Origin: Candidatus Benthortus lauensis
GTDB lineage: Archaea > Thermoproteota > Nitrososphaeria_A > Caldarchaeales > Wolframiiraptoraceae
DNA: 40,169 nt
Assembly: GCA_021650775.1 (NCBI GenBank)
Contig: JAHSRM010000062.1
Coordinates: 1 to 40,169, forward strand
Direction of reading: 5' to 3'
A program made the position numbers and the translations under genes. The notes below the pieces were generated by a model. That model was not told the DNA's origin. It ran no database searches and saw only the letters and a list, made by a program, of their open reading frames with translations. This document shows positions 1 to 40,169 of this stretch, piece after piece. Each line of letters starts with the position of its first letter. Position 1 is the first letter of the stretch.

Positions 1-1034
1 CACTCCATGACCACCACCTTCCTTACAAGGCTTCCATGAACCTTCGCCCTATGGGTCTCAGCCACCCTAAATCCATGACTTTGGGCCAAGGCCTCCACAT
101 CATACTCCTCGGGAGAGGCCATCACAACCCTACCCCCATCGGCCAGCATGCTCCCCGCAACAGGCAGGAACTCCTCAATAAGGGTTAGGAAGGACCTCTC
201 CGGGACCACCGTGGAGCGGCCGTAGGGTGGGTCGGTTACGATTGCGTCGAAGGCCTTGCCCCTGAATATGGCTCTCCTTGCGTCCCCAACAATCATGTGC
301 TCCCGTCCCGGGCAGTAGTGCTTCAGGTTCCTGAGGCCTCCACGTGCAATCCATTCCTTAATCTCCACCCCGTAGGTCTCGTATCCTAGGAGGATGGCCT
401 CAATCATTATTCCACCTGTCCCTGCGAAGGGGTCGAGTATCCTGCCGCCAATCCTGGCCCTTGCGAGATTAACCATGCATCTGGAGAAGTCGGGCTGCAT
501 GGCCGAGGGCAGCGTGAAGGGCCTTCTCCCAGCGATCCTGTCCCTGAAGAAGTGCTTGGGCTTCGACGCCACTAGGAGTCCTACGTAGGTTTTCTCGGGG
601 TGGGAGATGAAGATTATTGTGTGGCTTGGGTTCCTGAGATTGACCCTTAGTCCAGGGATATTCCTGAGGACCAGCTCTCCTATCTCCTCCTCCACCCTAA
701 CCTTATCGATTGAGGCTCCCTGAACACGCTTCCCCCTCACCGCTATGGTCGAGTTCTCTGGGAGCAGCTGGGCGAGTAGGTCAAGGTTTACCGACTCGAT
801 GACCCGTTTCTCCTCTGTAGGCGACTCGCCTAGAAGCCTGGCTGAGAGCTTTGTGTATGCCGTCCTCTCCACAGCGGTCTTTGCCGATGTCTCATCCGTC
901 TCCGCCACTACTATCCTGCCGAGGGCCTCGGTGACCACGTGGCCTGGGTCTAGGAGCGTGAGGGTTGATTGGAGCTCCGCCTTGGGTAGGGTCTCATAGA
1001 TTCCTGAGAGGAGGAATATGTAGGCCTCACTCAT
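1..1034 (-). CDS. trmG10: tRNA (guanine-N2)-methyltransferase, Trm-G10/Trm11 family (3' end beyond window)
   Basis: The minus frame stays open from an ATG at 1034 to the window edge, about 344 codons, so only the last few residues can be missing. The C-terminal half is a class I SAM methyltransferase. A glycine-rich SAM loop (LDPFAGTGGI) precedes the catalytic motif IV TDPPYGR, whose Tyr is about residue 271. The N-terminal half has the size and position of a THUMP RNA-binding domain. This architecture is that of the archaeal enzymes that make m2G/m2,2G at position 10 of tRNA. The start overlaps the stop of prs by 4 nt (ATGA), so the two genes are probably co-transcribed. Other THUMP methyltransferases (G6, Trm14 type) are the main alternative. 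Confidence 0.87.
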   Translation of the reverse strand, partial: MSEAYIFLLSGIYETLPKAELQSTLTLLDPGHVVTEALGRIVVAETDETSAKTAVERTAYTKLSARLLGESPTEEKRVIESVNLDLLAQLLPENSTIAVRGKRVQGASIDKVRVEEEIGELVLRNIPGLRVNLRNPSHTIIFISHPEKTYVGLLVASKPKHFFRDRIAGRRPFTLPSAMQPDFSRCMVNLARARIGGRILDPFAGTGGIMIEAILLGYETYGVEIKEWIARGGLRNLKHYCPGREHMIVGDARRAIFRGKAFDAIVTDPPYGRSTVVPERSFLTLIEEFLPVAGSMLADGGRVVMASPEEYDVEALAQSHGFRVAETHRAKVHGSLVRKVVVME

Positions 1035-1897
1035 CTTGTAATTGCCTCTGAGAGGACCCCGGCGACCGTGAACTCGGCATACTCGTTGGGTATCGTGTCG
1101 GAGGCTATTATGCGCTCGGCTCCGGCGCCCATTATCTTGTCCTCCGCTCCCCTTACCAGCAGGGCGTGTATGCATGAGGCGTAGACCTTCTCGACCCCCA
1201 TCTGCTTCAGGGCCCTGACAACCTCGGCCATGGTTCCACCCGTGCTGATTATGTCGTCCACCACCACCGCCGTCTTGGCCGAGACCCTCCCCATGCTCAC
1301 CTCCACCTTCCCCGTCACCCTGTCTCTCCTGGACTCTGCCGCCGCATAGTCGGAGCCTAGGACCCTTGCAACCGCCTCAGCCATCTCCGAGCCCTTCTTC
1401 CCAACCGAGACTATGAGGGGCTTCTCCATCCCGAGTTCTAGGAGGTGTGCGGCCAGGGCTCCCTCGGCCCTCACGTTAATCAGGGGTATGGGGGACTCCG
1501 AGGCTATCCAGGGGGAGTGGATGTTCACCGTGTAGACCTTGTCGTATCCCGACTGCTTGATTAGGTGGAGGATTGTCAGGATGCTTACGGCCTCTCCCTC
1601 GAGGAAGCGTTTGTCCTGCCTCGCATAGGCAAGGTAGGGTGAGACCAGGGAGACCGTCCTGGCCCCCAGCTCCTTGGCGTTCCTCCCTATGAGGAAGGCT
1701 TGGATTAGGTGGCGGTCCTGGGGCGGGTGGGTTCCCTGTATGACCACCACGTCCTCGCCCTCCACGCTCCCGGGGAACCTGACGTAGCTCTCGCCGTCTG
1801 GGAAGAGCTTGTGCTCCACCTCCAGAACCTTGACGCCCAGAAGATTGGACATCTTGCGGGCCATCTCACGGCCTGCTGGTCCAGCAAGCAGCAACAT
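1031..1897 (-). CDS. prs: Ribose-phosphate pyrophosphokinase (PRPP synthetase)
   Basis: This 288-residue protein makes 5-phosphoribosyl-1-pyrophosphate from ribose 5-phosphate and ATP, feeding purine, pyrimidine, histidine and tryptophan synthesis. It has two phosphoribosyltransferase-type domains. The flexible-loop segment YARQDKRFLEGE is at residues 91-102, and the ribose-5-phosphate/PRPP-binding loop VVVDDIISTGGT is at 211-222. The length is typical of the short archaeal form, which lacks the C-terminal residues of bacterial enzymes. The ATG at 1897 lies about 31 nt from a TATA-like box at 1922-1936, so the message is probably leaderless. The stop overlaps the downstream methyltransferase start. 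Confidence 0.95.
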   Translation of the reverse strand: MLLLAGPAGREMARKMSNLLGVKVLEVEHKLFPDGESYVRFPGSVEGEDVVVIQGTHPPQDRHLIQAFLIGRNAKELGARTVSLVSPYLAYARQDKRFLEGEAVSILTILHLIKQSGYDKVYTVNIHSPWIASESPIPLINVRAEGALAAHLLELGMEKPLIVSVGKKGSEMAEAVARVLGSDYAAAESRRDRVTGKVEVSMGRVSAKTAVVVDDIISTGGTMAEVVRALKQMGVEKVYASCIHALLVRGAEDKIMGAGAERIIASDTIPNEYAEFTVAGVLSEAITR

Positions 1898-1921
1898 CGT
1901 TACCCCGAGTCTTCATCTGAG

Positions 1922-1936
1922 GATAAATATGTTTAT
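1922..1936 (-). promoter_or_regulatory. TATA-like box for prs
   Basis: An AT-rich block, near-palindromic (ATAAACATATTTAT on the minus strand), is centred about 31 nt upstream of the prs ATG. This is the spacing expected for a leaderless archaeal transcript. It sits next to the divergent phosphatase promoter at 1947-1956. Confidence 0.5.
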
Positions 1937-1946
1937 GGGTGTCTTG

Positions 1947-1956
1947 GTTTAATAGG
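1947..1956 (+). promoter_or_regulatory. TATA-like box (GTTTAATAGG) for the phosphatase gene
   Basis: GTTTAATAGG is centred about 28 nt upstream of the ATG at 1979, the leaderless spacing. Nearly the same decamer precedes the MoaD-like gene, the Xaa-Pro peptidase gene and the proteasome alpha gene. Confidence 0.5.
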
Positions 1957-1978
1957 AGGCGGCTTTGGGTGGCGTGGG

Positions 1979-2476
1979 ATGAGTTATCTCGGGGATTTCT
2001 ATCGGAGGGTTAGGGCCTTGGTCTCTGATAGGCCGAGCAACTTTGGGTGGCTTGACGATGATGTGGCTGGGTCGGGGAGGCCCGTGACCCCTGAGCAGGT
2101 CAGGTGGATTAGGGAGAGGGGGATAGACGTGATAATCTCGCTAACCGAGGAGCCTCTGCCGAGGGAATGGCTGGAGGAGGCCGGGATAAGATACCACCAC
2201 GAACCCATACCCGACCACTCGGTCCCAAGCCCAGAGAAGGTCGAGAGAATAGTCGGGAAGATTCTGGCCGAGATAAGGGAGGGGAGGAAGGTCCTGGTCC
2301 ACTGCGCCGCAGGGCTGGGCAGAACAGGAACCATACTAGCCTCATACCTAGTAGCACGCAAGGGACTAACACCGGAGGAGGCGATAAACCTAGTCAGGCA
2401 GAGGAGGCCAGGCTCAATAGAACCAGCCCAAGAATGGTCCGTGAAAGAATACTACAAACACACCAATAAAGACTAA
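1979..2476 (+). CDS. Small dual-specificity protein/polynucleotide phosphatase
   Basis: The 165-residue protein is a compact cysteine-dependent phosphatase. The signature loop HCAAGLGRTGT (HC-x5-R-T) lies in the second half, with the general-acid Asp probably in the PDHSVPS segment about 35 residues earlier. Its size matches the minimal archaeal dual-specificity phosphatases, which act on phospho-Ser/Thr/Tyr or RNA 5' ends; the substrate cannot be read from sequence. The frame is open further upstream, but only the ATG at 1979 fits both the domain boundary and the TATA box at 1947-1956. The codons change along the gene: T- and G-ending codons dominate the first half, while the last 60 or so codons have almost no T-ending codon. 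Confidence 0.85.
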   Translation: MSYLGDFYRRVRALVSDRPSNFGWLDDDVAGSGRPVTPEQVRWIRERGIDVIISLTEEPLPREWLEEAGIRYHHEPIPDHSVPSPEKVERIVGKILAEIREGRKVLVHCAAGLGRTGTILASYLVARKGLTPEEAINLVRQRRPGSIEPAQEWSVKEYYKHTNKD

Positions 2477-2528
2477 TTAACTCGTCACACAGAGCCTAAA
2501 GTGAAGGCATGTCTTGAATCCTGAAAAA

Positions 2529-3239
2529 CTATATGGTGTTTAAAGCTATCTTTGTTATCGTGTTTAGCGCTCTCTTCCTAGCCTTTACAGCTTCCTCCTT
2601 TCTGCTGATTACATCATAGTATTTGTTGTCGCTTATGTATATGAGTGCGAATGCCTTTATCCCAAGCTTTCTAGCGTAGTAAATATAGGATGCAAGCTCC
2701 ATTTCGACGCCCAGTATATCGTCCCTATCTTCAAACATTTTTCTTAAATGTTTGATTTCATGTAATACGCAAGGCACGGACATTATCTTGCCTTTAGTAT
2801 AATTTATCCCCATTTCATTCATCTTCTTGGCTAAGAAATCCACGATTTCACGGCTACATTTAATGCTCTCCACCTCTGTGTTATCGATGATTACTGGCCC
2901 GCTTCTTTCAATAACCTCTATGGGGAGTATTATGGTTCCGATTGGAAGATATTTTCCGCCAGCCGACCCTATGAAGAACGTATTCCTAACTCCTCCATCA
3001 CGTAATATGTGGAGTGCTTCCATCATGAAGGCTCCTCCATATACGTTGAAGAGTATTAGATATTCACGGCCATTCTTTTGGGCGTAGACGTATCTTACCC
3101 AGTAGCCCTTGACCCTACCCCATTTATCGAAGTGTCTCCATACAATCTTCTTTCTGGATGGTAGATAGGCGCCAGCATATATAATGCATCTAGCTGGAAG
3201 TTTATCCCTACCAAATATCAATTTACTGTATCTCCCCAT
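2529..3239 (-). CDS. Nucleoside phosphorylase family protein (PNP/UDP superfamily)
   Basis: The 236-residue protein carries the marks of the PNP/uridine phosphorylase superfamily: a glycine-rich phosphate-binding segment (FFIGSAGG), and the late motif GVEMELASYIYYARKLG followed by a short strand ending in SD, which supplies the ribose-binding Met-Glu and the base-contacting Asp region. Members split nucleosides with phosphate in purine or pyrimidine salvage, or act as MTA or AMP nucleosidases; the substrate is not clear here. The gene stands alone between convergent and tandem neighbours. It is clearly more AT-rich than the genes on both sides, which suggests later acquisition. Confidence 0.72.
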   Translation of the reverse strand: MGRYSKLIFGRDKLPARCIIYAGAYLPSRKKIVWRHFDKWGRVKGYWVRYVYAQKNGREYLILFNVYGGAFMMEALHILRDGGVRNTFFIGSAGGKYLPIGTIILPIEVIERSGPVIIDNTEVESIKCSREIVDFLAKKMNEMGINYTKGKIMSVPCVLHEIKHLRKMFEDRDDILGVEMELASYIYYARKLGIKAFALIYISDNKYYDVISRKEEAVKARKRALNTITKIALNTI

Positions 3240-3274
3240 TTAAACCACCAAGCGAATATTAGATAACAAGGTTA

Positions 3275-3287
3275 GATTTTAATATCC
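3275..3287 (-). promoter_or_regulatory. TATA-like box for the nucleoside phosphorylase gene
   Basis: GGATATTAAAATC on the minus strand is centred about 42 nt upstream of the ATG at 3239. It is the only obvious box in the 113-nt gap between this gene and hel308. Confidence 0.4.
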
Positions 3288-3352
3288 TTTGCATGATGAT
3301 TCTTCTCTTGACATATTGTGTTGGGATGAGGAATCATTTAAGCGAGCCTAGT

Positions 3353-5485
3353 TTATTGTTGGAGTTGTTTGAGTATTTTCTCGGCTAGTTTCTCTCCTAT
3401 TCCTGTTATCTTGATTAGTTCTTGTTTGGTTGCTTTTCTTAGTTTCTCTGGGGTGGTGTATCCTGCTCGGTGGAGTTGCCTGGCCCTGACTCTCCCTATT
3501 CCGTGGAGTTTTACGAGGGGTAGTAGCTCTTCCCTGACTCCGTGTCTTAGTCTCTCGCTGAGGGTTTGGAGGGGTTTGACGAGTTCTCCGTGGCCTGTTA
3601 TGAGGGCTATCTGGGAGGCTGCGTATGCTATCCAGCTTGCCCGCTCCCTCAGGGCCGCCATGTCCCCTGGCTCGACCCCGAACCTATCGTATAGCTCGGA
3701 CTCCTGCGCCTCCTCTATCCAGGCCTCGAGGACCAGGGCCTTCCTCACCGCCTCCATGTAGTCCTCATACTCCTCGTCCCCAGGCTCGGGTGGAAGCCTC
3801 ATGAGTCCTCCTCTTACCTCCAGCTCCTTCTCGAGTGTCAGGGGGCTGAGCTTCTTCATGGGTATGCTTGGGATGTCCGGGGTCATGGAGATGGCGTGTA
3901 GGAGGCCGAAGACGCTGACATCTCCCTCCCTCTCCCCGAATAGCTGGGTTAGGGTCAAGGCGGTTAGGGGGTCTATGTAGAGTTGGGCGACACGCCTCCC
4001 AAGCCTCGTGGCCTCAATCCGCCCATCCCTCTCCGAGATTAGCTCCGCCCCCCTGAGGAAGCCCAGGGCCTCCCACACAAGCCCCTCGATGACGTGGCCG
4101 CCGTAAACGTGGGCGAGAAACGTTCCCTCGAAGAACCCCATTATCTCGCTCAGCGTATGGGCCTCGCCCATAGCCACAAGGGCCAGGACATGGAACCTTA
4201 GATGCCTCTCGGAGGCAAGCTTGGAGGAGACCCTCTCAGGCTCACCCCTAACATACTTATCCATGATGTATTCCTTCTCATCCCTCCTCCTCGCTATGGC
4301 CAGCGCATACCCAACCTCATCGTAGCCAGGCCTCCCAGCCCTACCACAGAACTGCTTATACTCTAGGATGGGGATTGGGAGATAGCCCCTGCCCGGGACG
4401 TATCTACGAACCTCTGTTATTAGGACGAGCCTCGCCGGGAGGTTCACGCCTGCTGCTAAGGTCGGCGTGGCCACCAGGGCCTTGAGAACCCTGCTCCTAA
4501 ATGCTTCCTCGATTATCCGCCTCTGGTTGTATGAGAGGCCTGCGTGGTGGAATGCGGCGCCCATGGAGAGCAGTGTTGCCAGCTTCTCGGTGAACCCGCT
4601 CCGCTCCTCCGCCAAAAGCTCCCCAGCATACATCTCGAGCCTCTCCCTGTCTCCGGTTAGTTGGAGCCTACCCGAGAGGGCTTGGGCTATCTTGGCAGCA
4701 TACTGCTCGGCCTTCTTCCTAGTTGAGGCGAAGACCAGGGCCTGGCCTCCCTCCGCCACCGTGTTGAGGACTGCGTTCACCATAACGTTCCTATCCATTA
4801 TGGGTAGCTCCACCCTCTCACCGTCGGAGAACTCTATCACGTTGTCCACTAGGACGCCCTCACGGAGGGGGACAGGCCTCCAATCCGAGACCACGGCGAT
4901 CCCGCCCAGCCACTCAGCAATCTCCCAAGCATTACTCACGGTGGCGCTCAGCCCTATTACCTGCGCCCTCGGGAGCCTCCTCCTAAGCCTTGTCGCAACC
5001 ATCTCCAAGGTGGGGCCCCTATCCTGGTCTCCGAGCACGTGGAGTTCGTCGAGGATTACTAGGGTCAGGTCCTCCATCCACTTGGCCCCATGCCTCAGGA
5101 GGCTGTCGGCCTTCTCGTTCGTGGCCACTATGATGTCATAGTTCGCCAGCCATGGGTCGCTTGAGTCATAGTCTCCCGTCGAGGCCGCAGCCCTATACCC
5201 TGTCCCCCTACACAGGGTCTCCTCTATGTCGGTGAGCTTCTCGGAGGCAAGGGCACGCAGGGGGACGAGGTATAGTATCTTTCCTCCTTCCTCGAGGTGC
5301 CTGGCGGCGGCCATCAGGGCCAGGAGGGTCTTCCCCGAGGCCGTTGGGGTCGCCACTATCATGTTCCGGCCATCCAGTATGCCCTCCCTTACCGCCTCCT
5401 CCTGCGGTGGATAAAGGCTCGTTATCCCTAGCCTTGATAGGTTCTGCTTCAGGAATTGGGGTATGCTTAGCTCCTCTATCCTCAA
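3353..5485 (-). CDS. hel308: ATP-dependent DNA helicase Hel308
   Basis: This 710-residue superfamily 2 (Ski2-like) 3'-5' helicase acts at stalled replication forks. Motif I (ATPTASGKT, about 45-53), motif II DELH (145-148), motif III (GLSATVSN), a late motif IVa/V block (VATPTLAAGVNLPAR) and motif VI (QFCGRAGRPG) are all intact. A winged-helix and ratchet region follows. The last 55 residues hold two helix-hairpin-helix units, around HGIGRVRARQL and TGIGEKLAEKI, as in domain 5 of archaeal Hel308. It starts 12 nt after the mcm stop and is the last gene of a gins-mcm-hel308 run. The final 60 or so codons contain no T-ending codon, unlike the rest of the gene. Confidence 0.96.
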   Translation of the reverse strand: MRIEELSIPQFLKQNLSRLGITSLYPPQEEAVREGILDGRNMIVATPTASGKTLLALMAAARHLEEGGKILYLVPLRALASEKLTDIEETLCRGTGYRAAASTGDYDSSDPWLANYDIIVATNEKADSLLRHGAKWMEDLTLVILDELHVLGDQDRGPTLEMVATRLRRRLPRAQVIGLSATVSNAWEIAEWLGGIAVVSDWRPVPLREGVLVDNVIEFSDGERVELPIMDRNVMVNAVLNTVAEGGQALVFASTRKKAEQYAAKIAQALSGRLQLTGDRERLEMYAGELLAEERSGFTEKLATLLSMGAAFHHAGLSYNQRRIIEEAFRSRVLKALVATPTLAAGVNLPARLVLITEVRRYVPGRGYLPIPILEYKQFCGRAGRPGYDEVGYALAIARRRDEKEYIMDKYVRGEPERVSSKLASERHLRFHVLALVAMGEAHTLSEIMGFFEGTFLAHVYGGHVIEGLVWEALGFLRGAELISERDGRIEATRLGRRVAQLYIDPLTALTLTQLFGEREGDVSVFGLLHAISMTPDIPSIPMKKLSPLTLEKELEVRGGLMRLPPEPGDEEYEDYMEAVRKALVLEAWIEEAQESELYDRFGVEPGDMAALRERASWIAYAASQIALITGHGELVKPLQTLSERLRHGVREELLPLVKLHGIGRVRARQLHRAGYTTPEKLRKATKQELIKITGIGEKLAEKILKQLQQ

Positions 5486-5497
5486 TTCTGGGGCACC

Positions 5498-7519
5498 TCA
5501 GGTGAGGCGGTAGACCCCGGGCTTGGGTGTGAAGACCTTCCCCTCGTTTAGGAGCCTGTTCAGGAGCTTGGATATCTCGTCCTCGCTTAGCCCCTGCTCC
5601 TTCAAGGCCTCCTTCAGCTCCTCGTCCTCAGCGAAGCCCTTCTGCTCCTGGAACTCCTTAATCGTCTTGATGACTATCGAGAACTTGTCCCTCATGCTCT
5701 TCGGCTTCCCTGTCAGTATAACGTCTATGTCGGGCTTACCCGTCTCTATATCCACCCCAACCTCCGCAAGACTCTTCTTCATCAGCTCGATGACGTCCAG
5801 GACATCCTCCTCGGTCACGTATTCCCTTAGGGCCGCCCTCGCCCTCGCCTCCGCCAGCCGTATAAGCGACTCCAGCTGCCTGGCCGTGATGGTTATGGTG
5901 GAGGTCTGCTGATACATGCCCCTCATCTTGAGGTAGAAGTCCTCTATCAGCTTGGCGGCACGGGGCGTAAGCTCGGGGTTAATCCTCTTGGCGTAGGCTA
6001 TGTATTTCCTGAGTATCTCGGGCTTTATTGGGGGCGAGATTGAGGTTGGGGACTTGGATTGGAGGCCGAGTATGTGGGAGGCGACTAGGCGGTCCTGCTC
6101 TGGCTCGGGCCTATCCTTGAGCACGAAGATTAGGTCGAACCTTGAGAGGATTGTTATCGGCAGGTTCACGTTGTCTGTGAAGGGCTGGTAGTCGTCGTAT
6201 CTCCCGAGGACGGGGTTTGCAGCCGCCAGAACCGATGTCCTTGCGTTGAGTGTGGCCACTATCCCGCCCTTGGCTATGCTTACGGTCTGCTGGGCCATGG
6301 CCTCATGTATGGCAACCCTGTCCTCAGGCCTCATCTTATCAATCTCATCTATGCAGCATACACCCATGTCTGCGAGAACCAGGGCCCCTGCCTCCAGCAT
6401 CATGCCCCCGCCCTTGTCCCTGACAACGGCTGCCGTGAGGCCTGCGGCGGTCGAGCCTCTCCCAGATGTGTATAGTCCTCTTGGGGCTATGGCCGCAGCG
6501 TATCTTAGTAGCTGGCTCTTCCCTACCCCGGGGTCTCCCACTAGGAGTATGTGTATGTCTCCTCTAACCTTCACGCCGTCTGGGAATGTCTTGGTCCTGC
6601 CTCCGAAGAGTAGTAGCATTATAGCCTTCTTGATGTGGTCGAGTCCGTAGATGCTTGGGGCTATGCTCTGGGCGAGCTTCTCATGGATGTCGGGGTCCCG
6701 GGCCATCTCCTGGAAGAGCCTCTCCTCCTCGGGCGTAATCTGGAGGGACTCGGGCTCCTTGCTGGCGGTCTCGATGCTGAGGGCGTCCAGATACATCCGG
6801 GAGGTCTTCAGCGGGGTCTCTCCTCCACGCTCCTGGATAGCGTATAGGACCCCTGTCACTATCACCCTGTCTCCGGGCCTCGCCTTATCCACTATGTCTC
6901 CTCTCAGGCCAACGTCTATCACCCTCGGCAGCTGGCCTGGTGGCAGGTCTTCGGGCTTCTCCTGGACCCCGACCAGCTGGTAGTCGTAGTATTCGCTCTT
7001 CTCCTCGACCAGGTCGAACCTCGACTTTCTTCCACGGCAGGTTGGGCTGTTGCATCTCTCGGGGAGCTTGATTCTCTGGGAGTCCTGCTCCACCCTATAC
7101 TCCGCTCCACAGCTCCTGCACCTGAAGACCCCCACCCTGAGTATGGGCTTAATCGCACTGGCCCTAACCATTATACCGTCTATAGCTATGAGCTTCCTGA
7201 GATGTATGCTCCTGACATCCCTGATTAGGAGCTTCTCGGGAAGGTTGTATATCCTGGCCTTGAACTCGCCTATCTTCTCGGCATACTCGGGGTCCTCTAC
7301 CTGGAGTTGGCGGTAGGCTGCACGGTCGAGGATGGGTAGATACTTGAGGGGCTCCTCCACTATCCTGTGGCTAAGCTCCTCGTCGAAGGCTATTAGGTCG
7401 CTGTGGTCCACCATAACGGACCCGTGGCCCTGTGCAGCAGCCCTGGCTATCAGGGCCCTATACTTCTCCTGCTTGAAGAAGAGCATGAACCTGCCCTCTA
7501 CGTCCTTCTCCACGCTCAC
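5498..7519 (-). CDS. mcm: Replicative helicase MCM
   Basis: The 673-residue protein is the archaeal replicative DNA helicase. The N-terminal domain has a zinc site (C134, C137, C156, C161). The AAA+ domain has Walker A GDPGVGKSQ (328-336), Walker B CCIDEIDK (388-395) and the arginine-finger segment SRFDLIFVL. A C-terminal winged helix ends the protein. The start is a GTG at 7519 overlapping the GINS stop by 4 nt (GTGA), so the two are translationally coupled. In Thermoproteota a GINS gene next to mcm is a common arrangement and links two parts of the CMG-like helicase complex. Confidence 0.97.
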   Translation of the reverse strand: MSVEKDVEGRFMLFFKQEKYRALIARAAAQGHGSVMVDHSDLIAFDEELSHRIVEEPLKYLPILDRAAYRQLQVEDPEYAEKIGEFKARIYNLPEKLLIRDVRSIHLRKLIAIDGIMVRASAIKPILRVGVFRCRSCGAEYRVEQDSQRIKLPERCNSPTCRGRKSRFDLVEEKSEYYDYQLVGVQEKPEDLPPGQLPRVIDVGLRGDIVDKARPGDRVIVTGVLYAIQERGGETPLKTSRMYLDALSIETASKEPESLQITPEEERLFQEMARDPDIHEKLAQSIAPSIYGLDHIKKAIMLLLFGGRTKTFPDGVKVRGDIHILLVGDPGVGKSQLLRYAAAIAPRGLYTSGRGSTAAGLTAAVVRDKGGGMMLEAGALVLADMGVCCIDEIDKMRPEDRVAIHEAMAQQTVSIAKGGIVATLNARTSVLAAANPVLGRYDDYQPFTDNVNLPITILSRFDLIFVLKDRPEPEQDRLVASHILGLQSKSPTSISPPIKPEILRKYIAYAKRINPELTPRAAKLIEDFYLKMRGMYQQTSTITITARQLESLIRLAEARARAALREYVTEEDVLDVIELMKKSLAEVGVDIETGKPDIDVILTGKPKSMRDKFSIVIKTIKEFQEQKGFAEDEELKEALKEQGLSEDEISKLLNRLLNEGKVFTPKPGVYRLT

Positions 7520-8040
7520 CTCCCCTCACCTCCGGGGGCTATGAACCTCATCCACTCGTCTATGATTGCGAGGATTGCCTGGTAGAGCGCCTCCTCCTCC
7601 CTCGTCAGGTTCTCTATCATGTTCGGCGAGACCCTCTTGGACGCCAGGTTTAGGAGCTTCCTGAGCCTAAGGCTGTAGATGTCCTTGACCACCTCCAGCA
7701 ACCCGTCCTGACCCGACGCCTCCTCCCTTACCCTGAGGTAGAGGTATTGGGGGATGGGCTGGAGTTCCCCCGGGTTGTTCCTCTCCCTCCACTCGAGCTG
7801 GAGGATGTTCCTCTGCTCTAGAACCCTTTCACCCGGCTCTGCTACTCCTGCCTCCTCAAGCCTCCTCCCAACCCATCTCTGGACCTTGAGCGTTGAGCCT
7901 GACCTAAGGTTCTCGAAGACCTGGCCCAGTATGCTCAGCCTCTGTATGTCCCGTGTCAAGACTACCTGGGACTCCGAGTTCTCATACTCGGTCTCCACAT
8001 CCCGTAGAACCCTCCTGAAGACCTCTGCCACCGCCTCCAT
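7516..8040 (-). CDS. gins23: GINS complex subunit, Gins23-like
   Basis: A 174-residue protein directly upstream of, and overlapping, mcm. The N-terminal part looks like the small GINS B domain: a stretch ending in RSGSTLKVQRWVGRRLEEAG resembles the Gly-x-x-hydrophobic-x-x-Trp-hydrophobic pattern of Gins23. The rest is helical, like the A domain (IYSLRLRKLLNLASK...NLTREEEALYQAI). B-then-A order points to Gins23 rather than Gins51. Archaeal GINS bridges MCM with GAN/Cdc45 and primase. A TATA box at 8070-8080 drives what looks like a gins-mcm-hel308 operon. Family assignment is firm from context and helical motifs; the subtype is an inference. Confidence 0.78.
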   Translation of the reverse strand: MEAVAEVFRRVLRDVETEYENSESQVVLTRDIQRLSILGQVFENLRSGSTLKVQRWVGRRLEEAGVAEPGERVLEQRNILQLEWRERNNPGELQPIPQYLYLRVREEASGQDGLLEVVKDIYSLRLRKLLNLASKRVSPNMIENLTREEEALYQAILAIIDEWMRFIAPGGEGR

Positions 8041-8069
8041 ACAGGCTCCACCGAGCCAGGTGGCCAGAC

Positions 8070-8080
8070 ATTATTTATCC
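8070..8080 (-). promoter_or_regulatory. TATA box of the gins-mcm-hel308 operon
   Basis: GGATAAATAAT on the minus strand is centred about 35 nt upstream of the GINS ATG at 8040. This fits transcription starting at or just before the start codon. Confidence 0.55.
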
Positions 8081-8150
8081 TCACAGGACTCTCCCGAAAG
8101 TGCGGCAGACCTCCACAATACCCGGAGACATACCCCCAGAACCCCATAAG

Positions 8151-8160
8151 GCAAAAATAC
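8151..8160 (+). promoter_or_regulatory. TATA-like box of tRNA-Gly
   Basis: GCAAAAATAC is centred about 29 nt upstream of the first base of the tRNA, the usual TATA spacing for archaeal tRNA genes. Confidence 0.45.
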
Positions 8161-8183
8161 ACCCAAGACCCAGAGAGTAGCAG

Positions 8184-8259
<76 letters not shown>

Positions 8260-8264
8260 TTTTT
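8260..8264 (+). terminator. Oligo-T terminator after tRNA-Gly
   Basis: Five consecutive T start 2 nt after the tRNA discriminator base. This is the usual intrinsic stop for archaeal RNA polymerase. Confidence 0.5.
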
Positions 8265-8293
8265 GGCCATGTTTAGTTTCGGGGGGGTCTTTA

Positions 8294-8304
8294 GGTTTTA
8301 TTAG
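8294..8304 (+). promoter_or_regulatory. TATA-like box of cdc6/orc1
   Basis: GGTTTTATTAG is centred about 32 nt upstream of the ATG at 8331 but only 17 nt before the ATG at 8316. The spacing supports the downstream start. A run of seven G lies just before it at 8281-8287 (see findings). Confidence 0.4.
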
Positions 8305-8330
8305 TCTGGTTTGGGATGTCTCTTCGGGTG

Positions 8331-9512
8331 ATGGTTAGGGTTTTCAGGGATGAGGAGAAGCTCTCGCCCGAGTATGTGCCTAGTAGTCTGCCTCATAGGG
8401 AGGTTGAGCTGAGGCTTTTGAGGACGTTTTTCCAGGGCGTTGTCTCAGGCTCCTCGGCCCTCTCGACACGGGTTATAGTCTCGGGTAGCGTGGGGACGGG
8501 TAAGAGCGCCCTCGTGAAGCTGTTTGGGAGGCTTGCGGAGGAGGAGGCCTCGAGGAGGGGTGTGAGGCTCAGGTTCCTCTACGTTAATTGCAGGATTAGC
8601 AGGTCCGTCTTCACGGTCCTTAAGCGTATGATTAGCCAGCTCAGGGCCAGGATCCCCGAGAGGGGCTACTCGAACGAGGAGCTCTTCCATAAGATTCTCG
8701 ACTATCTTGAGTGGAATGAGGCCTACGCTATACTTGCCCTGGATGAGGTTGAGGCCCTGCTGAGCAAGGAGGGTGGGGAGGCGCTATACTTCCTGAGCAG
8801 GATAGGGGAGGAGAGGGAGCGTGTCCTCAGGCTCTCCACCATATTCATCGTGAGAAACCCGGAGATATTCGACATGCTTGACAAGAGCACTAGGAGCAGC
8901 CTCCTAGGGAACATAATCCACCTCCCCGAGTATAGCAGCAGCCAGCTCTACGATATAGTGAGGTTCAGGGCTGGTGAGGCACTCTACCCAGACGTGCTGC
9001 TAGACGACTCGGCCAGGCTCATAGCCGACCTGGCGGGCGAGAGAGGTGATGCGAGATACGCCTTGGACATGCTTTGGAGGGCTGGGAAGTATGCCGAGGC
9101 GGAGGGAGTCCCCCACATAACGCCCGAGCACGTCAGGAAGGCGGCTGCCAGCGTCTACCCAGCGATTAGGAGGGAGCACCTAGAGTATCTCGAACCACAT
9201 GAGAGGCTCATCCTATTGGCGTTGACCAGGGCCTTGGAGGGTGGTGAGAAGGCCTACGTTACCACGGGTGAGCTTAACAGGTATTATAAGGTTGTCTGCG
9301 AGGAGTATGGTGTCAAGCCTAGGGGTTACACGAGCTTCTGGGAGGCCTTGCAGAGGCTTGACGACTTGGCGATAATCAGGATTAAGGTGAAGAGCGGGGG
9401 TGCGAGGGGGAGGAGCAGCCACATCTCGATTCCCGGGATACCTGTCTCCATCCTGAAGAGGGAGCTCGAGTCTATCCTCGAGAGGGAGACCTTCCACCCC
9501 TTCTCCCCCTAG
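8331..9512 (+). CDS. cdc6: Orc1/Cdc6 replication initiator
   Basis: The protein (393 residues from this start) is the AAA+ origin-binding initiator and MCM loader. Counted from the first ATG at 8316, Walker A GSVGTGKS is at 57-64 and Walker B LDEVE at 142-146. The sensor-1 region (STIFIVRNPEIF) and sensor-2/lid helices follow, then a C-terminal winged helix. I chose the ATG at 8331 because the TATA-like box fits it as a leaderless start and because the family N-terminus (VFRDEEKLSPEYVP) begins there; the ATG at 8316 adds five residues. The gene diverges from gins-mcm and its 3' end overlaps convergent rfcL by 41 nt. Confidence 0.93.
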   Translation: MVRVFRDEEKLSPEYVPSSLPHREVELRLLRTFFQGVVSGSSALSTRVIVSGSVGTGKSALVKLFGRLAEEEASRRGVRLRFLYVNCRISRSVFTVLKRMISQLRARIPERGYSNEELFHKILDYLEWNEAYAILALDEVEALLSKEGGEALYFLSRIGEERERVLRLSTIFIVRNPEIFDMLDKSTRSSLLGNIIHLPEYSSSQLYDIVRFRAGEALYPDVLLDDSARLIADLAGERGDARYALDMLWRAGKYAEAEGVPHITPEHVRKAAASVYPAIRREHLEYLEPHERLILLALTRALEGGEKAYVTTGELNRYYKVVCEEYGVKPRGYTSFWEALQRLDDLAIIRIKVKSGGARGRSSHISIPGIPVSILKRELESILERETFHPFSP

Positions 9513-10758
9513 ACGCCTTAGCCACAGCCTCCAAAGGCTTCCCGGCCAGATACTCCACCTCCTTGGGGGACAGGGAGAGATACTCAGCGAGGGCCTCGGC
9601 GTTCCGGGTGCTTGATGACGCAATAACCCTGAGGAAGGGAACCATATACTTCATGGCTTTATGGGATGAGAGGTGAAGCTGGGCCGCAACCTTCCTGGCT
9701 ATCGACTGGAGTAGCTCACGCTCCTCCCTGGTCTTCTGCATAAACCGTATCTTGTCAGGGAAACTGAACTTCACGAACCCTTTCGGCTTCGTTTTCCTGG
9801 AGAGGGCGACCCCGCCCGTCATGAGGGGAACCGCATACCTCATGAGCCTCCACTTCTGCTCCCTACTCATCCTAGCCAAGTAGAGGTCAGCCCTTGCGAG
9901 AACCTCCATGGCGTCGGCCAACTCGTCGAGCCGCTGAATCTGGAGAGGAGCGTTGTCGAGAATCCACGTATAGACTGTGTCCAGGTCTACCTCAAGTCCC
10001 TCGAGAGCCGCCCTCGCCGACCTAAGAGACTTTGCGTTGAAGATTATTCTAAGTGCCTCGAATATCTGCTTCACCCTATTCCTTGAGCCGAGGGCCTCAA
10101 GGTCCTTGACAGTTACCTTCTTTTTCCCCTGGGCTATCGCCTGGAGGTCGTTGATTGCTGAGCGTAGGTCTCCCTCCGCCCTCTCCGCCAACGCTCTTAG
10201 GACCTGTTCATCACACTCCAGCCCCTCACGCCTACATATCTCACGTAGCCTCGAGATTATGTCGGTCTTGCTGAGCCTCTTGAACTCTATTAGGAGGGAG
10301 CGGTCCCTAATCGTGGCAAGCCTCTGGTCCCATGGGTTGTTCGCCACCATGACTATGGGGACGCGTGTCTCGTCTATTATCCTCCTTAACGCCGATAATC
10401 CTCCAGCATCCTCCCTCCCAGCTATCCCATCAACCTCATCCACGAGGATTATCCTCTTGGCCGTGCCTTGGAGTGTGAGCTGCTGAGAGGATGACCCCAC
10501 TATGGACTTCATGTGCTCCTGGTCCCTCCAATCACTCGCATTCACCTCAACCACATCGTATCCATGCTCATTCCCGTAGGCTAGGACTAGGCTCGTCTTC
10601 CCTACCCCCGCTGGGCCGTAGAGGAGGGCTGCCTTCTTCTGGGGCCTACCCGTCTCCCAGCTCCTCATCCATGATATGAACTGCTGGACCGACTGCTTGT
10701 TCCCCACCACCTCCGCCACACGCTTGGGCCTATACTTCTCAACCCATAGCTGGGTCAA
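9472..10758 (-). CDS. rfcL: Replication factor C large subunit
   Basis: A 428-residue AAA+ clamp-loader subunit that helps load PCNA on primed DNA. Visible marks are the RFC box LWVEKYRPK at 4-12, Walker A GPAGVGKT (48-55), Walker B LVDEVD (105-110) and the RFC collar region. As usual for RFC-L, the SRC motif of the small subunit is absent (IRDRSLLIEF instead). The start is a TTG at 10758, 3 nt after the rfcS stop, so the pair forms one operon. The C-terminus ends in a Gly/Arg/Ser-rich tail with no recognisable PCNA-interacting QxxLxxFF-type motif, which other archaeal large subunits carry. The last 41 nt are antisense to cdc6. Confidence 0.95.
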   Translation of the reverse strand: MTQLWVEKYRPKRVAEVVGNKQSVQQFISWMRSWETGRPQKKAALLYGPAGVGKTSLVLAYGNEHGYDVVEVNASDWRDQEHMKSIVGSSSQQLTLQGTAKRIILVDEVDGIAGREDAGGLSALRRIIDETRVPIVMVANNPWDQRLATIRDRSLLIEFKRLSKTDIISRLREICRREGLECDEQVLRALAERAEGDLRSAINDLQAIAQGKKKVTVKDLEALGSRNRVKQIFEALRIIFNAKSLRSARAALEGLEVDLDTVYTWILDNAPLQIQRLDELADAMEVLARADLYLARMSREQKWRLMRYAVPLMTGGVALSRKTKPKGFVKFSFPDKIRFMQKTREERELLQSIARKVAAQLHLSSHKAMKYMVPFLRVIASSSTRNAEALAEYLSLSPKEVEYLAGKPLEAVAKASRGRRGGRSPSRG

Positions 10759-10761
10759 GGC

Positions 10762-11784
10762 CTACTTCTTCCCCCGCCGAGCCTTGGCGGCCAATCTGGC
10801 GAGGAAGGCCATTAGCTGGACCTCCTCCGTGGCTCCCTCGGAGATTCTGTAATCCACCTCGCCTAGGAGGTCTAGTAGCTCTAGTTTCTCCTCCTCGGGT
10901 AGGTTGAGGTAGAATAGCTCCCTGTATATTGCCGAGATTATGTCACTTCCCGTTAGGCCCTGGACGTAGAGGAGCCGCCTCACGTCATCCCTCGCACCCT
11001 TGAAGTCCCCTGCTATCGCCTTCTCGAGTATCTGCCTGACCTCGCCCCTGCTAACATATCCCATAACCTGGTAGACCAGCTTCTCGTCAATCTTCTTGGA
11101 CATGGCCGCAGAGGCCTGGAGGATGTTTATCGCCCTCCTCATGTCTCCCTCCGAGAAGTCATAGATTACCTCAAGGGCGGCATCATCGATGCTTAGACCC
11201 TCCTCACCCGCTATCCACTTCAAGTGCTGTATGATGTGGTTCTTGGTCAGAGGCTTGAACCTGAAGAAAGCACACCTCGACTGAATGGGCTCGATTATCC
11301 TGTTGCTGTAGTTTGCCGCCAGTATGAATCTGCAGGTTGTCGAGTATTGCTCCATGACCCTTCTGAAGGCGTGTTGGGCGTCGTCGGTAAGCTGGTCGCT
11401 CTCATCCAGGAGGAGTATCTTGAACCCCAGCCCTCCCATAGGTATCTGCCTTGCGAACATCTTTACCTTCTCCCTGATTGTCTGGATTCCACGCTCATCA
11501 CTCGCATTTATCTCGAGGAAGTGTCCATCCTCGATGTAGTTTGGCCCGAAGAGGTCTCGGGCGAATGCGTGGGCGGTTGCGGTCTTGCCTACTCCGGGCG
11601 GCCCTGCGAAGAGCATGTGGGGGACCGCCTTGGTCTTGAGGATGTTCTTTAGGCTTGCCACAACCTCCTCCTGATTGATTATCTCATCCAGGCTCTTGGG
11701 CCTATACTTCTCAACCCATGGAAGCGTTGCAACGACCTTGGCGCTCAGGAGCCCGGCACCCTCGCTATCAACATACCTCTCCAT
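10762..11784 (-). CDS. rfcS: Replication factor C small subunit
   Basis: This 340-residue protein is the small AAA+ subunit of the clamp loader, normally present in four copies with one large subunit. Walker A GPPGVGKT is at 61-68, Walker B LLLDESDQ near 125-131, and the arginine-finger SRC motif at 169-171. The RFC box LPWVEKYRPK sits at 21-30, so about 20 extra residues precede the conserved start. No better start codon is evident, and the ATG at 11784 is kept. It is first in an rfcS-rfcL pair. Only one small-subunit gene is seen here, but paralogues could lie elsewhere. Confidence 0.96.
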   Translation of the reverse strand: MERYVDSEGAGLLSAKVVATLPWVEKYRPKSLDEIINQEEVVASLKNILKTKAVPHMLFAGPPGVGKTATAHAFARDLFGPNYIEDGHFLEINASDERGIQTIREKVKMFARQIPMGGLGFKILLLDESDQLTDDAQHAFRRVMEQYSTTCRFILAANYSNRIIEPIQSRCAFFRFKPLTKNHIIQHLKWIAGEEGLSIDDAALEVIYDFSEGDMRRAINILQASAAMSKKIDEKLVYQVMGYVSRGEVRQILEKAIAGDFKGARDDVRRLLYVQGLTGSDIISAIYRELFYLNLPEEEKLELLDLLGEVDYRISEGATEEVQLMAFLARLAAKARRGKK

Positions 11785-11826
11785 TAATTAGGCTTTACCG
11801 CCGGGGCCTGCGGGGTAGTCTCAGGG

Positions 11827-12573
11827 TTATACCCTCAGCTCGAAGACCCTGAAAGTGTTCTCCCAGAGGGCTTCGGCGACCTTCTCCACGTCCAGGCCCT
11901 TCAGCCTCGAGACCCATTCGACGGAGACCCTAACGTTCCTTGGATGGTTGATTTCTCCGGGGCTGGGTGCGAGTGCGGGTGCGTCGCTCTCGAGTAGGAG
12001 GTTCTCCAGCGGGACACGCTTGACGAGCTTCTGCTTTTGGGGGCTCCTGGCTATGCTTGGAGGTATGCTGAACATTATCCCATGCTCGGCCGCCCTAACC
12101 GCATGAGAGGCCGCTCCATCGAAGGCGTGCATCACAACCCTCTCGGCACGCTCCTCCAGCAATATCTCTATGGCGTATTTCCCCGCACTTCTTGAGTGGA
12201 TTACGAGGGGTAGGTCTAGCTCCCTAGCCAGGTGTATGAAGTCTCTGAAGACCCTTCTCTGGGCCTCCCACGTCTCCCTCCCAGCCCTCCAGTAGTCTAG
12301 CCCGACCTCGCCGACGGCCACAACCCTGCCTCGATTCCTCCTGATCAGCTCCATAACCTCCACATGGTCTCCAAGCTCGTAGGGCGGGACCCCAAGGGAC
12401 GCATAAACGCCGTCTATCGAGGCCAGCTCCAAGGCCTTCAGAGAATCTTGAAGACCCTGCCCAGAGGTTATAAGCGCCTCCACACCCGAGGACCTGGCCT
12501 CCGAGACGATGGACTCAACCCTACCCTCAAACTCGGGTGCCGTGAGATGGCAGTGAACATCGACCATCCTCAT
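11827..12573 (-). CDS. TatD family metal-dependent hydrolase
   Basis: An amidohydrolase-fold protein of about 248 residues. It opens with the metal-binding HxH (VDVHCHL) and has the second-metal Glu in GEVGLDYW, His residues in VIHSRSAG and VMHAFDG, and the late Asp in LLLESDAPALAP. TatD proteins are 3'-5' DNA exonucleases or deoxyribonucleases of uncertain physiological role. The frame extends to an ATG at 12627, but that codon lies upstream of a TATA-like box at 12601-12607. The ATG at 12573, about 31 nt from that box and just before the HxH strand, is the better start; the ATG at 12567 is also possible. It diverges from the UPF0173 gene. Confidence 0.85.
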   Translation of the reverse strand: MRMVDVHCHLTAPEFEGRVESIVSEARSSGVEALITSGQGLQDSLKALELASIDGVYASLGVPPYELGDHVEVMELIRRNRGRVVAVGEVGLDYWRAGRETWEAQRRVFRDFIHLARELDLPLVIHSRSAGKYAIEILLEERAERVVMHAFDGAASHAVRAAEHGIMFSIPPSIARSPQKQKLVKRVPLENLLLESDAPALAPSPGEINHPRNVRVSVEWVSRLKGLDVEKVAEALWENTFRVFELRV

Positions 12574-12600
12574 GTTCTCTGGATGAGGGAGGCTGGAGCC

Positions 12601-12617
12601 ATTTAACTCTTTTAAGA
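12601..12617. promoter_or_regulatory. Overlapping divergent TATA boxes (tatD / UPF0173 hydrolase)
   Basis: Two AT-rich boxes sit side by side. GTTAAAT on the minus strand (12601-12607) is about 31 nt from the TatD start at 12573. TTTTAAGA on the plus strand (12610-12617) is about 26 nt from the ATG at 12639. Both spacings fit leaderless transcription. Confidence 0.45.
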
Positions 12618-12638
12618 CGCCTATCACCCATTATAGGT

Positions 12639-13295
12639 ATGCCGTATAGGTATGGTGATGTGGAGATAACGTGGCTGGGCCATGACTCCTTCCTGATAAC
12701 CTATGATGGGAAGAGAATCTACATAGACCCCTACAAGATAGATGGGAAGGGTGAGGCGGATATAGTGCTGATAACTCATGAGCATTTTGACCACTTGAGC
12801 ATAGAAGACTTGGAGAAGATAGTCTCGGGGACCACTCAGATAATTGCTGCCGAGCAGTGTAAGGGGAAGCTTGAGGAGTGGGGGAAGGGGGTTCGCAGAT
12901 ACGTGAAGCCAGGGGACAGGCTGAGCCTTGATGACGTTAAGGTGGAGGCGGTTCCAGCATACAATCTAACCAAGTTCAAGGCCCCTGGAGTGGTGTTCCA
13001 TCCGAAGGATGCAGGCGGAGTCGGATACGTGGTCGAGGTCAAGGGTGTCAGGATATATCATGCGGGGGACACGGACTTCATACCTGAGATGAGGGAGCTG
13101 AAGGTGGATGTGGCCCTAGTCCCGGTGAGCGGGACATTCGTCATGACGGCCGACGAGGCAGCTAGAGCCGTGAACACCTTCAAGCCCAAGGTGGCCATAC
13201 CAATGCATTATGGGGCGATTGTCGGAACCGAGGGGGATGCGAGGAAGTTTAAGGAGCTGGCAGAGGTGGAGGTCGTCATCCTCCAGAAGGAGTAA
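12639..13295 (+). CDS. UPF0173 metal-dependent hydrolase (metallo-beta-lactamase fold)
   Basis: The 218-residue protein has the metallo-beta-lactamase metal site: ITHEHFDHLS for the HxHxDH motif, IYHAGDTDFIPEM for the later His/Asp, and AIPMHYG near the C-terminus. This set, together with the opening ITWLGHDSFLI, is the UPF0173 (YtkL/UlaG-like) pattern. Substrates of the family are mostly unknown; relatives include lactonases and phosphodiesterases. The length is normal, with no signal peptide, so it is cytoplasmic. The ATG at 12639 is about 26 nt from a TATA-like box. Confidence 0.88.
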   Translation: MPYRYGDVEITWLGHDSFLITYDGKRIYIDPYKIDGKGEADIVLITHEHFDHLSIEDLEKIVSGTTQIIAAEQCKGKLEEWGKGVRRYVKPGDRLSLDDVKVEAVPAYNLTKFKAPGVVFHPKDAGGVGYVVEVKGVRIYHAGDTDFIPEMRELKVDVALVPVSGTFVMTADEAARAVNTFKPKVAIPMHYGAIVGTEGDARKFKELAEVEVVILQKE

Positions 13296-13327
13296 ACCCT
13301 ATCACCTCCCCAATTTCTCTCAACCCC

Positions 13328-13720
13328 ATGAAGGGAAGGCACCCTGAGGAGGCGGCAAAATACTTCACAAAGCTAAGCGATAGGGAGCATGCGATATTCG
13401 AGGTTGGGATAGCTCTCGGCTCGATAGCCCATCAACTCTCAGGCCTACCCGTGAGGGCCGATAAGAGGATGCTCGAGGATTTATCGAGGGCTCTGGAGGA
13501 GTCGTTTAGGTCTCAGCCCTTCAGGTCGTCGGTCAGGATAAAGATTGAATTGGAGAAGCTGGGGAAACGTGTCTCGAGTAGGTATGGTTATGGGGTGATT
13601 ACCCCTGAGTGTCTTGACGTGCTGGTTGAGGTTAGATACGGGGAGTCAAGGGCTGTGGGGAGGATGAGGTATATCGAGGAGCTGGGCTACCCCCTCATGT
13701 TCATCGAATCCGTTGAGTAG
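13328..13720 (+). CDS. mptD: Archaeal dihydroneopterin aldolase, MptD family
   Basis: The 130-residue protein resembles the archaeal MptD family, which converts 7,8-dihydroneopterin to 6-hydroxymethyl-dihydropterin in pterin (tetrahydromethanopterin or folate-type) synthesis. Supporting segments are REHAIFEVGIALGSIAHQLSG near residue 24, then a Gln-Pro pair (SQPFRSS), and the highly characteristic ending RYIEELGYPLMFIE. The size is close to the family norm. It starts 32 nt after the UPF0173 hydrolase on the same strand and may be co-transcribed with it. The assignment rests on remembered family motifs rather than a search. Confidence 0.75.
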   Translation: MKGRHPEEAAKYFTKLSDREHAIFEVGIALGSIAHQLSGLPVRADKRMLEDLSRALEESFRSQPFRSSVRIKIELEKLGKRVSSRYGYGVITPECLDVLVEVRYGESRAVGRMRYIEELGYPLMFIESVE

Positions 13721-13726
13721 GGTGGG

Positions 13727-13737
13727 GTTTAATTAGG
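13727..13737 (+). promoter_or_regulatory. TATA-like box (GTTTAATTAGG) for the MoaD-like gene
   Basis: The box is centred about 30 nt upstream of the ATG at 13762, giving leaderless spacing. It is a variant of the GTTTAATAGG motif seen elsewhere in the window. Confidence 0.5.
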
Positions 13738-13761
13738 AGGAGTAGGGTCTCCTTAAACGGT

Positions 13762-14082
13762 ATGCCGAGGGTTAAGACGAGATACTTCGCCGTGGTCCGT
13801 GAGGTAGTCGGGCTTAGGGAGGAGGAGATAGAGGTTCCCGAGGGTGCGACGCTCCAAGACTTCATAAAGATACTCACGGACAGGTATGGGAAGCTCAGGA
13901 AGGTTATCCTCGACGAGAAGGGTGAGCTAAAGACAGGATACAACGTGGCCCACAACACCACCACCGTCCCCAAACACCAGCTCGACAAAAAGAAGATAAA
14001 GGACGGAGACGAGGTGGTAATCCTGCCCCCCATAGGCGGGGGCTCCCAGAGACCCAAGTTTAATAGGGTGCCGGCGCCTTGA
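13762..14082 (+). CDS. MoaD/ThiS-like ubiquitin-fold protein with a C-terminal tail
   Basis: The 106-residue protein has the beta-grasp pattern of MoaD/ThiS/SAMP proteins: an early strand ending in YFAVVREVVG, EIEVPEGATLQDFIKIL, and the late segment KKIKDGDEVVILPPIGGG. In working MoaD, ThiS and SAMP proteins the Gly-Gly is the very C-terminus, where E1 adenylates it for sulfur transfer or protein conjugation. Here 12 more residues follow (SQRPKFNRVPAP) before the stop. Either the tail is removed by a protease, as for ubiquitin precursors, or the protein does not use the Gly-Gly. The tail-coding DNA also holds the promoter of the next gene. Confidence 0.82.
   Translation: MPRVKTRYFAVVREVVGLREEEIEVPEGATLQDFIKILTDRYGKLRKVILDEKGELKTGYNVAHNTTTVPKHQLDKKKIKDGDEVVILPPIGGGSQRPKFNRVPAP
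14058..14067 (+). promoter_or_regulatory. TATA-like box (GTTTAATAGG) for the Xaa-Pro peptidase gene
   Basis: The box lies inside the last codons of the MoaD-like gene and is centred about 29 nt upstream of the ATG at 14091. Confidence 0.5.
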
Positions 14083-14090
14083 CCCCTGGA

Positions 14091-15158
14091 ATGGAGAGGG
14101 TTGGGAGGCTCATCGACCTAATGCAGGAGCAGGAGCTCTCGGCAATCCTACTGCAAAGCGAGTCAAACATCTTCTACTTCTCGGGGTATAGGGGCCCTGG
14201 GTTCATGCTCATCCCCCTTGATGGGAGGCCGAGGCTCTACGTGTATCCACTTGACTACGAGGCTGCTGACACATACGCCGTGAGCGGCGTGGAGGTTGAG
14301 AGGCTTGGGTTCGGCGTGAGGGTTGAGAACCTCGTGGAGGGTTTCCCCGAGGGGTTGAGGGCGAGGCTCGGATATGATAGGATGGAGGCCGAGAGCTACC
14401 TCAAGCTACTTGACTCGGGAATCGTCGGGAGGCTGGCCTCCGCCTCTGAGATAATCTGGAAACTTAGGATGAGCAAGGATGAGGAGGAGCTGAAACGCAT
14501 AGAGGAGGCATGCATGATAGCCTCCAAGTGCATGGAGCTTGCGGGAGACATGCTGGCGGACGGGGTTAGGGAGAGCGAGATAAAGGCCGAGATACTCGAG
14601 GAGATGATAAGGCTGGGAGCCGAGAAGCCCTCCTTCGACCCGATAATAGCCACAGGCAGGAGGTCATCCATGCCCCATGGAGCGCCCGGCGACGAGACAA
14701 TCGCTAAGGGAGACGTGGTGGTGGTAGATATAGGTGCAGTGGTCGAGGGATACTGCTCCGACATAACTAGGACATTCTACATAGGCTCCAACCCGCCTGA
14801 AGAGGTCTCGAGGGCTTACGAGGCGGTGATTGAGGCCAAGGCTGCGGCCGAGGAAGCCGCCAAGTCGTGGACCCTCTCATCAGGTCTGGACGAGATAGCT
14901 AGGAAGAGGCTTGTAGAGCATAACCTCTCGGAGCACTTTATACATGGGTTGGGCCACGGGGTAGGGATAGATATCCACGAGCCTCCCAGACTCTCCCCGA
15001 CGAGCAAGGACATAATCCAGGATAACTCTGTCATCACTATTGAGCCTGGTGTCTATATTCGTGGGAGATTTGGGGTTAGGGTGGAGGACACCTTCCATGT
15101 CCAAAGGGATGGTGTTAGAAGGCTTACAAGTTATCCGTATGAGCTTGCGTTGGATTAG
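14091..15158 (+). CDS. pepQ: Xaa-Pro dipeptidase/aminopeptidase (M24 family)
   Basis: This cytoplasmic metallopeptidase of about 355 residues removes residues preceding proline. An N-terminal creatinase-like domain (ILLQSESNIFYFSGYRGPG) is followed by the pita-bread catalytic domain. All five metal ligands appear in order: Asp in VVVDIGAVV, Asp in CSDITRTFYIG, His in GLGHGVGIDIHE, Glu in ITIEPGVYI and Glu in GVRVEDTF. The frame also opens at a TTG at 14079 overlapping the previous stop, but a TATA-like box 29 nt upstream favours the ATG at 14091. Convergent with uppS, overlapping it by 4 nt. PepP and PepQ functions cannot be separated here. Confidence 0.92.
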   Translation: MERVGRLIDLMQEQELSAILLQSESNIFYFSGYRGPGFMLIPLDGRPRLYVYPLDYEAADTYAVSGVEVERLGFGVRVENLVEGFPEGLRARLGYDRMEAESYLKLLDSGIVGRLASASEIIWKLRMSKDEEELKRIEEACMIASKCMELAGDMLADGVRESEIKAEILEEMIRLGAEKPSFDPIIATGRRSSMPHGAPGDETIAKGDVVVVDIGAVVEGYCSDITRTFYIGSNPPEEVSRAYEAVIEAKAAAEEAAKSWTLSSGLDEIARKRLVEHNLSEHFIHGLGHGVGIDIHEPPRLSPTSKDIIQDNSVITIEPGVYIRGRFGVRVEDTFHVQRDGVRRLTSYPYELALD

Positions 15159-15943
15159 GCGCCCATCCTCCGCTCCCTCCTCTGATAGGTTCGGATAGCC
15201 CTCATAAGGTCAATTTTCCTGAACTCGGGCCAATAAACATCCAGGAAGACCAGCTCACTATAGGCGCTCTGCCATAGGAGGAAGTTGCTTATCCTCTCTT
15301 CCCCCGATGTCCTTATTATTAGGTCTGGCTCATCTTTGGGAAGCTCTGATGTGTAGAGATACTTCTCCATGGTCTCCTCGTCGATGTCCTCGACCCTTAG
15401 CCTCCCCCTGAGAATGTCCTCGGCTATCTTTCTCGTCGCATCCACTATCTCGGCCCTCCCGCCGTAAGCCACGGCGATATTCACGTAAAGGTTCCTGTAT
15501 CCCTCTGTCGCCTTCTCAAGCTTCTCCAAAGCCTCCCTAACGTCCCTGGGCAGGAGATTCTTTCTACCTATAATCTTCACCCTAACCTTATTCCTGTGAA
15601 TCCTCCTGTCGCTCAGATACTCCAAGGCCTTCTCCTTCAGGAGGCGGAATATCTCCTCAAGCTCCCTGCTAGGTCTCTTGAAGTTCTCCGTCGAGAGAAC
15701 GTATAGGGTTATGACCCTTATTCCCAGCTCCCTACACCATTCAAGAAGCTCATCTATCTTCTCGGCGCCAACCCTATGGCCATCCCAGGGCGGAAGCCCC
15801 CTACCCAAAGCCCACCTACGGTTGCCGTCAAGTATCAGAGCCACATGCTCGGGAATCTCGCCTGACCTGACACTCCGCTCAAGAACCTTCTCATACAGCT
15901 TATAGGCGCCGAGGAATTTAAGCAGCTTGATAAACAGGGACAT
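15155..15943 (-). CDS. uppS: Cis-prenyltransferase (undecaprenyl/dehydrodolichyl diphosphate synthase type)
   Basis: The 262-residue protein condenses isopentenyl diphosphate into long cis-polyprenyl diphosphates, used in archaea as glycan carriers for N-glycosylation. The catalytic Asp lies in ALILDGNRRWA (about 35-45), followed by the diphosphate-binding GHRVGAEK segment. The C-terminal signature DLIIRTSGEERISNFLLWQ plus ELVFLDVYWPEF is also complete. An N-terminal helix (MSLFIKLLKFLGAYKLYEKVL) precedes the conserved core, as in many archaeal members. It overlaps the convergent peptidase gene by 4 nt. Confidence 0.94.
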   Translation of the reverse strand: MSLFIKLLKFLGAYKLYEKVLERSVRSGEIPEHVALILDGNRRWALGRGLPPWDGHRVGAEKIDELLEWCRELGIRVITLYVLSTENFKRPSRELEEIFRLLKEKALEYLSDRRIHRNKVRVKIIGRKNLLPRDVREALEKLEKATEGYRNLYVNIAVAYGGRAEIVDATRKIAEDILRGRLRVEDIDEETMEKYLYTSELPKDEPDLIIRTSGEERISNFLLWQSAYSELVFLDVYWPEFRKIDLMRAIRTYQRRERRMGA

Positions 15944-15990
15944 AACCCTCTAAGCATCCTTCCTGGAAAATCTCCTAAAATCCATTTCCT

Positions 15991-17169
15991 CTATGGACGT
16001 TTTCTAAAGTATTTGGAATACATCCTCCCCAGGATTCTAGTTATTAGAATTGTGAATGTCATCGTTATCACCCCTAGTATCGCCACCAATATCAGTAGGA
16101 CCACCTGCGGGTCCTCGAGGGTTCCAGCCGCACCTGTTATCAGGATTATTCCGGTTCTCTTGAGGAGGGCCCACAGCCAGAGGGATAGTATGCTCGCCCT
16201 GACCATTATCCAGAATCTCTGGTCCCTTGAGAAGATGTAGTAGACGGCGTTCGAGATTATTATGACCAGAAACCCTACTGCGAGGAGGTCTATGCTCCCC
16301 GATATGAAGTGGCCTGCGAGGAAGGCGGACTTATCAAGCCACCACCAAGTATGGGTAACCGGGTCGGGAACCTCCGGGAAGGTGGCGTAGACGGCGTTTA
16401 TCGTCGTCACATATCCCACATAGAGCCCTATTGTGAATAGTATGAATGAGATGAATGCTGCGAATGCCCTCAGCTGCTTATATGCCGGCATGTGGAATAG
16501 GGTTACCAATCCCTTGAATGAGTTCATTATTCTCTGGTCTATGTTGAATCCTCTTAGGAATAGGAAGACGCCTATTGCTGTTAGTATGAGTGGGAGGGAG
16601 GCTATGTTCAGTATGTAGAGTATTCCTATGATTGACATTAGGAGACCGGGGACGCCGAGGAACATCTTGGAGTATCGGGGCTCGGTGAAGAGGAGGCGGA
16701 GATACCTGCCCAGGATGAGCCATGTCTGCTCAACCGACTCGCTCTGCCTGACCACCAGCCTCCTTACGGAGACCACGGGGACCTCGGAGGTTATCAGGGG
16801 GAGGATGAACTGGTCTGTTACGCCGTCGCTGACGAAGACGCATCCATCGGCCGGGAACTTTTCCAGAACCTTCCTGAGCTCGGCCATTATCTTGGTGTCG
16901 GCCTCTATCCCTTCGCCCTCCTCCCCCGCCAGGGTCGCAACCTCCACATTCTCACGCCCATACTTCTCCGAGAGCTCCCTGTAGAGCTTTAGGGCCCCGA
17001 ACATGGCGTTTGCGTCTGCCTCCTCGGGATCTGCGAGCATGAGGGCCTCCGCCGCCTTGAGGTTCTCCTCGAACCCCACTACAGGCGTATGGATTCCAGT
17101 CTTCCTGCTAAGGTCGTCGTCCCTATCGACAACCAGTATGAGGAGCTTCCTCGGCTCTCTACCCGACAT
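15991..17169 (-). CDS. DUF373 family membrane protein
   Basis: The 392-residue protein has a soluble N-terminal domain of about 160 residues. It starts with a strand ending in Asp-Arg-Asp-Asp (LILVVDRDDDLSRKTG) and includes a second phosphate-loop-like segment (VFVSDGVTDQFILP). About six hydrophobic segments follow, and the end is basic (YFRKRP). This two-part layout and the opening motif match the archaeal DUF373 family, whose function is unknown. It lies 47 nt upstream of uppS on the same strand, so the two may be co-transcribed; a link with polyprenol or envelope work is only a guess. Confidence 0.8.
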   Translation of the reverse strand: MSGREPRKLLILVVDRDDDLSRKTGIHTPVVGFEENLKAAEALMLADPEEADANAMFGALKLYRELSEKYGRENVEVATLAGEEGEGIEADTKIMAELRKVLEKFPADGCVFVSDGVTDQFILPLITSEVPVVSVRRLVVRQSESVEQTWLILGRYLRLLFTEPRYSKMFLGVPGLLMSIIGILYILNIASLPLILTAIGVFLFLRGFNIDQRIMNSFKGLVTLFHMPAYKQLRAFAAFISFILFTIGLYVGYVTTINAVYATFPEVPDPVTHTWWWLDKSAFLAGHFISGSIDLLAVGFLVIIISNAVYYIFSRDQRFWIMVRASILSLWLWALLKRTGIILITGAAGTLEDPQVVLLILVAILGVITMTFTILITRILGRMYSKYFRKRP

Positions 17170-17226
17170 TCAGGGCTTCTCAATTGATTGTCTATAAGCC
17201 TGAGAGATAAGGATTTGGTCAGGGGG

Positions 17227-18135
17227 CTAGCCTCTGCCCCTTTGGGTGAGGGCTCGGAGGAGCTCCTCGTCCTCCATGAGGAGCTTGAACTCCTCGAAGC
17301 TCAGCTTCTTGCCCGAGGCCAGCTTCTCTATGGCCATGCTCTTGAGCTTCTCCTTGCTCTCCTCGATTCTCCTCCTCTCCTCCTCCTCCCTTATCTTCCT
17401 AAGCCTGTTCTGGAGCTCGATTACCTGGGAGGAAACCAGTATCTTCTCGGCCTCGAGTTTCTGGAGCTCCTGCTTCGCCTCCAGGTATTTCTGATGCCAT
17501 TCATCCGCCTTAGCCTTTAGTTGCTGGACCTTCTCCCTGAGGGAGCCGGCCTTCTCCGCCCGCTCTGCTATCTGGCTCTTTAGCTCGCCTATCGTCTCAC
17601 GGAGCTTTGCGGCCTCCTCCTTGAGCCTCCCTATCTCCTCCCCGAGCCTCTCGGCCCTCTCCTGTAGCTCGAGCTTCCGCTTCAGGTCCACCAAGGCTTG
17701 GTTGAGTCTCTCCAACTCCTCGCTTAGCCGCCTCTCCTCCTCCCTCGGGAGGGGCATGGTCTGGATTCTCCAGTCTATCTCCTCTATCCTCTTCTTGATC
17801 TCCTCGGGTGTCCCCCGCACTCCTTTAAGCGTCTTAAGCTCCTCCTTAACGTTCTTCAACTCCTCACGTTTTCTCGCAAGCTCCTCCTTCTTTGCGTTGA
17901 GCTCCTCCCTTATCTGCTGTAGGCGGCTTCTATGCTCCTCCCGTTCCTCACGTAGTTTTCTCAGCTCCTCCACGAACGGCTTCATCTCTTGGTGGATTTT
18001 GTCACGTTTTGATGCGTAGCTGGAGACCTTCTCCTCCGCCTCTCTTATCCTGAGGTTTAGTTCCTTGAGTTTTTCACGGAGGTTGAAGAGGCGGTTCTCA
18101 AGCTCCTCTATGTTGTTCTCCACCATCTTATTCAC
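17227..18135 (-). CDS. Conserved archaeal coiled-coil protein
   Basis: The 302-residue protein is almost entirely heptad-like helix, rich in Glu, Lys, Arg and Leu, from residue 5 to about 265. A short C-terminal region (KKLSFEEFKLLMEDEELLRAL) looks like a small folded helix pair. Proteins of this type occur across archaea and are often mislabelled phosphoserine phosphatase; their true role is not known to me. The start is a GTG at 18135 that overlaps the GTPase stop by 4 nt (GTGA), with an ATG three codons later as an alternative. Translational coupling with the GPN GTPase suggests a shared function. Confidence 0.75.
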   Translation of the reverse strand: MNKMVENNIEELENRLFNLREKLKELNLRIREAEEKVSSYASKRDKIHQEMKPFVEELRKLREEREEHRSRLQQIREELNAKKEELARKREELKNVKEELKTLKGVRGTPEEIKKRIEEIDWRIQTMPLPREEERRLSEELERLNQALVDLKRKLELQERAERLGEEIGRLKEEAAKLRETIGELKSQIAERAEKAGSLREKVQQLKAKADEWHQKYLEAKQELQKLEAEKILVSSQVIELQNRLRKIREEEERRRIEESKEKLKSMAIEKLASGKKLSFEEFKLLMEDEELLRALTQRGRG

Positions 18136-18893
18136 CTCAACTCCAATTCTCCCTCACCTATTACTCTTGTGAGTGTGGCGTGTAGCTCCGTGAATCCCTC
18201 CATGGTTATCGAGGAGACGGGTATTATGGGTAGTGTTGAGACTATGTCGTGGATTGCCTGCGCCACTTCCCTTGAGAAGAGCATAAGCCCTCCTTTAAGC
18301 TTATTCTCCACCTCCACCACAAGGGCGTCGAGGCTCTCGCTCCAACGCTCAATCCGCTCCACGTATTTTCTCGGGACTGCGTCAATCTTGTTTAGAACCA
18401 GTATCATCGGGATTCCGAAGCTCAGGTATATGCTTGCTGCGAGGAACATGCTTGCCACGAAGTTTCTCGTAGTGGCGCTGAACATGGGGTCGAGTATGAA
18501 GAACATGAGCTTCCTCTCGCCTCCGATGTGCTTGCTGAGTATCCTGCCCTCCTTCCTGAATGCGAATAACTCGAGTTGGCCAGGGGTATCGACTATGGTG
18601 AAGTCTGTGCTAACAGAGTTGATTGCGTCCACCAGCTCCTCTACATGCCTGACAGCCTCCCTCACAGATGCCACGAGGGCTGCGTTGGGTCCAAGCCTCC
18701 TAACCGCCATTATCCTCTCATAGTCCACGTAGTCTCTTACATCTATGTCCGGCTCGTAGGGGAGCGTGGAGGCCGCTGGGTCCAGGTTCACGAGGAGGGT
18801 GGACTGCTCCTGGTCTTTAAGCCAATCACTGAAGGAGGCCGTTAGCGTCGATTTCCCCGAGCCGGCTGTTCCAACGATGAAGATAGTATACAT
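18132..18893 (-). CDS. GPN-loop GTPase
   Basis: The 253-residue protein is a GPN-family GTPase. It has the P-loop GTAGSGKST (8-16), the family-defining Gly-Pro-Asn at 68-70, a G3 segment VDTPGQLE (101-108) and a G4 motif LNKID. Eukaryotic GPN1-3 assist RNA polymerase II assembly; the archaeal single-copy forms are dimeric and less understood. A purine-rich ribosome-binding site (GGGAGGGGAGA) precedes the ATG at 18893. Upstream are two small conserved genes and downstream, overlapping, the coiled-coil protein, so all four may form one operon. Confidence 0.93.
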   Translation of the reverse strand: MYTIFIVGTAGSGKSTLTASFSDWLKDQEQSTLLVNLDPAASTLPYEPDIDVRDYVDYERIMAVRRLGPNAALVASVREAVRHVEELVDAINSVSTDFTIVDTPGQLELFAFRKEGRILSKHIGGERKLMFFILDPMFSATTRNFVASMFLAASIYLSFGIPMILVLNKIDAVPRKYVERIERWSESLDALVVEVENKLKGGLMLFSREVAQAIHDIVSTLPIIPVSSITMEGFTELHATLTRVIGEGELELR

Positions 18894-18917
18894 GGGTCTC
18901 CCCTCCCTGGGGGAGCC

Positions 18918-19208
18918 TTAGCCGAAGACCCCTGAGAACCCTGAGAGCATCCTATCATCCTCGCTTTTAAGGTGTTCCCGGACTTTCTCCTCCTCTTCTC
19001 CCTCAACCACCTTGGCCAACTCCTTCGACAGCTCCCTCGCCCTCTCAACCTGCTCCTCGCTCCCAAGTATCCTTACGTAGTATCCGTCCTTGCCGAGTAT
19101 GGAGGCCTCACGGAAGATTATGTTGGCTCTTGAGACCACCTCGTCTTGGTAGAGGATTTTGTTAAGCCTGTCGGACTTATCCTTCTCGACGTAGAGTATT
19201 AGCTCCAT
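18918..19208 (-). CDS. Small conserved protein of unknown function
   Basis: I do not recognise this 96-residue protein. It shows alternating strand and helix character: a strand (ELILYVEKD), a helix, a second strand with a Gly-rich turn (YYVRILGSEEQVERA) that resembles a small nucleic-acid-binding alpha/beta fold, then an acidic, charged helix and a short tail. It lies 24 nt upstream of the GPN GTPase gene and 12 nt downstream of the zinc-ribbon gene, all on the minus strand. Its neighbours suggest a role in transcription or RNA-polymerase biogenesis, but the sequence shows no catalytic motif. Confidence 0.6.
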   Translation of the reverse strand: MELILYVEKDKSDRLNKILYQDEVVSRANIIFREASILGKDGYYVRILGSEEQVERARELSKELAKVVEGEEEEKVREHLKSEDDRMLSGFSGVFG

Positions 19209-19220
19209 CCCGATTCACCA

Positions 19221-19424
19221 TTACTGCTTCTTGGAGAGCCACCACTCCAAGTATTCCTCCCTACGCCTCTTCTTCTCGTTCTCACGGAGCCTCTCCTCGA
19301 AAGCCCTATGCGACTCGACGACCAGGTCTTGGAACGTGTAGGTTAGCCCGCATCCCGAGCATGTGTAGGTCTTTGTCTCCCGGTCGTAGACCAGCTTCGC
19401 CCCGCATTCACGGCAGTAGGGCAA
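19221..19424 (-). CDS. Small zinc-ribbon protein
   Basis: The 67-residue protein has one zinc ribbon (CRECGAKLVYD...CSGCGL), followed by a charged helical tail rich in Glu, Arg and Lys. The ribbon resembles the N-terminal ribbon of TFS/Rpb9-type proteins, but the second (catalytic) ribbon of TFS is missing, so it is not a transcript-cleavage factor. The start is a TTG at 19424 preceded by GGTGGA about 6 nt upstream. Probably first in a run of four genes ending with the coiled-coil protein. Confidence 0.65.
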   Translation of the reverse strand: MPYCRECGAKLVYDRETKTYTCSGCGLTYTFQDLVVESHRAFEERLRENEKKRRREEYLEWWLSKKQ

Positions 19425-19470
19425 CCTTAATCCACCCGCCAGGGGTTCTCCGCCTCCTTGGGGTCCTCCT

Positions 19471-19480
19471 GCTATATAGC
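19471..19480 (-). promoter_or_regulatory. TATA box for the zinc-ribbon/GPN gene run
   Basis: A perfect palindrome, GCTATATAGC, lies about 50 nt upstream of the TTG start at 19424. With initiation about 25 nt downstream of it, the mRNA would have a leader of roughly 25 nt carrying the GGTGGA ribosome-binding site. Confidence 0.45.
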
Positions 19481-19481
19481 T

Positions 19482-19748
19482 CTATTCCCTAGCAAAGCCG
19501 CCCCGGATAATCATGAAGAGGATGAGAATGAAGGATAAGGCGAAGATGATTAGGGCTAGTAGGAGTATTCCGGGGCTTTCTCCGCCGAAGAACAGGGGGA
19601 TGGGGCCTATCAGGATAAGCCCTCCTCCCCAGACCTTCGACTCGCCTGGAAGTGCGCTAAGGAAGATTAGGGCTATTCCTGCGAATATCAGGATTATGCC
19701 GAGTAGGGCTAGGTATGGTGTTAGGTTTAGCTCCCTTCCCCCCATCAT
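19482..19748 (-). CDS. DUF131 (TIGR00304-type) membrane protein, copy 2
   Basis: The 88-residue protein has three hydrophobic segments and, after the second, the family signature ILIGPIPLFFGG. DUF131 proteins are short archaeal membrane proteins of unknown role. It overlaps the 3' end of a paralogue with the same signature by 4 nt, so the two look like a tandem duplication made as one unit. Two adjacent ATG codons (19748 and 19745) are possible starts. The short charged ends suggest no soluble domain. Confidence 0.72.
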   Translation of the reverse strand: MMGGRELNLTPYLALLGIILIFAGIALIFLSALPGESKVWGGGLILIGPIPLFFGGESPGILLLALIIFALSFILILFMIIRGGFARE

Positions 19749-19966
19749 AGACCCCCTAGGATGAGAGCCGTGGCCGAGAAGAGGATTAGGAGGATTATAA
19801 CCAGTATCGTGGCAAGCCTCCTACCGCCAAACACTATCGGTATAGGGCCTACGAGCACTACGCCCACAGCCCTGCCCTCACCCCTCCTAGCCGCCGCCAA
19901 CGTTAGCAAGACCATGCCCAAGACCACTAGGAGGAACCCGAGGAGCAGCATGGAGAGGTTCGGCAT
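19745..19966 (-). CDS. DUF131 (TIGR00304-type) membrane protein, copy 1
   Basis: The 73-residue protein has an N-terminal hydrophobic segment, a charged loop (AARRGEGR), the signature VLVGPIPIVFGG and a last hydrophobic segment. It pairs with the downstream paralogue, overlapping by 4 nt. A likely TATA box (CCTAAATAG on the minus strand, around 19993-20001) lies about 31 nt upstream of the ATG at 19966. Function unknown; the two may form a hetero-oligomer, which is an inference from the coupling only. Confidence 0.7.
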   Translation of the reverse strand: MPNLSMLLLGFLLVVLGMVLLTLAAARRGEGRAVGVVLVGPIPIVFGGRRLATILVIILLILFSATALILGGL

Positions 19967-20032
19967 CTCCAGGAGGATGCTAAGCTCGGGCTCTATTTAG
20001 GGGTTATAACTTGAGGCAGCGGCTTCTATGAA

Positions 20033-20043
20033 GTTTTAATAGG
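20033..20043 (+). promoter_or_regulatory. TATA-like box (GTTTTAATAGG) for psmA
   Basis: The box is centred about 49 nt upstream of the ATG at 20087. This implies a leader of about 20-25 nt, which would hold the GGTGGA ribosome-binding site at 20075-20080. Confidence 0.45.
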
Positions 20044-20086
20044 TGTTGTATCAGGGCTTACTGTGGAGACGTAGGGTGGAAGAGAT

Positions 20087-20818
20087 ATGGCTTTAGGGAT
20101 GGCTGGCGCCTATGATAGGGCCATAACAGTATTCTCACCCCAGGGCAGGCTCTACCAGGTCGAATACGCCCTCGAGACCGTCAGGTCGGGTTCCACAGCA
20201 ATAGCCATAGCATGTGATGAGGGAGTGGTCCTAACAGTGGAGGAAAGAATGCATACGAAGCTCCAGAACCCGAACTATTCTTGGAAACTCTTCCAAGTAG
20301 ACGAGCATATAGGTGTCGTTGCGGCTGGACTCAACTCGGATGCCCGTGTCCTAGTCGATACGGCCCGCATCCATGCACAGGTAATCCGGCTGAGTTATGA
20401 TGAGGAGCCTACGGTGGAGGCGGTGGCCAAGAGGATTGGGGACGTGATGCAGATGTATACTCAGCATGCGGGTGTTAGGCCCTTCGGCACGGCCCTGCTC
20501 TTCGGCGGGGTGGATAAGACGGGTGTAAGGGTCTTCTACACGGAGCCAAGCGGGATGGTCCTCGAGTATGATGCATGGGCCATAGGCAGGGGAGCCGAGA
20601 AGGTGAAGGAATACCTGGAGCAGAACTACAAGAGGAGCCAAAACCTGGAGGAGTCGATAGACATGGCCCTAAAAGCCCTGGTATCCTCCGTGGACAGGAT
20701 AGACGAGGGATGGACGGCCAGACTCGTCACAATCCCCGTTAAAACCAGGAAGTTTACGCCCATGAGCCCCGAGGAGCTCGGCAAGAGGATTGAGCCCTTA
20801 ATAAAGGATAGGAGGTAG
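20087..20818 (+). CDS. psmA: Proteasome subunit alpha
   Basis: The 243-residue protein forms the outer heptameric rings of the 20S proteasome and gates entry of substrates. The N-terminal gate segment YDRAITVFSPQGRLYQVEYALE is the alpha-subunit signature, and the ending (EELGKRIEPLIKDRR) is the usual charged helix. No beta subunit is in the window. It is followed, after 100 nt and a separate promoter, by the SBDS-exosome operon; proteasome-alpha, SBDS and exosome in this order is a widely conserved archaeal neighbourhood. Confidence 0.97.
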   Translation: MALGMAGAYDRAITVFSPQGRLYQVEYALETVRSGSTAIAIACDEGVVLTVEERMHTKLQNPNYSWKLFQVDEHIGVVAAGLNSDARVLVDTARIHAQVIRLSYDEEPTVEAVAKRIGDVMQMYTQHAGVRPFGTALLFGGVDKTGVRVFYTEPSGMVLEYDAWAIGRGAEKVKEYLEQNYKRSQNLEESIDMALKALVSSVDRIDEGWTARLVTIPVKTRKFTPMSPEELGKRIEPLIKDRR

Positions 20819-20850
20819 CCCGGCAGGTCCAGAGGGATGGAGGGGACATA

Positions 20851-20860
20851 GCTTAAAAGC
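20851..20860 (+). promoter_or_regulatory. TATA-like box for the SBDS-exosome operon
   Basis: GCTTAAAAGC is centred about 63 nt upstream of the TTG start of SBDS. A leader of about 35 nt would carry the strong GGGGAGGTGG ribosome-binding site at 20903-20912. Confidence 0.35.
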
Positions 20861-20918
20861 ATGCATTAGGCTACTAACCCTTAGGCCTCCAGGCCTCTCA
20901 GAGGGGAGGTGGCACCGG

Positions 20919-21614
20919 TTGTCCAAGGGATACACGATAGCTAGGATTGAGAGGGCGGGCATGACATACGAGATACTGGTGGACCCGGATAAGGCCCTGA
21001 AGTATAGGCTGGGTGAGAAGATACCTGTCTCCAAGATAGTGGTGTATGATGAGGTGTATAGGGATGCCAGGAAGGGGACGAGGGTCAGCGAGGAAGACCT
21101 TAGGAAGGCCTTCGGGACAACCGACATACTCAAGATAGCCGAGATAATACTCAACGAGGGCACAGTCCAGGTCACCGCCGAGCAGAGGAGGAGGCTAATC
21201 GAGGATAAGAGGAGGCAGATAATAGAGTTCATCTCCAAGAACGCAGTCGACCCCAGGACGAATATGCCTCACCCGCCCCAGAGGATTGAGCTGGCCATGG
21301 AGGAGGTCGGAGTCTCCATAGACCCCTTCCAGGATGCGAAGGAGCAGGCCATGAAGGTGATAGAGAAGCTCCGTCCAGTCCTTCCCCTGAAGATAGGCGT
21401 CATAAAGCTGAGGATAAGGCTTCCTGGAGACGTGGTGGGGAAGGCATACGGCCTCGTGAGGAGCATGGGGAAGATAACCAAGGAGGAGTGGAGGAGGGAT
21501 GGGAGCTGGGTAAGCGTGGTGGAGGTTCCCACAGGACTCCACCTAGACCTGATAGATAGGCTTAACAAGCTTGCCTCAGGCAGGGTTGAGATTAACCCAG
21601 AGGAGGGTGGATGA
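20919..21614 (+). CDS. sdo1: Ribosome maturation protein SBDS (Sdo1)
   Basis: The 231-residue protein has the three-domain SBDS layout: an N-terminal FYSH domain (YEILVDPDKALKYRLGE...VYDEVYRDARKG), a helical middle domain (QRRRLIEDKRRQIIEFI) and a ferredoxin-like C-terminal domain. In eukaryotes SBDS with EFL1 releases eIF6 from the 60S subunit; archaea have SBDS and aIF6 but the mechanism is less clear. The start is a TTG at 20919 set about 7 nt after GGGGAGGTGG, a near-ideal ribosome-binding site. The stop overlaps the rrp4 start (ATGA). Confidence 0.95.
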   Translation: MSKGYTIARIERAGMTYEILVDPDKALKYRLGEKIPVSKIVVYDEVYRDARKGTRVSEEDLRKAFGTTDILKIAEIILNEGTVQVTAEQRRRLIEDKRRQIIEFISKNAVDPRTNMPHPPQRIELAMEEVGVSIDPFQDAKEQAMKVIEKLRPVLPLKIGVIKLRIRLPGDVVGKAYGLVRSMGKITKEEWRRDGSWVSVVEVPTGLHLDLIDRLNKLASGRVEINPEEGG

Positions 21615-22279
21615 TGCCGCTATACTTCAGTGAGAGGGAGGTTGTGATACCGGGGCAACTGCTCTCGGACAACGGGAAGCATGGAGGCGAGGGAACATAC
21701 GTGATTGGAGGGAAGGTCTATGCGGCCCAGGTCGGGATAGCCGTTAGGAAGAACAACAAGGTCTCAGTGATAGCGTTCAAGGGTGTATACAAGCCCCAGC
21801 CCGGCGACAGGGTGATAGGGATTGTAACCGACGTGAAGCCTAATGGATACGAGGTTATGCTCAGCCGCCACCTCTCGGGGAACATGAGGATACCTGATAG
21901 GAGGGAGGTCAAGAGCTTCAACCTGAAGGTCGGGGACGTGATATATGCAAAGATTAAGGAGAGCGGGTTGAGGGGAGTCATGCTCGACCCCTCCGATAGG
22001 GTTAAGAAGATTGAGGAGGGCATACTCGTGTCAATCCACCCGGCCAAGGTCTCGAGACTGATAGGTAGGAGAGGCTCCATGATAAACATGATTAAACGCC
22101 TGACGGGATGTGAGATAATCATGGGTAGAAACGGCATGATTATCGTTAAAGGCCCTAACCCCAAGAGCGAGTTCGCGGCAATCTCAGCCATCAAGATGGT
22201 GGAGTCTGAGGCTCATACACAGGGCTTAACCGAGAGGGTGGAGAACATGATTAAGAATATCATGGAGGGTGAGAGGTGA
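21611..22279 (+). CDS. rrp4: Exosome subunit Rrp4
   Basis: The 222-residue cap subunit of the archaeal exosome binds RNA and guides it to the Rrp41/42 ring. An N-terminal domain ([11 protein letters not shown]...[13 protein letters not shown]) is followed by an S1 domain ([22 protein letters not shown]) and a KH domain with its GxxG-type loop in [14 protein letters not shown]. The start overlaps the SBDS stop, and two tandem ATG codons are possible. The stop TGA overlaps the rrp41 ATG by one base. Confidence 0.95.
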
Positions 22280-23001
22280 TGGAGAAGCCCAAGCTTATCT
22301 CCGAGGATGGCGTAAGGGTTGATGGCAGGAGGCTCGATGAGCTTAGGCCGATAAAGATGGAGGTAGGGGTCCTGGACAAGAGCGACGGCTCAGCATACGT
22401 GGAGTTCGGGAAGACGAAGGTCTTTGCAGCAGTCTTCGGGCCAAGGGAGGTCCATCCAAAGCACCTTGCACTGCCCGAGAGAGCAATACTGAACTGCCGC
22501 TACCACATGACCTCCTTCAGCGTCGAGGACAGGAAGCCCCTCGGCATGACGAGGAGGGAGGTGGAGCTATCCAAGGTGATTAGGGAGGCCCTGGAGAGCA
22601 TAGTCTTCTTGGAAGAGTTCCCTAGAACGAGCATAGACATCTACGTTGAGGTGATTCAGGCCGACGGAGGGACGAGGACCACGGGCCTAACAGCAGCCTC
22701 CCTAGCCCTAGCGGACGCAGGGATACCCATGGCGGACATGATAGCAGCCGTTGCGGTGGGCAAGGTGGAAGGCCACTTGGTTCTGGATGTATGCGACATA
22801 GAGGACAAGTATGGGGAGGCGGACCTACCCGTCGCCATGGCACCCAGGCTAAACTCGATAGTCCTACTCCAGCTAAACGGGAGGCTGAGCAGGGAGGAGT
22901 TCCAGAAAGCCATGGCCCTTGCACGTGAGGGAATCTCCAAGATATACCAGATGCAGAGGGAGGCCCTGAAGCGTAAGTATAGCTCCGTGGAGGAGGGATG
23001 A
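22279..23001 (+). CDS. rrp41: Exosome subunit Rrp41 (catalytic)
   Basis: The 240-residue RNase PH-like protein is the phosphorolytic subunit of the exosome hexamer. It has the RNase PH start ([13 protein letters not shown]), the basic RNA/phosphate-binding region ([17 protein letters not shown]), the phosphate-contact segment [15 protein letters not shown] and the catalytic Asp in [14 protein letters not shown] chose the ATG at 22279; a GTG one codon upstream is also open. A purine-rich ribosome-binding site (GGAGGG) precedes it inside rrp4. Confidence 0.96.
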
Positions 23002-23004
23002 GGC

Positions 23005-23841
23005 GTGGCCATGCCCATGCAGCCCAAGAAGAGCCTAACCGTTAGGATAATGCAGGACAAGATATACAGGCTCCTGCAGCAGGGTAAGAGGCTTGACGGT
23101 AGGAGACCTGACGAGGTTAGGCCTGTTAGGATAGAGACGGGCCTCGTGGAGAAGGCTGATGGCTCGGCCCTCGTCTCCATGGGTGGAACCAAGATACTCG
23201 TGGGGATTAAGGCCGAGGTTGGGACACCCTACCCCGACAGACCCAAGGAAGGCTCATTCACGGTAAACGCAGAGCTACTCCCCCTAGCATCCACAACCTT
23301 CGAGCCAGGGCCCCCCGACGAGAGAGGAATAGAGCTTGCGAGGGTGGTTGATAGGAGCCTGAGGGAGGGAGGGGCGCTCGACCTAGAGAAGCTCTGCATA
23401 ATCCCAGGCGAGAAGGTCTACATACTCTTCATAGACATCTACGTCCTCGACTATGATGGAAACTACTATGACCCATCCCTGCTAGCCGCCGTCGCAGCCC
23501 TGGCCACTGCCAAGATACCGAGATATGAGGTGGGGGAGGATGGGAAGGTGGAGAAGACCGAGGAGCGGTTCAGCCTCCAGCTAACAGCCATACCCACGAC
23601 AATAACCATAGGAATAATCAAGGAGCTACTCCTAGTTGACCCGCAGATAGAGGAGGAGAATGTCTTGGACGTCAGCCTCGTGGTCGGGACCGATGAGAAG
23701 GGGAACATAGTCTCCATACAGAAGAATAGCCCAGGCCTCATACCCATAGGCCTAATGGACAGGATAACAGAGCTCGCATACGAGAAGACGGAGGAGCTTA
23801 GGAGGAAGCTCATAGAATCGGCTGGGATACCATTACCCTAA
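23005..23841 (+). CDS. rrp42: Exosome subunit Rrp42 (non-catalytic)
   Basis: The 278-residue RNase PH-like protein pairs with Rrp41 in the exosome ring. It shares the RNase PH opening (KRLDGRRPDEVRPV) and the fold segments FTVNAELLPLAS and FIDIYVLDYDGNYYD. It lacks the GGTRT phosphate-site segment and catalytic Asp of Rrp41, as expected for Rrp42. The start is a GTG at 23005, 7 nt after GGAGGG; ATG codons at 23011 and 23017 are alternatives. It follows rrp41 by 3 nt. Confidence 0.95.
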   Translation: MAMPMQPKKSLTVRIMQDKIYRLLQQGKRLDGRRPDEVRPVRIETGLVEKADGSALVSMGGTKILVGIKAEVGTPYPDRPKEGSFTVNAELLPLASTTFEPGPPDERGIELARVVDRSLREGGALDLEKLCIIPGEKVYILFIDIYVLDYDGNYYDPSLLAAVAALATAKIPRYEVGEDGKVEKTEERFSLQLTAIPTTITIGIIKELLLVDPQIEEENVLDVSLVVGTDEKGNIVSIQKNSPGLIPIGLMDRITELAYEKTEELRRKLIESAGIPLP

Positions 23842-23887
23842 ATCCTTATAGCATGCCCCCATACCCCGGATAGGGCGGGAGAGACCC

Positions 23888-24118
23888 TTGGTCCAGGTGG
23901 GGAAGATTCAGGGTAACCCTGCTAAGAGGTTTGGGGCCAGATACGGCTCCACGTTGAGGAAGAGGGTGGCTGAGATTGAGAGGGAGCAGAGGGCCTGGCA
24001 CCCCTGCCCAAGCTGCGGAAACCCCAGGGTAAGGAGGGTCTCGATTGGAATCTGGAGATGTAGGAAATGCGGATACACCTTCGCCGGAGGAGCCTGGACA
24101 CCCCACACAAAGAAGTAG
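23888..24118 (+). CDS. rpl37ae: Ribosomal protein L37Ae
   Basis: The 76-residue large-subunit protein has a C4 zinc ribbon: CPSCG about residue 40 and CRKCG near residue 59. The basic N-terminal half (KRFGARYGSTLRKRV) contacts rRNA. The start is a TTG at 23888. It is 46 nt downstream of rrp42, in the conserved order rrp42-L37Ae-pcc1. The 3' end is overlapped out of frame by the likely start of pcc1. Confidence 0.95.
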   Translation: MVQVGKIQGNPAKRFGARYGSTLRKRVAEIEREQRAWHPCPSCGNPRVRRVSIGIWRCRKCGYTFAGGAWTPHTKK

Positions 24119-24368
24119 ATTCCAGGCTTCAATAACCCTCTACATGGATGGGGAGGAGGCCGAGGTTATCGTCCGGTCGGTCTCGCCCGAGGCTTTAGAT
24201 GTGCCGAGCAGGAGGGTTAAGGTTTACTTGGAGAGGGTTCCGGAGGGTGTTAGGCTGAGGGTTGAGTCAAGGGACCTAACCGCTCTCAGAGCCGCCTTAA
24301 ACTCGTTCCTAAGGTTCATAGACGCCTCTCTCTCATCCGTCAGGGTTATCTCGAGGCTCTTCGAGTAG
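24045..24368 (+). CDS. pcc1: KEOPS complex subunit Pcc1-like
   Basis: The core (ITLYMDGEEAEVIVRSVSPEA to the end) has the strand-helix-strand-strand-helix pattern of Pcc1, the dimerisation subunit of KEOPS, which makes t6A on tRNA. The ending, LRAALNSFLRFIDASLSSV, is typical. The start is unclear. The first ATG in frame (24144) would cut into the first strand. The TTG at 24045 keeps it, is preceded by GGAGGG at 24033-24038, and would make the gene overlap L37Ae by 74 nt in another frame, adding about 25 residues with no Pcc1 similarity. A non-standard start near 24120-24135 is also possible. The 3' end overlaps convergent endonuclease III by 23 nt. Confidence 0.72.
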   Translation: MESGDVGNADTPSPEEPGHPTQRSRFQASITLYMDGEEAEVIVRSVSPEALDVPSRRVKVYLERVPEGVRLRVESRDLTALRAALNSFLRFIDASLSSVRVISRLFE

Positions 24369-24996
24369 CCGAGTAGTATCTGCAGTATCTGGTGAAGGGG
24401 CATACCTCGCATCTGGGTCTAGGGCTTCTGCAAATCTCCCTGCCAAACCTGACCAACAGCATGTTGAGGTATCTACGCTTCTCCACGGGGGTCAGCTCCT
24501 CGAGCTTCCGCTTTACCTCACCGTATCCATCCTTCTCATCCGCTATCCCGAGGCGTTTCGCTATGGTCTCCACGTGGGTGTCTACGGCTATCTCCGGCAG
24601 CCCGAAGGCCACGGACAGCACTATGTCGGCCGTCTTCTCCCCGACCCCCGGCAAACTGAGCAGGGCATCCCTATTCCTCGGAACCCTCCCACCATACCTC
24701 TCCAAGATTATCCTGGAAACCTCCTTTATCCTCCTAGCCTTCACCCTATAGAACCCGGCAGGCCGTATAAGCCTTTCAATCTCCCGGACGGGCGCCGAGG
24801 CAAGCTCCCCAGCATCCTTAAATCTCTTGAACAACCTTAGATACGCCTCGTCGGTCTGCTCATCCCTAGTCCTATGAGACAGCATAGCCCCTATCAAGAC
24901 TTTGAAAGGATCCCTGCTCCCAACATGCTCAGGCCTATTAGGCCTATAACGCCTCTCAAGCTCCGACAGAATCTCGGCGAACACCCTGGGGTCCAA
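24346..24996 (-). CDS. nth: Endonuclease III (DNA glycosylase/AP lyase)
   Basis: The 216-residue base-excision-repair enzyme removes oxidised pyrimidines and nicks the abasic site. The helix-hairpin-helix LPGVGEKTAD (115-124) carries the catalytic Lys121, and Asp139 lies in the VDTHV motif. The C-terminal cluster loop Cys189-x6-Cys196-x2-Cys199-x5-Cys205 binds [4Fe-4S], as in canonical Nth. It is convergent with pcc1 and overlaps its end. The ATG at 24996 is about 90 nt from the divergent sod gene. Confidence 0.96.
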   Translation of the reverse strand: MDPRVFAEILSELERRYRPNRPEHVGSRDPFKVLIGAMLSHRTRDEQTDEAYLRLFKRFKDAGELASAPVREIERLIRPAGFYRVKARRIKEVSRIILERYGGRVPRNRDALLSLPGVGEKTADIVLSVAFGLPEIAVDTHVETIAKRLGIADEKDGYGEVKRKLEELTPVEKRRYLNMLLVRFGREICRSPRPRCEVCPFTRYCRYYSATRRASR

Positions 24997-25054
24997 GGAG
25001 CCGGCACTCCCCTTTTTTCAAGCAGACGCCCACAACACGGTGTATATATGTTAT

Positions 25055-25064
25055 CTTTTTATCC
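25055..25064 (+). promoter_or_regulatory. TATA-like box of sod
   Basis: CTTTTTATCC is centred about 28 nt upstream of the ATG at 25087, indicating a leaderless transcript. Confidence 0.5.
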
Positions 25065-25086
25065 AGCTAGGGAAAACAGAGCCAGC

Positions 25087-25695
25087 ATGACCAAGAAGTA
25101 TGAGCTTCCCCCATTACCCTATGCGTATAATGCCTTGGAGCCGTATATAATTGAGGAGATAATGAGGCTGCACCACACCAAGCATCATCAGACATACGTT
25201 AATGGTGCGAACCAGGCTCTTGAGAGGTTGGAGAAGCTGAGGAAGGGAGAGTCGCAGGAGGGGATAAGGGCTGTGCTAAGGGACCTGAGCTTCAACCTAA
25301 GCGGGCATAAGCTCCACAGTGTCTTCTGGCCAAACATGGCCCCGCCGGGAAAAGGCGGAGGAACCCCCGGAGGAGCGATAGCAGACCAGATAAACAAAGA
25401 CTTCGGAAGCTTCGAGGCATTCAAGAAGCAGTTCAGCACCGCCGCCAAGACCGTTGAGGCAGTTGGATGGGCCATCCTAACCTACGACCAGGAATCCGAC
25501 ACCCTAATCATCTACCAAGTCGAGAAACAAAACTTCATGCACCCACCCAACCTACCACTCCTACTAACACTAGACGTATGGGAACACGCATACTACCTAC
25601 AATACAAAAACGACAGAGCCAGCTACGTAGACAACTGGTGGAACATAGTAAACTGGGACGACGTAGAAAAAAGATTCTCCAAAGTAAAAGCATAA
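25087..25695 (+). CDS. sod: Superoxide dismutase, Fe/Mn type
   Basis: The 202-residue enzyme disproportionates superoxide in the cytoplasm. The four metal ligands are visible: His29 (LHHTKHHQTYV), His77 (LHSVFW), Asp163 and His167 (LDVWEHAYY). Iron or manganese cannot be told apart from sequence. The frame is open 71 codons further upstream, but only the ATG at 25087 fits the family length and the TATA box 28 nt before it. Codon choice switches sharply: 15 of the first 62 codons end in T, but none of the last 75 or so do (see findings). It is the last housekeeping gene before the AT-rich respiratory island. Confidence 0.96.
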   Translation: MTKKYELPPLPYAYNALEPYIIEEIMRLHHTKHHQTYVNGANQALERLEKLRKGESQEGIRAVLRDLSFNLSGHKLHSVFWPNMAPPGKGGGTPGGAIADQINKDFGSFEAFKKQFSTAAKTVEAVGWAILTYDQESDTLIIYQVEKQNFMHPPNLPLLLTLDVWEHAYYLQYKNDRASYVDNWWNIVNWDDVEKRFSKVKA

Positions 25696-25749
25696 TCTTA
25701 CCTACATATTTCTTTAAACAATCGCTCCCGTAGAAAGCTGAACTTTATA

Positions 25750-26301
25750 CTAAGTCTTGTCATCGCCCGTAAGCAGGCTATGCAGCAGTTTTAGATCATT
25801 TCTAACATATTTCTCTATACATTTGACCAGCTGTTTTATTATGTCATTTTCCTCATAATTTACAAGTAATGGTATAAGATGCACGTTAAGAAATCTATGT
25901 TGGATTCTCCTTATCTTGACCTTTTCATCTTCACGCTTCATTAACACATTTGCTCCCTCGTCCATTATCAATTGGACCATGAAGGCTAACATCGTTGTTA
26001 AATGATCAGGCTTTGCCGACAAATATTCATATCCAGCATTTCTATAAAACTCGTTTATAGTCATGGGATATAGTTTTCGAGCAGCTGGATCCAGGTCTTT
26101 ACGTATTTTTCTTCCTAGGAAGTTTGGAATCTCCCTATATGCGTTATGTAATATTTCTTTTGGATCAATATTGCATCCGAGTTCTTTTATCTTCTCCAAA
26201 ATAATCAAAGTGCTTGGATCTTTGATTTCAAGAAGTCTAAATAATGTGTAGAGGGTTGTGTAGAATGTGCGTCTAGCGTTAATTAATTTGTTCTCATTCA
26301 T
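25750..26301 (-). CDS. TorD-family molybdoenzyme chaperone (likely)
   Basis: The 183-residue all-helical protein lies 34 nt downstream of a large molybdoenzyme gene. The early helix (RRTFYTTLYTLFRLLEI), a Tyr-rich middle (LYPMTINEFYRNAGYEYL) and especially KPDHLTTMLAFMVQLIMDE match the TorD/DmsD/NarJ pattern around the Asp-His cofactor-maturation motif. Such chaperones bind the Tat signal of the catalytic subunit and hold it until the molybdopterin cofactor is inserted. Its partner here should be the product of the adjacent gene. Overall similarity is weak, so the call rests on the motif plus neighbourhood. It is strongly AT-rich. Confidence 0.72.
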   Translation of the reverse strand: MNENKLINARRTFYTTLYTLFRLLEIKDPSTLIILEKIKELGCNIDPKEILHNAYREIPNFLGRKIRKDLDPAARKLYPMTINEFYRNAGYEYLSAKPDHLTTMLAFMVQLIMDEGANVLMKREDEKVKIRRIQHRFLNVHLIPLLVNYEENDIIKQLVKCIEKYVRNDLKLLHSLLTGDDKT

Positions 26302-26335
26302 TGTCTTAAGATTTGTTAAAAATAATTAAGGGTTT

Positions 26336-29300
26336 TTACCAGATTATCTGTGGAACTTCTAGCTTCTTTTCTCGGCCTGTCGGCCTTATTTTTGTTGGTG
26401 TTATGAAGTATGCTTGTGCTGCTCCTATCCAGCTTAGGAGTGGCCAGTTGCCGAGGGACGGGTCTGCCGCCTGTATGAGGTTGGGTGTTACACCGTTAAA
26501 TCTCCATTCATCTGGCTTGAGGCCTGTTGTGTAGTAATCTGCGGGACTCTTGGTGAAGAGTAATTGTTTAACGAGTTTGGGTAGTTTTCTGAGAGGATTG
26601 ACCGCCTCTTCGGGTATGATTACCTTGTCTGGAATTTCTTCGAATATACTTCTTATCGTAGGGTCTTTTATGTCTTTTATGTATTTTGGCTTCTTGATTA
26701 CTGTGTCCGACCACCTTCCGAGCCCGTAGGGTATTGCTATGACTCCTTTTGCTACTGTAGGTTCTACTACAGCCGTCGCTGTTATGACGCCGTATGGTGT
26801 CTCAATCTCTATTATCTCCATGTTCTTTATTCCTGCTTTCTTCGCATCCTCTGGATTAATTAATACGAAGTTTTCGGGGATAACCTGACGTATCCAGTAG
26901 TAGAACAGGCTTCTATGTTTTGTTAGGAGAGGCCCTGTTAGGTATACTAATGTTAGGGGCCATTCACGTCTTGGCCATATCTCTCTTAATGGTGTGCCTG
27001 CTAATCCTATTCCTCCTTTTCCATCCACGGGGGCGTATGTTGCCGCTGGAATATATTTGGGCCCTCCATAGAACTTCTCACCAGTTATGCTGTTACGGGT
27101 CTTGGCAAGCTTCTCGTTCCATAGTTTTGCTACTCCATCTCCGAAGGGCTTACGTTTCGAGTATCCACGTTCATCGAATGATTCCTCATATTTTGTGAAA
27201 ATTCCTCCCCTTGCAAGGGCATATGCTATATACCTCCACTCATCCTCCGGCACAATATCTTTGAACTTAGCTATTGGATAGTTCTTTTCGACGAATTTAA
27301 TCTCTGACTCTGGAACATCTTCAGGTATTAATCCACGATCCTTTGCGTCCATGGCTCCATTTGCGTATACCCTCATTATGTATTCCCAGAGGCAGTGGAG
27401 GGGGAACCATTGGCCTTCATATTTTTTCTCCGCAACTCCAGGTATTCCTTTGTCTCCATACCCTGGGGCTCCTAAAGCCTTGGCCACATCTATGAGAAAC
27501 TCCCACATACTGGCCCATCTATCGTGTCCATTGGGGCATTTTCCTATGTGTTCTGTGAGAGGAAGGATTGCGGGAGACCTCCATCCCTCTTCCAGCGTCC
27601 CCCCTCCACTATTAGCGTATAGATACTGCATTCCAAGCGTCCCTGTCTCGAGATACGTGGTGTCAGGAACTATATAGTCAGCATACATAAAGGTTTCATT
27701 TATTGTGGTTGTTATGGCTATGAATAGCGGTATCTTCTTAGTATCTTTTAGGACTTCTATGAATTTTATCCCATAGTTCGCAGAAAGGACTGGATTTGCA
27801 TAATACATTATTAGTGCTCCTATACTGTATGGATAGTTCTCGGAGATTCCGGCGAAAAGCTCCGTATAGCTTTCTTCGGGTGTTAAAGGATACCACGGTC
27901 TTTTAGCCGGGTATGGATTTTCACCTTTCTTAACTTTGAGCCAGTATTCCAGGGTGTTCTCATATTCGTATTTATGCCTATCAATTGGCGGCCCGAAGTG
28001 GGGTGGTTCTCCGAAATGTTTCTTATAGCCAGTGCTGTATAGATAGTCATTGTATTTTGTGTGAGAAGCCCTGGCCATTAATCCACCTTTCTTGTTTAGA
28101 TTTCCTATCAGTATGTCAAGTGTTCTGAATACCCATACCGAATATTCGCCGTTGGGATGCATGCCGACGCCTCTATGTATATATGTTGATGCCTGTGGTG
28201 CTGCTGCGGTGAAGTCTCGGGCCATCTCTATAATCGTTTTGACTGGCACGCCGCATATTGACGACCATTCTTCGAGCGTTCTGCTGAATGCTTCTTCCTT
28301 TAATATCTGGAATGGAGTCTTAACTAATACCTCCTCCCCTGATGTTAGCCTTACTCTTCCACTAAACTCTATATCAGCCTTCTCAACAGCGTCATATACT
28401 GTTAGGGTGCCGTTTACGGATACTACTGGTTTATCGGAGTCTTCGACTCCTATATCGGAGGCCTTTAGGAATTCGCCGAATCTAGGGTGTCCCTTCTCAA
28501 ATATTACTAGCCATGTAGCGTTTGTATGAACTGGGTAGCCCCTTATCTTCTTGGCTGCTTCAAGGTTTGTGATGGATAGGAATTCTTCATCGAATCTATT
28601 GTTCTCGATAATCCATCTAACCATGCCCATTGCTAGTGCTGCGTCTTCACCAGGTTTTATCGGAACCCATACCATCGTTCCTCTGGTTCCCAATGTTCTC
28701 GGCGCTGTCGGGTTTACATAGTAAACCTTAACGTCGCCTTCTACAGCTCTCTCAATCAACAGTCCCTGGCCCGTGGCTCCTGGATGCTGCCTCCCCATAC
28801 TTACTCCAGCCATTATCACTACCTTAGCTCCCATTACATCTGCATTAATGTCATGGTATCCTGCCCAGAGCTTGTTGCCAGCATAATAACCCAGTTGGCA
28901 TGCTGAGGTATGACGGAGCATATTCACGCTTCCGAGAGCATATACCCACCTCTTGTAAAAGTAGTCTGCATGTCCCTGACCTCGTCCTCTTACAAAGACT
29001 ATCTTGTTTGCAAGGAATCCCAAATCCGGTCTATCAGGATTTATTAGAACATCTTCTAGGCTCAGCCCTATCTGACCTAGCTTAGATGACCATTTTGACT
29101 TAAACTCTTCAATAGCTTTTATGAGATCTTCATAGCTTATCTTGTCATCTCTCGCCTTATTCATCAGTTCTTTTACATCTTCCTTAATTTGTGAGAGTAT
29201 CTCATTGGGATCTTCTACTCCTGCTTGTTTTAGTTTACCGTAGACAAAGAACTCTCTGAGTCCTGGTAGCTTCTCGCCAGTTTCTTCTATCACGCCACCC

Positions 29301-29803
29301 TCAACAACTTCTCTTATCAGTTGTTCCCAAGATATCACTTTCCATTTTCCGCTTCCACGTGGACCTGCTCTCTTTAACGGTTTAACCACTCTATATGGGT
29401 CATATACGTAGTGTATTCCATCTTGTCCTCTTGCACATAGCGTTCCATGCCATTTGGTTAATGCATCTTCTACTGGCGTTCGGTAGTCTAGCTGGGTATA
29501 ACGTTTTACCTGTTTATCATAGGATACTGCTCTATTGTATGGGTGATATGGGTTTCCCTCTATTCTCTCGATTACTTCAACACCATTATAATCTACTACA
29601 CGCACAGTAATCCCGCATCTTACATTGCATCCCAAGCAGACTGAGTTAACATATCTTACGTTTGCTCCCTTCTGGGGGTCTGGTTGATAGAGCTGGCGTT
29701 TTGGCTTAAATATCTGTTCTATAGTCGGATAGTATCCTGCTAGAAATGCTCCTAGTGATGCGACGGCAACTATACCTTTTAACAGGTCTCTCCGGCTACT
29801 CAC
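26336..29803 (-). CDS. Molybdopterin oxidoreductase catalytic subunit, TtrA/PsrA/ArrA type
   Basis: The 1155-residue DMSO-reductase-family protein starts with a Tat signal (SSRRDLLKG plus a hydrophobic stretch), so it is exported folded. Cys56, Cys59, Cys63 and Cys123 form the N-terminal [4Fe-4S] site. Cys302, in RHTSACQLGYYAG, sits where the Mo ligand is expected. A Cys ligand excludes NarG (Asp) and DMSO/TMAO reductases (Ser). The C-terminal cofactor domain (VLINPEDAKKAGIKNMEIIEIETPYG) is complete. The length and gene order B-C-A favour tetrathionate reductase, but polysulfide, arsenate or selenate reductase remain possible. The start is a GTG overlapping the upstream NrfD-like gene (GTGA), with GGGAGGTGAAGGAGA just before it. 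Confidence 0.88.
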   Translation of the reverse strand: MSSRRDLLKGIVAVASLGAFLAGYYPTIEQIFKPKRQLYQPDPQKGANVRYVNSVCLGCNVRCGITVRVVDYNGVEVIERIEGNPYHPYNRAVSYDKQVKRYTQLDYRTPVEDALTKWHGTLCARGQDGIHYVYDPYRVVKPLKRAGPRGSGKWKVISWEQLIREVVEGGVIEETGEKLPGLREFFVYGKLKQAGVEDPNEILSQIKEDVKELMNKARDDKISYEDLIKAIEEFKSKWSSKLGQIGLSLEDVLINPDRPDLGFLANKIVFVRGRGQGHADYFYKRWVYALGSVNMLRHTSACQLGYYAGNKLWAGYHDINADVMGAKVVIMAGVSMGRQHPGATGQGLLIERAVEGDVKVYYVNPTAPRTLGTRGTMVWVPIKPGEDAALAMGMVRWIIENNRFDEEFLSITNLEAAKKIRGYPVHTNATWLVIFEKGHPRFGEFLKASDIGVEDSDKPVVSVNGTLTVYDAVEKADIEFSGRVRLTSGEEVLVKTPFQILKEEAFSRTLEEWSSICGVPVKTIIEMARDFTAAAPQASTYIHRGVGMHPNGEYSVWVFRTLDILIGNLNKKGGLMARASHTKYNDYLYSTGYKKHFGEPPHFGPPIDRHKYEYENTLEYWLKVKKGENPYPAKRPWYPLTPEESYTELFAGISENYPYSIGALIMYYANPVLSANYGIKFIEVLKDTKKIPLFIAITTTINETFMYADYIVPDTTYLETGTLGMQYLYANSGGGTLEEGWRSPAILPLTEHIGKCPNGHDRWASMWEFLIDVAKALGAPGYGDKGIPGVAEKKYEGQWFPLHCLWEYIMRVYANGAMDAKDRGLIPEDVPESEIKFVEKNYPIAKFKDIVPEDEWRYIAYALARGGIFTKYEESFDERGYSKRKPFGDGVAKLWNEKLAKTRNSITGEKFYGGPKYIPAATYAPVDGKGGIGLAGTPLREIWPRREWPLTLVYLTGPLLTKHRSLFYYWIRQVIPENFVLINPEDAKKAGIKNMEIIEIETPYGVITATAVVEPTVAKGVIAIPYGLGRWSDTVIKKPKYIKDIKDPTIRSIFEEIPDKVIIPEEAVNPLRKLPKLVKQLLFTKSPADYYTTGLKPDEWRFNGVTPNLIQAADPSLGNWPLLSWIGAAQAYFITPTKIRPTGREKKLEVPQIIW

Positions 29804-30975
29804 TCTCCTTCACCTCCCATATCACCAGTAGCATACTTTCCATCCCATGGGAAAATCCAAGAAAGTATAGTGAATACGAATACTCCTGCCGCGAATATGC
29901 TGAGAGCTGCGATAAGCCCTTCCTTCCCAAATATCGGCATATTATACCATAGTAGTCCTTGCTCTGTCCTTGATATTATTTGACCGCCTATTACCATGTT
30001 CCATCTATATGCTAGCACTCCGAGTAGGGCTAGGAAGGATGACGTGAGAATTGCTAGTAGATTCTTCCTTAGCCTGGGTATTAGAAGCAGTATAAGCGGA
30101 ATAGCGCCCCCTATTATAAATTCTATTATACCTGTTGCTACCATTATCTCAAACTTTAATGCATGTAGATAAGGCCAGCTAGCGGTTCTATGATAAGCCC
30201 TATAGAGTTCGTCCGTTCCCTTAAGAGCAAGGTCGATAAGCAGTGTCCAAGCGAGTAATCCAGCTAAGCCATATACTACGCCTTTGTCAAGTTTCTTCGC
30301 ATATGATGCGAAGGCATAGTAGACTATGATTAGTATTGCTATTCCTGATACTATTGCTGACACAAGGAAATCGACCGCCATGAATGGAGTTGCCCATAGG
30401 ATTCTCGCCTTGATACTTCCGAATAAGAAGCCTACGTAGGCGTGGAATAATGCTGCTAATGGTATTCCTATAAATGCAAGAACAGTCACTATCTTTTTAT
30501 CCCTTCTCAGCATATTTTCGGTAACCTCTCTAGCGCCTAATGAGAGCAATTTGTAAAGAGGTTTAAGTCTAGTGTTTTGTTTAGCTTTTTCGACCATATC
30601 GGCTCTCCAGATAAAGATTATCTCGACGGCCATTAGGATTATGTAGCTTATTAGCAGGAACCCGAATACTGCCATTGGTGAAACGTTTGGATATTGGGGG
30701 GTGGCAATCAAGTGGGGTCTGGTGAAGATCTCCCATGCTCTGTCAGGCTGCTTCAAGTCAGCTATAAGAGGTAGAGAGGCTATTAAGAGAAGGGTGAATG
30801 ATAGAAGAACCGCTATTCCAGCTATTTTCTTGTAGTTGGTCTTCCCAAGTGCGTATGCTAATGAGCTAACTATGAATGCTCCTGCCACCAGCCCCGTTAT
30901 ATACGGATAGATTGCTATCAACACACCCCATATAACCGGTTGGGCCATTTCATTCGGGTATATGAACTGCTCCAT
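29800..30975 (-). CDS. NrfD-family quinol-binding membrane subunit (TtrC/PsrC type)
   Basis: The integral membrane protein of about 391 residues has roughly nine hydrophobic helices and belongs to the NrfD/PsrC family, which anchors molybdoenzyme complexes and passes electrons from quinol to the iron-sulfur subunit. It has no haem-ligand His pattern of cytochrome b type. I chose the ATG at 30975; a GTG just upstream is also open. A strong ribosome-binding site overlaps the end of the iron-sulfur gene. Its stop overlaps the catalytic gene start, so B, C and A are translated as a set. Confidence 0.85.
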   Translation of the reverse strand: MEQFIYPNEMAQPVIWGVLIAIYPYITGLVAGAFIVSSLAYALGKTNYKKIAGIAVLLSFTLLLIASLPLIADLKQPDRAWEIFTRPHLIATPQYPNVSPMAVFGFLLISYIILMAVEIIFIWRADMVEKAKQNTRLKPLYKLLSLGAREVTENMLRRDKKIVTVLAFIGIPLAALFHAYVGFLFGSIKARILWATPFMAVDFLVSAIVSGIAILIIVYYAFASYAKKLDKGVVYGLAGLLAWTLLIDLALKGTDELYRAYHRTASWPYLHALKFEIMVATGIIEFIIGGAIPLILLLIPRLRKNLLAILTSSFLALLGVLAYRWNMVIGGQIISRTEQGLLWYNMPIFGKEGLIAALSIFAAGVFVFTILSWIFPWDGKYATGDMGGEGE

Positions 30976-30981
30976 CACACG

Positions 30982-30991
30982 TCACCTCCTA
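30982..30991 (-). promoter_or_regulatory. Strong Shine-Dalgarno site for the NrfD-like gene
   Basis: AGGAGGTGAC on the minus strand lies about 6 nt before the ATG at 30975 and overlaps the stop of the upstream iron-sulfur gene. It decides the start in favour of 30975/30978. Confidence 0.6.
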
Positions 30992-31684
30992 TCGATTAGC
31001 TTCTTCAGGAAGTCCTATGTAAAAGACCATAGGCTTGTTGCCTGTCCATGGCTTCCACCTGGATACCGAGTTATTCCTTACAAGCTTCGAAACTTCACTC
31101 TCAGGGTCATTAATGTCTCCGAATATTCTAGCCCCGGTTGGACATGCTTCAACACAAGCAGGTAATCTACCCTCGTAGATTCTATGAGAGCATAAAGTGC
31201 ATTTATCAGCGACTCCCTTAATTGGATTGAAGAATCTAGCGCCATACGGGCAGTTTTGGATGCAGGCTCCACATCCTATGCATACTGTATCATCCACGAG
31301 AACCTCGCCATTGGCTGCTTTATACGTGGCATTAACCGGGCATACTTCAACGCATGAAGGCTCATCGCAGTGATTGCACATCTTAGGAACAAATATTACG
31401 CCGCCATCATCCTTTACATAACGTTCAACCCAGGTTCTGAAAACGCCTATGGGAACATTATTCTCTGCAGCACATGCCGCCAAACATGCATAACACCCAT
31501 AACATTTAGAGACATCTATTACCATAGCCCATCTCTTATCACCTAACTCCTCAGAAACCTCGGATTTCTCCGCTAATAGAGACCCCGTCAAAGCAACGCC
31601 CACAGCGAAACTACACATAGACGCTAGAGCCTCACGTCTACTTACCTGATCATCACCAGTATTCTCGGATATTTTCCCCGTCAT
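30989..31684 (-). CDS. Four-cluster ferredoxin-like subunit (TtrB/PsrB type)
   Basis: The 231-residue electron-transfer subunit has sixteen cysteines in four groups (61/64/67/71, 103/106/111/115, 135/138/141/145, 162/165/177/181), each binding a [4Fe-4S] cluster. It is first in the B-C-A-chaperone operon. An N-terminal SRREAL twin-arginine motif at 15-20 followed by a hydrophobic stretch points to Tat export, so the catalytic side of the complex faces outside the cell. TtrB-type subunits carry such a signal. Electrons should run from quinol through the NrfD-like protein to these clusters and then to the Mo centre. Confidence 0.9.
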   Translation of the reverse strand: MTGKISENTGDDQVSRREALASMCSFAVGVALTGSLLAEKSEVSEELGDKRWAMVIDVSKCYGCYACLAACAAENNVPIGVFRTWVERYVKDDGGVIFVPKMCNHCDEPSCVEVCPVNATYKAANGEVLVDDTVCIGCGACIQNCPYGARFFNPIKGVADKCTLCSHRIYEGRLPACVEACPTGARIFGDINDPESEVSKLVRNNSVSRWKPWTGNKPMVFYIGLPEEANR

Positions 31685-31708
31685 GCATACACCTTATATA
31701 ATACGTGG

Positions 31709-31717
31709 AATTTAACG
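31709..31717 (-). promoter_or_regulatory. TATA-like box of the molybdoenzyme operon
   Basis: CGTTAAATT on the minus strand is centred about 29 nt upstream of the iron-sulfur subunit ATG at 31684. It lies in the 187-nt AT-rich gap 31685-31871, the largest gene-free stretch in the window. That gap also holds other AT-rich boxes (ATTATATAAGG near 31692-31702, CAATAAAAGAC near 31722-31732), so the choice of box is uncertain. Confidence 0.35.
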
Positions 31718-31871
31718 CCTTGTCTTTTATTGCATACAATTTCATAAATCTGAACAAAATTATAATCATGAAAATAAATTCAGATAAACTTTCATGTCTA
31801 CGATTTATATTTTAAGGGGTCTAAATATGGGAAAAATCAAGGTATGTTATGTTGAGGAGGTTGTCTTCCAT

Positions 31872-32378
31872 TTATCCTTGTATTATTACTTTGCCCCACA
31901 TTCCTAGTTCGATATGTCCTGGCACTTGGCATATGTAAAGGAATTCGCCGGCTTGCTTTGGGATTATTGATACAGATCTTTCTCCGTCAGGCCCTATCGG
32001 AGAGGTTGGTGTTCCTATCTGGACTCCGAATAAAGGTGTCGCATCGAATCGCTTCTCATTTGATATAGCTAATGTATGGGGTAGATTTCCAACGTTCTTG
32101 AATGTAATCTTGGTTTTTTCTCCAACCTTTAATACGATGTCAGGCCCTGGGGAAGTTAATTCATCTGGCGAGAACCCGTATCCATACTTATTGACCGATA
32201 TCTCGCCGCCATAAATTATGAGTTCCCGTTCTCCTGCACCCTCGGCGGGCGTCGGCGCCTGACCTCCAGGCATCAAGAACATTATACCTACAATAGCAGC
32301 CGCAACAACTACTACCGCCACAACTATACCTATCTTAGCGCTTGTTGAAAGCGCCAAACCATTCTTACGCAAATCCAT
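31872..32378 (-). CDS. Membrane-anchored type I copper protein (cupredoxin)
   Basis: The 168-residue protein has an uncleaved-looking N-terminal membrane segment (about 13-36), a Pro/Ala/Gly linker and a cupredoxin domain. The copper ligands are His101 (NLPHTLAI), Cys150, His155 and Met160 (YICQVPGHIELGM), the type I blue-copper set. It faces the outside of the cell. It lies after nosY but has its own strong TATA box. No cytochrome c gene is near, so it is the obvious local candidate to reduce the CuA centre of NosZ; it could also serve other terminal oxidases. Confidence 0.88.
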   Translation of the reverse strand: MDLRKNGLALSTSAKIGIVVAVVVVAAAIVGIMFLMPGGQAPTPAEGAGERELIIYGGEISVNKYGYGFSPDELTSPGPDIVLKVGEKTKITFKNVGNLPHTLAISNEKRFDATPLFGVQIGTPTSPIGPDGERSVSIIPKQAGEFLYICQVPGHIELGMWGKVIIQG

Positions 32379-32400
32379 GTAGATATGCTTATTGGACCAC

Positions 32401-32409
32401 TATAAAAAC
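32401..32409 (-). promoter_or_regulatory. TATA box of the cupredoxin gene
   Basis: GTTTTTATA on the minus strand is centred about 27 nt upstream of the ATG at 32378. It gives the cupredoxin a leaderless transcript separate from the nos genes, in an 85-nt gap after nosY. Confidence 0.55.
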
Positions 32410-32463
32410 ATGATATAGCATGCCTCCTAACATGTCAGGGAACCAAAGGGCTAGCTTATGAGT

Positions 32464-33288
32464 CTATAGGTCTTGAAGATTAAAGATCTTCATGGAAATT
32501 ATTAATGATCCTAATGTCCATGCTAATAAGCTTCCTAATAAGATGTAAGGTAGGGCCGCCTTAAATAATTCGGTTAGGTAGATTCCTGAGGGACCGAGAA
32601 GAAGTAGGGATGGATCTATGAAAGATATCATGAGGAGTCGGGCGGCTTCAACAGGGTTAATCATAACCAAGAATACTAGGTCTTGTAGGGGTATCTTCAT
32701 CGTGATAGTTAGCCCTATGATGATAAATTCATAGATTATGAGTAGGAAAAGCCATGAGAGGAGAATTATGCCTAATGCTTCGAATCGGCTTCTCGAGATA
32801 ACAGATATTATTAGTCCAAATGCTGTTAAAGAAGCTGCTAATGCCAAGCAACCCGATACTATTAGGAGGTATATTGACAGATCTGCTGATGAAAGAAACA
32901 TCCACAGATACCATGATGCTATTCCATATCCCAACATTGTTGCTAAAGTTATCGAGACAGTTATGCCTAGAAACTTGCTCAGGATTATCTCATTTTTAGA
33001 CACAGGCTGAGATAAGATTATTTCTAATGTTCCTTTTTCACGTTCACCAACTATTGATAGGCCGGCCAAAGACATGGACATAAGAGGTATCATGTATAAA
33101 GCCATATTAACTAAGGCTGCGGAAACTCTTCCAAACGCCCTAAACCCTAAGACCCCTAATCCCATGTATCCATAATATGAGAATGTTAATCCTAATGCAG
33201 CAAAAGACACGGTATAGAGGATCAGCCACTTATTTCTAAACGAGTCACGTATTTCTTTGAGAAGAAGTGCTGTGAAGGCCATCTTCAC
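32464..33288 (-). CDS. nosY: ABC transporter permease, NosY type
   Basis: The 274-residue integral membrane protein has six hydrophobic segments. The ABC-2 permease marks include the N-terminal KEIRDSFRNKW helix and the segment GEREKGTLEIILSQPVSKNEI. In nos clusters NosF and NosY form an ABC transporter that works with NosD to supply sulfur or copper for CuZ assembly in NosZ. The start is a GTG at 33288 overlapping nosF (GTGA), or an ATG two codons later. It is the last gene of the run starting at nosZ. Confidence 0.87.
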   Translation of the reverse strand: MKMAFTALLLKEIRDSFRNKWLILYTVSFAALGLTFSYYGYMGLGVLGFRAFGRVSAALVNMALYMIPLMSMSLAGLSIVGEREKGTLEIILSQPVSKNEIILSKFLGITVSITLATMLGYGIASWYLWMFLSSADLSIYLLIVSGCLALAASLTAFGLIISVISRSRFEALGIILLSWLFLLIIYEFIIIGLTITMKIPLQDLVFLVMINPVEAARLLMISFIDPSLLLLGPSGIYLTELFKAALPYILLGSLLAWTLGSLIISMKIFNLQDL

Positions 33289-34145
33289 ACCCCACCCTTT
33301 ATCCTCATGATTAACTCATCTACACTAGGTTCCTCAACTATGATCTTACCTTCAATTGCCCCGGTTATATCCCTGAGAACACCTATAAGATCTGTAGTAG
33401 TTATAGTGATCCATCCTGTGGGGTGATGTTCAACGTTATCTACCTTAAGGTTAATCTTCTCTTTAGGATATACGTGGATTTTATAGCTAGGATTCATTAT
33501 AGATAATATCTCCATGGGTCTTGATGACTTCAGTATTCTACCTTTATCTAAAACGATTATCCTATCTGATATTGGTAGTAGCCCGCTTATGGTATGGGTT
33601 GAGATTATTATTGTCTTTCCCCGTCTTCTTAAATCCAGAATTAACTTGATGGCGTCAGATTTACTCTCAGCATCAAGGTTGCTAAACGGCTCATCCATTA
33701 GAATTACGTCAGGGTCTCCGAGTAGAGTTAAAGCTATGCCAAGTTTCTGCCGCATTCCGCCTGAAAGCTCGCCAACCTTCGTATCAGCTTTATCCATAAG
33801 TCCAAGAGGCTCTAAAACATCTTCTAAATATACATCAACACCTCTTAAGTTTGAGAAAAAGTCGAGAAGCTGGGTGCATGTCATATCACTGTATAAACTT
33901 ATTGTCTGGGGTAGGTAGCCCATAATCTTCCTAATCTTCTTTAGTTCTTTCTTAACGTCATATCCCTTTATCAATATTTTTCCTTGAAAGGATATTAGCC
34001 CCATCATACATCTTAAGAGCGTGGTCTTTCCCGAACCATTAGGGCCTAGGAGGAGAACCAGCTCTCCTTCACCCACGTCGAGGGAAACATTGTTGAGGGC
34101 TGTGAAATTCTTAAACCGCTTAGATACCTCCCTTACTTCTATCAT
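33285..34145 (-). CDS. nosF: ABC transporter ATP-binding protein, NosF type
   Basis: The 286-residue ATPase has Walker A GPNGSGKT (34-41), the signature LSGGMRQ (127-133), Walker B VILMDEP (147-153) and the switch His in ISTHT. A C-terminal accessory region of about 70 residues follows. It partners NosY, whose start it overlaps. Its own start lies inside the 3' end of nosD (26-nt overlap) behind a GGGGAGGTAACC ribosome-binding site. Position within the nos cluster, rather than sequence, identifies it as NosF. Confidence 0.9.
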   Translation of the reverse strand: MIEVREVSKRFKNFTALNNVSLDVGEGELVLLLGPNGSGKTTLLRCMMGLISFQGKILIKGYDVKKELKKIRKIMGYLPQTISLYSDMTCTQLLDFFSNLRGVDVYLEDVLEPLGLMDKADTKVGELSGGMRQKLGIALTLLGDPDVILMDEPFSNLDAESKSDAIKLILDLRRRGKTIIISTHTISGLLPISDRIIVLDKGRILKSSRPMEILSIMNPSYKIHVYPKEKINLKVDNVEHHPTGWITITTTDLIGVLRDITGAIEGKIIVEEPSVDELIMRIKGGV

Positions 34146-35475
34146 GGTTACCTCCCCTTAAAATTAGTATAATTGATATTATGGGTAGAACAGTTAAAAT
34201 TATTGCAGCGATAAGCCATTCAGGTGTTAGCTTTGAGATATTCTCTGGAAGATTGTTGTGCGGTTTTGTTGATGGGTATATGTCGATGGCCTTGATTCTT
34301 GGATTGATTGGTAATGTTTTCTTCATAAGTTCTAGGGTTAGGTATGCTGGACTATACATGAAGAGTCTTAGGTTTGGATTCTGGTCTATTAGGTCCTCGG
34401 CAATGCTCTGGACAACGTGAGGTGAGTCTCCAGCTCCTTTGTAATCGCTCCAGAAATTGCCCTCCCAGTGGATATTTGGGGTATAGTATCCCTCAAGGAG
34501 TATCTGCTCCATATTCTCTACAAAATCATTACCACGGAATTTTCCACGTGATTCCGAGTCAATCCTCACTCCAACATAATTGAATGCTATCAAATTGTTT
34601 TCCACACGTAGATAAGTTGTTTCGGGTGGGTAAGGAGAATAAGTTATGTCTAAGCCGAGGAAATGACCATAGATAATATTCTTTCTTAGAGTTACATTCC
34701 CAGCCTCTCTTATGAATATCCCCTCACTTACAACCAGCCCTTTATTATTTGCCACAGTATTATTAATTACATGCAGGTTAATAGAATACATCAAAGCCAT
34801 TCCAACTAGATTACGTGTAACTATGTTATCTTTGATAATATAGTCGTCAGAATACATTAGATGGATGCCATACCGTGAATTGGTTATGTAGTTATTTTTT
34901 AGCGTATTATTGTATGCGTGTTCGTTATAGATTCCGTCTTTTGAATAGCTTATTCTGTTTGATTCCACGGTGTTGTTGAAACTATACCATAGATATACGC
35001 CATATCCCCTGTCATTAAGGCTCTTCTCCTTAAAACTTGAGATAATGTTGTTTCTTATGATACTGTTCCATGAATTTTGCAGGTATATTCCAAATAGAAC
35101 ATTCTCGATAATGTTGTTGAATATTAGAGTGTTGTTTGCTTTTATTTTTATTCCAGCCGCATCACTTCCATACCATTCATCGGAATTTATTATTCTTAGA
35201 CCTGTGATAGTTACATCGTTTGCCTCAACTATTATTACGTCTCCCTTCTTTCTTCCGTCTATCGTGGGCCATCCTTCTCCTATTATCTTGAGCGGCTTGG
35301 TGATTATCAGGGGACCGTAATAAACTCCTCTCGGAATTATCAGCGTTGAGTATGGCTCTGCTTTTTCTATTAGTTCTTGTAGGTTTATGGGGGAAGGAGT
35401 TGTATTGCTTGCGTAGATTATCTCGGGGAGTATAAGGAGGGAGATTATTAATGGAATGAAGTTTATCTTATTCAT
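34120..35475 (-). CDS. nosD: NosD, right-handed beta-helix maturation factor
   Basis: The 451-residue exported protein has a Sec signal peptide (1 to about 22). A long right-handed beta-helix of Asn-rich repeats follows (NNIIENVLFGIYLQNS, NRISYSKDGIYNEHAYNN, NYITNSRYGIHLMYSDD, and so on). The C-terminal membrane anchor (about 419-440) ends in a charged tail. The DGIYNEHAYN and GIHLMYSDD repeats match NosD. NosD works with NosF and NosY to mature the CuZ site. The start overlaps the stop of the upstream membrane-protein gene by 8 nt. Strongly AT-rich. Confidence 0.92.
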   Translation of the reverse strand: MNKINFIPLIISLLILPEIIYASNTTPSPINLQELIEKAEPYSTLIIPRGVYYGPLIITKPLKIIGEGWPTIDGRKKGDVIIVEANDVTITGLRIINSDEWYGSDAAGIKIKANNTLIFNNIIENVLFGIYLQNSWNSIIRNNIISSFKEKSLNDRGYGVYLWYSFNNTVESNRISYSKDGIYNEHAYNNTLKNNYITNSRYGIHLMYSDDYIIKDNIVTRNLVGMALMYSINLHVINNTVANNKGLVVSEGIFIREAGNVTLRKNIIYGHFLGLDITYSPYPPETTYLRVENNLIAFNYVGVRIDSESRGKFRGNDFVENMEQILLEGYYTPNIHWEGNFWSDYKGAGDSPHVVQSIAEDLIDQNPNLRLFMYSPAYLTLELMKKTLPINPRIKAIDIYPSTKPHNNLPENISKLTPEWLIAAIILTVLPIISIILILRGGNHDRSKGGI

Positions 35476-36037
35476 TTTTGCTTTCTCCCCGGTTTCTTAT
35501 TTTTGGTGTTATCAGGATTATAGCTGAGACTAGGGGTAGGAAGAATGCTGGTCCTAGATAGCTTGTTATGTCAAAGTTTGCGATTTTATGGACTCCGAAG
35601 AATGGAGGGTCGAAGGGCTCTATCTCTATGGGGGCGTTCGGGTTTATCGTATGGGTGTAGTTATACATCCAGATATAGGCGTAGATGGGGACCCCTGCCA
35701 ACAGGACTACGTATATTAACCACACCAGGTAGAATGTTTTTCCTTTCTCATTTAATATGCCAGCAATTATCGATAAGGCTATAAGGGTCAGATAGACGTA
35801 GGGTATGTATTGTAGTTCTGGTATTTTTTCTGGGGATATTTCTCCGAGGCCAACATAGTGATTAACGACGTTCACGTTCTTTAGGTCTCCTTTAAGTCCG
35901 AATAGAGGATATACTTCTACTGTTAGGGGCTGTGCTAGGAATGGTGCCTTCATGGAGATTCCCCAGAAGGGTGTGAAGAGCGAGATTATGACGAGGATTG
36001 GTGGAACGACTCTTATCATTATTTCTTTGACCTTCAT
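35468..36037 (-). CDS. Nos-cluster membrane protein, possibly NosB-like
   Basis: The 189-residue protein has four hydrophobic segments (about 9-25, 80-98, 103-125 and 160-180) with an external loop of about 50 residues after the first, and a charged C-terminus. I do not recognise a defined domain. Its place between nosL and nosD resembles that of NosB, the small membrane protein found in many clade II nos clusters, whose function is unresolved. The call rests on position, size and topology only. It starts 2 nt after the nosL stop. Confidence 0.5.
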   Translation of the reverse strand: MKVKEIMIRVVPPILVIISLFTPFWGISMKAPFLAQPLTVEVYPLFGLKGDLKNVNVVNHYVGLGEISPEKIPELQYIPYVYLTLIALSIIAGILNEKGKTFYLVWLIYVVLLAGVPIYAYIWMYNYTHTINPNAPIEIEPFDPPFFGVHKIANFDITSYLGPAFFLPLVSAIILITPKIRNRGESKNE

Positions 36038-36039
36038 GC

Positions 36040-36543
36040 TTATTCACCAGATTTAATATTAGGAATCCTTTCTATTAACTTATTCCAGTCGAGAACCTCT
36101 CCATCATATTCTAGGGCAGCTTTCTCGGCTTGAGTCCTCTCCTTAAAGGCTATAACTCCATACCCCATAGGGGTCCTTAGTTTTGTGAGGTTAGCCGAAA
36201 CATACCATGCTTTAACGGCGTCTACCGCTTCTCCTGTAGGGAAATCATGAACCTTTATTGCCTTAATTTCGTATTTATGTCTATACTCGAGGTAATCGAG
36301 AACCATTTCTCCTATGTCGTCGTATTTCCACCAATCGTTAATGCTATCAGCTACATACATGGCGGCGGCATACCTTATATCGCTAATTATCATCTCGCAT
36401 CTTTTACATTTTTCCTGGCCTAGCATTATTGTTAATTCGGGTAATTCCTCGGATGTTTGAAGCGTGGTTAGGTAAAATGCCGATATGGATACTATAATTA
36501 TGATGATAATGATGGAAAAAATTATGGATTTTTTTACGGGCAT
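36040..36543 (-). CDS. nosL: NosL copper chaperone
   Basis: The 167-residue protein carries the NosL copper(I) site Cys46-x2-Cys49-x-Met51 (CKRCEM), followed by the family run ISDIRYAAAM, a YDDIGEM segment and LRTPMGYGVIAFKERTQAEKAA. NosL delivers copper for NosZ maturation. Most bacterial NosL proteins are lipoproteins; this one instead has an N-terminal Ile-rich membrane anchor (about 7-28) and no lipobox Cys. It lies 4 nt after nosZ and is surely co-transcribed. Confidence 0.9.
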   Translation of the reverse strand: MPVKKSIIFSIIIIIIIVSISAFYLTTLQTSEELPELTIMLGQEKCKRCEMIISDIRYAAAMYVADSINDWWKYDDIGEMVLDYLEYRHKYEIKAIKVHDFPTGEAVDAVKAWYVSANLTKLRTPMGYGVIAFKERTQAEKAALEYDGEVLDWNKLIERIPNIKSGE

Positions 36544-36547
36544 GGAT

Positions 36548-38605
36548 TTACACCGGTTCTACTTCAAGCCATCCCGCCATCTCTAGGTGTAGGGGTGAGC
36601 AGAACTCGACGCAGTAGTATGCGAATACGCCTGGCTTGTCGGCTACGAATTCGACGGTCGCCGTTTCACCCGGCTCTATGCTTGCCATTACATTGTATTC
36701 GGCCACGGCAAATGCGTGTGTAGCGTCTTTTGTAGTCTCGATGTTTGTCATATGTATTCTTACTAGGTCTCCTTGCTTACATCTAATTATGTCAGGCGTT
36801 ATGGTGCTTCTGATAAGCGTCATCCAAACTTCTGTGACCCATCTGTCGCCCTCCTTCTTTCTCTCATATCCTACCTTGCCCTCAACGTATTGCGGATGCT
36901 TGGAGAACGTCTCTGGGTCTGTTCCCATCTCATAGACTTCGAGTGGTTTTAGCTTCTCGATTGATATAATTTTCGCATAGTGGGGCTCTCCTAGCCCTAT
37001 TGGGCAGTCGTATAGTAGCCTCATTTTCTCTCCTGAGATATCGATTAGCTGGAAGTTTTGTGGTAGAAGTGGGCCGACGTTCGGGAACCTGTCCACAGAC
37101 CATTTGTTGAGTGCGACTAGGTATTTCCCTTTGGGGGATGGTGAATTGCTTTCGGGGGTCGCTAAGTGTCCGATGTTATAGTGTATCGGTATTCTATCGA
37201 CTACTTGGAATGGCTTGTCTCCCGTGTAGTCTGGTGGGCCTAGAGTGTATTTCACAACCTCGTTTGAGATGAAGCAGCTTACGTATCCATGACCCTTATC
37301 GTCGAATTCATCGTGAAGCGGCCCTAACCCAACCTCTATTTGTGCGGCTTTGACATCCTCGAAACGCAGTATCGGGACTCCATATGGGTCTTCACCCTGG
37401 AACCTCTGGTCCGCTATGGCTTCCTTTATCTTTTCAATGTCGTAAATTGTTACTTGTGGATCGAGTTTCCCTCCTATGACGATGTATCTTCCGCTTGGGC
37501 TTATATCACATCCGTGGGGGCTCTTGGGCTCGGGGGCGAAGAACAGGATGCCCTCCTTTATCGCTGTGTCAAGCGTTATCACCTTTATTCCATTCATCTC
37601 CTTCGCTTTACCAGCTCTTACGATTTCCTCCGCCTTCTTCCAATTGACTATGTGTAGGTAGTCGAAGTCGTTTTGTGAGGCAGCTACTTCTAATGGTGGC
37701 CGCCCCTCGAGGACGCCGCCTATAGCCATCTCAGTGTTGATAGAGTTTGTGAATGCCCATCCATCGCTTGGTCCCCACCCAATAATCTCGAGGTCCTGCA
37801 TGTATGGTGGCAACTCTATTTGGAAGCTATTGGCTAGGTCGAATTTACCGGTTCTTCTATCGAATCGGAGGAAGGTCATGGTTCCTCTGAAGTATTCCTG
37901 GTAGTTTGTTTCTGTTAGCTGAACGTAGGTTACTCCAGGTTTGTATCCTCTTCCTGGCTCCCATGGGGCTGGGAATTGGCTTCCACAGGAGACATACTCG
38001 GTGTTTGGCGAGGCACATGCTCCTCCGTGCTGGGTCTGCGTGTTAGGTATCTTTACTATGTCTTTGGTCTCAAAGTCTTTCAGGCTTATCGAGGCCTTAC
38101 GGGCGTTTAGCTTATCTCCTATGAATAGCCATTCTCCATCGAATTCGGCGTTTGTCCTGCTTATCTCGGGATGATGGGTGTCGCCTAGTGTGAGGAATCT
38201 TATGCCATTGCTACCCTTCTCGAGCAACTTCATAGTCTTTACATCGCCGTAACCGTACCCCTGCCAAGGCTCCGGGGTGAACACAGCTATTACTCGGTAT
38301 AACTTCATCGAGGGGATGCCGAATACGAGAACTTGGCCACTGTGGCCTCCGGAGGAGAACATTATAAACTCGTCCTGCCAACCGCCTGGAACATACGTCT
38401 TCAGCGCACCATATACATGGTCTGGCTCTAGTTTCCGCTCGGATATAACGTCCTGGATCTCCCTCGGGAACGGCGCCGCAGGAGCGGTCAGCCTTGACAA
38501 CGTAAATCCCGCGGCTCCACCTACCGCTAAGCCGCCTATGGTAGCCGCTATGAACTTTCTTCTGCTAACCTTTTTCCCATTATCAGACTTTTTCACTACA
38601 CCCAT
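36548..38605 (-). CDS. nosZ: Nitrous oxide reductase NosZ
   Basis: This 685-residue multicopper enzyme reduces N2O to N2 outside the cytoplasmic membrane. The seven CuZ histidines are all present: H144, H145 (GDTHHPE), H193, H364, H431, H480 and H542. Their spacing follows the classical bacterial enzyme, apart from small insertions. The C-terminal cupredoxin domain has the CuA ligands H630, C665, C669, H673 and M676 (YYCVEFCSPLHLEM), with Glu667 where many bacterial enzymes have Trp. The N-terminus is a twin-arginine signal (SRRKFIA at 14-20). The core (GDTHHPEISRTN, ASISLKDFETK) looks more like clade II NosZ, most of which use Sec export. First gene of a nosZ-L-B-D-F-Y run. Confidence 0.97.
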   Translation of the reverse strand: MGVVKKSDNGKKVSRRKFIAATIGGLAVGGAAGFTLSRLTAPAAPFPREIQDVISERKLEPDHVYGALKTYVPGGWQDEFIMFSSGGHSGQVLVFGIPSMKLYRVIAVFTPEPWQGYGYGDVKTMKLLEKGSNGIRFLTLGDTHHPEISRTNAEFDGEWLFIGDKLNARKASISLKDFETKDIVKIPNTQTQHGGACASPNTEYVSCGSQFPAPWEPGRGYKPGVTYVQLTETNYQEYFRGTMTFLRFDRRTGKFDLANSFQIELPPYMQDLEIIGWGPSDGWAFTNSINTEMAIGGVLEGRPPLEVAASQNDFDYLHIVNWKKAEEIVRAGKAKEMNGIKVITLDTAIKEGILFFAPEPKSPHGCDISPSGRYIVIGGKLDPQVTIYDIEKIKEAIADQRFQGEDPYGVPILRFEDVKAAQIEVGLGPLHDEFDDKGHGYVSCFISNEVVKYTLGPPDYTGDKPFQVVDRIPIHYNIGHLATPESNSPSPKGKYLVALNKWSVDRFPNVGPLLPQNFQLIDISGEKMRLLYDCPIGLGEPHYAKIISIEKLKPLEVYEMGTDPETFSKHPQYVEGKVGYERKKEGDRWVTEVWMTLIRSTITPDIIRCKQGDLVRIHMTNIETTKDATHAFAVAEYNVMASIEPGETATVEFVADKPGVFAYYCVEFCSPLHLEMAGWLEVEPV

Positions 38606-38635
38606 GGTTCTCGGGAGTAGTAAAGGGATGGGGGT

Positions 38636-38646
38636 GATATATTCAT
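38636..38646 (-). promoter_or_regulatory. TATA-like box of the nos operon
   Basis: ATGAATATATC on the minus strand is centred about 36 nt upstream of the nosZ ATG at 38605. A second AT-rich block (TGATTATTTTAAAC, 38667-38680) lies further upstream in the same 82-nt gap. Either could be the box. Confidence 0.35.
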
Positions 38647-38687
38647 GTTGCCATACATATCAGGAAGTTTAAAATAATCATATGTAA

Positions 38688-39722
38688 TCACCTGCCTACA
38701 AGTATATACAGGATATTTGGGAGAAGCAGGAGCACGGCGACGATATTTAATAGCCCGCCAGCCTGTCTTAGAGCTGTATCGAGAAGCAAGCCGCCTACAA
38801 CACGGGATATTAAAGATATGTTTAGCAGCAATGTTGGGAGATAGAAGGCCGGGTTATATCTTATTCTTCCGCCAAATATTGATGGTATTATTAGAGGTGC
38901 GTGGGCGATAATCATGTGGAAGACAAAGCCTAGGAAGAATGAATGAAGGACTATATCGGTCATGTATGGATGTTTAAGAAAGGGGTAGAGTATCCAGGCC
39001 GCTCCAGAAGTAGCTAGCCAGCAATAACCCGTTAGTAGGTTAATGGCCATGAATCTTCGGAATCCCGTAGTCTTCAGCCCTGCTCTAGCTACATCATATC
39101 TTAGCAACCATATACTTGATGTTAGTAGTAGGAATCCGAAGATAGGTGATGTGCTAAGGTCTACCATTAGGATTAACGTGCTAAGAAGGGTTAGCCCTCC
39201 GATGACTATTAGGAGTCTCTGGATACCCGGCTTAACAGCCATTCTAGATAGTTCTAGTCTTTCAGATATTATGGTTAGGGTTAAAAACCCTATCCAGGCA
39301 GGTATCGAGGATGTGAAGGAGCCCTGTATCCATGTTAAGACTCCTAGCAGGAAGAGAGACGACGCCAGGGCCATCATATAGGTATAGGGTGCATGATGAT
39401 GTCTGACTATGTAGAGAGACTCTACGAGAAAAATCAATGAACCAATTAGAAGCAATGTTAATGAAAATCCATCTACCCCTATTATTTGTAATAAGCCTGC
39501 AAGGGCCAAGAGCATGGGGGCGCTCCACCAGACTATATTTCTGAGAGCAGCCCCTCGCTCCATCGATATTATGAAGCCGAGTAGGATTATCATTATTTGT
39601 CCATGGATTCTAGGATTAATTGTTAAGGGAGCTATGTTGAGTCCTATTCGCTCTAGGCCCGAGAATAGGCCGAGGAGAAGCATAAGAAGTATGAGGGGCA
39701 TTAGGAGGAACTTGAGTTGCAT
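38688..39722 (-). CDS. Polytopic membrane protein, NnrS-like
   Basis: The 344-residue protein has nine or more hydrophobic helices. Histidines placed in helices recall the NnrS family of haem- and copper-binding membrane proteins tied to nitric oxide metabolism: H40 (RIHGQIMIILLGF), H108-H110, and H260, H269 and H274 in LHSFFLGFVFHMIIAHAPLIIP. The following SRVVGG segment fits too. NnrS-like genes often lie near denitrification genes. Here it is just upstream of nosZ on the same strand, with an 82-nt gap that seems to hold a separate nos promoter. The family call is tentative; a haem-copper-oxidase-like subunit is the main alternative. Confidence 0.5.
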   Translation of the reverse strand: MQLKFLLMPLILLMLLLGLFSGLERIGLNIAPLTINPRIHGQIMIILLGFIISMERGAALRNIVWWSAPMLLALAGLLQIIGVDGFSLTLLLIGSLIFLVESLYIVRHHHAPYTYMMALASSLFLLGVLTWIQGSFTSSIPAWIGFLTLTIISERLELSRMAVKPGIQRLLIVIGGLTLLSTLILMVDLSTSPIFGFLLLTSSIWLLRYDVARAGLKTTGFRRFMAINLLTGYCWLATSGAAWILYPFLKHPYMTDIVLHSFFLGFVFHMIIAHAPLIIPSIFGGRIRYNPAFYLPTLLLNISLISRVVGGLLLDTALRQAGGLLNIVAVLLLLPNILYILVGR

Positions 39723-39755
39723 AAGTCGTTTTAGGTTGTGTTAAGGTAAGTTAAA

Positions 39756-40169
39756 TTATGTTTTTCCTTCTATCTTGGCTTCCTGTAATACGAGTTTGTA
39801 TGTGTATCCTTCTACGAGTGCTTTGAGGCTTGCCTCTATTATGTTTCTTGAGTATGCTGTGCATGCCCATGATTCTTTTCCGTCGCTGAACTCTATGAAG
39901 ACTCTTACGGCTGCCCCTGTCCCGCTGTCGGTGTCCACCACCGAGACCTTATAGTTTGTGAGCTGGACTTCTCTCAGCTCTGGGAGTCTTCTGAGTAGGG
40001 CGTTCTTGAGCGCCAGGTCTAGGGCGTGGACTGGTCCTACCCCCTCTCCTACTCCGTGAACCACGTCCCCGTTTGCTTGGACTGTTACGTCTGCCTCTAC
40101 CCTGTGTCTGGGACCTCTCTCCACCATGACCCTCCATGTAAGGACCCTGAACCTCTCGGTGCTGTATCC
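39756..40169 (-). CDS. cimA: Citramalate synthase, C-terminal regulatory domain (5' part beyond window)
   Basis: The minus frame runs in from the window edge and ends at 39756, giving 137 codons of the C-terminal LeuA-type allosteric domain. Key segments are FRVLTWRVMVE, GEGVGPVHALDLALKNALL, ELREVQLTNYKVSVVDTDSGT and YSRNIIEASLKALVEGYTYKL, the last being the family ending. This pattern (GPVxALDxAL, DYKV-like, NIIEASxxAL, YKL) matches the long citramalate synthases that condense acetyl-CoA with pyruvate for isoleucine synthesis. 2-Isopropylmalate synthase has a related domain and cannot be fully excluded without the catalytic half. GC content returns toward the housekeeping level. Confidence 0.82.
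   Translation of the reverse strand, partial: GYSTERFRVLTWRVMVERGPRHRVEADVTVQANGDVVHGVGEGVGPVHALDLALKNALLRRLPELREVQLTNYKVSVVDTDSGTGAAVRVFIEFSDGKESWACTAYSRNIIEASLKALVEGYTYKLVLQEAKIEGKT

Follow-up and report, generated by a model that had tools for sequence, protein, structure and literature searches.

Clade II N2O reductase systems, such as those of the Wolinella NosZ/NosB type, pair a NosZ matching TIGR04246 with a nosB-like gene, nosDFY and nosL, and use cytochromes. The locus described here shares all of these genes, but its NosZ carries a Tat rather than a Sec signal, nosG/H and cytochrome c genes are missing, and a cupredoxin gene is present. The nos loci of Pelearchaeum, a member of the Caldarchaeaceae (WAQC01000103.1; P. 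maunauluense, JANVYQ010000015.1), keep the same nosZ-nosL-nosB-nosD-nosF-nosY order and encode NosZ proteins 84–86% identical to the one studied here. In Pelearchaeum, however, a cupredoxin of the same family lies nearby and divergent from nosZ, rather than downstream of nosY, and neither a ttr operon nor an nnrS-like gene adjoins. The other half of the locus resembles the tetrathionate reductase TtrABC in its B-C-A gene set and its NrfD-type C subunit, and Ttr proteins are the best NCBIfam matches for A and B, whereas its TtrC scores higher with DsrP/NrfD models. The ttr operons of Caldarchaeum and Pelearchaeum (G003, G005, G007) have the same gene order, at 78–88% identity, but stand in another chromosomal setting with no adjoining nos operon.

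The genes considered here belong to known kinds, and the documented transfer is the new part. Horizontal transfer of nosZ is described as limited (PMC11409646). The present locus is an archaeal case of nosZ transfer in which an empty site has been located, the flanks are the host's own, a donor family is likely and the excess of similarity has been measured.

The block and its host

The window, that is, the whole stretch of DNA analyzed, is an entire contig (C34, 40169 bp), and the cimA gene at its right end is therefore truncated. It comes from a Caldarchaeales MAG (G000) that belongs to a family other than Caldarchaeaceae or Calditenuaceae; an MCM tree groups the genome with its own family (SH-aLRT 100). 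That family is known for anaerobic tungsten-dependent metabolism. The host is a hot-spring archaeon.

The preliminary description reported eleven genes plus a cupredoxin running in one direction for 14 kb between sod and cimA, and this is what we find: twelve minus-strand ORFs at 25750–39722, bounded by sod and the cimA fragment and comprising ttrB-C-A-torD, a rusticyanin-like cupredoxin, nosZ-L-B-D-F-Y and an NnrS-like gene (Table 1). The block is very probably a respiratory island with two independent terminal-reductase modules, which this genome's lineage received by horizontal transfer from a Caldarchaeaceae-related archaeon and which was inserted at the pcc1|cimA junction. The transfer, already proposed in the preliminary description, is supported by a patchy distribution, by island genes that resemble those of another family more closely than a core protein does, by an empty site and by composition.

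Table 1. Features of the block and its flanks, with G+C content and third-position G+C (GC3).
Feature	Coordinates	Strand	G+C	GC3	Evidence
pcc1 (KEOPS subunit), left host flank	24045..24368	+			Pfam Pcc1 9e-13; adjoins cimA in 5/5 g3 genomes
nth (endonuclease III), within synteny gap	24346..24996	-		0.68 (host-like)	63% to g3, 61% to Caldarchaeaceae
sod (superoxide dismutase), divergent partner of nth	25087..25695	+			88% to G008, 84% to g3 second copies
TorD/NarJ-type chaperone of molybdoenzyme	25750..26301	-	.35	.36	PF02613 5e-5; 60% to G005 homologue, likewise after ttrA
TtrA-like catalytic molybdopterin subunit	26336..29803	-	.45	.41	PRK14991 TtrA 514 bits; 88% to Pelearchaeum G007
TtrC-like NrfD-family membrane subunit, predicted quinol-oxidising	29800..30978	-	.43	.42	PF03916 4e-45; 85% to G007
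TtrB-like multi-cluster ferredoxin subunit, RR motif	30989..31684	-	.46	.40	PRK14993 TtrB 218 bits, below its cut-off
Rusticyanin-like cupredoxin, membrane-anchored	31872..32378	-	.46	.40	PF00127 6e-6, TIGR03095 6.5e-8
nosY, ABC-2 permease	32464..33288	-	.39	.39	PF12679 4e-22; order kept in all Caldarchaeales nos loci
nosF, ABC ATPase	33285..34145	-	.40	.40	PF00005 4.5e-32
nosD, beta-helix maturation protein	34120..35475	-	.38	.39	TIGR04247 above cut-off
orf189, hydrophobic protein in nosB position	35468..36037	-	.43	.48	homologues in 21/24 nosZ loci, bacterial included
nosL, copper chaperone	36040..36543	-	.39	.40	PF05573 7e-12
nosZ, clade II nitrous oxide reductase, Tat-type signal	36548..38605	-	.50	.55	TIGR04246 753 bits
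NnrS-like membrane protein, heme-copper-oxidase-like fold	38688..39722	-	.44	.45	PF05940 via family; Foldseek
cimA/leuA-family gene, C-terminal 137 aa, right host flank	39756..40169	-			PF08502 8e-21

Two predicted terminal reductases

NosZ exceeds the cut-off of the clade II model and falls short of that of the clade I model (377 bits; cut-off 625 in both cases). Aligned with solved NosZ sequences, its CuZ histidines (88/144/145/364/431/480/542) are invariant, as are the CuA ligands H630/C665/C669/H673/M676. All Caldarchaeales homologues carry an RR motif in place of the Sec-type signal typical of clade II; such Tat-type export is a recorded clade II exception in archaea and Chloroflexota (PMC11409646) and is therefore not disqualifying. 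The operon had been called complete. As a clade II set, nosZLBDFY, it is; nosR, nosG/H and a cytochrome c gene are absent from the block. NosB is described in PMC11388526, and the designation of orf189 as a putative NosB-like protein rests on position and hydrophobicity. Judged from sequence, the system would reduce N2O: a Tat-exported NosZ carrying CuZ and CuA would be matured by NosL and NosDFY and would work with the NosB-like membrane protein. The membrane-anchored cupredoxin, 53% identical to the Pelearchaeum cupredoxin divergent from nosZ, is a candidate electron donor for NosZ, probably replacing the cytochromes of other clade II systems, and the locus is a naturally occurring case in which to study how electrons reach NosZ in an archaeon that has no nos-linked cytochromes.

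The molybdoenzyme operon of the preliminary description is also borne out, and its enzyme can be specified as TtrA-like. The operon has an A/B/C composition of the Psr/Ttr/Arr type, with a Mo subunit, a multi-cluster ferredoxin subunit and an NrfD subunit. The catalytic protein (1155 aa) has a Tat signal and Fe4S4 cysteines, its fold is nearest ArrA/PcrA/PsrA, and the alignment makes its invariant Cys302 a candidate Mo ligand. Its score lies below the curated equivalog cut-off of PRK14991 (1750), and we therefore file it as TtrA-like only. TtrC would oxidise quinol and pass electrons through the iron-sulfur clusters of TtrB to TtrA, which, exported by the Tat route and matured with TorD, would reduce an extracellular oxyanion; tetrathionate or some other S-oxyanion is the likeliest candidate.

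The NnrS-like protein does not itself match PF05940 (NnrS), although 2 of 7 members of its family do (best 4e-4). Foldseek relates it to cbb3 oxidase subunit I and qNOR with probability 1.00 and E-values above 0.01; it probably helps with NO stress.

Distribution and relatedness

Within its own family nosZ is confined to this genome (1 of 22; 0 of the 21 other members), and it occurs in 3 of 8 Caldarchaeaceae and 2 of 12 Calditenuaceae. NosZ and TtrA are 86% and 88% identical to those of Pelearchaeum G007, compared with 66% for the core protein MCM. MCM alone served as the core yardstick for distance ratios; nth was uninformative, and the cimA fragment gave a weaker check. The ratio d(G000,g8)/d(g8,g9) is 0.93 (interval 0.74–1.15) for NosZ and 0.91 (0.84–1.00) for the other nos genes, as against 1.83 (1.55–2.18) for MCM; likewise, d(G000,g8)/d(g8,g7) is 0.79 (0.67–0.95) for TtrA, 0.99 (0.82–1.19) for TtrB+C and 1.45 (1.23–1.73) for MCM. 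The intervals of NosZ and TtrA do not overlap those of MCM.

Topology is less uniform. The preliminary description had proposed gene trees for nosZ and the Mo subunit; that of TtrA places G000 inside Caldarchaeaceae (96; alternative not rejected, p-AU 0.18), that of NosZ makes it sister to g8+g9 (85/87), and trees of concatenated genes disagree. Nesting of the island genes within Caldarchaeaceae was thus not established over a sister position by AU tests and concatenates. The sister placements would suit vertical retention, by which ttr and nos were already present in the ancestor of the order and were later lost from almost all of the family except this genome, as would the presence of nosZ in Calditenuaceae, at 77% identity. 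We consider this improbable: island-gene distances from G000 to Caldarchaeaceae are no greater than those between Caldarchaeaceae genera, whereas MCM distances are 1.5–1.8 times larger, and retention would need repeated losses across the sampled family; the tight pcc1|cimA junction in a related genus and the foreign composition of the block (see below) also speak against it. Horizontal transfer remains our preferred reading, and the case suggests that a thermophilic lineage of archaea can take up N2O-sink capacity in one unit.

The pairing of the two modules stands alone among the genomes compared: ttr was seen beside nos in no relative examined, and none of 24 named nosZ loci has both. In Pelearchaeum G007 they are apart, the 8 kb upstream of ttrB lacking nos; a search of 15 TtrA-bearing genomes of the phylum found nosZ in 2, each time over 300 kb away from ttrA; and the nnrS-like gene and the cupredoxin occupy other positions elsewhere. 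Such separation favors a variant of transfer, not exclusive of it, in which ttr and nos were acquired separately at one hot spot instead of as one co-transferred island. On the other side, the ttr and nos parts have nearly the same G+C (0.432 and 0.429), lie on the same strand and, once distances are scaled, are about equally far from the same genus, and we put the chance of two acquisitions at slightly under even. More speculatively, a single transfer of the two-acceptor island, together with other oxidase loci from Caldarchaeaceae-like archaea, may have made one genus of the host family a respirer of O2, N2O and an S-oxyanion, with the cupredoxin serving NosZ instead of cytochromes; we hold this scenario to be rather doubtful.

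Base composition

The drop in G+C from the housekeeping genes, first judged by eye, is confirmed by measurement: the island averages 0.431 (nosL–nosY.38–.43, torD.35, nosZ.50, ttrA.45) and the window core 0.555 (core genes.52–.61, GC3 mostly.66–.79). In a likelihood segmentation the strongest GC break falls at 25505 (lnL gain 276) and the last, a weak one, at 39856. Elsewhere in the genome, as sampled in 20 contigs, all 10-kb stretches have a G+C of at least 0.475. Word-usage match to the own genome is 0.72 for the island, 0.93 for host chunks and 0.79–0.82 for the nos/ttr blocks of Pelearchaeum and G008. Even so, the host is the genome whose word usage the island matches best, a point against the transfer. 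The island is more AT-rich than the copies in its closest relatives, and the immediate donor is therefore unsampled. Low G+C as a donor signature was rejected on the sampled relatives of the donor, ttr+nos of Pelearchaeum having a G+C of 0.48, like its own genome. Other AT-rich patches in the host genome include an oxidase common to the related genus g3, and low G+C alone is therefore no proof of foreign origin.

Probable insertion site and flanks

In all five genomes of g3, pcc1 and cimA form a tight junction (gap -15 to +28 bp); here they are 15.4 kb apart, and the gap also spans nth and sod. The preliminary description had looked to sod and cimA as direct neighbors in relatives, an arrangement found in no cimA neighborhood examined; the empty site, from which the island is absent in these close relatives, is instead pcc1|cimA. 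By identity and synteny, both flanks belong to the host's own lineage: the cimA fragment is 70% identical to g3 versus 54% to Caldarchaeaceae, and g3 shares the gene order of the exosome/proteasome block. An assembly chimera, joining an AT-rich block of another metagenome organism to the host contig, might be suspected in a MAG of 112 contigs with 3.6% estimated contamination, the more so with a right flank of only 414 bp up to the contig end. With flanks of the host lineage on both sides, however, two false joins would be needed, intergenic spacing is normal at both ends of the block, and its tetranucleotide usage correlates best with its own host (0.72; Caldarchaeaceae 0.61–0.66, g3 0.59), so that we regard a chimera as very unlikely.

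At the junctions we found neither an integrase nor a tRNA nor a boundary repeat; mobile islands typically have these features, but a transferred block need not. The repeat search returned nothing beyond a chance-like match of 12 bp that lies within genes, and an Rfam scan of the window a single tRNA-Gly at 8184 and nothing else. We also considered whether sod clearly came with the transfer and rejected this, since its identities to Caldarchaeaceae (84–88%) and to g3 second copies (83–84%) are poorly separated. This sod type is common to Caldarchaeaceae and some g3 genomes, and the divergent nth-sod pair is present in G001/G002.

Gene content and layout

The preliminary description of 14 kb of AT-rich sequence, in which a molybdoenzyme operon and a nos operon adjoin on one strand, held up: family searches identify twelve minus-strand genes, hereafter, the island. 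Judged by their spacing, the genes would form four transcription units (nnrS-like; nosZ-L-B-D-F-Y; the cupredoxin; and ttrB-C-A-torD), and neighbors within nosZ-L-B-D-F-Y overlap or stand no more than 4 bp apart. The host assembly is a 1.47 Mb MAG in 112 contigs, one of which, C34, makes up the entire window.

Features of the island and other AT-rich or diverged loci
Feature	Location	Positions	Strand	Basis
Island (twelve genes)	window	25750-39722	minus	family searches
TorD/NarJ-type chaperone, TtrA-like Mo subunit, NrfD-type TtrC, TtrB	island		minus	family searches
Rusticyanin-like cupredoxin	island		minus	family searches
NosY, NosF, NosD, NosL, NosZ	island		minus	family searches
Hydrophobic protein in NosB position	island		minus	family searches
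NnrS-like protein	window	38688-39722	minus	family searches
Second AT-rich patch	window	2321-3445		segmentation
Phosphorylase-superfamily (PNP_UDP_1) gene	window	2529-3239		
AT-rich patch with heme-copper oxidase gene	same genome, contig C25	11365-13544		
AT-rich patch with heme-copper oxidase gene	same genome, contig C71	5819-13459		
Diverged TtrA-like ORF	Pelearchaeum G006, contig C20	6992-11050		

Composition

The G+C content of the island is 0.431, vs 0.555 for the core of the window, and is much the same in its two halves (0.432 and 0.429). Segmentation places the strongest shift at 25505 and detects a further, weak one at 39856. The copies in Candidatus Pelearchaeum have a G+C content of 0.48 (genome about 0.49), so the island exceeds its sampled relatives in AT-richness. 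Its normalized tetranucleotide usage is closest to that of its own genome (0.72; host chunks, 0.93), which argues against a recent assembly join of the island to a host contig and fits an insertion resident for some time; for the nos and ttr blocks of relatives, the corresponding values against their own genomes are 0.66–0.82.

Low G+C alone is no proof of transfer, because another AT-rich patch, on contig C25, holds an oxidase common to g3, a related genus of the same family (74% identity). The oxidase gene in the C71 patch is 75% identical to Pelearchaeum. The second patch of the window spans the PNP_UDP_1 gene, which has a G+C content of 0.41 inside a 0.58 block. Composition shifts widely between genera of one family: the g3 stretches read have 0.36–0.42 G+C, vs 0.55 for the core here.

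Evidence for lateral acquisition

MCM, a core protein used as yardstick, places the genome firmly in its family, Wolframiiraptoraceae, represented here by 22 genomes. The nosZ gene is found in none of the other genomes of this family, in three of eight Caldarchaeaceae, and in two of 12 Calditenuaceae; among relatives, island-type TtrA occurs only in three Caldarchaeaceae genomes. Identity to Pelearchaeum G007 is 86% for NosZ, 88% for TtrA, and 85% for TtrC, vs 66% for MCM and 53% for the cimA fragment. Scaled within Caldarchaeaceae, the NosZ distance is 0.93 [0.74–1.15] vs 1.83 [1.55–2.18] for MCM, and that of TtrA is 0.79 [0.67–0.95] vs 1.45 [1.23–1.73], with no overlap of intervals in either case; TtrB and TtrC together (0.99 [0.82–1.19]) agree with TtrA.

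Topology is less clear than the scaled distances. The NosZ tree places the genome beside two Caldarchaeaceae genera (85/87) and the TtrA tree places it within Caldarchaeaceae (96; alternative p-AU 0.18), while two concatenate trees conflict on its nesting. The donor is thus a lineage missing from the sample that belongs to Caldarchaeaceae or branches next to it, at about genus-level distance from Pelearchaeum.

The proposed acquisition by transfer is thus supported by the short NosZ and TtrA distances relative to MCM, by the absence of nosZ from other genomes of the family, and by an empty site. In all five g3 genomes pcc1 and cimA are convergent and abutting (stop codons −15 to +28 bp apart), with the same exosome block upstream of pcc1 in four and a contig end just past pcc1 in the fifth; in the window they lie 15,387 bp apart. 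Outside g3 and the genus of this genome, cimA is sited elsewhere in the genomes looked at. The block does sit between sod and cimA, as first described, but the empty junction is that of pcc1 and cimA, and the gap also includes nth and sod. These two genes are near host composition; nth is about equally far from g3 and Caldarchaeaceae, and the sod type is common to Caldarchaeaceae and second copies in three g3 genomes. A divergent nth–sod pair is likewise present in G001 and G002, two genomes of the Caldarchaeum family. Both genes may have arrived separately.

The adjacency of ttr and nos is found only in this genome among those examined, since G007 carries them on separate contigs (with no nos genes in the 8 kb upstream of ttrB), none of 24 named nosZ loci has ttr within flanks of up to 10 kb, and two members of the phylum with both keep them far apart. 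The block may have come in one transfer event or in two; a single event would be in keeping with the matching composition and comparable scaled distances.

The component parts are already known: nosZ has been reported in HR02 as an Aigarchaeota genome (PMC5877337) and in Pelearchaeum and Calditenuis (PMC10547907), as have Caldarchaeales tetrathionate reductase genes (PMC10547907), and Pelearchaeum is assigned to Caldarchaeaceae and HR02 to Calditenuaceae (PMC10547907). Other enzymes are reported to have entered Wolframiiraptoraceae laterally (PMC9246946); none of the papers searched describes the island in this family or its empty site.

Probable respiratory functions

NosZ fits the clade II model, and its set of CuZ and CuA ligands is complete. 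Its Tat-type RR motif is shared by all Caldarchaeales homologs and by the two other archaeal ones checked in the phylum; Tat-type export of clade II NosZ is a recorded exception for archaea and Chloroflexota (PMC11409646). NosZ requires an electron donor to CuA. Genes for NosR, NosG/H, and cytochrome c are all absent from the block, and Pelearchaeum has a cupredoxin of this family next to nosZ, which makes the island cupredoxin the best candidate for that donor.

TtrA has the Fe4S4 cysteines, and Cys302 is invariant across 22 homologs. Its predicted fold is closest to respiratory arsenate reductase, perchlorate reductase, and polysulfide reductase, and we assign no specific substrate because its score (514 of 1750 bits) falls short of the curated TtrA cut-off. 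From the protein families, TtrC would take electrons from quinol, and TtrB and TtrA would pass them on to an oxyanion outside the membrane. TtrA of relatives within the family is of another type (61–63% identical; TtrC ∼30%). Between the two Caldarchaeales types TtrA is ∼62% conserved and TtrC only ∼30%, suggesting that the membrane subunit was swapped. The diverged TtrA-like ORF of G006 contains an in-frame TAG, and its tblastn match is broken into segments; it may be a gene in decay.

The genome also encodes three heme-copper oxidases. Two of them have a long form of about 800 aa that was not seen in the other genomes of the family, and one of these two is 75% identical to Pelearchaeum, so the respiratory set appears broader than that of the family. 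In the NnrS-like protein, His40, His260, and His274 are invariant, and the structure predicted for it is similar to cbb3 oxidase subunit I and qNOR (probability 1.00, TM 0.55–0.67, E-values above 0.01). In genomes of Calditenuaceae, longer NnrS-like paralogs (about 410–420 aa) adjoin genes that score weakly as members of the COX1 family.
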